Positions 1-64,000 of a DNA stretch of 64,000 nt are shown piece after piece (within the stretch, counting starts at the first letter, position 1; each line of letters opens with the position of its first letter). The DNA is taken from assembly GCA_006384855.1 (NCBI GenBank), contig VCJN01001098.1:1-64000 (forward strand), in the 5' to 3' direction. The notes below the pieces were generated by a model. It was not told the DNA's origin, did not search any database, and saw only the letters and a list, made by a program, of their open reading frames with translations. The translations under genes were made by a program, and so were the position numbers. The stretch is from Tetraselmis striata (taxonomy: Eukaryota > Chlorophyta > Chlorodendrophyceae > Chlorodendrales > Chlorodendraceae).

Positions 1-482
1 GCCTGCCCCCGCCCTCCCCCTCGCGAATATTTATGTAACGTGAGCACTCTTTGGCAAAACATGGCAGCCAAACCGCCCATCTGATGACTTTGATCGGACG
101 GCGGGCAGGCCCATAGCCGAATAGTACGGCTGAGATTCGCGCTCCCATGTACTAAAGTCGTAGTTATCCACAGGACGATTCGTCATCGCGCCCGGGTTCG
201 TACTAGATACCCGGTACCGGCTTAATAAATATATCGCGTACTACCGGTACTACACGGACAACCTTGTACCTTATACGTCAGTGCCATGTAACACGTCACC
301 GGGCTAGTACGACTACCAGAATGATTACAAAAAGGATTTATCGCCCGCCGGCAATAACGCCGGATGTATTCTCGCACGTAACTGGATGGACGTGCCGCCA
401 CCAGCAGCAGCCTTCACGGATAAATAATAGTCGCTAGTAGTAGTGCTTCGTCACCCGTATGTCACATCTGAATCTCACAGTG
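1..482 (+). repeat. Repeat U, copy A (cut by window start)
   Basis: This stretch matches 55,204-55,718 in the same orientation and the reverse complement of 46,695-47,220, with small gaps and substitutions. It ends in CACATCTGAATCTCACAGTG, the same end as the other two copies, after which unrelated sequence begins. It lacks the lysine-rich ORF part of the unit because the window starts inside it. The reverse-transcriptase fossil follows immediately. The family is not recognised. Confidence 0.85.
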
Positions 483-494
483 CATCTATCGGAT

Positions 495-1720
495 GTCTCC
501 AGTTGAGTGGGTTAAAAGAGCAGAAGCAACAGCTTGATCAATACCTTGAGAAGTCGCTCGTGGATCGGGCCTAGTTATTCTCCTTTTGCTGCGCCTGTTC
601 TGTTTGCCCGTAAGGCTGATGGCTCTCTCCGAATGTGTGTTGACTACATAGGTCTCAACCGAGTCACCCGGGGCACTCAATATCCTCGCATTGACACTAT
701 CCTTGATATCATCTCCTATGCTAGTTGTTGGACATGTTTGGATATTTGTAAAGCCTATCATCAGGTCCGTATCCGTGAAGAGGATGTATATAAAACCTCT
801 TTTATTACTCAGTTGGGGCAGTTTAAGAGTTCTCCCTCTTGGCTTGAAGACTGCCCATGGAACCTTAATTTCAGGCTTATATTAATGCAGTTTTTGATGG
901 CACGGCTGATGGACTTGGACAAGATACTACCATACTTAAATGACTTTGTCCTATGGTACTTTATATGATCTTATCATCTTCAGCCGAAACCCGGAGGACC
1001 GCCTTCGCCATCTTGAGCAAGTGGTGTCACGGCTTGCCAAACACCACTTATACTTATCACTTGCCACTGGGCTTAATCACACATTACCTTTTTGAGACAC
1101 TATATTACCGAATTTGGAATTTTACCAAATCCAGAGAAATTTAAGACCGTTACAGATTGGCCAGTGCCCCGCAATATTACTGATGTTCGTGCATTTTGGG
1201 TTTTGTCAGCTGTTACCGTAAGTTTATACCAGATTTCGCCAACTTTGCGAAACCCTTGTTTGATCGATCTTACTAAATTAGATACTATCAAAGCATGGAC
1301 ATCTATACACCGACAAGCCTTTTAGACTATTAAATGCAAGTTGACACACGCTCCGGTGCTTATGGCCCCTGTTACGTGCCCTCAAGCTGAGTTCACCGTA
1401 GCCACCGAGCGATGCAAGTGGTTTTGCGGTAGGGGCTGTCTTGCTGTTTTTTTTTTCGCCCCCGGGACAGGACTTGCACCAGTGAAACCCTTGCAGCGTC
1501 TCTACGACGGCCGTTTAGGCAGCAATCCAGTTACGGAAAGCCCTGGGTAGGCGACGCTCCGTTATAGTCGTCAATAAGCAAATTGCCGAAGCATTCTGCA
1601 AGACTAACTGAAGGCCAGTGAAATTTCCAACACTGTTGGATCACCGTCTAAAATACTGCCATCAAAATACCCGGCACTGACCACGAAAGGTCCGCCCTAC
1701 CTGTTTGGGCGTCGGCCCAT
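495..1720 (+). mobile_element. Ty3/gypsy LTR-retrotransposon fossil (pol fragment)
   Basis: Translated pieces match the Ty3/gypsy reverse transcriptase (the APVLFARK/DGSLRMCVDY core, then LDICKAYHQVR) and the start of its RNase H domain (THAPVLMAP followed by a VAT-type segment). Only part of pol is left. No LTRs, gag, protease or integrase were seen. The fragment is broken in several places and truncated at both ends, so it is an old copy. It abuts repeat U copy A on the left. Confidence 0.85.
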
Positions 1721-2595
1721 TCGAGTAATGCGAGTTGGGGCAAGCCCCAACCCGCGGAGCAAAACATTTCGCCTCGTATCTCACACTGGTATCATCCCCC
1801 CCCCCCCCCCCCCCCCCAAGTTGTTTTTTCCTCCGCCCTGGTTGAACGGCGGCGGAAGGGCATTCTCCACTCCACTACTACCACTCAGAAGGATCCGCCG
1901 GCCGCGTGGCTGTTTTTGGTCAAGCTGCGCGACTCGCAAGAGCTTTCCTGCTGCTGGGACCCCAGGAACCAACTGCCACGCAGTTGTTGACGCGGGGCAG
2001 CGCAGCCGAGGGCGGCGCTTCGGATCGGCCCCGCCGGCACGCGCGCCCGCTCACCCTACGCTACACAGCGCCGCACCGCCACACCGCCAGGTCAGGGCGA
2101 CGCTGGGCGGAGGAACCGTCCAGCCGCCTTCCGGCCCCGTTGAACGGGCAGGCAAGAACCTCGGGCAGCCACCACAGCCTAAGGTGCCGTCTTTACCCTC
2201 CGTTCCCCGCCCGCCCCCACCTGCCCCCGGCTCCCTGCGGCGGTGTGCTGCCGACTCCCGAAGCTGCCGACTGTTGGGTAGGGCTCCCTCCTCAGTGGGC
2301 TTCCAGTCGCAGTGCGCTGCGCAACGCCCACAGCACAGCAACAGGGGTGCAGTGCAGTGCACCCCCCCTCCCCTCCCCCACCCCCCATGTGCCCCGGAAC
2401 GCCTTTCCCTGTGATAGCGCCGACAGTGCTTCCACAGTGGCGGCTAGAACGGCATGCTTTTAGCTCCAGACGCTGCTCCACAGCCGCCCTCCCCGCCCAA
2501 CTCTAACCCCCCTTTCCTGCAAAACTCACTGGACCAGAGCAAGTCCACCCCTAGCTGAGCAGGTTCGCCTCCCTGGCCCCGTTTCCGGCTCTAGT
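1721..2595. other. GC-rich upstream region of the UBE2O gene
   Basis: Several frames are open by GC bias only; their translations are proline/alanine/arginine-rich with no domain. A C-run lies at about 1,797-1,817. The segment next to 2,596 probably holds the promoter and 5' UTR of the ubiquitin-conjugating enzyme gene, but no clear TATA box was seen. Confidence 0.5.
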
Positions 2596-5500
2596 ATGAG
2601 TCCGCCGCCGCGGGACCATGTGGAGCTGGGCGATGCGTCCGTGGGGCCCGCCCGTGCGGCGCCCGAAGAGGGCGACGGCCGCTTTGTGACGGAGGACGTC
2701 GTGTACCGCGCGAGCGACCCCTCCGCGCTGGGCCTCATCTCGCAGGTACCCGGGCAGGAGGAGGAAGAGGAACCATACAGCGATGAGGAGGTGCGCCACC
2801 CACCTCGCGGCTGGCCATGCAGTGCACACCGCGGCTGGCTGGCGTCCACCGGCAGGCTGATCCCCCCCCCCCCCCCCCTTCCCTCCCCCTTCCCTTCTGG
2901 CTCTAGGACTTTGAGCTGGAGGACGGCCATCTGCGGGTGTGTTGGCTGTCAGGTGAGGAGGAGGTGGAGGACGCGGCGGACCTGCGTGTGATGGACCGCG
3001 CCCTCATGCACGGGGACATCGTCGCCCGCGCCGCTGACCCGCTCGGACAGGTGCGGCTGCCTGGGCGCTCGTCAGGAGCATTAGGGTGTGTGTTTGGGAA
3101 ACGGGACGGCGGGATTTGGGGGGGGTTGGCCGGGGGGGGGGGGGGGGGGGGCGGGGGGGGGGGGGGGGGCTCCTTGGGCGATCCGCACCCTTCGCGGCCC
3201 GCATCAGCCGGTGGATCGGGTTCGCATTTGTGTACTTCAGGCCAGTGGCTGCTTGCCGGATTGTGGCCTGCGTATATGGGGGCGGAGGGGGCGGAGGGGG
3301 CGGAGCGTCGGTGTGCAGTTTGCTGAGCAGCTAAGCCTGTGTGCCCGGGTCGCGGTAACAGAATCCTCCAGTGCTTTGCCAAACCCACACACCGCCTCCT
3401 CGCGCCCGGCCTTGACGGCATCGCGCCGCACCTGGCCTGCCAGCATCCCTGCCCTGACAGACGCCCCATGTGTCGCAGACGGGGCACGTTGTGGGTGTGC
3501 ATCTCACGGTGGACCTGGAGGCCGCCGACCAGCGGCGCGTGAGCGGCGTGCCCAGCCACTACCTCCGCCACCTGCGGCTCTTCCGGCCCGGCATGTACGT
3601 GGTGCACGGCACCTGGCTGGGCCGCATCCAGGAGGTGGTGGACAGCGTGTTTGTGCAGTTTGACGACGGCTCGGTCTGCAAGGTGGTCAATGCCACGCCC
3701 GAGCTGCTCATCTTCAAGGACGAGAAGCAGAACCTGTTTGTGGACGAAGACCAGAGCCCTTTTTACCCGGGTGCGTCCCCCCCCCCCCCCCCCCCCCCTT
3801 CCCTTACTTCCACCCACACAAACACACAGGCGCCCTCACACACAAACTTGCTCGCCTGCGTTGCCCAAAGAGAGGGGCGCTCAGCATCGTGGTCGGCCGC
3901 TGCGCGCAGGCCAGAGTGTGCGGGCGACATCCTCCTTTGTCTTCCGCCACTCTAAGTGGGTCCAGGGCAGCTGGAAGAACAAGTGGGAAGGTGTTGTGGT
4001 GCAGGTAGAAGCGGGCGAGGTGAGCAGCCTCATCCCCCCCCCTCTCCACCCCTCCCCGTCCCTCCTGCTCGTCTGGCTCCCCCCCAAGCAACGTCGCGGC
4101 TCTCCTGGCGGTGCCAACTGAAGCAAAGCGCTGGTGGAGCGCTGCGGATAGATTCTAGTCGTGAAACTACGGATAGACATACATATTGCATTCATGTATA
4201 TATCCTTTGGGGTGGTTGAGCAGTTTGACCACTCCCTGCTCTGGCGTGAGCGCCAACACATGCAAAACCATGCTGTCGTACGCGAAGGCCATCCACGACG
4301 CTTCGGGAAGTCGCGAGGTGTTCAACGAGGACGGCACCATGGCCAGGAAGAAGTGGTACGGTAAAAGTCGTGAAGACATGCGCACAGCCACTTTCAAAAG
4401 TAGCCTAAGTCCGGTGCCGCGCCTGGACCTACTACTCGCGCTCCGCTACTACATATAGCGCAAGTCGTAGCAGTAGTGCGAGTACCCGGCTTGTGACCAG
4501 AGCAGACCCGGTAGTATAGGATGGGGGTTTCTGCATCCGGATCTCTAGGAGTGGCTCGCCTGTGGATTGTGCGAGTCTGGTTGAGTCTCACGTGAGCGGT
4601 GGCCCACGGGCTGCAGGTGGACGTGGACTGGATTGCCGCCTGCAAGTTTGGCGACGACTCGGGCGCGCCGCCGCCTGCGACCAGCGACCCCAAGGACCTG
4701 CGCCTCTTCTCCTATTTTGCGTACACCTGCTGGCAGCTGGGCGACCGCGCGCTGTTGCACAACGGCCTCGCGCTGGCGGACCTGCAGGCGCTCACGCGCG
4801 AGGGCGGGGCGCTGCCGGAGGAGCTGCCGCAGCCGGCAGGTCAGCGCCCATTCCCAAGCCTGGGAAGGGTTACTGAGGGGCGCAAGGCAGCCGCCGCCCA
4901 CCACAGCACCACTGTGGCGCTGAGGCTTGGATGCCGCTGCGTTTGGCAGGCGGGCGCGGCAGGGGGGAGGGGGACGGCGCGCCCGGCGGCGATCCCGCAG
5001 CCCCGGAGAAGCCCGAGCCCACCCCTGCGGAGGCAGCTGCGCCGGCCGACGCGGCGCCCGCCACCGCTCCCGAGGACAGCGCCATTGCTCATGGCCGGGG
5101 CGGCGCGCGCCGTGCGGAGGTGAGCACACGCCCTCTGGGTGGAATGAGCCTGGGCACCCAACGGGGGGGGGGGGGGGGGGGTTGGCAGCGAGGCGTGTTG
5201 CCCTGCCTCGGCTGCTTTCATTGCGCCCTGAACCGGTAGTCCCCTGCCAGGCTTGCCAGCTGAGCTTGGGGTATCTTTCATGTTCAGGGTGCCCACGAGC
5301 GCTGTGTGTCCCTCCTCTCCCGCCACTCCACAGGCGGACCGCCCCTCCAGCAGCACAAACACAGGCCCGCATGGCCGGCGCCGACGCTCTGGCGCCGGCC
5401 GTACCCCCGCTGTCAGCACCAAGAAGAAGGAGGACCGCAAGGCGTGGTCCATCCCGGAGGTGGTGCAGGTGCGCATTGCCACCGGGCAGCTCTAACGCGG

Positions 5501-7787
5501 CGGCAGCAGCGTCGGGCAGCAGCAGCATCGGTGGCGGCGGTGGCGGTGGCGCTGACCCGTGCCGCTGTGACTGCGACGCAGGTGGTGCAGACGCGCACGC
5601 TGGTCGACGTGCAGTGGCAGGATGGCTCCGTCACCAAGAAGCTGGAGGCGCGCACGCTCTTCCCACTTGTGCACTTTGGTGGGAGCCCCCCCCACACACC
5701 CAAACAGCTCAGCCCATCTCTACCCGTCCCCTCCCTGTGGCCATCTCTTTCAAGATATAGTTAGTGCATTTGAGGATTGTGTTGCATTTTTGCATGTTAT
5801 CCGAGCTAGCTCGTATCATAGTGGTATAGGCATATTGCCCTTTCACATGTTGTTATGCCAATCACCCTGCGCGTAATTATGGGGGAATCAATGAGCCTTC
5901 TGGACCTGCTTGAATTGGCGCTCTGTACGATTTCCCGCCCTCAGGGGATCACGACTTGTGGCCTGAGATGTACGTGGAGGAAGTGGGGGACGGCGAGGAC
6001 GAGGAGGCCGACCTGCTGGATGGCCGCCTCGACCCGCCTGCGCCGCGGCGGTCGGGGCTGGTTCGCAGCATGGATGCCGCGGGGCGGACGGCCACCATCA
6101 CCTGGCTCAAGCACGGGGCGGACGGCCTGCTGGAGAGCCCTTCCGAGGACAGCGTGACGGAGCAGGCGAGCCGCCGGCCCAGACAGCCCCTCTATCGGAG
6201 ACGTCCAGTGCAGCGTCGATACCGGCCCCGCCATCTACGCCTCTCGGAACTTGCTTGCAGTGCGACGAACAATGCGCTGCTCGTACACAGCATTTGTTCG
6301 CCGCGTCGCCCGGCGTCATCGAGCTGTATATCATCGGTATGCGTCATCAGTACGCGTATCGCCGCGTCGCCCTCTCGTACACAGCATTTGTTCGCCGCGA
6401 CGCCCGGCGTCATCGAGCGGTATATCATCGGTATGCGTCATCAGGTAGCGTCATCAGCGGTAGCACCTTCCGATGATAAATAAGGGCCGACTGTCTCGGT
6501 TTTGGCCGCTTTGCCCGCCGCTCGCAGGTGAGCGTGTACGAGCTGCGGGAGCATGCCGACTACAACTACCGCCTCGGGGACGTCGTGCTACGCCTGAGCA
6601 ACGACGACCCGCCGGATGGCTCAAACTCTGAAGGCCCGCCCGTACCGGAATCCGTGCCGGAGGACGCCCTGAGCTGGGTGGGCGAGATCACGGGGCTCGA
6701 GAACGGTAGTCTGCGTATTTTGTGGGCCGACGGGCAGGCCAGCTGCGTGTCGCCCCAGAAGGTCTTTGTGGTGCGTAGGCCCTCGCCCGGTTCACTCGCC
6801 TCTCGCCGCCAGTTTGGTGCTCCGGTGCTCCATCGCGCGGGTTTATTCCTCCACGTCATAAAGTCAATCATCGGACCTCTCTGTCCGAGGCGCATTTATT
6901 TTACGGTCGGATGCCGGCAGCCGCGTATTGCTTATAATCCTTAAGGGATTACCATTGAAAAAGGGAGCTCGAAGTTGCTCTGTGTTGCCCGGACCGCATT
7001 TTGTCATACGTATTTTGTCGATTGGTTGTCGAGCGGCAGTCGCTGAGCGCTGTCGCTGTCGCCCTCACCCGGCGCAGGTGTCGCGCGAGGAGGACGAGGT
7101 GGACAGCCAGGGAGAGGAGGAGGACATCAGTGAGGGCAGCGGCTGGGAGACGGCGAGCGACGAGGAGGCAGAGGGCGGCGCGGAGATGGACGAGGTGGCA
7201 GCGCAGTGGGAGGCGCAGGAGGCGATGGCAGCTGAGGCGGCGCTGCTGCAGGTGATGCGCGGCGAGGCACACCAGCATACATACCACCGGATGCGGCACA
7301 CAAACGTCTGTACACTTTTCCACAAATCAACCCGGGATTGATTTTCGGACTGCAGCGCAAGGCTCTGACGCTTTGTAGGAGTGTGGGCTCTTGTGTCTGT
7401 GTTTAGGGTCTAGGGTTTAGGGACAATAAGCATGGCTTTCCTGGATCGGGGGAGGTTGCACTGCCTGGTGATGGTGAATGGCACCCCCCGCCTGCCGGTT
7501 TTCCCCCGCATCCGCGCAGGGCTCGCAATTGCCGGAATTCGTAAGCAGCGCGCAGCTGGCTGCGGCACTCGAGCGTGCCCATGCTGCGCTGTCCAGCTCG
7601 GCGCCTGGCAGCCGTGTCGGCGGCAGCGCACAGGAGGATACATCGCAGGTAGGGATGAGCGTGCCCATGTCATTCTGACATGGTGTCTGATTCCTGCCGT
7701 AACTACGCACGTCCATCATGGCATGCCATCCGCACAGGAGTGTTTAGCAGCTTCTATGCTCTGACCACAGCATGCATCCCGATCAAT

Positions 7788-7836
<49 letters not shown>

Positions 7837-10800
7837 TTGCATGTCACAGCGCGGATATGCAAAGGCGAGGGCCAGGGCAGGTGGGGGGGGGGGGGGGTTG
7901 GTATGGCCTCCCGCTGAGCTCTCTATCTCTTCCCCCCCCCCCCCCCCCCTCCCCCTCCCCCTCCCCCCTCCCCCCCTGCGCAGGGGCTGGTATCGGCCCC
8001 TGTGGGGCAGCTTTCAGGTGCGTCTGCGGGCACGTCCGGAGGCAGCGCTGCCCAGACCTCCGAGACGCAAGTGAAGGCAAACCTTCAGCTGCTGGCGAAC
8101 GTACAGAAGTCATGGTGAGTGACCGGGGACCGCGGGTGCTCCCCCCCCCCCCCCCCCCCTCCTCCCCCCCCCCCCCCCAACTACCCCATAGCCAATGGAG
8201 CCGCGGGATCGCCAAGCACGTCCTGCCCATGCTGGGCTGTACCTGTTCCAAGAGAACTTCCGAAATCCCCCAGCGTGACAGCTGCCCCATACACCCCGTC
8301 CTCAGTTGTCATATTTTTAGGTATCAGAATGGGCATCAGCATCACGCAGGTCTCACGGCATGTGACCGTGCCACTGACCAGATCTCAGTGATGGTACGCA
8401 GTGCGTTTGCACGAGGGAGGCAAGCGGAATGCAACAAGACTGCGGATTTTGTGCACTAACTATGTATACATGCCCATTATTTATGCACTCCTAACTAATG
8501 TAAACAAACATTACGCTACTCGTAGCATGTGTATTAGTTCGAGCAAAAGGGTCAGCAGCGGCACAACACCCGTACCAAACATATCGGGATGGAATGTCTT
8601 GCCATTGCGATCTTTGGCACACAATACTGCGATGATAGGAAGAGCTGTCGTTAGTTGCTGCTGGATCGAAGCTGCCGCGCGTAGAAGCCTGCTCGCAGAT
8701 TCTTCCGGCGCTTTGCCAATGACCCCATCATCATCTTTGTAGCGCCAGACTCAGTTTCAACACCGGCAGGGATGGATGCGCACCTTCAAAAAGGGCACGT
8801 GTGTTCGCCTGCACAGTGTCCTCCGAGGCTCGGCATCCAGAGTGTGGATGACACGGTGGTATCGCTGCCTGTTGATCCATGCTGCTGTGCGGCCCAGGAA
8901 CGCGCCGGATGGCCTGGGGAGCGTCCTCAACTCGCTGCTGTCCTCCGGCGCCGGCGCGCCCGCCGCCGCCGCGGCTGCCGGCACCGCCGCCGCCACGCAG
9001 AGCCCGGCAGCGGAGGAGCCCAGCGACTCGGCGCCCAATGGACCCGCAGAAGATGGCCTGCCTGAGGAGTTCCTTCGGTACGCCTCGCTTGCTGGTACCG
9101 CCGGGCATGTGGGGTTTGCTCCGCTAGGCCACAAGCCCCCGTTCACAGACGCCACCCAACGCTGCTGCTGTCGTGGCGGGGAATTTCGTGTCCTTATTTC
9201 CACAAGTGTAACGGCTCTGTTTGGCTTGCATTCAGCCGTTGCGGGTTGGCATGGGAGGAACGGCCGCCCTGCCCCACCCCGCTGGCTCCTTCACCATTCT
9301 CTCCCTGCTTTTGCCTCGCGTTGCAGGTACGGCGAGGCGGAGGGCCCGGCGACGGATCATTACTACGGCACCTTCACCGACAAGCCGCTCAACATGAAGC
9401 AGTGGCAGAAACGCGTGCTCACCGAGATCAAGAACCTGTCCACCAACCTGCCCGCCACCATCTGGTGCGCTCCCTCTGCCCCATCGCAGCTTGTGCCCAG
9501 TTCACCCGCTGAAGACAGCCCCTGACGACGCGCCGCCGTGGCTCGCGGCTGCGAAGGGTGCGCGCCTACACCGAGCGGATGGGCCTTTTCCGCGCAGCCA
9601 TTCTGGGCGCCAAGGGCACGCCCTACCACGACAACCTCTTCTTCTTTGACATCTACCTGCCGCCGGACTACCCCAACGTGCCCCCGGACGTGCGCCTCCA
9701 CCCCCTCCCCACTTGTAGCTTTTTGAACTACCCCAATATGCCCCGGGAGAGAGGGGCCGTAAATGTAGGCAGCCACGGGGGCAGTTAGGGAACATCAGGT
9801 GACCGACGGGCATCGCCCCACCCTGGTCGGGTATATGGCTGCAGCCCTATCCTGTGTTCGCAGTGCGTGCATGCTACCGCAGGCCGGTGTACATTGGCTG
9901 ATGTTGATATTTGTGGACATGTGTATAAATGTCGATGTGTCATTTTGTATATATTATTTCTTTTTCCTATTATAATATTGTATTCATTATTCTTATATTT
10001 ATTGTGGGAATGTGTATTCGCACTACATACTCCGCCATTTGCTGATGAGCAGACGCCGAGCAGCGCCGCGCCGCACCACCGCGCGCGCCGGTCGCGACGA
10101 GTAGCAGCCGAGCCAAGAATTACACGCTGCTGGGCCGAGCCGAGGCAAGCGGCCGTCGTGGCGGCCTCGGCGGCGGTTGGCATGAGCTCGACCTTGCTCG
10201 TTGCGACTCGTCTCGGCCTGGGCTTTGCGAACTGGACTCGCCTCGGCTCGATATTATCATGAATGCCGACCTGTCGCCGCAGAGTCGTGCATGAATGAAT
10301 TGGCCGGGTCCGGGCTTCGACACACTCATCGAGTGCGTGTCGTGGCTGCTCCGACAACAGCTGTCGAGCGCCCAGGTGGTAGCGACACTGAGCGCGAGCC
10401 CTTTGCGGGCGCGGTGCTCTGCACCGCAGGTGCACTACCACTCGAGCGGCCGCCGCATCAACCCCAACCTGTACGAGAACGGCAAGGTCTGCCTCAGCCT
10501 GCTCAACACCTGGAACGGGGACGAAGACGAGATGTGGAGCCCGAGCTCCACGCTTCTGCAGGTGCTGGTGTCCATCCAGGGGCTGGTACTCGTGCCCAAG
10601 CCCTTCTACAACGAAGCCGGGTGCGCCGCCGATCCGCCCGGATGCGCCCCGGCCCGGCACGCCTCACCCGCCTGGCCGCCCCACTACGTATCGTGGCCTT
10701 CGATAGAGCATGTCACATAGCCACCCCAGCCGCAGCCGTTTGGATCGCTTCTCCGATGCACAGTTGTCGGCATGGTCGGAAACTGTCTCATTTGCCTCCT

Positions 10801-12253
10801 CCTGACGGCACATTTCCCCCCGGATAGGCTGATATCAGCCCATCCTTAGGCAGTACTCTCCTTGTACTGCCCTAACAGCAAGGCGAGCACTTTAAATCCC
10901 TTTTGATGGGTTATAATGGGGCAAAGGGAAGGGCTTTTTCACTCTGTATATAATATATGGTGCTGAAGACCTACGGAATTCGGGAACCCTGAAATATACC
11001 CCGAAAAGCTTGCCCCACTGCGATCTGCCTCCGCGCGCGGCGGCCAGCAATGCGACACAGGCTGGTGCAATTGCACGGCATGATGACCCCGGCTGACTGC
11101 CCCCCCCCCCCCCCCCCCCCCCCGCCTCTTTGCAGTTACGAGAAGCACGTGGGGACGCCGGAGGGCGAGAAGCACGCGGCGCTGTACAACGAGAACACCT
11201 TCCTGCTGTCGTGCCGATCCATGATGGACGCCATCCGCCGCCCGCCCGACCACTTCCAGCCGCTTGTCGTTGAGCACTTCCGGCGGGTGCGCCACCGAAT
11301 CAGCCCCCACCCCTCCTCTCCCCCCCTTCCCATTCACCCCTGGCCAAGGCTCCAGCCACCAACCCAGGCATACCCCCCCCCCCCCCCCCCCAGCCTCAAC
11401 CCCTTGCTCTATTAATGAAGTGGAATGTTGTCTTCTCGGCATCAATGTTACGTTTCATAGGGGGGGGTGAACGCCCTCATTGCATGGAGCAACCCCCCCC
11501 CCCCCCCCCCCAACAGCCACTTGCCCCATTTTCTTCCATCGCCGTTCATCGTCCTTGATTCTCCGTTCAAGTTGGCGTTATTCTGTCCCTGAAAAGATGC
11601 CTTCATTAAGAGAGGCATTCGTTAATAGAGAGAGGGGGGGGGGGGTGAGAGGGAGAGAGAGAGAGGGAGGGCAACCTTACATGGAGCTGTTGGTGGTTTG
11701 ATCAGGGCGTCACCGCATCCCAATTGCCCAAGTTGCCAGGCCCTCGCATTCACCCACATTAATGTGTATATGTGCATAGACGTATGTGTGCGTGTGGTGG
11801 ACACGCGCAGAGTGTGTTCGTGTGTCTGTGCCTACAATGCAGCCAGGGCAACAAGCACTTATGAAAGCACCACCCTCTTTCTCGCTTTCCCCATGGTGCT
11901 AGGCACGTGATGAGGTGGATGCATGGCTGAACCCCCCCACCCCCCTCTCACGTCCCACTGCCCTGGGTGCCCTGGTACAGGTCCGCACCAGCCTGCTTGC
12001 CAAGGTGGACGAGTACCTGGAGGGCCGCGCCGTGGGGCACGCACACACCGCTGCGAGTGCCACTCAGGACGCCGCCGGCGCGGCACCGGCAGACGGCGGC
12101 AGCAGCGGGAGCGGCAGCGGCAGCGGGACGGACAGCGGAGGCGGAGGCGGGGCGGCGGAGCTGGACGAGTTCGACATGCCCTCCTCGGACGGCTTCCGCC
12201 TGCTGCTGGCCAAGCTCAAGCCGCGACTGGCGGCGGCCTTCGAGGCGCTTTAG
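2596..12253 (+). CDS. UBE2O: UBE2O/PHO2-type E2-E3 hybrid ubiquitin-conjugating enzyme
   Basis: Large cytosolic/nuclear enzyme that takes ubiquitin from E1 and attaches it to substrates without a separate E3; the plant relative PHO2/UBC24 controls phosphate transporters. I read 19 exons: 2596-2790, 2907-3050, 3479-3770, 3910-4019, 4617-4839, 4950-5119, 5334-5468, 5582-5678, 5945-6165, 6528-6770, 7078-7251, 7520-7648, 7984-8114, 8898-9077, 9327-9464, 9557-9689, 10430-10620, 11136-11286, 11981-12253. All phases agree and give 1,109 residues. The N-terminal half holds the family's SH3-like segments (the [14 protein letters not shown] stretch is diagnostic), then an acidic region, a coiled LLANVQKSW stretch, and the UBC fold with [15 protein letters not shown] and catalytic Cys926 in GKVCLSLL. 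The start is the first ATG of the open frame. The intron at 6166 uses a GC donor. The linker 8,115-8,897 is treated as intron because its phases fit; an extra exon near 8,192 is possible. Confidence 0.92.
6166..6527 (+). other. GC-AG intron of the UBE2O gene
   Basis: The exon ends in CAG and the intron starts GCGAGC; the acceptor is CTCGCAG before GTGAGCGTG. Family alignment fixes both sides (SVTEQ joined to VSVYELREH), so the non-canonical donor is well supported. No GT nearby keeps the frame. Confidence 0.75.
6285..6445 (+). repeat. Two-copy tandem repeat in a UBE2O intron
   Basis: A unit of about 85 bp beginning CTCGTACACAGCATTTGTTC occurs twice (about 6,284 and 6,373), each ending near TATATCATCGGTATGCGTCA. 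It lies wholly within the GC-AG intron. Confidence 0.85.
7402..7422 (+). repeat. Interstitial plant-type telomere heptamers
   Basis: Three consecutive heptamers read TTTAGGG, TCTAGGG, TTTAGGG (one substitution). They sit in the UBE2O intron between exons 11 and 12. TTTAGGG is the Arabidopsis-type telomere unit, also used by Chlorella-like algae. Confidence 0.7.
7791..7834 (+). repeat. (GT)22 microsatellite
   Basis: Uninterrupted GT dinucleotides in the UBE2O intron between exons 12 and 13. The same intron holds a G-run near 7,882 and a C-run near 7,935. Confidence 0.95.
9690..10429 (+). other. Intron splitting the UBC fold, with AT-rich island
   Basis: A 740-bp phase-0 intron separates YPNVPPD from VHYHSSGRR in the E2 core. 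About 9,900-10,020 is strongly AT-rich, unlike the flanks, which suggests an inserted element, but no TIR or coding motif was seen. Donor GTGCGC, acceptor CCGCAG. Confidence 0.8.
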
Positions 12254-13446
12254 CGCGCCGCGCGCGAGGCGCTGCCGGCCCGCGACAAGCGCCTGCCGCA
12301 ACAGGATCCCCGACACGAGCGGCGCAGGTCGAGCCGCGTGGCACTTCCGCGGGAAGCGCTCTCCGGGCGGGGTGATCTCCACGTTTTACGAGAAACTAAA
12401 GCTACTAGACCCGAGTATTTAGGGCTTTAGGGTTTTTAAACCTGGCATGAGGACTCCCGTGCCCCCAGCACCCCCGGCGGCACCACCGCCTAATAGTTCA
12501 CGGGAGGTTGTCGTAATCTGCCGCAGAGGCCGTCGTCCCGGCAGTCGGCAGATAGAGGCCCAGCACTCCAGGACATCGCACCAGCCACCCGCCCCGCGAG
12601 TTTCCCGAGACGGTGTGCAATTGTGCGGGTCTTTTTTGTGGCAGGACTGCATGATCGCACCCCACTGCAGGGGAGGTGCCGACCGGTTCAAGCATCGACC
12701 CACCCATCATGGCCAGCGCCATCCAACATATTCGACGCAGAGTGGTGCCATCCGCAACGCGACGAGCTGGTGGCGACAGACTGTTGCTCAGATTGCTATG
12801 CCTTAAAGTTGCGAAATAAACCCCTTTGTTAGTAGTCAGCACCCTAATGTTGATAACGTGTTGAACTCATCCGGCACCACCGTTGAGCATCCTGACAACT
12901 GTAAAGGGATATGGCTATTGTCTTCACGCGCGCCGACTTTCATCATGACAGGAAATAGGTCAGACCTCTGTCTGTCCCTGTTTCTCTGGCTGGCTGTCTC
13001 TAGCTCGCTCGCTCTCTCTCCCTGTCTCGGCGTTCTAACATCATATGTACGAGACTATGTGGAACGAATGCGTATCGGGGGTGCTCGTTGATACGGCAGC
13101 ACAAGCGCCGCAAGCAAGGCGTGACACGGCGGACGTGCCTTTCGACGTGTGCCAAGACGGGGGGCACACCGGCACAAAGCGGCGGGGGGGGGGGGGGGGG
13201 GGAGGGTAACTTCCGCTGGCGAAGGTGTTTCGTCCTCTGGTGGCTACTTCTCGACGGATGGTTGCGTGCCTTATCGGTCGTGAGAAGGGCCACATCAGTT
13301 GCAGTAACTTAAGAGGTCCCAATAAGTACGCAGAGGGCTTGTTTGCTATTGCTGCGGAAGTGTCCCCGCCCCTACGACCCGGTTCGACCGCGTGGTGCGC
13401 CACTTCGCCCGGTCACTTTTGCGACATGACTACTAGTGTTGCGGTC

Positions 13447-13477
<31 letters not shown>

Positions 13478-13909
13478 AGCGGTGCCGCCAGCGCACCGGC
13501 CGAGGTCACAGTCACCATGGCTGCATGGGCAACAACCGTGCCGCAGTGCTTGTTTGGGCCGACTGGCGGCGAGACAGCAGCGGTGTCGGAAGCAACGCGT
13601 TGCCGTGATCCGTCGCAAGCAGGGGAGGAAGGGCTTACACGGGGGAGGGGGTCTGCGAGCGAGGAGGCTGTGCCCTCGTCGGTGGCTACGTCATGGACAC
13701 TGCCCGAGGGCCTTGCCGGCGAGGAGGCCGACAGCGACCGCAGCGACTCTCGAAGCAACCACATCGCGGGCTTATCAGAGCTCCTTCCTGCGTGCTCCTC
13801 CCTTCCGGCCACGGGCGCCACTCGCAGCAGGACGTAGATCGACGTGGAGTTCGACGCGCCGCATTGCGTCGAAGGGAAGGGGGGGGGGGGGGGCGGAAGG
13901 GGGCAGCGC
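12254..13909. other. Convergent intergenic region UBE2O/CTF18
   Basis: Both genes end here (stops at 12,253 and 13,910). There are G-runs at about 13,182-13,201, 13,448-13,477 and 13,880-13,892, a CT-rich stretch near 12,965-13,025, and a TGTAA near 12,899 that could be the UBE2O poly(A) signal. A 133-codon plus-strand frame (13,436-13,837) is open but shows no domain, and is not called as a gene. Confidence 0.5.
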
Positions 13910-16900
13910 TCAGCCCAGGAGGTCGCTCATGCGGACGCGGCGCTTGACGGCGTTGGTGTAGCCCTCGTGGAACTTGTAGAGCACGGGGCCGTGCTTGCCC
14001 TGCGCCGCCTGGCTCACAGCGACCTGGCTGCCGCCGCCACTGCCGTCCGCCGGCTTCCGGCTCGCCTGCTTCCGCTTGGAGCTCTGCTTGCGCAGCGTCT
14101 CCAGCCAGCTGCCGCCGCCGGCCGCCCTAGCGACGTCCGCCGGCGCGAGCTGCCGGTTGCTGGCCGACGACGCCTTGATGCGGTCCGCCAGGCGCACCTG
14201 CAGCGCCGCCGCGGGGGCGGCGCTACCGGCCGCCGCGCTGCCCGCAGCCTCCGTAGCCGGCTCGAACCCCTCCTCCATCGGCGCCTCGCCGTCGCCCTCT
14301 GCTTCCGTAGCAGCCTGGCGCATCGCGTATCCCACAGCATCGGCGCCCAATCACCGTCAGTATGCTGCCCCAAAGGCACGCCGGCCGGCCCAGAAGCCCC
14401 GTCCATGGCACCACGTGGCTCACATACCCCCTAGCGCTATCCAGTCGCAGTGCAGAAGCGAGGGCATGCGCGCAGCCAGCGGTCCTACTACCTGTGTTGT
14501 CACTGGCTGATGTGTATAATGCCAGGTTGCCTAGGAAGAGGACACTCGCATGCTGACCAAGCCTCTTCTCGTTCGCAAATCACTGGCGCTACTGCTAGCT
14601 GCCGCGCTGGCTCGCACAAGTCTATGAGCCCGCACGTGTGCTGCCAGCCTGCGCTTGACGGGGTAGATGGCGGGAGAAGAGGGGAGGAAGGGATGCTTGG
14701 AGAGGGAGGGCGGGGGGAGGTGGGGGGGAGGGGGGGGGGGAGGCTGTGGGCAGTGATAGCTAGAAGTACGCGCCAGGGGCTATAACTGGGACCCGCCACA
14801 GAGACAATCGGACCCAACGCAGACCCCCGGGTCAAACGCAGGAAAATACACCTTACCGAGTTTACATATACTGCACCGACCAAAACCATGCCACGTCAAA
14901 TGCGCGTAGAGATATCACATACCTGTAATAGTAACACATGAAAACAAACAAGGGTTATGTTACATTGCTATTAATCAAAAAATGGCATTGCTCTAAATCG
15001 GTGTCACGATGCTTGTTCTTGGTTCCTAAACAGGGTACAAACAAATGAAGGCGCACCAGTCCACCCCCCTAACCGATACATTTACATCTACACATACAGA
15101 ACCGATACATATAACCAATACATGCCCATGGTGATAGCTCGCCGGCATGCCGGATGGGACTGTGAAATCGAAGCTGCTCCGGTCACTCTCCGCAGGAGCG
15201 GCACAACGTACAGCCCACACTCGACTCTATCAACCGACTTATCGCCCTCTGCTTTCCGAAACAACGCCCCGGACATACCATCTCCACCTCCAAAATCTAT
15301 CCCCATGCAAAACACAACACTGACAATACACTACAGGCAATACGGTACACTACGCTGCAATATGATACAGCATAATCCTATGCAATACACTACACTACAC
15401 TACACTACACTACAATACAATGCAACGCAATACAATAAAATACAATGCAATACAATAAAAATTCAATACAATGCCATGCAATGCAATGCAATACAATTCA
15501 ATACAATGCCATGCAATGCAATGCAATGCAACGCAATACAATAAAATACAATGCAATACAATAAAAATTCAATACAATGCCATGCAATGCAATGCAATAC
15601 AATTCAATACAATGCAATGCAATGCAATGCAATCCAACGCAATACAATAAAATACAATAAAAATTCAATACAATGCCATGCAATGCAATGCAATACAATA
15701 AAATTCAATACAATGCCATGCAATGCCATGCCATGCAATGCAATGCAATGCAATATTAAATAGCACAATACAACATATTGTGCTATACAACAACACAACA
15801 ATAGCGAGAGGGGGGGAAGGAGGGGTGGGGTGGGAGGGGGGAGAGGAGAGAGAGAGAGAGAGATGGGAGGGGTCAAGGCGGTCAAGGGGGGTGATAGGGC
15901 GGAGCAGGGCGGGGGGGGGGGGGGGGGGGAAGGTGCTCACCCTGCCAGCGCGGCGGATCGTCTCGAGCGTGACCTCGTGCGCCACGCGGCGCAGAAACGT
16001 CTCCGGCAGCGCCTGCGTCACCGGGTGCTTCACGCCGCTGAAGCTCGTGAGCGCCTCCACGGGCGGGCAGAGCGGTGGCAGATGGTTGCCGCGGTTGGAG
16101 GGATCTGCCGCCCCGGGTGCGCACCAGAGGGGAGGGAGGGGGGGGGGAGGATTGTCAGCAGAGATCCGTGCCACCCGTGACTTCAACCGGGGAGTATTCT
16201 GGATGTTTGGTCGTCTTGTCGTTGGCATGGCCAGCTTCAGTATAAACACATACACATTTTCACTCTAGTGCAAGCGTTCCAACTGGTAGTGACAACACGC
16301 CGACATGAAGGCGACAAAGCAGAATAACTCGGTAGGGAGCTGATTGGTGGGATAATAGATGGCGATCGTCATGTGCGCTTGTTACGTCTTGGAAGAGTTG
16401 TTTGTAGTCTTGATCATGGACTGGGGGCAGGGGGGGGGGTGAGGGGAGGGGGAGGGGGGCGCACTCGCGAAGGTGGAGGTGGTGGTGAAGGTGAGGCCCA
16501 GCGTGATGAGCGTGTCCACTAGCTGCGCCAGCGAGCCCCGGTCGGCGGCGGACATGAGGTGCGGCGCGAGGGACTTGAAGGACGGCGCGACGATGGCCAT
16601 CAGCGCGGGCAGCAGCTCCAGCAGCGCGGGCGCGGCGCCGCCCATGGCGGACTGCAGGCCGGGCGCGAAGGAGGCGCGCCAGTGCGCGAGCAGTGTGCGG
16701 TTGGCCGCGCCGCGGCGCCGGGCGTCCGCGCCCGCGTGGGGCCAGCGCAGCTGGGCGCGGGCCTTCTGCGCGGCCAGGGAGCTGACGGCCAGGGAGAAGA
16801 AGGGCAGGTAGGCGAAGAAGGAGAAGTCGCTGCGCTTGTAGATGGTCCTTTCAAGCGCGGGGGAGTCGCAGGTCAAAGTCAACAACGAATTCATGGAACA

Positions 16901-19900
16901 TCTAGACCGAATGTCATACCTACCAGGAGGGTAGCCATGCGCTCATAAAACAGGTAGGTATAGCACATGTAACATTTACATATATATACATATATGTATA
17001 CATACATATACATTTATTCATTTTCATTTATCTATGTATATAAATATTTACATGTATGTATATTAATTTGCATGTATATTCATATAGATACTTGCATATA
17101 CATATACATATATATACCATTTATATTTATACATAAACTATCCGCGGTGCGCTGTCTTCATGCGCATCACACCTACTACAAATGCGTGCGCATCCAAGGA
17201 TGATAGAACCAACGGTTGACACCATCTTGGGCCGCCCCGGGGGGGAGGGGGGGGGGGGGGGGCAGAAACAGCCGCGCATCTGTTCTGGCCAGGCGAGCGG
17301 GTGTGCCGGGTTGGTGCCGCACCGGTGCATGATGTCGTAGTCCGCCATCCATTGCGTCAGCGCCTGCGTCTTGGACAGCCCCGTCTCCGTGTACCGCATG
17401 CTGAACATGTTCTCGTGGCAGCCCGACATCAGCTGCGACGGCGAGCGGGCACAGCGGTCAGGGGCGTGTTGGCTGTTGGCTGGCTAGGGCGGCGCGTGCG
17501 GGTGGCGAGGCGCCGGTGCCGCCCAGGGGCCGGCCGAGGACGCCAACGTAGTAAGCTAACAGCAGGCGCGGGCAAGGGCACCGTACGCCAGCGTACGCGT
17601 TCACGCACCCACACACGGTCTGCTGTGAAAGAATAACAAAACCCTGCAAAACCTAATTAAGTTCCAACTAATGACCCAGGTACAATTATCATACCAGCAA
17701 AGGCGGGTGACGCTCCACTTGAGTGGCCAACTCGCAGATAAGGATTATGTCTCCCTCATCGCAGCAGACTTTGTAATCTTTCTCACTCCTTCCACAATGT
17801 TCCGCCGTTTGAGCCTTGAGACCCTGTTTTCCCCTCAACCTCAACCCTGCTTTAGGTAACCTTCCTGGCACATCTGCTGTGGATAATATACCACCAAGAA
17901 AACACGGACATTCCGACACGAAGGTGCAAAACAATTCACAATTTGGCCCCGCCGCATAATAATGCATGTAATATATAATAATTGTGCGGAATGCTGGGCG
18001 CGAGTTTTCTTTCGCCTCCGGGACAGGCTGGCAACAGTTGTTATTGCACTCGTACCGCAGCTGCTGCTCGGCGAATGCGCGGGGAACAAACTTCGCTGCT
18101 CGGCGGAGACGCCGGGCGACGGTTCCGAGTATTGACTGCGAGGGATAACATTTGAAATTGGGGGAGGCGGCGCACTGAGGCGGCCGGGGCATGCCTGGCT
18201 CACTGGGCGCAACCATCCCGCCAACACGCGTCAACGCATCCCAATTATAGAGAAGCGCTACCGGTAGAAACTCGGACGCTCAGAGGCTGGGGGATTTGGG
18301 GGGAGGGGGGGCTCACCAGGTCGGTGTCTCCGAAGTTGGAGACCACCGCCAGCTTGGACAGCATGCGCTCCTTTGCGCTTCCCTGCTGGCCGCCCTTGAC
18401 CTGAAGGAGCGCACAGGCGCAGGGCTGAGGAAGAGGGGGGAGGGGGGGATGGAGCCAGGGTTGGGGAGGGGGGGGGGGGGGGGGGGGGGGCACTCACGGT
18501 GGGGATGAAGAAGACCTCCTCCCAGACGCGGAAGGCGCTGCGCTCCATGTCCTTAGAGGACATCTAGGGAGAACAGATCCGGGGGGGGGGGGGGGGGGGG
18601 GGGGGTAGGGGCCGGGGTAGGTTAGGCAATGACACGGCAGCCACGCCACCGGGCGGTCCCTGCATGTAGCCGGGGCGCCAAAGAGTGTCGCCCGCAGAGG
18701 GAGGCGGTGCCAAATAACACATCCCGCGAACCGGCACCGTCGCTCCGTAAAATGGAGAAATGTGGCCGGTGGGGACGCACCTGCTGGTCGCGCACTTGCT
18801 TGAGCGCTATGACGCCCCCGCATCGGCCGGCGAGCAGCTGCAGCGAGTTGAGGCAGGACCGGATGTCGTAGCCGCTCTTCTCCATCAGCGCCATCAGCGC
18901 GGAGCGCTCCGCACGGACGCCTTCCGAGCGGCACACTGCCGTCAGCCGCGACAGCAGCTTGTCCGACTGGGTGGGAGGGGAAGGGGGGGGGGGGGGGCAA
19001 TGGCCGGTCGTGTCAGTCGTATGGACTCTATCGCGGTGGGTTTTCGCGGTGGGTAGAGGGCGAAATCGGAATCAAACTTGTTGACCTTTGTCATGCAGCG
19101 TGATGGGAGCTCGACAAGACGGCACATTCAACGCGTGGGAGACCAGCAACGACTCCGAGGCGCTCCCACCTTTGGCGGCTTGAGGATATGCATCTTGGCC
19201 ACGTCACGCAGCGGCTTGAGCGCGGGCACAAAGGGGTCATTACAGATGCAGATGATGGGGCGCTGCAGCACGGTGGCGCGCTTCTTGCTCGACTCGTCGC
19301 CGCCGTCCGCCCCCTCCGCGGAGGCCTTCTTGGCGCCGCCGTCGTTGACGATCTTGAGCAGCGCGCGGATGCCGGAGGCGCCCTCCGCGCCGCCGGCCGC
19401 GCCGTCGATCTCGTCCACCACCACCAGTTGGGCTTGCGCGCTCCCATCACAGACTGCATCGTCACCGCGTCGTGGATGCGCTGCCTGCGGTCGCAACACG
19501 CGGGGGCACTCAGCCAACGATCGCCCCACTGGCATCCCCTGGAAGAAAGCTATGGGGTTTTGTGGCCCGGTGTACCGCCGGATGAAGCCCGCGCGCGAGT
19601 AGCAGTAGCAGTGACGGTAGCGCAGCGAGCGACGATGACTACAGTAGTACGCGACGACTCGATGCCAAATATATTAATATAAATATAGGAAGACGCGACT
19701 TAATTCACACCATTACTTATTGTATGTATACTATATATTGCATAACAATATTCATAATTTGTTCCCCGACCCCCCCCCCCCCCCCCCCCCTCCCCCGGCC
19801 CGCCCCCACCCAGGGCCCCGAAGTACGTTGCCTACGTCACTCCTTCCCGTGTAACGAACCCAATCAATAAGGCGCGACGACGGAGCAGCAGTTCGTCGTT

Positions 19901-21890
19901 GTCGGCGCAGGACCGTGTTGGCATCGGCACCTTGCACCAGCGCGCCCAGGAGCACGGCGACAGCGTATGCCGCTACGCTCCGCCACGGCACTAAAGGGCG
20001 TGCTCGGGAAGGGGCAGGCAAGGCGGGTCGCACCCGAGCACACCGCCGCTGCGGTCGTCCGAGGCGTTGATTTCGAAGGGGCGGTAGCCGCAGTGCTGCG
20101 CCAGCACGTGCACCAGCGTGGTTTTACCGACACCGGGCGGACCCGCCAGCAGAAGCACGCGCGGCTCGGGCCGGGTGTCGCGCGGCGCTGACGACAGCCC
20201 GAAGGCGCCCGGCCGGGGCTTGGCGCTGCCGTTGCGCTTGGGAAACACCGTTGGCTCCCAGGCCTGCGCCATGCCCAGGCCATAAAGGAAGGGGGTAAAG
20301 GAGGGGGGGTGTGGGGAGGGCGGGGGGAGGGGGGGGCATGTCAGCGAGCGAGAAGAGCCAAGGCGCGCCTCCAAGGGCTGCGCTGTGCTTCTCGGGATGG
20401 CGCTGCCGCGAAAACATCAGATTATCACCAGCGGAGGCGGTTTGCAGTGGTGTGTGTGTGTGTGTGTGTCTGTGTGTGTGTGTCTGTGTCTGTGTCTGTG
20501 TCTGTGTCTGTGTCTGTGTCTGTGTGTGTCTGTCTGTGTGGCTCGCATCGGCGCGCACCTTGATCCACTTGAGCACCTCGCGGTTGGTGAGCTCATCCGA
20601 GAGGAGCTCCATGTACTGCGACGGCGAGTACTCGTCTACCCACAGCTCCTTGCCTGTCCCGCTGCCGCCATGCAAGCCGTCTAACAGCTTGCCGGGGTTC
20701 TGATCCGACGCCATCGATGCCTGAGGAGAGGCCGGGGGGGGGGGGGGGGGGAGAAAGGAGGGGGTGAAAAGAAGCATGGCGCACCAACCTGGGGTGCGCG
20801 CATCCTGGAAGGGCAGGGTGGGGGCAGGCGGATCACCTTGATGGCGCGCTGGGTGCGCTCCGTCTCCACTTCCGCCAGCAGCTCCTCGAAGGGCCGCTCC
20901 ACCAGCATGCCCACCGCGCCGCCAGCGCCCCCGCCGCCTGCCTGCATCGCCGCCAGCACCTGCGTGGAGCGGGTGGCCGCCTCCAGGCGCGGCTCCACCG
21001 CGCAGTATACTGCCTCGCCGGTCGCGCTGGGCGCTGACACCATCACGCTGTCGCCCTCGAGTGCCAGCAAGCTGCGCGCCGGCGGGATGAGCGCGCGGGT
21101 CGGCAGCGTCTCATCACCCGGGGCTGCCTCCGCTGGCCCCAACAGCCGCTCCCGCAGCGCCTGCAGATGCTGCTCCTCCGCCAGCTCCTCCGCCGCCGCC
21201 TCACGGCCGAGATCGCGTCCCGCCCCCTCCTCCAGCAGCGCCGCCTCCTCTTCCTCATCCAGCCCCGCCACCGGCTGGGGCGCCCCCATCAGCTCCAGCA
21301 GCTCGTCGTCCTCTTCCGCCCCCTCCTCCTCTGTGGGCGGCTGCTGTCCACCGCCAAAGCGGGGCCGCTTGGTGCCTGCGTACGGCCAGGGGAATCATAG
21401 CCATCAGCAAAGATGGGCCCACACCTTCCCCTTTGGCCCCCTTCCACCACCATCACCGCCTTGAGTGCCGTCACAGCTTGCTGGCAGCGCGTAAGGTGGG
21501 CGCAGTAGGCCGCACCAAAACCAGCGTTTGCAAGCTGCGCCTCTGGGCTCCGCTTATGGAGGCTTGATGGCTCTGCGGCGGGCGGCGTGGGCGAGATCGA
21601 TGCTTAGAATGGGCTCAGCAGATGCGGGGAAGGTGTCACGCGGGGAGGGGGGGGGGTTGCCGGGGGCGCTATCCTATTGGGCAGATGGCGAGAGCGCGCG
21701 GCAGGGGGCGTCGCGCTGCCCCTCCCCTCCCCCCCTCCCCCCTGCCACCACCACCACCATGCCCCTCGTCGCAACCATGCTGCTCCACCTCCCCCCCCCC
21801 CCCCCCCCCCCTCCTCTCACACACACCTGCCGGCCCCCGCAGCTCCGCCTCGTCCTGCAGCATCATCTCCAGCTCCTCGTCCAGGTCCAT
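13910..21890 (-). CDS. CTF18: CTF18, large subunit of the alternative RFC clamp loader
   Basis: AAA+ ATPase that, with RFC2-5, DCC1 and CTF8, handles PCNA for replication and sister-chromatid cohesion in the nucleus. Exons on the minus strand: 21890-21827, 21375-20837, 20720-20559, 20263-20042, 19480-19170, 18966-18781, 18563-18498, 18400-18317, 17432-17323, 16847-16465, 16104-15941, 14314-13910; about 898 residues. Seen in order: acidic N-terminus starting [28 protein letters not shown] (family box), Walker [18 protein letters not shown], Walker [10 protein letters not shown], sensor-1 ICICNDPF, the lid-region [10 protein letters not shown], and the C-terminal [10 protein letters not shown]...SDLLG typical of CTF18. 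In exon 5 the frame breaks by one base between KPN and LVVVDEIDG (about 19,426-19,431); every other splice phase fits, so this is either a base error or a damaged allele. Introns hold a satellite and microsatellites. Confidence 0.9.
15350..15757. repeat. AATGC/AATAC pentamer-based satellite in CTF18 intron
   Basis: About 400 bp built from CAATG, CAATA and CTACA pentamers, with higher-order copies of roughly 110 bp (for example the AATAAAATTCAATACAATGC segments). It lies in the 1.6-kb last intron of CTF18. Many frames are open on both strands only because the repeat lacks stops. Confidence 0.9.
16972..17150. repeat. AT-rich TATACATA microsatellite region
   Basis: Irregular TATA/CATA dinucleotide and tetranucleotide repeats in the CTF18 intron between exons 9 and 10. 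Sharply AT-rich against GC-rich exons. Confidence 0.85.
20449..20540. repeat. (TG)n/(TGTGTC)n microsatellite
   Basis: A TG repeat passing into TGTGTC hexamers, in the CTF18 intron between exons 3 and 4. Confidence 0.95.
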
Positions 21891-23387
21891 CGCGACTCGG
21901 CAAGGGGCAGTGAGCGCCGCTGCGCACGGGAGAGCCCGGCGTGTGCGGGTAGGAATGCTGCGGTGGCGGCCCTCGCCGACTGCTGGTACCGCCTGGTGGG
22001 CTGTCGGTCGCCTCTCTATCAGTACGTCCCTGGGTGGTGGAGGCAGGAAGCTACTGCCGACACCGACCTCGCTTGTCTCCCTGGAATGCTGTGGCCAGCT
22101 TGCTCGATATTCGAATTCAAAAATAGCGCAGCGTGACTGCCACACCAGCAGTGCCGCGCCCGACGACGCGATAGCACGGCAGCAGGACGAAGAGTGGAAG
22201 ACGACCTGTAAAAAAAAACTGTACAATGTTCTGGTGTGTAATTTAAAAAAGGGCCAGTATCAAATCCACCGCAATTAAAATGTAATGCTGATGTAACTAG
22301 TACAGGGTATCAAATCCACCGCACTAAAAGCAGTACTAAAAGATCAGGGCAGGGCAAGCCAGGGTTATGTACAGGGTTATGGTACCAGTTTTTTGTTACT
22401 GCCTTTTTTGTAATTCACACCAGTACGGGTACGGGTACGGATAGTCCCTGCCTGATGCTTTAAAAGTCGCTGCTATTAATTAGTCTCTGCTGACTAAATA
22501 GCGCTTTCGTGAGGTCGCTTTCAGGGCTACCTGTACCCGGGTACGACGAGAAACTCTGCGGAGGCGACTACCAGTAGGGACTGCGCAAAGTAAGGATTAA
22601 GGATTACTGGACATTTAGACTTCGGCGGCGATGATGCGCATCATCAACTCAACATGGGGTTATAGAAACCCCGCTGAACCTCGCATAATGGGCTTCCCAG
22701 ACGCCACCCGCCGTGATGTGACCGGCGAACATCATACATATTTTAACCCAACAATCTGTAAAAACATGATAGTTTCGCAATTATAGCCAGAAATACCAGC
22801 ATATTTTCATATTAGTATGCAGTGACACTACCTATAGAATGAATCCCCCTATAGTGAACCTACTTCTGAGGAACGGGGGGGGGGGGGGGGGGGGGGGGGG
22901 GGGCGGATAAACGTGCGTATTAGTAATTTACTTCATTCCCCTGTAATGAACCCAGCCCTGTACTGAATAGGGGGGGGGGGGGGGGGGGGGGAATGTAGTG
23001 TCAGTGTAATATACTTGCAAATAGAAACTGTGTTGACAGTTTGGAGGATTATGATATTAAGAGAACTGACAAATACATCTCAGTCGTCGAGTGCGATATT
23101 CGATTTATAGGAAATCACTAAGGACGTCGTTTCAGTTTGCATTGCTCTGTCCAACATTTATTCTGGAAAGGAACATACGTGCATTTCTTGCGCGCTCTGA
23201 ATTAGCAGGTAAACTGATAGCGATGCAGGAATGCGGACCGATGCACAGCGATAAGATAACGTTCACCTTACTGGCAGCATACTACGCTTGATACTATTAC
23301 GCGTTAGGAAGAAATAATAATCCCTAAAAAGGAAAATCCTTATTAGGTCGTATAACTAAACGCGTATTTAACGCGTATGTACATACT

Positions 23388-23434
23388 GATAAGGATTGCA
23401 GACAATCATGCAGGGTTACGCAATCCTTATTATC
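23388..23434. other. Hairpin with 12-bp stem
   Basis: GATAAGGATTGC is followed after about 19 bases by GCAATCCTTAT plus TATC, forming a near-perfect stem. Surroundings are AT-rich and non-coding; no function is assigned. Confidence 0.6.
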
Positions 23435-23488
23435 GTGTCAAACAGTATATTACGATGAAACTGTAGCAGAAAGGCAGTTACGATTAAA

Positions 23489-23668
23489 TGTTATGTTTTT
23501 GGTCTCCCCCCTCCAAGTTTCCGCCCCCCTCAACTATCTTCTCTTAGGTCTTACAGTACTTAGTATAACACACCCTCAGCTACATAAAAACTCCCACTTA
23601 CATAACTTTTCTGAACTCATTCAGTGCATGGCTGTGTGCAGGAGGGTGTTCCCTGCCGTATGCAAGCA
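23489..23668 (+). repeat. Dispersed repeat D, copy 1
   Basis: It matches 63,808-64,000 in the same orientation (ATGTTATGTTTT, then a C-rich stretch, CAAGTTTCCGCCCCCCTCAA, GCTACATAAAAA, GGCTGTGTGCAGGA). Similarity is high by eye (about 90%), apart from C-run length. No coding sense or TIR was seen. Confidence 0.85.
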
Positions 23669-23961
23669 TAAAACGAAGAGGGGGTGGGGCACTTTTTGGA
23701 ACCATCAGCAAATTGCAGTCAACAGCAAGGCAACCCCACCATATGGGGGCCCTATCCACCCCTCCATGTAGTGCTATGCTGCCGCTGACCTGCTGTATGT
23801 CGCCGCTTTATAGTACGGTATCGTTTGCCTGGATGATGTAGATACCGTTGCCAGCGCACGCGGTGTGGCGGTGAGAGACCTAGCTCAGGCCACCAGCCGC
23901 CCAACACTGCTTACGTACTGAAATGAAAGTTTTGACCCCAAAATTAAATATCCCTCCGCCC

Positions 23962-24002
<41 letters not shown>

Positions 24003-25261
24003 AGTTTCTCCGGAAATCCGGTACCTACTACATAACATTTAATCGTAACTGCCTAATAAGAAGAGAGTTTATATACAATAAATGATACCAGAGTAGAACA
24101 GAAATTATAGGAAAACGCTAGAAGGGTGGCAAAATGCGGCCAGGCACTGCCGTTTGATTTTTGGCCACCTACAGGTACGCGCTTGTTCTTGATATTCGTC
24201 GTCGAGCTACCGCGGTAGCGCCGTCAGCCCGTAATCCGTGGGCGTATGTAAATAGTGCAGTCATCATCATATTATTCTGCTCTGCTATCATTCCCCTACC
24301 TCTTGGGTTGAGCGGAGGAAAAGGAGAGCCGCGTCCGAAATCTCCTGGAATACATGAGCATCGATACCGGTTGCAATACGGTTTTATCACGGATTTTTAG
24401 GCGTCCGTCCTCCGTCCTCCCCCAAACGCGCTTCGCGCATGAACCGTCATACGTTCGGTTTTCGCTCGTTTGATTTCACGGTACTGGTACGTGTACGGTA
24501 AGGTTCTGAATGGATGCGCGTGTATTCTAGCCCAGGCACGTCATATATTCGTCTAAAACGCCAAAATAACGCGGTACCGCAGCGCGTTTTTACTGCTGAA
24601 TCAGCAAGCGAGACTATTCAGCGACTATTCCTTACCTATACGGTAGTCCAAGTATGATGTGAAAGCCCCGATGTAAATATATCTTAAGTATGATGCTGTA
24701 AAAAGGGGTCGCCGCGGTGCGGGGGCAGTCCGCCGACCCGGGGCCCGGCGTCCGTCGACGGACGGGCGTCGGTCGAACGACGGCGTCCGACGTTCGGCGT
24801 CCGGTGCGACGGTACAGGCGGCGGGCATGGCGATTCGCGCCGTGCCCGCCCCGTAGACCTGACGACCGGCCCGACCTGCGCGGCCTCGTGCGGGATGCGG
24901 GCCGCCTGTAGGCGAGGCATGGAAAAATGAATAAACGTGTCTTCTCACTGCCACAGAAGCATTTATTATTAAGCCGGACACTGAACCGCGCGGTGCGCGC
25001 CAATGTACCCCGGTCCTCGCTCTCCTTGCGCCCCTCGCGGGGCGCGTATAACCTAGCGCCACACCCGCACAGCTAGGGCTTACACGCCCAGCCGCGGTGC
25101 AACGATATCGCGGTACAACGATATATCGTTTCAAATATTTTTAAAATACCTGTACCCAACAGTGACATTTTGCGCAGTGGCCGGGCGCGAGGTAGGAGTT
25201 CAAATCCAGAGCAGAAAATAAGGATCGCACTCGCGTTGATATTCCATTATTTTAAACGGCG

Positions 25262-25870
25262 ACCTCTGCCCTCGGCCGCCCTCTTGTAGTGCTGCCACCA
25301 CTCGGCAATTGTCCGCACCATGCTACCGGCGACTACAGCAGGCACCAAGGGGTCGCTTCAAGGACTCATCAGACGGTATAGGCGCATAACAAAGGTCCCA
25401 AAGGGGTCGAATGGTGTGCATAAGATGCTGTTGACGAATCTTATGGCACGCACACCATCGGCCAGCGTCACACCGCGATATGTCGCGCCACCGTCGGGAG
25501 GAGAGCCAAGCGAGGCTCCCCGCCCGACGAGCCCCAAGAACCGCCCTCGCCGGGCGAACAACATGAGGCTCACACCCCGAAGCCCTTATGGGATCGGATG
25601 CTGTCTCATGACCGGCGGCTTTTGCGCGTCTCTCCATACGATCGCGAGGCGCACTATGTTGTGCCGGCACACAAGAGTCACACATATCAACACAGCTGCA
25701 AAGACTTTGTCATTGTGGGTTTCAGATTCGTGAAGCAAGTTCTCTGGCAATGCGGACGGTATTACGCTCGGTTGGTGCGGCTCCGCTAGGGGTCGTGACG
25801 CATCTCCCGACCGGAGAGCATGCTTCCCGGACGCGGACTGGCCAGGTTGCACTGTGGCGGAGGTCAAGGG
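25262..25870 (+). other. ORF-like segment of the left palindrome arm
   Basis: A 137-codon open frame begins at 25,320 (MLPATTAGTKG) and its mirror image in the right arm begins in the same way at about 32,226 on the minus strand but then diverges in frame. Only about the first 70 residues agree (RRYRRITKVPKGSNGVHKM is shared). No domain is recognised, and frame conservation is weak, so this may be a relict of a coding segment or chance. Confidence 0.3.
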
Positions 25871-25969
25871 GGCAGGTACGGTAGTATTTTATCACCCACG
25901 GTCGTGCGTACAAGTAGTCGCTATATGCCGTTATTAAAATCATCAACCCCGGACAAAATGGCCCGACGG

Positions 25970-27055
25970 CACAGTGTTAGTCACGCTATATCGCGTCAAC
26001 GATAAATCGTTACAAATGCGGTAGCTTTTCATCACCCACAATCGTTATTACGAGTATGTCACCAACCCGGGCAGAAGTCACGCTATGTCGGGTCAACGTG
26101 ACATCGTTACAAGTCGTGAACGGCGGACATTATGCCAGGACCATAATAGTAATCATAACGATATATATCGTGTCAACGTTAAATCGTTGCAAGTGCGGTA
26201 GTAGTAATTAGTTTATCACCCATGGTCGTTCATCATACAAGTATGTCGCGTTGTTATCATCAACCCCGGACAATATGTCCGGACCGCACAGTATTAGTCA
26301 CGCTATATTGTGTCAACGATAAATCGTTACAAGTGCGGTATAGCTTTTTATTACCCACCATGATCGTTCATACGAGTATGTCACCAATCCGGACAATAGT
26401 CAGCACGCTATATCGGGTCAACGTGACATCGTTACAAGTCGTGAACGCCGGACATTATGTCCCGGGCGACAGTAACGATATGCCGTGTCAACGATAAATC
26501 GTTACATGTGATGTAGTGTTTTATCATCCACGGTCGTTCATACAAGTTAGTATATGTCGATGTTATCATCAACCCTGGACAGAAAGTCCCGACCGCAAAG
26601 CGTTAGTCACGCTATATCGTGTCAACGATAAATCGTTACAGATGATGTATCTTTTAGCACCCACGATCGTTCATACGAGTATGTCACCAGCCCGGGCAGT
26701 AGTCACGATACATCGGGTCAACGTGACATCGTTACAAGTCGTGAACGCCGGACATGTCCCGACAGTACTATGAACGATATATCGTGTCAACGATATTTCG
26801 TTACAAGGGCGGTAGTGTATTTTATCACTCGCGACCATTCATACGAGTATGGCCGTGTTATCGTGCTATCATCAACCCCGGACGACAGTGTTAGTAACGA
26901 TATAATGTATCAACGATCTGTCGTTACAAGTACATTAGTAAGTTACTTATCACCCACGTCATACAAGTATTCCATTATCAACGCCGGACATTGTGTCCCT
27001 AGCGCACAAGAGTGTAGGTAACGATGTATTATGTTAACGTTAAATCGACACAAGT
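25970..27055. repeat. Dyad-motif array, left arm
   Basis: About eleven irregular units of roughly 80-110 bp. Each carries the dyad CAACGATAAATCGTTACAAG or a variant, usually preceded by a second dyad such as CGATATATCGTG, and units alternate with a variant CAACGTGACATCGTTACAAG followed by GTGAACGCCGGACAT. ACGAGTATG and CCCGGAC-type words recur between them. No coding sense. Confidence 0.85.
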
Positions 27056-27064
27056 GTCATGTTG

Positions 27065-27150
27065 TATACAAGGTGATGGATGGAGGCATCGGCGGCGGCT
27101 GCGGAGGAGGCGGAGGTAGAGGAGGAGGCGGAGGAGGAGAAGCATGCCGA
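27065..27150 (+). repeat. GGAGGC/GGAGGA purine tract (left arm)
   Basis: A purine-rich trinucleotide tract whose inverted partner is the CCTCCT tract at about 30,385-30,540. The right-arm tract is longer, so the two have drifted by slippage. Confidence 0.85.
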
Positions 27151-28329
27151 CGGGAAAAGGGGGGTGTACTACGGATGTGAACAACAGAGACACATATGGG
27201 CATATTCGCATGCACCGTAGCAGTTGATACCATCATTATTGTAATTCAGTACCCACCTACTAGCTTTGCAAGGATCTGCGTGTCGTAGACTTGTGCGTTA
27301 GGTGATAGTTGGGGGGGGGGGGGGGGGGGGGCGAGACGGCATGCCTCGTGTCAGCGCGGAAGTAAGCAGAGTATCAAAGCTGTGTGCACCTATTTATACT
27401 TAATGTGCACATACTAGGTCAAATTGTAATCACGTTTTATCGTTGCAACGAATACTCGTGTAAGGCCGCTGGTGAAAGCCGGAATCTGAAGCGGGCGAGT
27501 CTAAAACGAGATGGATTTGACACGTGCATGAGTGCAATATAATGTAATGACGGCGGTGGGAAATCATCCAGAGCAGGGTTGAGGTAGCATGTAGAGTGAC
27601 ATTGTTGATATCAATCTGAAGATGCAAGACATGTAATTCTGCCCGCAGCTCGCTGTCCGCTCCCCGTTGCCCGCCGCCGGCTGCCCGCTGCCTTCTCGCT
27701 CACATGCTGCCGTACCTGCGCAAACACGACTAATCGTGTTCACGATTACTCGTGTTTATCTTGCTTTGCCCTAAAGCCAGCCTATTTTCACCCATGCGCA
27801 CGATGTGTTGGACTATCACTATTGTGCGCTTCGGGCATCCCGCTTTCAATCCGGGGCTGATGAAGTTGATGAAAACGCGCAAGTCTTGAAAACCCTAAAA
27901 GCCTACGGTGACAAGAAAACAACTATCTCACATGTAACGATTTACCCTTGACGCCACAACTCGTTACGAAGATTGTGTTGCGACGATATACCGTTGCGCC
28001 GATGATAGATGGTGTTTATTACGCCGGAAAAATACTGCAACGAATAATCGTGTGGCACGATACGTCGTCCATACAGGTCATGTAAGTTTTGCGCTCTGGC
28101 TCCGAAACCATGTAGTTATTGTGATGCGCCGCGGCGGGGTGTCGCGTGCATGCGGCGCAGAAGGGGGAGTTTGACGGACCGGATTGATGGGTGGTGGTGG
28201 TGGGGGGGATGGGGGGGTGTGTGATGAACCGACTCCATGGGAGTACGTTGGAGTGACATACTCAGGATGGGCGGCGTATCTCGGAAGATGTGCGATAGTA
28301 TACGCAATGCGCTATCGCGGTGATTACCA

Positions 28330-29160
28330 AATTTAGGGTGCCCACGCGAAATAGATGACATAAGCATTATTGTCTCCCAAAATGGCGAGGGAATCGCAAC
28401 ATTGTATGTGCATTGACGACACCTTGCAACCCCGACGCCATTCTGGTAGATAATGTGTGACGTCGGGTACGGTTGTCAATATATATGGTATTACACACCG
28501 TGTGACTATTATCACATGTGCCCGTGTGAAACCGGCGTCATGCATTACCTCCCAAAATGGCATAAGAATCGTAACACTGTATGTGCAATGACGACACCTT
28601 GCAACCCCGGGAATATTTTGGGAGATAATGTGTGAAGCCGGGTACGGCTGTCAATTTATGGTATTACACACCGTGTGATTATTACCACATGTGGCCACGT
28701 GAAACCGGCGTCATGCATAATCTCCCAAAATATCCCCGGGGTTGCAAGGTGTCGTCATTGCATATACAATGCTACGATTCGTCCGCCGTTTTGGGGGATA
28801 CTGCATGACGCCGGTTTCACATGGCCACTACATGTGGTATTAGTCACACGGTGTGTAATACCATAAATTGACAGCCGTACCTGGCTTCACACATTATCTC
28901 CCAAAATAACGCGGGGGTTGCAAGGTGTCGTCATTGCACATACAGTGTTACGATTCGTACGCCATTTTGGGAGGTAATGCATGACGCCGGTTTCACATGG
29001 GCACATGTGGTAATAATCACACAGTGTGTAATACCATAAAACGACAGTGAGCCGTACCCGGCGTCATACATTATCTATCAGAATGGCGTCGGGGTTGCAA
29101 GGTGTCGTCAATGCACATACAATGTTGCGATTCTTTCGCCATTTTGGGAGACAATAATGC
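28330..29160. repeat. Central inverted tandem array of the large palindrome
   Basis: Units of about 165-185 bp share GTTGCAAGGTGTCGTCATTG, ATGACGCCGGTTTCACATG and GTGTGTAATACCATAAATTG. Units left of about 28,760 run in one orientation and units to the right in the other, so the array itself is symmetric about the palindrome centre. Copies of the GTTGCAAGG word lie near 28,425, 28,605, 28,742, 28,916 and 29,094. Confidence 0.85.
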
Positions 29161-30384
29161 TTATGTCATATATTTCGCGTGGGCACCCTAAATTTGGTAA
29201 TCACTGCAATAGCGCATTGCGTATACTATCGCACATCTTCCGAGATACGCCGCCCATCCTGAGTATGTCACTCCAACGTACTCCCCTGAAGCCGGTTCAT
29301 CACCCCCCCCCCCCCCCACCCACCCATCAATCCAGTTCGTCAAACTCCGCCTTCTGCACCACACGCACGGACACCCCGCCGCGGCGCATCACGATAACTA
29401 CATGGTTTTGGAGCCAGAGCGCAAGACTTATATGACCTGTGTGAACGAGTGAACGACGTATCGTTGACACGATTATTCGTTGCAGTATTTTTCCGGCGTA
29501 ATAAACACCATCTATCATCGGCGCAACGGTATATCGTCGCAACACAATCTTAGGAACGATTTGTGGTGTCAACGTTAAATCGTCACATGCAGCATGTGAG
29601 ATAGTTGTTTTCTTGTCACCGTAGGCTTTAGGGTTTCCAAGACTTACGCGTTTTCATCAACCTCATCAGCCCCGGATTGAAAGCGGGATGCCCGAAGCGC
29701 ACAATAGTGATAGTCCAACACATCGTGCGCATGGGTGAAAATAGGCTGGCTTTAGGGCAAGCGAGCAAGATAAACACGAGTAATCGTGAACACGATTAGT
29801 CGTGTTTGCGCAGGTACGGCAGCATGTGAGCGAGAAGGCAGCGGGCAGCGGGCGGCGGGCAACGGGGAGCGGACAGCGAGCTGCGGGCAGAATTACATGT
29901 GTTGCATCTTCAGGTGGATATCAACAATGCCACTCTACATGCTACCTCAACACTGCTCTGGATGATTTCCCACCGCCGTTATTACATTGCACTCATGCAC
30001 GTGTCAAATCCATCTCGTTTTAGACTCGCCCGCTTCAGATTCCGGCTTTCACCAGCGGCCTTACACGAGTATTCGTTGCAACGATAAAACATGATTACAA
30101 TTTGACCCAGTATGTGCACATTAAGTATAAATAGGTGCACACAGCTTTGATACTCTGCTTACTTCCGCGCTGACACGAGGCATGCCGTCTCGCCCCCCCC
30201 CCCCCCCCCCCCCCCCGCCCTCCCAACTATCACCTAACGCACAAGTCTACGACACGCAGATCCTTGCAAAGCTAGTAGGTGGGTACTGAATTACAATAAT
30301 GATGGTATCAACTGCTACGGTGCATGCGAATATGCCCATATGTGTCTCTTTTGTTCACAGCCGTAGTACACCCCCCCCTCCCGT

Positions 30385-30540
30385 CGGCATGCTTCTCCTC
30401 CTCCTCCTCCTCCTCCTCCTCCTCTACCTCAGCCTCCTCCTCTACCTCCGCCTCCTCCGCAGCCGCCGCCGATGCCTCAGATGCCTCCTCCTCCGTCTCC
30501 TCCTCCTCCTCCTCCTCCGCTGCCGCCGATGCCTCCATCA
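30385..30540 (+). repeat. CCTCCT pyrimidine tract (right arm)
   Basis: Inverted partner of the purine tract at 27,065-27,150, expanded here. It opens serine-rich and leucine-rich frames that have no coding value. Confidence 0.85.
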
Positions 30541-30569
30541 CCCTATATACAACATGCCACTTGTATCGA

Positions 30570-31660
30570 TTTAACGTTGACATAATATATCGTTACCTAC
30601 ACTGTTGTGCGCTAGGGACACAATGTCCGGCGTTGATGATCGATGCAATATTTGTATGAACGTGGGTGATAATTAACTTACTACTGTACTTGTAACGACA
30701 GATCGTTGATACAATATATCGTTACTAACACTGTCCGGGGTTGATGATAGCACGATAACACGGCCATACTCGTATGAACGATCGCGGGTGATAACATACA
30801 CTACCGGCCTTGTAACGAAATATCGTTGACACGATATATCGTTCATAGTACTGTCGGGACATGTCCGGCGTTCACGACTTGTAACGATGTCACGTTGACC
30901 CGATGTATCGTGACTACTGCCCGGGCTGGTCACATACTCGTATGTACGATCGTGGGTGCTAAAAGATACATCATCTGTAACGATTTATCGTTGACACGAT
31001 ATAGCGTGACTAACGCTTTGCGGTCGGGACTTTCTGTCCAGGGTCGATGATAACATCGACATATACTAACTTGTATGAACGACCGTGGATGATAAAACAC
31101 TACATCACCTGTAACAATTTATCGTTGACACGGCATATCGTTACTGTCGCCCGGGACATAATGTCCGGCGTTCACGACTTGTAACGATGTCACGTTGACC
31201 CGATATAGCGTGCTGACTATTGTCCGGATGGGTGACATACTCGTATGAACGATCATGGTGGGTAATAAAAAGCTATACCGCACTTGTAACGATTTATCGT
31301 TGACACAATATAGCGTGACTAATACTGTGCGGTCCGGACATATTGTCCGGGGTTGATGATAACAACGCGACATACTTGTACGAACGACCGTGGGTGATAA
31401 ATAATTACCACTACCGCACCTGCAACGATTTAACGTTGACACGATATAACGTTTCTAATACTGTTGGGACATACTTTCCGGCGTTCACGACTTGTGACGA
31501 TGTCACGTTGACCCGATATAGCGTGACGTTTGTACGGGTTGGTGACATACTCGTAATAACGATTGGGTGATAAAAAGCTACCGAACTTGTAACGATTTAT
31601 CGTTGACGCGATATAGCGTGACTAACACTGTGCGGTCGGGACATATTGTCCGGGGTTCAT
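30570..31660. repeat. Dyad-motif array, right arm
   Basis: Mirror image of the left array: CTTGTAACGATTTATCGTTG followed by ACACGATATAGCGTG-type words, with the GTCACGTTGACC variant between. The order of variants follows that of the left arm, which shows the array existed before or at the inversion event. Confidence 0.85.
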
Positions 31661-32634
31661 GACATACTTGTACGAACGACCGTGGGTGATAAAATACTAC
31701 CGTACCCGTTCCCTTGACCTCCGCCACAGTGCAACCTGACCAGTCCGCGTCCGGGAAGCATGCTCTCCGGTTTGGAGATTCGTCACAACTCCTAGCGGAG
31801 CCGCACCAACCGAGCATTATACCGCCCGCATTGCGAGAGAACTTCACGAATCTGAAATATAACCCACAATGGCAAAGTCTTTGTAGCAAAGTGGGCCTCG
31901 CGGCCATCGGGAGAGACACGCAAAAGCCGATGGTCATGAGGCAGCATCCGATCCGATAAGGGCTTCGGGGTGTGAGCCTCATGCCGCTCGCTGGGCAAGG
32001 GCGGTTCTTGAAGCTCGTCGGGCGGGGGAGCCTCGCTTGGCTCTCCTCCCGACGGTGACGCGACATGTCGCCGGGTGACGCTCGCCAAGGGTGTGCGTGA
32101 TATAAGATTCGCCAACAACATCTTATGCACACCATTCGACCCCTTTGGGACCTTTGTTATCCGCCGATACCGTCTGATGCGTCCTTGATGCGACCCCTTG
32201 GTGCCTGCTGTAGTCGCCGGTAGCATCGTGCGGACTATTGCCGAGTGTGGCAGCACGAGAGGAGGGCGGCCGAGGGCAGAGGACGGCCGTTTAAAATAAT
32301 GGAATATCAGCGCGAGCGCGATCTTATTTTCTGCTCTGGATTTGAACTCCTACCTCTCGCCCGGCGACCGCGCAAAATGTCAATGTCGCTATTTTAAGGT
32401 ATTTTATTTAAAATATTTGAAACGATATATCGTTGCACCGCGATATCGTTGCACCGCGCGGCTGGGCGGGTAAGCCCTAGCTGTGCGGGTAGGACGCTAG
32501 GTTATACGCGCCCCGCGAGGGGCGCAAGGAGAGCGAGGACCAAGGTACATTGGCGCGCACCGCGCGGTTCAGTGTCCGGCTCAATAATAAATGCCTCTGT
32601 GGCAGTGAGAAGACACGTTTATTCATATTTCCAT

Positions 32635-33266
32635 AAATGCATGTTAATATGACAGTAAAGCTCGCCCTGTAGTAGGCTTTTCCCTTCCCCAGTACTTTCC
32701 GTGGATTCTCTGGACGCTCTCCCCGAGTCCCTGTAGCGATGATCTTCACGACTACAGCAATGCAGATTATAAAGCGTTGTATTACTGCGATATGCACGCA
32801 TTTTATTCGTTCAAATCCAAGCCTAAACGGGACTGTAATAACCCGATCCTCGCGTAACGCGCGCCGCCGCCTTCGGCACCGGAGAGAAACGACGCGATAT
32901 CGCAATATATCACGCGGCAGCACGGCGACGAACGATGCCGCCGAGCGACGGCAAATGCTGAGGCGGCGCGCAGCATGGACTCTTTCGGCGACGGCGGCGC
33001 TCGAAACCAACTACACGGTGGTGCGCACCGGTTCGGCGCGACACTGTGGGTCGACGGCGCGCGGTTGCAATAGTGCTGGGATATCCGGTGCGAGTGGGTG
33101 AAGCGACTTGACTGTCTGGTTCGCTGCTGCCAGCGATCAGCAGCAAGGGTGCCCGGCGGTGCTATCTGTGCCGGGGCACAGCGCTTTCCAGAGTGATGGG
33201 CAGCGATTTGTCTTGGCGCTGAACAACCATCAGGAACACACAGCCGCAGTGCGGCGCGTCCGCGCA
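32635..33266. other. Intergenic region upstream of the RNA polymerase gene
   Basis: Lies between the palindrome edge and the RPOT start codon. It is moderately GC-rich with no recognised ORF, and presumably contains the RPOT promoter. No clear TATA box was seen. Confidence 0.5.
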
Positions 33267-36200
33267 ATGCGGAGCTTATCGCAAATTGCCATGGCTCGCT
33301 TGTATGGGGTGTGCAGCTCGCTGCCCCCTCACCGCTGCGTCCTTGCTAGCTGCGGCTCCTACCGCTGTTTCGGCACCGCTGCCGCCGTGGCGGACGAGAA
33401 CACCGCGCACTTCCACCCCGCCGAGCGGGACGACCAGCCCGCATACAGCCACTTCTTCGACCGCGGGCACACCCCGCATTTCTCATCCGCTTTCGCGCAA
33501 GTGCAGGGGGCGCAAGAGAACCGCGCGCCGACACATCAAGCCGCGGCCAGCACCCCTGGCGAGACGCTGCACGACCAGTACCTAAAGGCATACCTCAGCT
33601 TGGACCCCAAAATGCGCGAGACGCACTTCCACGCGGACACGGAAGGCTTGAACCTTGCCACGCTCCAGGCAATGGAGGTGGTTGAAGAAGCAAGAAACTC
33701 GCCCCTCTCAGAGACGGTGTGTATGCCAACTTGGGCTGGCTTTACCGCGGCCTCCGCTGCCTGCCAGCAGTGTCCAGCTGCCAGCCCATAGCGCCCGCCC
33801 ACTCAGCCCCCGCCCTGCATGCGCCGCCGCAGGATCATCAAATCAAGGCGAAGTGGAACCAGCAGGTGCAGAATGAGATTCGATCCCTGCGGGACGCTGT
33901 GAGCAGACACGACGACGTTCAGAAAAAAGCCACGAAGCGCAAGGACATGACGACGCTCTCGCAGGGGAAGCGCCTTATGAATAAGTGGTTTCCAAAGCTC
34001 AAGAGCGAGATCGAGCGGGAGCAGATGCGGCTGGTGCGTGGGCTGCGTGCTGCTGGCGCCGCTCACACGGTTGCATGAGATCATCTCATAATCCGCACAG
34101 CGGACGGCATCCCTGCCTCAATCATGTAGAGTGCGCCCCAACTGCATGTTCGGAGTGTTCCACAACGCCGCCGCTGAACCCCCCCCCCCCCCCCCCCCCC
34201 CGCTTCTTCTCCTGCGTAAATCCCTGCCCCCGAAGGCTTTGAAGAAGATTCCGGCACGCCTGAAGCCGGACGGCGCCTATCACATCTACATCCAAAAGGT
34301 AGATGCAGAGAAACTGGCGGTCATCACCATGCACGGTGAGTCACCCCCGCACCGTCCCCCCACACCCACCACAGAGCCGGCAACGGCCGGGCGCAGCCTC
34401 CGTCGCGTGGGCCCAGGATGGCTGTGTCATGTCGTCAAAGTAGGCGCGTCCTCACTCGGTGGCCCTCTGCGGATGCAGCTCTGCTCACGGAGCTCGTGAC
34501 CAAGACGGGGCAGGTTCTTCTGGCCAAGGCGGCGCTGGCTGTGGGTCGGGTACGCGCCGCACAAAGATGTGATGGCACGGCGACTTGCGCGATCGCATCC
34601 GCGCCAACTCTCACGCAGCAGCTGACGTGCGCTGCGATCCCCCACTGGATAGACGGTGCAGATGCAGTACAACCTGGAGATGCTGCGCCAGAAAATAAAG
34701 GACGAGAATAAGGACTACCGCGCCCACAAGCGGGCCATTCACAAGGCGCAGGACCGGCTGCTGGGGATCCTGGAGGAAGCTGGCGTGGACACGCGCGTGT
34801 ACATCGACGCGTTTGAGGTGCGCGCCCACTCTGCGCGGTGCCAGCGGCCAGGCAGGAAGGGCTTGAGGCCGCCTGCTACCCGTGCCGGCGCGGGTGTCAT
34901 GCGTGGCCCGTCCGTGCGCTGAGCGCGCGCGCCCGACACCTGGCGCCTTCTGGCACCTCTTCCCCACCCAGGCAATCGAGGGTCCGGGGGCACCCGGCAG
35001 GAACGTGTGGGAAAGCAGCCAGGTGAATCCACGGACGATCAACTCGGCGATGAGCCGGGAGTTTGGCGACGAGCAGGAGAGCTGGCCCGTGGTCGCCGTC
35101 GCCCGGGTGCGGCCCTCACCGCCCGCAGCCATGCGCCGCGTGGCCGCCTCAGCGAGGGAGCGTCCAGGCCGTTGACCGGGCGATGGCTGTGTGTCTGCAG
35201 ATGGGCACCATTCTGCTCAGTCATTTGCTGGAGACGGCCATGATCGAAGTTCCGCAGCTTCCGGAGCCCGGCCGGCTTGGGAAGCGCGGGGGTCGGGGCT
35301 CTAAGGTCGAAACAAAGCTGGAGCACGCATTCACGCACGATGTCTCGTGGCAGAACCCGGCGCGCGTGCCCGAGACGCGCAAGGGCGGGACCACGGGCGG
35401 CCCCGTGCGTCGGTATGGCGTCATCAGCGCCCACCCGGAGGTGCTGAAGGTCATGCTGGATGGGACCGGGGTGCGTATGCTGCCAAACCTGCGATCGGCG
35501 GAGCTGAGCATCCGGGAGCTGAGCTGAGTGCGTGTTGGACCGCCGGCGGCAAGATGTGCCTTGACCCTGCCCTAATGATGCTCCCTTTGTGTAGGTGAAA
35601 GACGTCACCATCTCGCGGTACTTTCCGATGGTGATCCCCCCGATGCCGTGGATCGCGTTTGACACCGGGGGTCACCTCACCCTCCGCTGCCTCGTCATGC
35701 GCACGCGCGGCGACCGGGCGCAGCTGAAGCTGCTCCAGGAGGTAGACAAAGAGATGGCCAACGGGAAGCCCGGCATGAAGCAGGTCCCTTGAACGCCCCC
35801 CCCCCCCCCACCCATCCCCTTCCTCTGGTTGATGTCTCCATCACTATTGTCTGTGGGCTGGTGGCTGATTCGCTCAACGTCCTTGCTTTGCCGCAGGTGT
35901 ACACCGCCTTGAATGCTCTCGGCTCAGTCGGCTGGCAGATCAACAAGGAGGTGCTGGCAGCTGTGAAAGCCGTATGGGAGGGCGGCGGAGGGCTGGCCGA
36001 CATCCCGAGTACCATCGACGTTCCACTGCCACCCCCGCTGAGTCACCGCTACCGGCTGTCCTACGATGGGGTGCAGCTGCTGGCCGCCTTTGGCCCGCCC
36101 TCGTATCACGAAGACCGCGCGTGGAGAAACCTGGTAATGATGCGTGGCAGCAGTGTGCTTGCCGCGGCCTCCGTTCAGCTCAGCAGTGCACGCAAGGCTC

Positions 36201-38400
36201 CACCCCAGAACAGACAATACGCGCCGCGTTTGACGTTGTGTCCGTCTCTGTCTGCAGTTCCAAAAAGCGAGGAAGAAGAACTACGAGCTTCATTCCCTCC
36301 GCTGTGATACAAAGTACAAACTCGAGGTGATGCCATGATGCCCCCCCCCCCCCCTCCCAGCGGTCCAATGCGTTTCACTCGCCCCCCAGCTTGACATGAT
36401 GCCCTGTGCTGCTGCAATGCCAAGGTGGCGGAGGAGCTCCAGGACGAGCCGGCGATTTACTTTCCGCATAACGTGGACTTTCGCGGCCGTGCCTACCCAA
36501 TGCACCCGTACCTGAACCACCTGGGAGCGGACATGTGCCGAGGCATGCTGCAGTTTTCGGACGCGCGGCCTCTCGGCGAAAAGGGCCTCGAATGGCTTTA
36601 CGTCCAGGCACGCCGCCCCCACACCCCCAGGCGGATGACGCGCCGCACAGCGCCTCCCTTGCCGCTGCCCGCCATGCTGCCTGCCTTGTTGTTAGCCAGC
36701 GTGGCATGGGCGCAGACTGCGCTGCGCGTCCATGTCAGGCATGCGGCTGCGGGACTTTGATCCCAATGTGCCATTTGGGAATACAGTCAGGTGGCTGGCG
36801 GATTGCGTGAAGGACCCCGGTAACATTGTCCGCACGTTTTGCCGGCGCAGGCGGCGAACCTCTACGGCGCGAGCAAGATGTCGCTCGCGCAGCGGAAGCA
36901 ATTCATCGCCGACCACCTCGATGACGTCGTCGACTCTGCGGAGAGCCCGCTGCAAGGGGGGCGGTGGTGGCTGGGCGCGGACGAGCCGTGGCAGTGCCTC
37001 GCCGTGTGCATGGACATCAACCGCGCGATCAAGAGCGAGGATCCCGTGCACTACATGAGCCACCTGCCCGTCCACCAGGTGGCTGGCCCACGTTGCCTGT
37101 GCGCACATGACCTCCTGGGAGCAGGTGCACCGACATCCGGGGCGGGCGGTCTCACCCGATTCCACCCATGCGCGCATTTGCAGGACGGGTCATGCAACGG
37201 GCTGCAGCATTACGCCGCGCTGGGTCGAGACTCGTCCGGCGGCCGCGCCGTGAACCTGACGGACGTCGACAAGCCGCAGGACGTGTACAGCGGCATCGCG
37301 GAGATGGTGGCCGCCAAGGTGGCCGAAGACGCCGCCAACGGCCTCCTGCCAGCCAAGCTGCTACTGGGCAACGTTGATCGGAAGCTCGTGAAGCAAACCG
37401 TAAGAATCGCCATCAGCCACAGACAGTACCGTGTCTCCCATTCCGCCACGTACTTGTCTCCGCCCTCCAGGGGGGTCGGGGGGTCCACCCTCCTGAGGGG
37501 GTTGCCGTCTTTGCTGCCAGCTGATCGTTGCTGGATCGTTGCCGTGCCGGTACAGGTCATGACGAGCGTGTATGGTGTGACGTTTGTTGGCGCGCGGGAG
37601 CAAATCGCGAGCAGGTTGCGGGACCGCGGGTGGGAGGACGACCGCTTGATCTACCAGGCCAGCAAGTACGGGGCGCGGATGACCATGGACAAGCTGCACG
37701 AGATGTTCCAGTCGGCGAAGTACATCATGAACTGGCTCGCGGATTGCGCGCGCGCGGTCGCGGCGTCCAAGCAGCCCGTGGCGTGGACGACGCCGATGGG
37801 GCTCCCGGTGGTGCAGCCGTACCGACGCAACGACAAGCAGGTGGTGACGACGGTGCTGCAGCGCATGGTCCTCAAGAACCACTCCGAGGACACGCCCATC
37901 ATGAAGCAGCGGCAGCGCTCGGCCTTCCCGCCGAACTACATCCACTCCATCGACTCCACGCACATGATGATGACCGCCATCGCATGCCGCGAGATGGGGC
38001 TCAGCTTTGCGGGCGTCCACGACTCGTTCTGGACGCACGCGGGCACCATCGAGACCATGAACAGCGTGCTGCGCAAGACGTTCCTGGAGCTGCACAGCCG
38101 CCCACTTCTGGATGAGCTGCTGGAACAGCTGCAGGTGCGGCCCCACATGCCGTATACACCCCCTCCCGGCTCCTCTGAGTTCGCCACCCGCGAACCTTTC
38201 CTCTTGTTTCAGCCAACACGTGCCTGCTCCCCCCCCCCCCCCCCCCTTTCCCATGTCCGATGCCCCCGCATTCTAATCCGTCCCCTCGCACACTGCCCAA
38301 CAAACAGACGCAGTACCCGGAAGTCGAGTTCCCGCCAATCCCCCCAACGGGCGACCTCAAGTTGGAGGAGGTGAGCAACGCAAAGTACTTTTTCAGCTGA
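33267..38400 (+). CDS. RPOT: Single-subunit (T7-type) organellar RNA polymerase
   Basis: Nuclear-encoded phage-type RNA polymerase that transcribes the mitochondrial (possibly plastid) genome. Exons: 33267-33716, 33833-34033, 34236-34335, 34479-34549, 34662-34817, 34972-35106, 35201-35470, 35595-35783, 35897-36133, 36258-36326, 36425-36607, 36851-37078, 37184-37399, 37556-38134, 38308-38400. Phases all agree: 1,058 residues, near the usual 950-1,100. The N-terminus ([15 protein letters not shown]) looks like an organelle transit peptide. Catalytic residues are present: Asp764 in [14 protein letters not shown], Lys833 and Tyr841 in VKQTVMTSVYG, Asp991 in HDSFWTH, and the C-terminal [20 protein letters not shown] is the family signature. 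The exon 11 donor is GC (CAG|GCACGC), required by alignment of WLYVQ with AANLYG. Met at 33,291 is an alternative start. Convergent with the PRC-barrel gene. Confidence 0.95.
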
Positions 38401-38411
38401 GGGGCCCTTTT

Positions 38412-38416
38412 TGTAA
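38412..38416 (+). terminator. Candidate TGTAA poly(A) signal of RPOT
   Basis: TGTAA, the common green-algal poly(A) signal, lies 12 bases after the stop codon. A five-base word can occur by chance, so support is weak. Confidence 0.3.
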
Positions 38417-38574
38417 GAACCGCCAGGACCTCCAACCATGCCGGCCACTGCCCCGCACGCAATCTGCAATCGCGAGAACATGTCCCCCCCCTCCCCCCCC
38501 CCCCTGTGGTCCCAGCCCAGCCCAGCTCGCATGTGCGACAGCAGCGGCCTGGGTTCCATCCCCTGGCACATTTG

Positions 38575-38579
38575 TTACA
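38575..38579 (-). terminator. Candidate TGTAA poly(A) signal of the PRC-barrel gene
   Basis: TGTAA on the minus strand about 80 bases past the stop at 38,658. Together with the RPOT signal it would keep the two convergent transcripts from overlapping. Confidence 0.3.
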
Positions 38580-38657
38580 CAGCGAACACAGCTGTGTTTC
38601 TCGACACAGAGGCTGCCATCCAAAGAAGCCAGCAGTCGCGGCCGCCCCTCCGCCGGC

Positions 38658-40680
38658 TCATCTCCGGCGCCTGCTCGGGCTCTGCGGGGACGGGCTCCGG
38701 AGTGCCCTATCGTATGGCGCGGGGCTGCGGCCGTAGCCTGGCTCCGCACCCATCGGCTCGCTGTAGGCGTCCTCGAGCTCGCGAGACCGCCCGTCCCGCG
38801 CAAGCCACTCCTCCATGCGCGGCCCCCTGCACATGCCAACATCCAGCGGCACGTTGGCTTGAATGTGTCCACTGCCCGCATGCTGATCGAGAGTAGCGCA
38901 GTCTCAACATGCGGAGCGATTGCTTGGCTCCAAAAGGGGGGGAAGGGAGGGGGGAAAGCGTCAACCCCACCGCGCGCTGTACCTGGAGCCATTTGCGCCG
39001 CGCGACCGGTCCTCGCGCTCCTGCGGCCGGCCAGCAGCCCTGGAGGGGCGCTCCGCGGCGCTGTCGTTGCCATACCGCTGCGCCTGCCGCCGGCCTCCCT
39101 GCGTTCGCAACAAACGGCATAGCGCCGCCACGCCATCCTCAGTCCAACAAATGGCAGCGCAGCATCCGCTGTCTTATATAGACACCCCCGCTCTTGGTTG
39201 CATTACATTACCGCTGTTGGACTGCCCAGCCCCCCAGCTCGCAAGACAGGGTAAAACAGTGCTCATCTCGCCATTCATCATAGTTCCCCTCTCAACACCG
39301 CAGTGAGTTTCGATGATGCCAAAGGCATTATTTGGGCGGGGCTTGCATACGCCGTTCCAATGGGGCATGGTATGCGGCCCTGTGTATGCCGAAAGCAAGG
39401 CAACCAAAGCCGCCCGGATACTACTGCCTCCCAGCAGCCCACACAAAAGGAGGGCGCCGCCGTACATTGTCAGGTTCGAGCTGGGGCCGACTCTGCGGGC
39501 TGGGAAGCTCGCGCCTCGCCTGGGGGGACTGCTCCCGGATCTCGCGCGGCACTGGCCCATACTGCCGCTCGTACTGCTCCATCTTCGCGCGCCACTCCGC
39601 CACCTCGCGCTCGTAGCGCGCCGCCTCCGAGGCGGAAGAGGCGTAATCGGCGCCGGCAGGCGCCTCGCCCACGTCCAGCCGCTCCAGGAGCCCGTCCAGG
39701 AATCCAACGCTCAGCTGGCGCCCATTGTACTTGGCGTCGTCACTCACCATAAACTGCGGCGCAACGAGGGGGTGAGCAGCGAATCCTCCTGGAGAACAGC
39801 GCCGATATCGATGCCACAAGTTGTGTACACGGCAGAAGCATTGGCCACACCTCTCTCTCGTTGATCTGCAGAACGTCCAGCATGGTCACCTCGAACGTTG
39901 ACACCGCCGCCGTTGGTATGCTCGGGCTGCCAAACATGTCGATGATGAGCGTCGATATCTGGCCGGTGTCGGGGCTGAAGCTGAAGTCTCTCACCTGGCG
40001 CAGCCAGACCGCCGCCGCTCAGTGAGGGCGGCCAGTGCACGGTTGCCGTGGTCTGCGCGCATTGTGCGCCATGCTGAGCCACTCACCTTGCCCAGGATTT
40101 CCCCGCTCCGCGTTCTGACGTCCCACGATATAATGTTGGCGAACCCGAACGAGTAGTCCTCGACTTCGAGCGCATCCGTGCTCTGAACCAGCACGACGTC
40201 GCCGACCTGCCGCAGCGAGCCCAGCAGGACGCTGCACACCTCCTGAGACACCACGGAGCCCACGATCTCCTGTAGCACGTTACCTTTCGGCCGGCAGTCC
40301 AGCGACACCACAGTGCAGCCCCGGAGGTCCACCCACAGCGCGCCTATCCTGCCCAGCTGCTTCCCTTCCTTCCGCGTGATTATCTGCTTCTTGGACACGT
40401 CGGAGAAGCGGATGGTGGTCCCCTCCTCGGCGCCCCGCCGCCGAGGCACCGGTACCAGCCCCTGCTGCTGCGCGGGGGCGCGCCTTTGTGGCGCAGGGGG
40501 CTGGCGCTGGGGCGGCTGGACGGGGGTCTCGGTGTCCACGCTCCCGCCGCGGTTGGCCGTGCTGCGGCGGGGTCGTGACGAGCCGCGGCACAGCACGCGC
40601 GGGAAGCTCCTCACCGGCCGGGCGGGGCACACCCGGCCGGCTGCGTGATGAAGCGCAGCGCTGCCGGGCCTGAGCTGCAT
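38658..40680 (-). CDS. PRC-barrel domain protein, probably plastid-targeted
   Basis: Exons on the minus strand: 40680-40087, 39994-39851, 39753-39466, 39098-38983, 38871-38658; all phases agree, 451 residues. The N-terminus (MQLRPGSAALHHAAGRVC, then Arg/Ser-rich) resembles a chloroplast transit peptide. A proline/glutamine-rich linker follows. Then come the PRC-barrel segments: ITRKEGKQLGRIGALWVD, a second half with GEILGKVRDFSFSPDTG (created by the exon 1/2 splice), and STFEVTMLDVLQ. The next exon has a helical, charged stretch (YEREVAEWRAKMEQYERQYG), and the tail is arginine/serine-rich (SPSPQSPSRRRR). PRC-barrels are RNA- or protein-binding beta-barrels found in RimM, photosynthetic reaction-centre H subunits and cyanobacterial proteins; the precise role here is unknown. 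In-frame upstream Mets at 40,911 and 40,863 would extend the protein. Confidence 0.82.
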
Positions 40681-41495
40681 GACGTCTATGCAGGCAGCCC
40701 TGTCGGAGATTACTTTGCTCAGCGCGTCGATGAGGGCCTGGAGGTGGATAAGGAGGTTCCACCTACTCGACCAGCGGCCAAAAAGTAGTGCTGCTGGACG
40801 ATGTTTGGGGTGGCGGCGGATTATTGGTGCAACCGGCGAGCAACAGTCGGTATCATTCATTACCGGCGGATATGGCGGATGGCGGCTCGCGGCGTCGGCG
40901 CGAGGAATCACCGTCAGCTCGACTAATCGCTACCCGGGTACCCTGTACCTTGTAACACATCGGCGGAAGCCCTCATCCTTTATCCGCCTACAGGGAGCAC
41001 TACTGCCGCCGTTTCCCCTGGAGAGTTTCATACGCTATCATTACATAACCCTAATTGTATCGACCAGATTGCGCCAGAAGCGCCGGTTCGTCTGCCATCT
41101 TGTTTAGTACTAGTAGTTGGGGTTTCCTTTTCCTTGTCGTCTACTTGTAGCATACGGCGCGGCACGTACCGTACGGCGCATCAAATATGGTAGTGCTAAT
41201 ATGTCCGGTGCTAGTACGCCGTACCACCCGAGGGGCTGCATCGACACCGCAGCGCCTCGAGCTGCATTGACAACGTACTCCCGTACGACATCACCCGGGT
41301 ATATTTATTATCTCACCCGCCCACCCACCGCATGGGCGGGCCCGACGACCGTCCTCGGCCCTCGGAATCGCAGGACCTTCCTCCGCCTCCAACCCCGGCT
41401 GGGGATGGGGGCGGGGATCGTGCACGGGTGGCGCCTAGGTAGCCTTGGCCCCGCCCGTGCGTGCTGCCACTGCCGCGGAGGAGCAGTGTGAGTTG
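40681..41495. other. Intergenic region upstream of the PRC-barrel gene
   Basis: No recognised gene. It contains the likely PRC promoter (minus strand) and short TACCGG/GGTACC words that recur elsewhere in the repeats. GC content rises towards the tandem array at 41,496. Confidence 0.45.
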
Positions 41496-42370
41496 GACAC
41501 CGGCGTCTCACGTCGTTGCTGGTCCGTTCAAGTCCCCGTTCGCTATTCTTTGATCACCCTCTCCCTTCCGGTCATGCAATGCCGGCGCCTCCACATCTAT
41601 CACATTCGGCCTAGTGCCGCTATTGGAGTGGCCCGGGATGTTGTGCTGGGAGGGGAATTCTACGTTCGGCGGAAGGGGACGCGACCGAGCTGGCGGTGGA
41701 TCTGGCGCTGGGCGGAACAACGCGCGCTTGACACCGGCGTCTTACGTCGTTGCTGGTCCGGTCAAGTCCCCGTTCGCTGTTCTTTGATCACCCTCTCCCT
41801 TCTTGTCATGTCGGCGCCTCCACATCACATTCGGCCTAGTGTCGCTATTGGAGTGGCCCGAGATGTTGTGCTGGGAAGCAAGGGAATTCTACTACGTTCG
41901 GCGGAAGGGGACGCGACCGAGCTGGCGGCGGATCTGGCGCTGGGCGGAACAACACGCGTCTGTTCGTTGTTCCACCGAACAGACGAACAACGGCGTCTTA
42001 AGTCGTTGCTGGCCCGGTCGGCTCTCCATTCCCTACTCGTTGAGCACTTTCTCCCTTCCTGTCATGTTGGCGCCTCCACATCACATTCGGCTCAGCGCCG
42101 CTATTGGAGTGGCCCGGGACGTTGTGCTGGGGAAGGCGTTCTACGTTTGGCGGAAAAGGATGCGGCCGAGCTGGCGGCGGATTTGGCGTTGGGTGGTCTG
42201 TGGCTGTTGCACGCTCGTGGCGCCCCGTTCTGGGTTGGACTTCCGCTCCTTGCTGCGAGACCTCTACTTCGAAGCTCCTTTCCTGTCGGCGCCTTCACAT
42301 CACATTCGGCCTCGTGCCGCTATTGGAGTAGTGACCCGGGATTGTGTGCTGGGGAGAGCGTCCCAACTGC
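41496..42370 (+). repeat. Tandem array of about 235-260 bp units
   Basis: Units begin near 41,496, 41,730, 41,987 and 42,190 and share CGTCTTACGTCGTTGCTGG, CATCACATTCGGCC, GCCGCTATTGGAGTGGCCCG and GATGTTGTGCTGGG. The last unit is the most diverged. Long frames are open through it in more than one phase, which fits a stop-poor repeat rather than a gene; no domain is seen. Confidence 0.85.
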
Positions 42371-43047
42371 GTGGCGCGGCGGCTGGCTGGTGGCGATGCT
42401 TGGTCGGTGGCTGTCATGGCGGTTCCCGCCTTTATTTGGTGGCCCGTGGTTGGATTTTCTTCTGTATTTTTTGTATGGATTTCTTGAATTTTGCAGGTGG
42501 CTCATGTAATTAGACATCACCCGGGTGCGGTTCCCGACGCAGCCATCCCGGGTAGCGCTGCTCCCGCATGTTGCTTCGCCGTGTGTGTAAGAGCAATAGG
42601 CGGGGGCTTGTTTGTCCCCATCTTCCGTTGTCGCGGCGCACCCATCATGGGGTCACATCGCGACAAAGCTCGTGTCTTCGTGATTTGCAAGGTCTTTGGT
42701 TTTACAAGCCACTCAGAAGTTATGCCCCATGCCCAGCTCGAGGACATGTCTCGCTAGCCGGCATGCGTGGTCGACAATTGTCTAGAGGGCACCGCGTGCG
42801 CCGGCTCTTCGCGCCAACAACCAGTGTCCCACACGGACAACCGTTCGACTGATTCGGGGGGGGGGGGGGGGGGGGGGGCTCTTCACGCCTCGCGACACAA
42901 GAGCACCCCATGCCGCCGGCCTTTGGCTCGTTGGTGAAAAAGACCGCCATTTCCGGCCAGGAACGATTCCTACGCCAGTGTATGGGGCATGCGGCTTCAC
43001 CGACCTACTCCGCGCCACAACCGGGCTGTCCCTCGCAGCCCCAGGAA
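42371..43047. other. Non-coding stretch between two tandem arrays
   Basis: No recognisable gene. A G-run lies at about 42,857-42,878. A minus-strand frame (42,782-43,309) is open but is composed of repeat-derived, low-complexity sequence. Confidence 0.5.
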
Positions 43048-43395
43048 CGCAGCTGGTCGGTGCCAACCGGCCAACACCGTATTCAGCCTTTGGCTGGGCA
43101 CCCGCGCTGGTCGGCGCCATCATGCCGACCCTGCACCACGTGCCTCCCGGTTGCCTCCGCGGCCTTGGCACGCAGCTGGCCGGCGCCAACTGGCCGCCGC
43201 TACACGTTGTGCCTCGATTGCCTTCGCAGCCCCGGACGACGCGCAGTTGATTGGCGCTATCAGGCCGCCAATGAACTTTGTGCCCCCGCCGCTTCCGCGG
43301 CATGCGCACGCAGCTGTCGGCGCCAACGGGCCGTCACTGCATCATGTACCCAAGTCGCTTCCCGGCCCATGCACGCAGTTGGTCGGCACTCGTTG
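43048..43395 (+). repeat. Tandem array of about 55-70 bp units
   Basis: Five to six diverged copies, each starting with CGCAGCTGGTCGGCGCCAAC or a variant (near 43,048, 43,102, 43,169, 43,239, 43,309 and 43,373). Spacer parts vary more than the GTCGGCGCCAAC core. Confidence 0.8.
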
Positions 43396-43751
43396 AAACG
43401 TGGTCCGCTTAACCGCGCTTACCGAATAGTAAGCGAGAGTAAGCGCATGTATATGGCAAGTCTAACCCCCGCTTAACGTTAAGCGCCGCAGTACTTTTTT
43501 TCGGGCTGGAGGCATGTGTACGGCAGCAGTGCTGTCTTGCATTGAGTACTAGAGAATATCGTGATGAGTAGCGCCACAAGTAGTCGCCAGTCATCATTAT
43601 AGGGCACCAGTAGTAGCGAGTCATAACTAGAAGGTGCGGCGGGAGTGGCACGAATACAGTACTATGCGATACTCTAGAAAATCACAAAAGCGCGACAGTA
43701 AGCGCGATTACTCCACGACTACTCTCGAGTAGTCGTTGGGGTTCAAACCAG
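43396..43751. other. Short AT-richer spacer
   Basis: No gene seen. The sequence includes AAGCGCG and AGTAGTCG-type words and leads up to the terminal repeat of the DNA element. Confidence 0.5.
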
Positions 43752-44428
43752 GGTTGTGCCGAACTCACATCGCCCGAGTTCGGTTCGGGCCAAACTGAAT
43801 TCAGGGACGAGTTCAGCCGAATACATTTCGGGCCGAACTGGACGCAGTTCGGACTGAACCGAACAACTGAGCTGTCCGAACTGCCCGAACAGAACTGAGT
43901 TCGGTCCGAACTACCACCGAACTGCCACCGAACTGCAATCTGAATACGCTTAGAACGGGCTAATGCAATGGGTGACATGCAAGGGCAACATCTTGCAGGC
44001 AACAATTTGGTGTTGGTAGATGTCTGCATGATCTTGTCGCTGCGTTCATGAGACGCGATGGGCAGCGACTCCATTTCAGGTTGACAGTGGACATGGTTTA
44101 GGTTTCATTGGGTGTTGGAGTGTGGAATAAGTGCTGTCTGCTGGACGGATGGATGGCGGCCGGCGCATATTTGGTGCACCTTATCTGGAGGCATGGGTTA
44201 CGGGGCGTGCGCGGCAAGTTTCTCGCCGTAGAACACCTTATCTCCATGTACGGACGCTGCGGTAACTCTATGGGATAATATCTGCTGAGTTACGGAATAG
44301 TTCGGAGACCCCCTAATTCGGGCAATTTTCGAGGGAGTTCAGTCCGAACTGAATTTAGGGGGCGGGTTAAGTTCGGTTTCGCCCCGAACACCCGAACCAC
44401 CCCGAGCTGAACTGAGTTCGGCACAACC
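43752..44428. mobile_element. Non-autonomous DNA transposon (MITE-like) with TIRs
   Basis: The left end GGTTGTGCCGAACTCA (43,752-43,767) is exactly repeated inverted at the right end (44,413-44,428). Subterminal regions at both ends are crowded with GTTCGG/CCGAAC words in both orientations (about 43,775-43,930 and 44,335-44,415), as expected of transposase-binding subterminal repeats. The 677-bp interior has no transposase. The CAGGGTTGTGC-like left edge is reminiscent of hAT elements, but no clean 8-bp target duplication was found, so the superfamily is open. Confidence 0.75.
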
Positions 44429-45117
44429 GCCAAAATGATGAATTTCACGTGGGCGGCGGATAGTTTGAGGTTTCGTCAGAGCATATGCGCGAGGTTGGAT
44501 GTTGCCAACCCAGCAGCCAATGAGAGTGGAGCTTCTAACTGTAGTTAAGCGCATTTAAGCACGCTTAATCCTATCTAGCAAATTTGAGAGGTGAGTATCG
44601 GTCACTTTCAGTTTTATGCAGGTGGGGTCGGACACTGTGCGAAAGTACGTAGAAAAAAAACAGAAAATGCATTTACGTGGGACCTCTATAGTGCCCGCGG
44701 CCGCCGCCGCGGCGCGGCGGCCTGCTACTACTGCCCGGGAGCCGCGCTGCGGCGGGCCTCTTCTGCCCGGCCTGCATCGCCCCTGTGGCTGCGGCTTGTG
44801 GGGTGGTGTTGTCTATCACCCTGTCAGCCATCCGCTACCCACGGCTAAGGTGCTGGCTGCTCGTAGGCTGCTTGGCTGCTGCTGCCGCTCGCAGATGCGC
44901 TTGCTTTTGTTGACGCCTAGCTTGCATCCTCGCCGTATCAACGAAGTTGGAGGTCACACGCACACGCCCAGTTGAAGCCGTTTGCATGTTAGTCGTATCA
45001 TGCAGCGGGGGGGCTCGAGAAGCACGGGGGACGGCAGTTGGACGATCGAACCGGGGAGGGGGGCTGGAGCCGGTAGATTGCTCATGCAGTGGGTTGCCGT
45101 TCATGTCGATGCCGGAC
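44429..45117. other. Region without a recognised gene
   Basis: A 119-codon plus-strand frame (44,616-44,975) is open, cysteine- and leucine-rich, without a domain. It contains a CCGCCGCC-rich stretch near 44,700. Not called as a gene. Confidence 0.4.
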
Positions 45118-46080
45118 CTAAGCTGTACTTACAAAGGACAAATAATTCTGTCGTTGTGACGTCGTCATCACCTGCATAAGGCAGCACGCGTGCAAGCATC
45201 CATCACCAACTGCACTAAAATCTCGGACTCGCCTTTCCACGGCGAGGGTTTTGGTAGGGTTGGCATCGCCGTTCACCACCGGGGAGAGAGCACTAATGAT
45301 CCAAGCGGCAGCCTCCTTGGCCTCTGTCAAGTAGGGGGGTGCTAGGTGGTTGGAATAATTCCCGTTTCGCACCGACTCTGCGAAATACTCCCCCCACCAC
45401 GACGAGTTCCACAGCTGGATGCCCTCAACCTTTTTCTCTGGCCACTTCTTGGAGTGCGGCCAGTTCTGCTTGCGGCTGCGAGCCGCCTTTTGAATCTGCT
45501 TGCGCAGGGTGGTGTTGGTGGGCTGGCCAGCGATACGATCATACGGACAGCGGGCGCAAGCCACCGCGAGCTCCTTGAACCGCTTGATTATGTGCCCTTT
45601 AGTGCACTCGGGGATTTCGTTGTTCAACATTGCAAGCCGGAAACACCATCGATGGGGTAGAACGACGCGATGGCTTTGTCGAACGGTTGTTCCAGTAGCG
45701 CAGCTCGTGGAGAGGGGGGGGTCGTCGACTTTGATGAATTTATCACAAAATAAGACCGTGTACTAGTTGGTCTGCAGGCACGGGACGGACGGGAGGAGTG
45801 GTACATGGGATACCGCTGCCTGCCCATGCCGTCCGGTGCCGTTATGCCATCAATGAAAGCTTTCACGGCGCTGCCATGTCCGGGCGCCGAAGCCGATGAC
45901 AGACGCGATACCGCGGTCAGGCGGGTGTAGATAGAGCTGGAACCTATTGCCGGTAGCTAAGCGAAATCTAGCTGCCACCAGCTGCTCCTTACCCCACCCG
46001 GACACGAAACGTGCTTCGTAGCCCTCGTCCGTCGAGTCTTCAGCGTCCTCCAGGCACGTGTACACGTTCACCCCCTGCAT
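45118..46080 (-). CDS. Unrecognised candidate gene, minus strand
   Basis: Three minus-strand open segments follow one another: 46,080-45,850 (MQGVNVYTCLEDAED, 76 codons), 45,866-45,624 (80 codons) and 45,630-45,118 (MLNNEIPECTKGHI, 170 codons). The last has non-repetitive, protein-like composition with tryptophans and a basic patch (AARSRKQNWPHSKKWPEKK) and a CARCPYDR motif. No splice model joining them was established. The amino-acid composition is less GC-driven than in nearby shadow frames, which argues for real coding origin, perhaps in a mobile element given the neighbouring repeats. No family is recognised. It could be one multi-exon gene, two genes, or a decayed gene. Confidence 0.4.
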
Positions 46081-46694
46081 GGCCTCGCGTTATTGGGTGT
46101 TGTTGAGAGCGCAGAGGCGTGAAGGAGTCAACGGCCCGATAGCGTCCGCGACCTCATCCTCGGCTGACGACAACCTGACGCACGTCACTTAGTAGAGGAG
46201 GGGCGGCCCCTGCGGTAGGGGAAGGCCCTGAGGCTGGAGGTAACTCATGTATTGGTACCTATACTATTGTATGAATGATATGCACCGCGATATAACATAG
46301 GTAATAAAACGTGAAAATGATGACGGGCGAAATAATTGTTCGATGTGACGACAACGACGGAAGCATGATGGGCTAAGCTGTACTTCACCTGTTGGTCCCT
46401 ACTTCAGATATGCATAGTGAGTTTCTCACATCAGAGCCTTATTTAATAATATATGCCCGCTAATAACAACAGTCCTAATAACAGCAATTGTGAAAGGTTG
46501 CCAGCAAAAGAGAGACATAAGCATGGATCCAAGGGTCAAGCAAGAGCGAGGCCGTGGAGCCAAGAACCAAGGAAGAGCCACGGAAACAGGAAGCCACCAT
46601 CAAGTCGCCAAGGAACCAAAGGGTCCAAGGAAGCATTGAAAGCCAAGGAACGACAAAAAAACCGAAAGGGAAACATAAAACCAATGGCGACCAC
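46081..46694. other. AT-richer stretch next to repeat U copy B
   Basis: No recognised gene. A purine-rich part (about 46,540-46,660) repeats CCAAGGAA-type words and opens a basic frame starting at 46,453, which runs into repeat U and so is unlikely to be a gene. Confidence 0.45.
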
Positions 46695-47317
46695 CACTGT
46701 GAGATTCAGATGTGACATACGGGTGACGAACGAAGCACTACTACTAGCGACTATTATTTATCCGTGAAGGCTGCTGCTGGTGGCGGCACGTCCATCCAGT
46801 TACGTGCGAGTACATCCGGCGTTATTGCCGGCGGGCGATAAATCCTTTTTGTCATCATTCTGGTAGTCGTACTAGCCCGGGGAATTGTTACATGGCACTG
46901 ACGTATAAGGTACAAGGTTGTCCGTGTAGTACCGGGTAGTACGCGATATATTTATTAAGCCGGTACCGGGTATCTAGTACGAACCCGGGCGCGATGACGA
47001 GTCGTCCTGTGGATAACTACGACTATTAGTACATGGGAGCGCAAATCTCAGCCGTACCATTCGGCCAAAGTGGGGAATTTTGTGTACATTATAGCTAGTA
47101 CTGCTGAACGGGCCTGCCAGCCGTCCGATCAAAGGTCATCAGATGGGCGGTTTGGCTGCCATGTTTTGCCAAAGAGTGCTCACGTTACATAAATATTCGC
47201 GAGGGGTAGGGCGGGGGCAGGCAGCGGTTTGCCGAAGAATGTTTGAATTACAATATTCGCGACAGCTGCCGTCGGGGCATGTGGCGGGGGGGGGGGGGGG
47301 GGGGGGGGCGGGCGGGC

Positions 47318-47348
<31 letters not shown>

Positions 47349-47610
47349 GCCGCCCGCCGCTCCCGCCGGGGGAGTGAGGGGAGGGGGGTAAGGGGGCGGG
47401 GGCTACTGCTTGTTCTTGTTCTTGCGTGCCCGGGGGACCCTCCGCTTCGACGATCTCGCTGCCTCCGCCTCCGCCTCCGCCTCCGCCTCCGCCTCCGCCT
47501 CCGACTCCGCCTCCAACTCCGCGACCGTCAATTTCTTACCTCGGCGCTTCTTCACTAACCTCTTCCGCTTCTTGTCATCCGCCAGTGTCTTCACCACCCC
47601 GGGAGGCTGT
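46695..47610 (-). repeat. Repeat U, copy B (full, minus orientation)
   Basis: A complete 916-bp unit in reverse orientation to copy C (54,811-55,718). It starts with CACTGTGAGATTCAGATGTG and ends with GGGAGGCTGT. It includes the TAATAAATATATCGCG region, the TATTCGCGAGGG segment, a G-run followed by a C-run (47,284-47,347) and the lysine-rich ORF (47,597-47,403, minus). Directly beyond it, at 47,611, the same CACTGTGAGATTCAGATGTG end begins again, so two units were once joined head to tail. Confidence 0.9.
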
Positions 47611-48219
47611 CACTGTGAGATTCAGATGTGACGTAAATGTGCCCTACTGGTGACGAACGACGACATACGGGGACGATACGGGACGGACGAGGGACGTGGA
47701 TTTCATACCCAGTAGCGACGACTATCGCGCGCGACCTGTAAAGTACTATATGAATTTCTCGTTTCCATAATTTCATCAAATTGATGAGCGCACGCGGGCT
47801 CGCGTGTCGCCCGCCGACGCGGAGCACCCGGGCTAAGTACAGGCGGATGTACGCACTCATTGCACATCGCCGCACATCGCTGACCGCACATCGCTGACCG
47901 CTGACCCCGCGGTGTGCCGCGATGTGCGGCACAACGGGCGGAGGTGTGGGCGGATGTAGGTGGTACGGTAGGTGGTAGGCGGTAGGTGGTGTTCGTAGGT
48001 GCGCGTTTTAATGCAGCCGCCCTAACTGCTGATGATTGTGTAACGCCCCAGCACGCGCATGAAGTACGGGGTCGCCTCACGGTCACCGCCGCTCACCGTT
48101 GAATCAAGCGCGGACAGCCGCGCACTCGCATCTGTGTTGCCTGCCGGTGGTGGGTTACATCCACCCCAACTCTCAACCCCCCCCCCCCCCCCCCCCGCCC
48201 CCCGCGCGCGGCAGCAGGC
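47611..48219. other. Junction remnant of repeat U and upstream region
   Basis: It begins with the U end motif and a short related piece (to about 47,660), then turns into unrelated sequence with short direct repeats (GCACATCGC near 47,860-47,900; GGTAGGTGGT near 47,960-47,990). It probably holds the promoter of the next candidate gene. Confidence 0.5.
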
Positions 48220-49690
48220 ATGCCGGCAAAGGGATGGATAGCGAGTGTGTCGAAGGATGGCGTGTACACATGCAAGCACTGCCACGGCATCGTGACGGGC
48301 AGTAGTGAAAGGACGGCGCGAGAGCGGCACTTCCTAAAATTCCCGAACTGTAGCCACTCGTTGAAGCGTGCGGCTAAGTTGCGCCGCAAGGCCGCCTTAT
48401 CACAAGCAGCAGCAGCAGGGGCGGCAGCAGCAGCAGCAGCAACAGCAGCAACAAGCGCGGCAGCAGGAGTAGCTGCAGCCGTCGGAAACGGCCCGCCGGC
48501 GCCGGTCTCGGACGACGGCGGCTCGAAGGTGGACGATGTGATGGGCGTGGGGGAGGACCCCGTTGGCGAAGACGGTATGGACATCGACGCGCCTGCGTGG
48601 CCGCCGGCGGGCGTCGAACCCGCGATGAGGGCGTGATATGGAAAGGCGATCCCGGCGACTTCTACATGAAGGTCATCGCCAAGAAGTTCCGGGGAGTATG
48701 GCACTACGGCGTGATAACCGGCGTCGTTACCGAGTGGGTGTTGGAGGACTACGGCGGGGCGACCCAGTGGCGCGCTGTTTTCGAGGACGGGGACATTGTG
48801 GGCCTTCTGCGTTCAGAGGTGAGTGGGCCCGGCATGCGTGCTGGTGGCACCACTCAACTGCGGTTGTATGGAATCACACGCACCCGCCCGGTCGGCGTGG
48901 CAGGTTGTGGAGGCTATGGCGGCTGCCCAGGAGCACCCCCCTGTGGATGCGGACAGGGAGGTTCGCTTGGTAACCGTCCATGAAGGCGATGACTTGTCCA
49001 GTGAATCACGCACCTTGCCCGGCGTGCGTTCAACACAACCCGGCTGGCGGAGGCCAAGCAGAACACTGGCTGCCATGGCGTGTGCCATGTGCATGTGGTC
49101 CTGGGCTATGTCAGCATGATCAACCTCTTCCCCCTCGCGCCGTTCCACCTGTTTTTTTTTTGGCTTGGGAAGGGACTTCTGGAGGAAATTTGTCACCGTG
49201 CAGGGCCACATTGGATTCCGAGCTATGAAGCAGGAAGACCGGCGCCAGGCTTTCGTCCCGATACCCAGCAACTTTGAACGCGGGTTGCGCCCTTCGTTTG
49301 CAGTGTCCAAGAATCGAAAGGTAACCCCCCCCCCCCCCCCCGGGCGTGGGCGTGGGCGTGGGCGTGGGCGTGACGGCATTCCCCTCCATGACTGCAGGGT
49401 CAGGCAAGGTGACGGTGCAGTCCGGCTGGGTCATGGAGGACTGCTTGCACCACATGGAAACGTTTTCCATTCTTAACGCCGGTCCGCTGCTCGAGGAGGC
49501 CCGGGTGAAGGCGATCATGACCGAGAAGGAGCTTCGCGTCCCCAGGCGGTGCTTGGGCACATGTACAAGCGCATGCAAGGAGCTGCGTGGTTCGTCACGC
49601 GGTGGGGGTTGCAGAATGTGGTGACGGAGGAGGACGGCCCCGAGCGCAAGGCGCAGGTGGACGCGCTCACTAGGGAGGGGAGGACTCGAT
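48220..49690 (+). CDS. Candidate multi-exon gene: BED-like zinc finger plus Tudor-like segment
   Basis: The first segment starts MPAKGWIASVSKDG and shows C-x2-C, then H-x5-C-x-H (CKHC ... HFLKFPNCSH), the spacing of BED-type fingers common in transposon-derived proteins. An alanine/glutamine-coded tract and an acidic region follow. A second segment in another frame (about 48,640-48,818) reads YMKVIAKKFRGVWHYGVITG ... WRAVFEDGDIVGLL, like a Tudor/PTM-type barrel. Candidate exons continue at 48,904-49,000 (VVEAMAAAQEHPP), 49,173-49,320 (DFWRKFVTVQGHIGF) and 49,409-49,537 (VTVQSGWVMEDCLHHMETF), with plausible GT-AG borders, and then a further open part before the minisatellite. The frame change near 48,620 has no obvious intron. 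No homologous family is recognised beyond the two motifs; it may be a domesticated or mobile-element protein. Confidence 0.45.
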
Positions 49691-49695
49691 ACCCA

Positions 49696-49922
49696 GCGCG
49701 GCGCCAAGGCGCGGCGGCCGGGGCAGCGCGGCGCCAAGGCGCGGCGGCCGGGGCAGCGCGGCGCCAAGGCGCGGCGGCCGGGGCAGCGCGGCGCCAAGGC
49801 GCGGCGGCCGGGGCAGCGCGGCGCCAAGGCGCGGCGGCCGGGGCAGCGCGGCGCCAAGGCGCGGCGGCCGGGGCAGCGCGGCGCCAAGGCGCGGCGGCCG
49901 GGGCAGCGCGGCGCCAAGGCAG
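49696..49922. repeat. 30-bp GC-rich minisatellite, about 7.5 copies
   Basis: The unit is GCGCGGCGCCAAGGCGCGGC followed by GGCCGGGGCA, with nearly no variation between copies. Because 30 is divisible by three, each open frame encodes a perfect decapeptide repeat (for example ARRQGAAAGA), and several frames on both strands stay open. The near-perfect copies suggest recent expansion. Confidence 0.95.
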
Positions 49923-50519
49923 CGCATACAGCGGAATCGGCGGAAAGGGATGCATTACAAGCTGTGGACGGCAGCCGCTGAAAACTATGCGGTCATGCCG
50001 CAACAACCCCAGCACTGACTTCTGGATACCTCTGATCTGGCTGACGGCGGCGGGCTGCGGGATGCAGGGCCGCATGACTGAGGTGGCGGTGCTGGTGAGC
50101 CCGGAGAGTCTGCATGCGGCGGAGGAGGCGCAGCCGCATAGGCACTAGACAATGCTCTGAAGCGAGCCCCAATTGTCTGCCCAGCGCCTGCCCCAATGTA
50201 ACGCACCAGCTTGGCAGCAATTGGCAGCTCTTTTGCCCCCCCTCCACCCCACAGACACACTACCAATACCAGTTTCTCATCCCGGCGGGCAGTTGATGCG
50301 TATACCCAGGCTTGTGCGTACGCGGTGCGGGGGGGGGGGGGGGGGATCACTATAGCTAAGCTAGTGATGTGAGATATGAGTGCAGCAACAGATATTGTGC
50401 AAGATATAACACGATGGCATGCAAGCGGGTCCCCGCTCTTCCACAATCATTGGCCCTGCTCCCTCTTGCCCCGCCCCCGGTGCCCTTTAGCTGCTCTCAG
50501 CATCCCGAGTGGGATGCGC
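49923..50519. other. Region without a recognised gene
   Basis: No supported coding sequence. A G-run lies at about 50,330-50,346. The open plus-strand stretch at 50,041-50,148 might be a 3' exon of the preceding candidate gene, but nothing shows it. Confidence 0.4.
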
Positions 50520-50821
50520 GGGGCAGCGGTTGCTACCGAGTGAGGCGTATCATCGTTTGCAGTAGCAACGCAGCCTTTCCGGTGTGACGCCGCCTGGATG
50601 TAACCCAGCAGTACGCGCAAAGTGCAAGTGCAAGCTGCTGATGGCGGGGATCCCGCGGGGGGGGGGGGGGGGGGGGGGGGGGCAGCGGCTGTGGGATAGG
50701 CGCGGCAGCGGTTGCTACAGAGTGAGGCGTCGCATCGTTTGCAGTAGCAACGCAGCCTTTCCGGTTGCATAGTGTGACGCAGCCTGGATGTAACCCAGCA
50801 GTACGCGCAAAGTGCAAGTGT
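50520..50821 (+). repeat. Direct duplication of about 115 bp
   Basis: GGGCAGCGGTTGCTACCGAG through GCGCAAAGTGCAAGTG at about 50,521-50,632 recurs at about 50,703-50,820 with a few changes (including a small insertion TTGCATA). A G-run (50,658-50,682) lies between. Confidence 0.9.
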
Positions 50822-50862
50822 TACACGTCCGTGTGCCCCACCCAATGACATTGCGCCCGACC

Positions 50863-51492
50863 TCACTGACGGCATGTCTCGCTCTCCTTCATCTCCTGGG
50901 CCGTCCGCCGCCTCACCCTGCGCACCCTACCAGCCGCGCGTGCCTTCTCGGAAGCCTCACACACGGCGGCGCGAGTCGCGTCGTGGAACGCGTCCCTGAC
51001 ATGGCGGAACTCCGCCCTCACCGTGGCCGTGGTCGGGCAGGGGACTGCCCGCTGATGGGTCGCCATGCATGGGTACTTGGGGCCGCACAAAGCCGGGCTG
51101 CCGTCGCAGCAACACTCCGAGTCCGTCCGTTGGCCGCAGTCCACGCATGACGGGCGTCCGGCCAGGACACGCCCATGATAGTGCATGTGGCCGCCTCCCG
51201 CCACTGCTCGTAGTGCTCCGGTCAACATGGCGACGAGCAAGTCGGCATGTCCCGCAGGTGGCTGCGGGGCGGGTGGCGCGAGCGCAGCCTCGCTCGCCTC
51301 GACAACCCCCTCAGCCCGATCAGTCGCCTCGACCACGGCCTCCTCCGCCTCCTGACGCGGCGCACCAGGCGCATCATCGTCGCCTGGCAGGGCGTCCCCC
51401 CCCGCAACGGCGCCGTCGGCGGTGGCCGACGCCGTCGTGGCGGGGTGTTGTGAGGAGGTGGCCCTAGACATAGGTGGGGCCGGCACCGCCAT
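50863..51492 (-). CDS. Unrecognised ORF with cysteine-rich C-terminal part
   Basis: A single open frame of 209 codons from MAVPAPPMSRATSS; an upstream in-frame Met at 51,669 would make 268. The N-terminal half is alanine/glutamate-rich and acidic. The C-terminal half holds CVDCGQRTDSECCCDGSPAL followed by CGPKYPC and a basic helix (KARAAGRVRRVRRRT). The Cys spacing suggests a zinc-binding module, but no family was recognised. The GC-rich context means chance openness cannot be excluded, though the clustered cysteines and the basic tail are not typical of shadow frames here. It is divergent in strand from the BED-finger candidate and may belong to the same accessory unit. Confidence 0.4.
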   Translation of the reverse strand: MAVPAPPMSRATSSQHPATTASATADGAVAGGDALPGDDDAPGAPRQEAEEAVVEATDRAEGVVEASEAALAPPAPQPPAGHADLLVAMLTGALRAVAGGGHMHYHGRVLAGRPSCVDCGQRTDSECCCDGSPALCGPKYPCMATHQRAVPCPTTATVRAEFRHVRDAFHDATRAAVCEASEKARAAGRVRRVRRRTAQEMKESETCRQ

Positions 51493-52304
51493 GTGTTGCT
51501 CCACATGCGGTGCGGTTCCTGACGCGACAGCTCCGTCGCACCAGTACCGGCGCCGGCACCCCACGCCTGTTGGGCTTACCACCAACCGGCATGTTTCCTT
51601 TGGGAGGCGGTTCATCCGCGTCGGAGGTGAGCGGCGGTGCCTGTGTGGGTGTGGATACTGCCCGGCCATTAGGGCTCCCGCCGCCTGCCGCTCCGCCGAC
51701 CCACGCCGCGGCGTGTGCTGCGCCCCGCATAGTCGCCTCGAATATAATATACATGACGCGGGGACGGGGGGGGGGGGGGGGATTCGTGCGTTTCGTATGT
51801 CGGCGGAAAGGCGTGCGAAGCTGCGGCTGGCGAAGGTGGTGGAAGTAAGCGTGGCGGCGTCGGCGGCGTATTACCGTGCGTGCATGCGTGCGCAACCCCG
51901 CGGCAGCAAGCGCCGGACTCGGCGTGTGCCAGCGGCAGAGCTGCGAAGCCATGGACACGGTACGGGATGCCAAGTCTGGCTAAGCAACTGCCGAGGCTGG
52001 CGGCTTAACCCCCATGTCCGGCGGTTGAGGGACGGAAAGTGCGTAGAAGTTGATCGGGAAAACGGGCATATAAGCCTGGCTGTGCTAGGTTCCTATTAAG
52101 TAATGGCGGTTTGTGCTAAGTAATTCGTAGGGGTAGACCATGCAGCGCAGGTAGGGGGCGGTATAAATGAGGCCGGGCACATATACTGCTCCACGAAACG
52201 ACACTGTCGCACGTGTAGTTGAATAGACGCCCCCCCCCCCCCCCCCCCCCGCCGGGTCGGCCCGCCGGGTCGGCCCGCCGATCCGCCACGGCATGTAATA
52301 TCTG
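51493..52304. other. Region between cysteine-rich ORF and palindrome
   Basis: No supported gene. A plus-strand frame is open from 51,422 to 52,099, with a basic, alanine-rich translation that overlaps the ORF above. A G-run lies at about 51,767-51,781 and a C-run at 52,231-52,250. The short direct repeat CGGGTCGGCCCGC lies at 52,253-52,276. Confidence 0.4.
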
Positions 52305-52535
52305 TCATGCATCGCCGGGGGTATGTGTGAGTGGATGCCCCGCCGCCACATCCCCCCCCCCACCCCCCCCCCCCCCCCCATTTACACTTGTGCACTCGTT
52401 AAGTTTGGGCTGGTTTCGGAGCAGTACATGTACGTATGTATATACATACAATGGAACGTAGGACCTGCGCGGAAAGAGGCGGGGCTGGCGGAGTGCGTTG
52501 GGGGTGCGTAGAGTAGCGTGTTGGTGAGATTCGGG

Positions 52536-53995
52536 GTGCATCGGACGCCGGATGCCCATCCACCCAGCGTAAAAGACGCGTACGTAATATTCACACTATA
52601 TATATTCACACGCAAATGTGTGAAAACCGGACATTCCGTGCCGGATGGGTGGGAATACGGCGTCCGATGCAGCCAAAACCCCAGCAACACGCTATTCTGC
52701 GCACCGCCAATGCACTCCGCCAGCACCGCCTCATTCTCTGTCGATTTCGAAAACGCCTTCACATTATCCACCGCTTATTGCAATTGCCACCGTGTAATGT
52801 TGTCACGATGTGCGCACACAACAACACTTACTACCGGTTCCGACGCGGATGGAGGCGAGGCTTGCGGAGTGCGTTGGGGGTGCGTAGAGTAGCGTGCTGC
52901 AAATAATTGGGGTGCATCGGACGCCGGATGCCCACCCACCCGGCGTAAAAGACGCGTAATATTCACACTGCTTTATTAACACACAAATGTGTGAAAACCG
53001 GACATTCCGTGCCGAATGGGTGGGAATACGGCGTCCGATGCAGCCAAAACCCCAGCAACACGCTATTCTGTGCACCGCCAATGCACTCCGCCAGCACCGC
53101 CTCATTCTCTGTCGATTTCGAAAACGCCTTCACATTATCCACCGCTTATTGCAATTGCCACCGTGTAATGTTGTCACGATGTGCGCACACAACAACACTT
53201 ACTACCGGTTCCGACGCGGATGGAGGCGAGGCTTGCGGAGTGCGTTGGGGGTGCGTAGAGTAGCGTGCTGCAAATAATTGGGGTGCATCGGACGCCGGAT
53301 GCCCACCCACCCGGCGTAAAAGACGCGTAATATTCACACTTTATTAACACACAAATGTGTGAAAACCGGACATTCCGTGCCGAATGGGTGGGAATACGGC
53401 GTCCGATGCAGCCAAAACCCCAGCAACACGCTATTCTGTGCACCGCCAATGCACTCCGCCAGCACCGCCTCATTCTCTGTCGATTTCGAAAACGCCTTCA
53501 CATTATCCACCGCTTATTGCAATTGCCACCGTGTAATGTTGTCACGATGTGCGCACACAACAACACTTACTACCGGTTCCGACGCGGATGGAGGCGAGGC
53601 TTGCGGAGTGCGTTGGGGGTGCGTAGAGTAGCGTGCTGCAAATAATTGGGGTGCATCGGACGCCGGATGCCCATCCACCCGGCGTAAAAGACGCGTAATA
53701 TTCACACTGCTTTATTAACACACAAATGTGTGAAAACCGGACATTCCGTGCCGGATGGGTGGGAATACGGCGTCCGATGCAGCCAAAACCCCAGCAACAC
53801 GCTATTCTATGCACCGCCAATGCACTCCGCCAGCACCGCCTCATTCTCTGTCGATTTCGAAAACGCCTTCACATTATCCACCGCTAATAATTGCAATTGC
53901 CACCGTGTAATGTTGTCACGATGTGCGCACACAACAACACTTACTACCGGTTCCGACGCGGATGGAGGCGAGGCTTGCGGAGTGCACTGGCGGTG
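52536..53995 (+). repeat. Four tandem units of about 370 bp (left arm)
   Basis: Unit starts, marked by GGTGCATCGGACGCCGGATG, lie near 52,536, 52,911, 53,281 and 53,650 (periods 375, 370, 369). Inside each unit two half-units of about 90 bp face each other: GCGGAGTGCGTTGGGGGTGC ... GCATCGGACGCCG on one side and CGGCGTCCGATGC ... GGTGCACCGCCAATGCACTC-like sequence on the other. Between them is an AT-rich TTTATTAACACACAAATGTG core. Each unit is thus an inverted duplication. Confidence 0.9.
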
Positions 53996-54280
53996 CACAG
54001 ACTAGCGGGAGACTAGATCCATTGTCGCTTATTTACAAGCACGGGCGGTGCTGCCAGACCTGATCGTCTACGGCCGATATAATATTCACACTATATTAAC
54101 ATCGGTGCACACCGCCGCACACCGCCGCACACCGCCGCACAACGCTGCGCGCGCACATTCGTCGCACACATTATCCCGGATTCACTCGCCGTATCCATTA
54201 CGCCGTGCTACTTCAACAATAAACATTGCGAAATTACACCGACACAATGCCGCACCGACTAGCTCTTGACAATACGTGCA

Positions 54281-54288
54281 TATAAATA
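54281..54288 (+). promoter_or_regulatory. TATA box, left arm (TATAAATA)
   Basis: A canonical TATAAATA about 150 bp upstream of the ATG at 54,430 and pointing at repeat U. It is mirrored exactly at 56,227-56,234. Confidence 0.5.
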
Positions 54289-54429
54289 GTAGTGGCGCGC
54301 TGCTCCTCGCCTCCGATGTGTCGTTGATTGCTGCGGAAGGCGGTCGCCGACTGGGTGTTAGTTTCTCCACCTCGGCCGCCCCCCCCGCCCCCCCCCCGCC
54401 CCCCCCCCCCCTTCACCGCTCACAGCGCC

Positions 54430-54718
54430 ATGGCCGACCTCGCCCCCCCGGGCAAAAGTGGGCGGCGAGCCTTGCTGTCTCGCGTGTCCGCGCCGCCGGC
54501 ATCGAGGAGGACGAGAAAGACATGAGGAAACGCGTGACAAGGTGGGCGCGCAACAAAACACTCCATCCTCCACATTAGCACGCACCCACTCGTGGCTATC
54601 TTGTGCCGCGCGCAGGTTCGTCCGGGAGCGCCGTAAGGCCCACCTCAACGCCAAGGCTTCCACAGTGCCAGCGGCGCAACTCGTGGTGGCCGAGGAGGCC
54701 GCATCCTCAGCCGCTTAA
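54430..54718 (+). CDS. Small candidate gene, left arm, unknown product
   Basis: After the TATA box the first useful ATG is 54,430 (MADLAPPGKSGRR). A GT-AG pair (ACAAG|GTGGGC at about 54,542; GCGCGCAG before GTTCGTCCGG at 54,616) joins DEKDMRKRVTR to FVRERRKAHLNAKAS, ending VVAEEAASSAA and a stop at 54,716-54,718. The ATG at 54,430 is not in the frame of DEKDM, so the 5' part is unresolved; an ATG at 54,522 gives a basic peptide of only about 40 residues. The same layout is kept in the mirrored copy. Product unknown, basic and helical; it could be a relict exon set. Confidence 0.3.
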
Positions 54719-54745
54719 AGGCGAAACGATTGTGGCTTGTTGTGG

Positions 54746-55012
54746 ATGTCTGTGCACAGGGGGCGTCCCGACGCGAAGGTAAGGAAGCTCATGGCGGCGT
54801 CGTCGACGGCACAGCCTCCCGGGGTGGTGAAGACACTGACGGATGACAAGAAGCGGAAGAGGCCAGTGAAGAAACGCCGAGGTAAGAAACTGACGGTCGC
54901 GGAGTCGGAGGCGGAGTCGGAGGCGCAGGCGGAGGCGGAGGCGGAGGCGGAGGCAGCGAGATCGTCGAAGCGGAGGGTCCCCCGGGCACGCAAGAACAAG
55001 AACAAGCAGTAG
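54746..55012 (+). CDS. Lysine/glutamate-rich ORF across arm and repeat U
   Basis: Open from MSVHRGRPDAKVRKLM through TDDKKRKRPVKKRRGKK and an AE-repeat to RVPRARKNKNKQ stop, 88 codons. It begins in the left arm and ends inside repeat U, so its 3' part recurs as the minus-strand frame 47,597-47,403 in U copy B, where the AE-repeat is longer (slippage) and the frame is conserved. The basic, low-complexity composition suggests a nucleic-acid-binding tail. It may be the last exon of the arm gene just upstream. No family is recognised. Confidence 0.4.
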   Translation: MSVHRGRPDAKVRKLMAASSTAQPPGVVKTLTDDKKRKRPVKKRRGKKLTVAESEAESEAQAEAEAEAEAARSSKRRVPRARKNKNKQ

Positions 55013-55718
55013 CCCCCGCCCCCTTACCCCCCCCCCCCCCCCCCCAGGCGGGAGCGGCTGGCGGCGAGGGGGGGCGGGGGGGGGCGGGGCGGGCGTGGTC
55101 CCCCCGCCCCCGCACACACCCCCCCCCCCCCCCCCCCCCGGGGCCACATTCCCCGATGGCAGCTGTCGCGAATATTGTATTTCAAACATTCTTCGGCAAA
55201 CCGCTGCCTGCCCCCGCCCTCCCCCTCGCGAATATTTATGTCACGTGAGCACTCTTTGGCAAAACATGGCAGCCAAACCGCCCATCTGATGACCTTTGAT
55301 CGGACGGCTGGCAGGCCCGTTCAGCAGTACTAGCTATAATGTACACAAAATTCCCCAGTGTTACCAAATACGTACGGCTGCGATTTGCGCTCCCATGTAC
55401 TAATAGTCGTAGTTATCCACAGGACGACTAGGGTTCGTACTAGATACCCGGTACCGGCTTAATAAATATATCGCGTACTACCCGGTACTACGCAGACAAC
55501 CTTGTACCTTATACGTCAGTGCCATGTAACGCTTGACCGGGCTGGTACGGCTACCAGAATGATGACAAAAAGGATTTATCGCCCGCCGGCAATAACGCCG
55601 GATGTACTCGCACGTAACTGGATGGACGTGCCGCCACCAGCAGCAGCCTTCACGGATAAATAATAGTCGCTAGTAGTAGTGCTTCGTCACCCGTATGTCA
55701 CATCTGAATCTCACAGTG
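54811..55718 (+). repeat. Repeat U, copy C, at the centre of the young palindrome
   Basis: A full 908-bp unit from ACAGCCTCCCGGGG to CATCTGAATCTCACAGTG. It matches copy B (46,695-47,610, inverted) and copy A (1-482). Homopolymer tracts in the middle differ in length among copies, while the distal part (55,204-55,718) is well conserved. Left arm, U and right arm meet at GGCACA, present at the inner end of both arms. Confidence 0.92.
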
Positions 55719-55813
55719 TGTGCCATCGACGACGCCGCCATGAGCTTCCTTACCTTGGCGTCGGGACGCCCCCTGTGCCCAGACGCCCACAACAAGCCAC
55801 AATCGTTTCGCCT

Positions 55814-56102
55814 TTAAGCGGCTGAGGATGCGGCCTCCTCGGCCACCACGAGTTGCGCCGCTGGCACTGTGGAAGCCTTGGCGTTGAGGTGGGCCTTACG
55901 GCGCTCCCGGACGAACCTGCGCTCGGCACAAGTTAGCCACGAGTGGGTGCGTGCTAATGTGGAGGATGGAGTGTTTTGTTGCGCGCCCACCTTGTCACGC
56001 GTTTCCTCATGACTTTCTCGTCCTCCTCGATGCCGGCGGCGCGGACACGCGAGACAACAAGGCTCGCCGCCCACTTTTGCCCGGGGGGGCGAGGTCTGCC
56101 AT
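55814..56102 (-). CDS. Small candidate gene, right arm (mirror of 54,430-54,718)
   Basis: Mirror copy of the left-arm candidate, with the same ATG (56,102), the same candidate intron borders and the same VVAEEAASSAA end. A few substitutions separate the copies (for example one changing the residues before MRKRVTR). Both copies point inward at repeat U. Status is as for the left copy. Confidence 0.3.
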
Positions 56103-56226
56103 GGCGCTGTGAGCGGTGAAGGGGGGGGGGGGGGGGCGGCCGAGGTGGAGAAACTAACACCCAGTCGACGACCGCCTTCCGCAGCAGTCAACGACACATC
56201 GGAGGCGAGGAGCAGCGCGCCACTAC

Positions 56227-56234
56227 TATTTATA
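56227..56234 (-). promoter_or_regulatory. TATA box, right arm (TATAAATA on minus strand)
   Basis: Exact mirror of 54,281-54,288, about 125-150 bp upstream of the mirrored ATG. Confidence 0.5.
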
Positions 56235-56544
56235 TGCACGTATTGTCAAGAGCTAGTCGGTGCGGCATTGTGTCGGTGTAATTTCGCAATGTTTATTGTT
56301 GAAGTAGCACGGCGTAATGGATACGGCGAGTGAATCCGGGATAATGTGTGCGGTAGGGCGCGCGTATATGTGCGCGACGAATGTGCGCGCGCAGCGTTGT
56401 GCGGCGGTGTGCGGCGGTGTGCGGCGGTGTGCACCGATGTTAATATAGTGTGAATATTATATCGGCCGTAGACGATCAGGTCTGGCAGCACCGCCCGTGC
56501 TTGTAAATAAGCGACAATGGATCTAGTCTCCCGCTAGTCTGTGC

Positions 56545-58015
56545 ACCGCCAGTGCACTCCGCAAGCCTCGCCTCCATCCGCGTCGGAACCGGTAGTAAGT
56601 GTTGTTGTGTGCGCACATGGTGACAACATTACACGGTGGCAATTGCAATTATTAGCGGTGGATAATGTGAAGGCGTTTTCGAAATCGACAGAGAATGAGG
56701 CGGTGCTGGCGGAGTGCATTGGCGGTGCATAGAATAGCGTGTTGCTGGGGTTTTGGCTGCATCGGACGCCGTATCCCCACCCATCCGGCACGGAATGTCC
56801 GGTTTTCACACATTTGTGTGTTAATAAAGTGTGAATATTACGCGTCTTTTACGCCGGGTGGATGGGCATCCGGCGTCCGATGCACCCCAATTATTTGCAG
56901 CACGCTACTCTACGCACCCCCAACGCACTCCGCAAGCCTCGCCTCCATCCGCGTCGGAACCGGTAGTAAGTGTTGTTGTGTGCGCACATCGCGACAACAT
57001 TACACGGTGGCAATTGCAATTATTAGCGGTGGATAATGTGAATGAAGGCGTTTTCGAAATCGACAGAGAATGAGGCGGTGCTGGCGGAGTGCATTGGCGG
57101 TGCATAGAATAGCGTGTTGCTGGGGTTTTGGCTGCATCGGACGCCGTATTCCCACCCATTCGGCACGGAATGTCCGGTTTTCACACATTTGTGTGTTAAT
57201 AAAGTGTGAATATTACGCGTCTTTTACGCCGGGTGGATGGGCATCCGGCGTCCGATGCACCCCAATTATTTGCAGCACGCTACTCTACGCACCCCCAACG
57301 CACTCCGCAAGCCTCGCCTCCATCCGCGTCGGAACCGGTAGTGAGTGTTGTTGTGTGCGCACATCGCGACAACATTACACGGTGGCAATTGCAATTATTA
57401 GCGGTGGATAATGTGAATGAAGGCGTTTTCGAAATCGACAGAGAATGAGGCGGTGCTGGCGGAGCGCATTGGCGGTGCATAGAATAGCGTGTTGCTGGGG
57501 TTTTGGCTGCATCGGACGCCGTATTCCCACCCATCCGGCACGGAATGTCCGGTTTTCACACATTTGTGTGTTAATAAAGTGTGAATATTACGCGTCTTTT
57601 ACGCCGGGTGGATGGGCATCCGGCGTCCGATGCACCCCAATTATTTGCAGCACGCTACTCTACGCACCCCCAACGCACTCCGCAAGCCTCGCCTCCATCC
57701 GCGTCGGAACCGGTAGTAAGTGTTGTTGTGTGCGCACATCGTGACAAGCAACATTACACGGTGGCAATTGCAATTAGCGGTGGATAATGTGAAGGCGTTT
57801 TCGAAATCGACAGAGAATGAGGCGGTGCTGGCGGAGTGCATTGGCGGTGCATAGAATAGCGTGTTGCTGGGGTTTTGGCTGCATCGGACGCCGTATTCCC
57901 ACCCATCCGGCACGGAATGTCCGGTTTTCACACATTTGCGTGTGAATATATATAGTGTGAATATTACGTACGCGTCTTTTACGCCGGGTGGATGGGCATC
58001 CGGCGTCCGATGCAC
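56545..58015 (-). repeat. Four tandem units of about 370 bp (right arm)
   Basis: Mirror of the left array, with the GGCATCCGGCGTCCGATGCA marks near 56,867, 57,239, 57,612 and 57,994. The unit number is the same as in the left arm, and the odd outer unit (ATATATATAG core) is outermost in both arms, so the whole array was copied as a block. Two right-arm units carry an extra GAAT that the left arm lacks. Confidence 0.9.
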
Positions 58016-58233
58016 CCCGAATCTCACCAACACGCTACTCTACGCACCCCCAACGCACTCCGCCAGCCCCGCCTCTTTCCGCGCAGGTCCTACGTTCCAT
58101 TGTATGTATATACATACGTACATGTACTGCTCCGAAACCAGCCCAAACTTAATGAGTGCACAAGTGTAAATGGGGGGGGGGGGGGGGATGTGGCGGCGGG
58201 GCATCCACTCACACATACCCCGGCGATGCATGA

Positions 58234-58861
58234 CCATGGTGTGCATCCTCGTCACGGAGATATATTAAAACAATACATACGATAATGGTGCGGGTCCCTG
58301 AAACCTCATAAATCAAGCTCATTCTGGAGGTTTCACAGCATGCCCGCAGGATTTGCGTAATGTTACTTAGATTCACCAGTGACGATTATGCGTATGTGAA
58401 GTACGGACCAGCAGCTGAAATCTATGGCTATTATTTAGCCCAGGCATACCGTACCGGTACAGCGCAATGATGCTAGCTGGGAGCGCCATCAGCAGAATTA
58501 ATAAGCATCCAAACCGACTACTGTACATATGCTCCAAGCCCTGTCCAAACAAATTTTCAAGGCCAAACATAATAGTGATAAAATATTCCTTCAGTGCGGT
58601 CATGCCGCCGTAGACCTCATCAGCACAGCGCGCCGCGACACCGCGCCGACATCGTCGTGGGCTAGTCAGGTTAGCGGCGCGCATGCGATGCAAGACCTCA
58701 AGCTAATAACAACTGCCGGGTTTATTCACGAACACATTACCCCTGCACCGCTTCCCATACAACAGGCCGGTCCCTGCTGCTGTGCGTCGAGCACAGCGAC
58801 GGGACAGCACGGCCCCGAGCCGGCGGCGTCGCTTCAGTGAAAACGGCGCGGCAATAATATT
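58234..58861. other. AT-richer region upstream of the RUS gene
   Basis: No recognised gene. It probably contains the RUS promoter. A minus-strand frame (58,693-58,373) encodes a short hydrophobic stretch but has no family match. Confidence 0.5.
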
Positions 58862-61800
58862 ATGGGCCGAGCGCCGGGGTTCGTCGCCAGTAAGGATTCA
58901 TGCGACGGTATACAAGAGGTGGATGCCGGAGTCTTCCCCGCCCAGCTCGTGTTTTCGTATCGCCGTTCGCCTGGACGGCGACCATGCGTGCAACGGGTTC
59001 TGCCTCCGCAGCGTGCCGGCACGGCTGCCGAGGCGACCGCCCCGGCGCCATCACGCGCCCGCAGAGGCGAGCCATGCGCCGCCTTCTTGGGGGGAGCCAC
59101 GCGCTTCGCGACGATAGCCCTTCAGCCGGCCTCGCCGGGCGCCAAGGTACTGCTGGCAAACAACCATATGCCGTGATGCTCCACATTCGCATGGCATGAC
59201 CAATTCACGCCAGCTTCGTTGGATTGCAGCCCTTTTGTTACACCCCTTGTTGTGCTCCAGGTGCCGGAACTCGCCGGAGAAGCCGTGAAATACACTCCGC
59301 TTGTCACCAAGGACGGTAAGCACATGTCAATGTATCCCACGGCGCAGTGTTGAATTGTCGTGTCACGGCAGCTGCAGGTGCCTGGTGGGTTTCAGCACCC
59401 TGAGGCCGTCCCGCTCTGCTGCAGGCCGCGAGTTAATATGGACCGGAGACAGGTTTGCAGTGCTAGGCCAGAAGGACGTGGAGCAGATGTCGCTGCCGCC
59501 GCTGCAGGTCCGCACTCCGCTCCTGCGCGGCTGCACTTCCGCCTGATGGCATCGATGCCGCCGCCGCTTCTGCTCACGCGTCACCCGTCCATTCATACTG
59601 CCCACCGCTGTGCTGGTGCATGGTCGCGGTGCTCCGGGGCGCAGAGATCCATGGCGAAGCTCGCGCAATGGCAGCAAAGTGCGGTTGATGCATTCTTCCC
59701 GAGCCCCGACGCTGTGACGGACGACTACTGGCCGTATGCGCGGTATGGAGCAGCCCCTCACTTCCAGTGCGCCTCATTGCGCCCCAGTTTTATGCGCTCC
59801 CCACTGCTACTTGGCCATTCAGACCCTCATCAGCACCTGTGACTGGCCCGCAGGTGGAAGGCGCAGCACCGCGTGTTCTCCTCCATGCTCAGCATCCTCT
59901 CCACACAGGTGACACTGAGCGGGGATCGAGGGCTGAGTCCTGCCCATCATCGATGGCATGCAGGGGCGATGAGCTGATGCGATTTCACCCTGCCGCGCAG
60001 GCCATGCTGCAGGCGGTGGGCGTCGGGGCGCAGCGCTCGTTGCCGGCGGCAGCGACATTGAATTGGGTGCTGAAGGACGGGCTGGGGAGGCTGGGCCGCA
60101 TCTCTGTGGGCGCGCTGTTTGGCAGCGGCTTTGACTCGGACCTCAAGGTTGCCACCTGGCATGGCCTGGCCTGCACTGCATTACACTGCATGCGGCTTCT
60201 GCCGCCGGTCCTTCCACCCACATGTCTCATTCCTTTGCGCGTCATTCCCGACATCTGGCCCCACTTCTGACCCAATGACTGTGGCCCTGGAAACTATCTT
60301 TGCAGCGATGCCGCTTCCAGTCGTCGGTGTTGTATTCAAGTTGCATCTTTCTGGAGATGATGACGCCGTTTTTCCCGCAGCACTTCTTGGCCCTCGCCAC
60401 GTCCGCGATGGTCGGAAAGTCCATTGGTTTGACGACGCACGTCGCCACGCAGCCCGCGTTTCACAAAAGCTTTGCGTGCGGGGAGACCATGGCCGAGATC
60501 TCCGCCAAAACTCAGGTCCGTGGCTGATCTGCTGCGAGCGGGCATGGCGTCGTGCCTGCTGTGGGTGGTCCGCTCACCGTGGCTGCGTGTGCAGGCGCAG
60601 TGTGTCGTCATGGATAATGTGGGGCTCGCGCTCGTGGTGGTGATACGCCGCCTGCTTGGAAACAATGCCGCTCTGAATAAAGCCCTGCCGCTGGTGGCTG
60701 CCTCCTCTCCCCCCCCCCCCCCCCCCCCCCCCCCGCCTCCTCCCCCCCCAGCCTTTCCTCATCCGCTGCCGCCACCTCCAGCATCTGACCGCCCTGTCCC
60801 TGCCTCCCACCCACCCTGCCCTCACATCACTTAGCTCAATGCCAGCCCGGCATGAGCGCCGCCACAAGCCACACGCCGCGCTGACTGTGCATGTGTCCCC
60901 GTGGTTGCCACGGCAGCTGCTGTTCCCGCTCCTCACCATCGGCGATCTGCACGCTATCAACCGCGAGCTCAAGAGTGTTGAGCTCAAAACAATGAATGTG
61001 GAGCGAGCTGAGATCATTGCGCACAATTGGGTCTGCAAGCGGGAGGTCCCATCCACGCGGCAGGTAGGCCGCTACTTGGCACACTAGCCCCTAGATAGTT
61101 CCACCAGGCACAGGCAGTTCCCGTCCTTGCTCACAGTATATACACCCCCCTCCCGGGCGCCGTGTCCTTTGATAGATTACCACGGACGCTACAGTGTAGA
61201 GAGTATTGTTACAAGTACTACAGTAGGCCCATGACAGATGCGGGGCTGGTGCTACAGTGGCAAAAATGGAAGTGTCCGCAGCAATAACCGGGCACTATAC
61301 TGCTGTGACGCATGAGAGACAGAGTAATATGCGTAGTGGCTATTAAATATATTCCCGTGACTACGTGTATCTCGTCACATATTACGTAACGGTTGAAGTA
61401 TCTTGCTGCGCCGCCCATGCATTGCCGCTTGCCAGACTTACCGGATGAATTCTGGCATTCGCCATACTGAAATGTGCGCCGCATCTGGCCGTGCAAATGT
61501 CGGCGGAGCATGTGCTTACCCCCTGCCGACGCGGCGGCATGCGGTCCCTTGTCATGCCTAATAAACCGCCGGCACCACGCAGGTCAGCAACACGGAGCAG
61601 CTCTTTTCTGCGCCGTCCGTTGCCGACGGTAACTATCCGCTGCGGCTTAGCCCGATTCTGTCATTGGCGTCTAGTCCGGCAGAGCTTGAGAAGCTCCTGC
61701 AATTCTACGAGGTGTGCCGCCAAGCCCTCCCCCCCCCCCCCCCCCCCCATCCTGAACCCCGCCCTCCTCGTTGCATGTGGCGTTTTCACATCAGCTTGCC

Positions 61801-62702
61801 AGCAGTGGCAAGAGCTGTTGGTGAATCCTGCATGACAACCCGCGACATGCACGCCTGCGCAGAGGAAAAACTACATTATGCGGTGCCCACGCGAGGTTGG
61901 TGCGAACGAGGAAGGTGCGCAGGCAATGCTTGATGAGGCGGCGCTGCTCTGGCAGATGAGGTTTGGCACATCAGGGTACGCCGATCCCCAAGCGTGGGCC
62001 TGACTGAATGTGGCATCCTGCGCAGTCGCATCGGCACATAAGGCGCCCATCGTCCTGGCACTGGACCAGCAGGCGACCTCCCGGGACATCCTGTTTGCGA
62101 TACTGCATGCCGCGTACGCGCGGAAGCTCAGGCTGGAGCAGCCCTCCGACGACGACCGGCAAAAGATTCTCAGAGACAGCTTACAGGCCACAGAACGCGA
62201 CTATGCGGGTTTTGAGAAGGTGCGCACCCACGTTGTTGTACACCCCTCCCGAGCCCGCGCATGTCTATCCCCCCCTCCCTCCCCCCCCCCCCCCCCTCAT
62301 TCATGTCCGCGCGATCCTTTACCCAATGGCGCAATTGCCCAGCGCACCTTAAGTCCACCAGGACCGGATCTGTTTCCTCTACAATAACGTGTCCGCGGTC
62401 AGAAAATCGAGGAATCGTTTTTTAGCGACGAGTCGGAAGGTTCGTGTGATATTCGTGGTGTATGCTGATGCATGTCAGGATGAAGATGGGTTTCTCTCTT
62501 TGCGAGGTGGTGAGAACAGTGATATACCGGCGACTGCGAGCCCAATAAAGCGCGGTGACTGCACTTTTCAACTACTGGCACTGAACGCCCGCGTCCATTG
62601 CTGCCTCCTTTGCAGAGTGTCCGAGAAACGGGGTGGCAAATGCACCCATTCATGCTCTCCGGCAATGAGAAGAAGCACTGCCAGTACGTGCGCCTGAGAT
62701 AA
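58862..62702 (+). CDS. RUS (ROOT UVB SENSITIVE, DUF647) family protein
   Basis: Members act in plastids or at other membranes in vitamin B6/light-linked signalling in plants; the biochemical role is not settled. Exons: 58862-59146, 59261-59315, 59425-59507, 59645-59766, 59854-59908, 60001-60147, 60306-60515, 60595-60693, 60917-61063, 61583-61711, 61863-61975, 62026-62219, 62616-62702; about 575 residues. Family marks: AMLQAVGVGAQRS, AATLNWVLKDGLGRLGR, FPQHFLALATSAMVGKSIG, the domain part LLFPLLTIGDLHAINRELKS, LQFYERKNYIM, LALDQQATSRDILFAI and the C-terminal ETGWQMHPFMLSG. The first exon (MGRAPGFVASKD, then Arg/Ala-rich) could be a plastid transit peptide; its start is the least certain part. 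All phases match except across the very short (50-base) intron 61,976-62,025, where one base is in excess as read. Which RUS subgroup (1-6) it belongs to is not clear. Confidence 0.88.
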
Positions 62703-63807
62703 CGGCGATGTCCTAACACCCGCTGGGCAGCAATCTTCACCAACGTATCAGCGCACCATTGGAATTGAAATTGAATTGCACCGTGCTAACCTGCTGCGCT
62801 CCACCGCCCAAGCCGAGTTGAACTTTGGGCCCGCTTTTGACTGCGCATGATGCCTTACTTTCGGCCGACTCTCGGCCGATGCCTTCTGGATTTCCATCCC
62901 CCCCCCCCCCCCCCTATCCATTGACCGGGTATGTATGCAGCGCACATTGCGCACTTACCGCCCGAGCAAGGGAGAGATGCAGCCGTCTTTCTTGGACAAA
63001 GTGTCTCATGGCTAGCAGTGACCCCTTCTGGTATGATACACATCATGGAAACATGATCAACACACGAATGTCCGTGTGATGTAAGATTGTGTGGGCACGG
63101 GACGGAGGCGCGGCGGGGGTATCACCTTCGTGCAGCACAGCACCGAGCGATGCATTTTGTTGCAATACGTATTACTGTAGCTGCAAATCAGCGGTGATAC
63201 TGGCATGTGCTGGCTGCATCACTAGCATAAGCGCACACCATGAAGGCAATAGTGACAGGTGAGAATGGACTCTCCAATGAATTGTGTTATGGAAAGTATA
63301 GATGGTGCTTACGGCGCGATGAGCTGTATATAAAAATCCAGACTACCCCACTGATGGCCGTCAGCGACGGAGCCACCGGATCCATTGATTACTGTCAGTG
63401 TACTAGAACAATCCTTTTGCTGCCGGCGCGGATGATGGTACTCGTACCTCTGGTCGTATTCAAGAGGTTTTCTTTGGATGCGTGTGCACCGCGTGCAGCA
63501 GAAGGGTCATCAGTGCGCGGCGGGTTGTTCGCATACTCACTCCGCGCTAGTTGGATTCGCTGCCGTGCATGGATGCTGTTTCATGCTAGTTGTCGTCGAT
63601 TTCCATATACAGTAGTCTGAATTATCATTAGCGACTACAGCAGGCATCTACATTATGCTCATTCTTCTTTCCAAATAGGATCGCATTGGTTTATTACAAC
63701 TGCGCGTTTCCCGAGAAGTACAGCATCGGCTGGGACGCCCCTGCTCTTGCGCCTTGATTTATAGTTTTACGGGTGGCAGCGGGAAATATGGCACTTACGA
63801 TGAAATG
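62703..63807. other. Region downstream of the RUS gene
   Basis: No recognised gene. A C-run lies at about 62,899-62,914. A 126-codon plus-strand frame (63,240-63,620) starts MKAIVTGENGLSNEL but shows no domain and no supporting context. Confidence 0.45.
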
Positions 63808-64000
63808 TTATGTTTTAGGTCCCCCCCCCCCCCCCCCCCCCCCCACCTCAAGTTTCCGCCCCCCTCAACTATCTTTTATTAGGTCTGACAGTACTTAGTA
63901 GAACATGCCCTCAGCTACATAAAAAGTCCCACTTACATTACTTTTCTGAACTCTTTCTATGAATGGCTGTGTGCAGGAGTGTGTTCCCTGCCATATGCAA
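63808..64000 (+). repeat. Dispersed repeat D, copy 2 (cut by window end)
   Basis: Same orientation and layout as 23,489-23,668; here the C-run is longer (about 63,821-63,844). The copy continues past the window end, so the true length is not known. Confidence 0.85.

Follow-up and report, generated by a model that had tools for sequence, protein, structure and literature searches.

The 64-kb stretch of Tetraselmis striata DNA analysed here (64,000 nucleotides, hereafter the window) contains a 7.7-kb palindrome, and we asked what kind of sequence this is and how such a structure persists. An initial annotation had offered three readings, a fold-back element family, a replication- or segregation-related locus and a relict inverted duplication, and had remarked that long palindromes are normally unstable.

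Architecture of the palindrome

Self-comparison yielded 61 inverted pairs, 25 of them listed, which span the whole stretch from 24914 to 32639. Complementarity is 98% between 26233–26883 and 30733–31383, and 95% between 24919–25096 and 32457–32634. The palindrome is real and inverted about 28760, as first described; the best local axis lies at 28759.5, with 35 of 60 base pairs, and the centres of the outer arm pairs fall slightly to its right because of indels. Global alignment of the two arms gave 3730 aligned positions with 6.1% mismatch and 33 gap events. The mismatch amounts to about 8–10% in the outer and central parts, for which the earlier by-eye estimate of 8–10% was a fair one, and to 2–5% in mid-arm. 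The ends of the element were set by aligning other genomic copies and extend beyond the limits proposed before (24919–32634) by 5 bp at either end. Both arms carry the same ordered blocks, all of which had been recognized in the initial annotation: a GC-rich edge, an ORF-like segment, a dyad array, a purine tract, a homopolymer and the central array. The main features are as follows.

24914–32639, no strand: whole palindromic element, window copy, 7726 bp (other copies aligned)
24914–28759, plus strand: left arm (inverted pairs, arm alignment, axis)
28760–32639, minus strand: right arm, inverted (inverted pairs, arm alignment)
24914–24952, plus strand: left terminus, GAGGC-ATGGAAAAATGAATAAACGTGTCTTCTCACTGCC (copies aligned; genome search with the end core)
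32601–32639, minus strand: right terminus, CATTT-ATGGAAATATGAATAAACGTGTCTTCTCACTGCC on the reverse strand (copies aligned; genome search with the end core)
25290–25733, plus strand: ORF-like segment of the left arm, probably non-coding (Pfam, codon and indel test)
31792–32349, minus strand: ORF-like segment of the right arm, probably non-coding (Pfam, codon and indel test)
25881–27063, plus strand: array of about 300-bp repeats with double-dyad sites, left arm
30550–31662, minus strand: array of about 300-bp repeats with double-dyad sites, right arm
27080–27170, plus strand: purine-rich (GGA) tract, left arm; right-arm complement at 30395–30530
27311–27331, plus strand: G homopolymer, left arm; right-arm C run at 30193–30216
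28369–29181, no strand: central array of about 176-bp units straddling the axis

The element therefore has long inverted terminal repeats able to fold back, with tandem subrepeats in the arms (an array of about 300-bp units in each arm and one of about 176-bp units centrally). The arms meet inside the central array, and a single-copy middle is absent.

Coding content of the arms

The stop-to-stop ORFs that overlap the element and reach 80 amino acids, 33 in total, were compared with Pfam at E ≤ 0.01, a length limit that exons shorter than 80 amino acids would escape. No transposase or other domain rose above the cut-off in these 33 ORFs. The sole match, below it, was to SNAPC2 (19 bits against 25.5), on a low-complexity CTC reading of 30303–30659. 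The absence of a transposase, LTR or reverse transcriptase noted in the initial annotation thus holds, Pfam being silent above the cut-off and the arms being inverted. Within the ORF-like segments, codon periodicity is inconsistent and most indels are not in threes. The third-position rate is slightly raised in two of four readings, and the gap events, which come from overlapping alignments, are not independent. A coding role for the arms was rejected on the Pfam result for the 33 ORFs together with the codon-phase and indel test, and from their sequence the ORF-like segments are probably non-coding. An Rfam scan of the window gave no match at the gathering threshold.

A double-dyad motif in both arms

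Both arms contain the motif ACGA-N4-TCGT-N4-ACGA-N4-TCGT, a double dyad of roughly 34 bp with a consensus of about GTNACGATATATCGTGTCAACGATAAATCGTTAC and four ACGA/TCGT half-sites at 8-bp steps. Allowing up to two mismatches, the 64-kb window holds 23 matches, all inside the element, against 0.00 in shuffles; allowing one, the genome holds 331, against a single match to the reversed pattern. Dyad pairs occur 31 times at 16-bp spacing; no other distance up to 40 gives more than six. Representative sites are listed below.

26774–26801, plus strand: perfect double dyad, left array
27726–27753, plus strand: perfect double dyad, left arm, outside the array
29453–29480, minus strand: perfect double dyad, right arm, outside the array
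29776–29803, minus strand: perfect double dyad, right arm, outside the array
30815–30842, minus strand: perfect double dyad, right array
25102–25129, plus strand: left subterminal double dyad, two mismatches; right counterpart at 32422–32449

With the reference bias removed, the double dyads are moderately conserved: copies differ by 5.7% at fixed dyad positions and by 9.2% in the flanks, a contrast that 26 of 7646 shifted placements matched. These values replace an estimate of 3.1% versus 9.2%, which left out alignments above 93% and was set aside as biased, its positions having been chosen by motif match in the reference.

A dispersed family with nearly fixed ends

In the 224-Mb genome, sequence matching the element occurs on 23 contigs or more, counting that of the window (29 of 235 candidates scored), and for 16 copies the assembly places both ends on a single contig. 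Across copies the terminal letters are GAGGC at one end and CATTT at the other, with few exceptions. A 26-bp core of the terminus is found at 53 places in the genome at up to three mismatches, whereas the reversed control gave none; the end motif had no exact match in viral contigs. Perfect 8-bp target-site duplications flank six of the 15 copies with comparable ends (C388, C1318, C1682, C187, C1025 and C1728), and the six duplications have no sequence in common.

The copies are thus dispersed, with nearly fixed ends and an 8-bp duplication on insertion, which supports the first of the three initial readings and refutes a single-locus relict inverted duplication. A genome search for copies with the same ends had been suggested as a check, and such copies were found. 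Two observations count against a foldback transposon: the other nine comparable copies, including that of the window, lack a duplication of their own, and the outermost 5 bp are unlike (GAGGC versus CATTT), which is unusual in a cut-and-paste transposon.

An LTR retrotransposon was rejected, given ends of the form GAGGC..AAATG, arms that are inverted rather than direct, and no reverse transcriptase in the 33 ORFs; the reverse transcriptase in C626 and C1693 belongs to a nested copia-type insert. Contig C2633 (L048) was also dismissed as a relative, having about 41 bp of the end only, followed by a different repeat.

Left and right arms as separate lineages in the main subfamily

A tree of 30 arm ends contains a clade of nine left arms (97/94) and a separate clade of 14 right arms (99/99). 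Same-arm identity among seven young copies is 94–100%. The left and right arms inside one copy are 90–92% identical in nine of ten copies, and 81% identical in C187. This separation is confined to the main subfamily, in which left and right arms are two inherited lineages. Left and right are intermixed among four arms that make up a second group (C2738 right, C237 left, C1728 right and C171 right); C1094 has its own two arms clustered together, and the C187 left arm stands apart. Since the left arms of the main subfamily form one clade and its right arms another, the 9–10% by which the outer arms diverge must have been passed on over many rounds of transposition. The initial annotation had taken arm divergence as a sign of long survival despite palindrome instability; the divergence was inherited via copying and did not accumulate at this site. 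Here a multi-kilobase palindrome is transmitted as a mobile unit while the histories of its two arms remain distinct, a finding relevant to the persistence of long palindromes in the nucleus.

Search for a transposase

Neither the end motif, nor genome searches for KDZ, hAT, MULE and P domains, nor the minor part of the genome that was read directly led to an autonomous partner or transposase. The genome contains at least 150 hAT matches (150 scored of 327 candidates), and among those scored the one closest to any known end of the element is 40 kb away (C1693). An 8-bp target-site duplication is a feature of hAT transposons, and that of the present element fits. MULE domains gave 45 matches, the nearest about 57 kb from a known end; one, on C617, sits 31 kb from dyad sites. 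The KDZ domain PF18758 and the P-type domain PF21787 had no match in the genome, with the KDZ controls and the control genomes for the P-type domain likewise silent.

Interpretation and known foldback elements

We conclude that 24914–32639 is likely a member of a dispersed family of foldback DNA transposons that are non-autonomous and presumably moved by a transposase encoded elsewhere. The kind is known, that of foldback transposons, and the family is a new member; a middle domain between the arms was not taken as defining for the class. Such a transposase may recognize the ends and the double-dyad sites in both arms, and would then pair the arms and mobilize the element. The dyads are probably bound by it, and by analogy with a proposal for the end repeats of Galileo, the four half-sites could confer the specificity of a multimeric transposase. 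The double-dyad motif provides a concrete handle for finding this enzyme.

Tetris of Drosophila virilis (PMC4079207) is a non-autonomous foldback element without a conserved ORF. It shares with the present family long inverted arms with tandem repeats (about 220 bp in Tetris), duplications of 8–10 bp, which its authors regard as Mutator-like, and a partner transposase that was not found. Tetris has a middle domain of variable size between its arms, whereas the arms described here, of about 3.8 kb, meet without a distinct middle domain, carry double dyads and differ in sequence. Galileo, a Drosophila element of the P superfamily, resembles our family in its long, internally repetitive inverted ends and in chimeric copies with exchanged duplications, and its ends contain multiple transposase-binding sites (PMC2775673, PMC3688188). 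Its duplication is 7 bp with the consensus GTAGTAC, in contrast to the 8 bp here, with no sequence shared among the six. Mutator-type foldbacks such as Tm1 (PMC3169594) likewise have long inverted ends, but no MULE domain was found near any known end of the present element. Titles and abstract openings in the literature, which were compared on grounds other than the double-dyad motif, contained no foldback family recognizable as this one.

Other readings of the dyads have to be weighed. It is unlikely that the family represents a distinct, fully palindromic transposon lineage, in which the arms would be arrays of about 34-bp double-dyad operators served by a dyad-binding transposase, and the two unlike termini (GAGGC and CATTT) would keep the arms separate lineages; it would then constitute a new transposon superfamily instead of deriving by deletion from one already known. 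In sites such as loxP and FRT, an 8-bp spacer separates two arms of 13 bp. The double dyad admits a 13-8-13 division; its spacer then resembles GTGTCAAC, running one way throughout one arm of the palindrome and the opposite way in the second. There is also a weak integrase-like ORF past the right-hand end of the C1682 copy (L046; Pfam E 0.026, below the cut-off). Nevertheless, we regard it as very improbable that a site-specific (tyrosine) recombinase acts on the arrays and thereby inverts or amplifies the palindrome, as that ORF is not part of the element, spacers differ at most of the sites beyond the arrays, and the 8-bp target duplications indicate a transposase. The dense, conserved dyads also resemble iterons, but a replication or centromere-like locus is scarcely credible for copies that are many, dispersed and accompanied by insertion duplications, and the corresponding reading in the initial annotation is unsupported.

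Joining of flanks in the window copy

The left flank of the window copy (labelled C871) forms a duplication pair, of 7 bp plus one base common to the element, with the right flank of C1693 and not with its own right flank. Cross-contig pairs of this kind number three among 399 left–right flank pairs, the others being C1693 left with C626 right and C2846 left with C1098 right; none of the 399 matches at 6–7 bp. The altered ends C1701 right, C171 right, C1487 right and C1094 left are outside this set and were compared by eye. C777 and C871 agree across the right arm plus 1.5 kb of flanking DNA (3953 bp, no mismatches, 14 gaps), and contig C777 terminates no more than 15 bp from the compared stretch. 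Identity between C626 and C1693 is 100% over 1.5 kb with the copia-type insert; the two differ at four positions in the first 3.5 kb of the element and at 34 in the remainder. The flanks of C765 are mirrored for at least 1.2 kb, with four mismatches and 30 gaps.

Each of these observations could arise from fold-back reads (missed adapters) or from an assembler switching between copies, including the gap-only C777 overlap at a contig end, the change in C626/C1693 after 3.5 kb, the mispaired window flank and the gap-rich mirror of C765. That the palindrome as such is an assembly or library artefact is nonetheless improbable: in six copies both arms sit between one 8-bp duplication, and the 9–10% outer-arm difference and the terminal letters recur at many loci, which a fold-back read cannot produce. 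An artefact may therefore explain the window join and C765, and not the family; the earlier warning of an assembly artefact was apt for the left–right join of the window copy, but not for the palindrome. This join probably reflects either a switch of the assembly from one copy to another or ectopic exchange, to both of which near-identical palindromes would be prone. The second, which would make the join the breakpoint of a translocation or inversion at which duplications were exchanged, is conceivable but somewhat doubtful. The three cross-contig pairs argue for it, as do Galileo inversion breakpoints, which carry exchanged duplications and chimeric copies (PMC2775673), whereas the C777 overlap is typical of unresolved assembly. 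The family marks sites where the draft assembly, or the chromosomes, exchanged flanks.

Sequences within and beside other copies

On C1277, a 99-bp stretch almost identical to the left end continues into an exon of dynein light chain LC8. This contig was rejected as an autonomous copy, since what it holds is a fused or captured gene, or an insertion, and no transposase; its LC8 gene shows an intron, judged by eye. Nine ORFs within the inserts of C1701, C1487, C388, C1682 and C1318 had no Pfam match, in a scan that covered parts of those inserts; of the C1693 insert a minor part was read. The Pfam scan of ORFs also met a mitochondrial-type RNA polymerase, which together with the intron-bearing LC8 gene indicates a eukaryotic host. 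The volvocine marker DUF3707 had no match in the genome, its controls being silent as well, and an 18S pattern likewise matched nowhere. Six ORFs beside copies were scanned, three on C2846, two on C1682 and one on C2738. One of the C2846 ORFs gave three matches below the cut-off, and the C2738 ORF gave exostosin above it.

Extent of the palindrome and its family

Self-comparison of the window revealed inverted arms at 24919–32634, bearing out the palindrome proposed in the initial annotation, and comparison with other copies then moved the true ends of the element to 24914 and 32639. The order of blocks described for each arm, from a GC-rich edge to a central array, was also correct. Global alignment of the two arms gave 6.1% mismatches and 33 gap events, with divergence of about 8–10% in the outer and central parts and 2–5% in the middle. 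The palindromic element is real and of a known kind; its size, the absence of a middle, its dissimilar terminal letters and its double-dyad arrays are distinctive.

In the 224-Mb draft genome (2903 contigs), a left-arm query matched at least 23 contigs, including C871, the contig of the window; this count is a lower bound, because 29 of the 235 candidates were scored. Sequence of the remaining 22 contigs was read, wholly or partly. Sixteen copies, as assembled, have both ends on a single contig and span 4.0 to 20.6 kb, the longer ones containing inserts. With few exceptions, the element begins with GAGGC at one end and CATTT at the other, each leading into ATGAATAAACGTGTCTTCTCACTGCC. The exceptions are GTGGC at the left end on C1094, altered right ends on C1701 and C171, a truncated right end on C1487, and CATTT at both ends on C765. 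The 26-bp core of the end occurs at 53 genome places with up to three mismatches, and its reversed control at none. More diverged ends, including those of a 7.2-kb copy on C1254, were found among the best 40 of 155 candidates scored. At one locus (L048, C2633:42700–47700), about 41 bp of element end lies between an (ATGAAT)n microsatellite and another dispersed repeat; deeper in this stretch, a 314-aa ORF looks gag-like by eye only.

Target-site duplications and exchanged flanks

Insertion of the element makes an 8-bp duplication. Identical 8-bp sequences flank six of the 15 copies with both ends readable: GTCACTAC on C388, GACGGTTG on C1318, and a separate duplication on each of C1682, C187, C1025 and C1728, one adjacent base being ambiguous in some. 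The other nine (C871, C777, C1693, C210, C171, C1701, C1487, C765 and C1094) have no 8-bp duplication of their own. Among 399 left–right pairs of flanks, none matched over 6–7 bp and three that combine different contigs matched over at least 8 bp:

C871 left with C1693 right: crossed duplication, 7 bp plus one base common to the element
C1693 left with C626 right: crossed duplication
C2846 left with C1098 right: crossed duplication

Two pairs of contigs share further sequence. C777 and C871 align over 3953 bp of right arm and flank with no mismatches and 14 gaps, and C777 ends 15 bp past the compared stretch. C626 and C1693 show 100% identity over a 1.5-kb stretch in which a nested copia-type insert (RVT_2) ends, and differ at four positions across the first 3.5 kb of the element and at 34 in the remainder. 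Together with the crossed duplications, this sharing shows that flanks were swapped between near-identical copies. We favor an exchange made by the assembler, and the left–right join of the C871 copy is doubtful. The alternative is ectopic recombination in the cell, for which Galileo provides a documented precedent (PMC2775673).

The copia-type retrotransposon is nested in the left arm at the same point on C626 and C1693 (loci L022, L018 and L021). The copy with two CATTT ends (L039, C765:26500–36400) has flanks mirrored over at least 1.2 kb, with four mismatches and 30 gaps; it could belong to a larger palindrome or be an artefact of fold-back reads.

Lineages of the arms

A tree built from the outer 760 bp at each of 30 arm ends groups nine left arms of the main subfamily in one clade (97/94) and 14 right arms in another (99/99). 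Left and right intermix among four other arms (C2738 right, C237 left, C1728 right and C171 right), the two arms of C1094 cluster with each other, and the left arm of C187 is isolated. Identity between left and right arms within a copy is 90–92% in nine of ten copies and 81% in C187; same-arm identity among seven young copies is 94–100%, the 100% pair being C871 and C777, whose DNA is common to both. Only in the main subfamily, then, do left and right arms represent separate lineages; there they split before most copies arose and have been transmitted together since. This explains how the arms of so long a palindrome can differ: their divergence is old and is inherited by the copies, and the insertion itself need not be old.

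The double-dyad motif

The exact dyad ACGA-N4-TCGT occurs 25 times in the element and once in the remaining 56 kb of the window (0.15 expected by shuffling). With up to two mismatches, 31 pairs of dyads are spaced at 16 bp and five at 17 bp, and no other spacing up to 40 bp has more than six. All 23 double dyads (ACGA-N4-TCGT-N4-ACGA-N4-TCGT, up to two mismatches) in the window lie inside the element, and at up to one mismatch the genome holds at least 331, with one match to the reversed pattern. In 15 of 17 contigs examined, no exact single dyad lay outside the element; C388 and C1487 are the exceptions, and on both the interval used left out part of the element.

Nineteen double-dyad sites lie in the arrays of ~300-bp repeats and eight outside them, so the motif is more than a by-product of array growth. 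Across 22 copies, its fixed positions differ at 5.7%, against 9.2% in the flanks, and 26 of 7646 shifted placements equalled this conservation. A figure of 3.1% was set aside as biased by the choice of matching letters. The motif is a candidate transposase binding site; in its 13-8-13 layout it also appears to resemble the targets of recombinases, loxP for example.

Coding content and mode of transposition

No Pfam match above cut-off was found among 33 element ORFs of at least 80 aa, nor was consistent codon periodicity found in the ORF-like segment. Overlapping alignments of that segment yielded 136 gap events, of which 121 have lengths not divisible by three. The hAT domain nearest to a known element end lies 40 kb off (150 of 327 candidates scored) and the nearest MULE domain about 57 kb off; one MULE on C617 is 31 kb from dyad sites. 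Profiles of the KDZ and P families gave no matches in the genome, with their controls silent as well.

The best reading is a non-autonomous foldback transposon: a transposase encoded elsewhere would move the element, presumably by binding the double-dyad sites. Galileo offers a parallel to the many double dyads of this family: its transposase domain binds several sites inside its long ends (PMC3688188). Tetris is similarly a gene-less foldback with tandem-repeat arms and 8–10 bp duplications (PMC4079207), compared with 8 bp here.

On C1277, two loci separated by 14.8 kb, whose outer flanks are almost identical (L059, 9660–10110; L060, 24520–24960), carry 99 bp that are 98% and 100% identical to the left end of the element and directly abut a dynein light chain LC8 gene. 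The LC8 reading frame there runs on beyond its usual end.

Other features of the window

15413–15754: satellite of CAATG-like 5-bp units, higher-order period 106 bp
36839–38374: exon of a mitochondrial, phage-type RNA polymerase (PF00940, E 4e-139)
52304–58234: second palindrome, sequence unlike the first

The arms of the second palindrome (52304–54813 and 55719–58234) are 95.8% alike and contain ~372-bp tandem repeats, about four copies per arm. Its 0.9-kb centre is also present at 46684–47610 and partly at 1–482.
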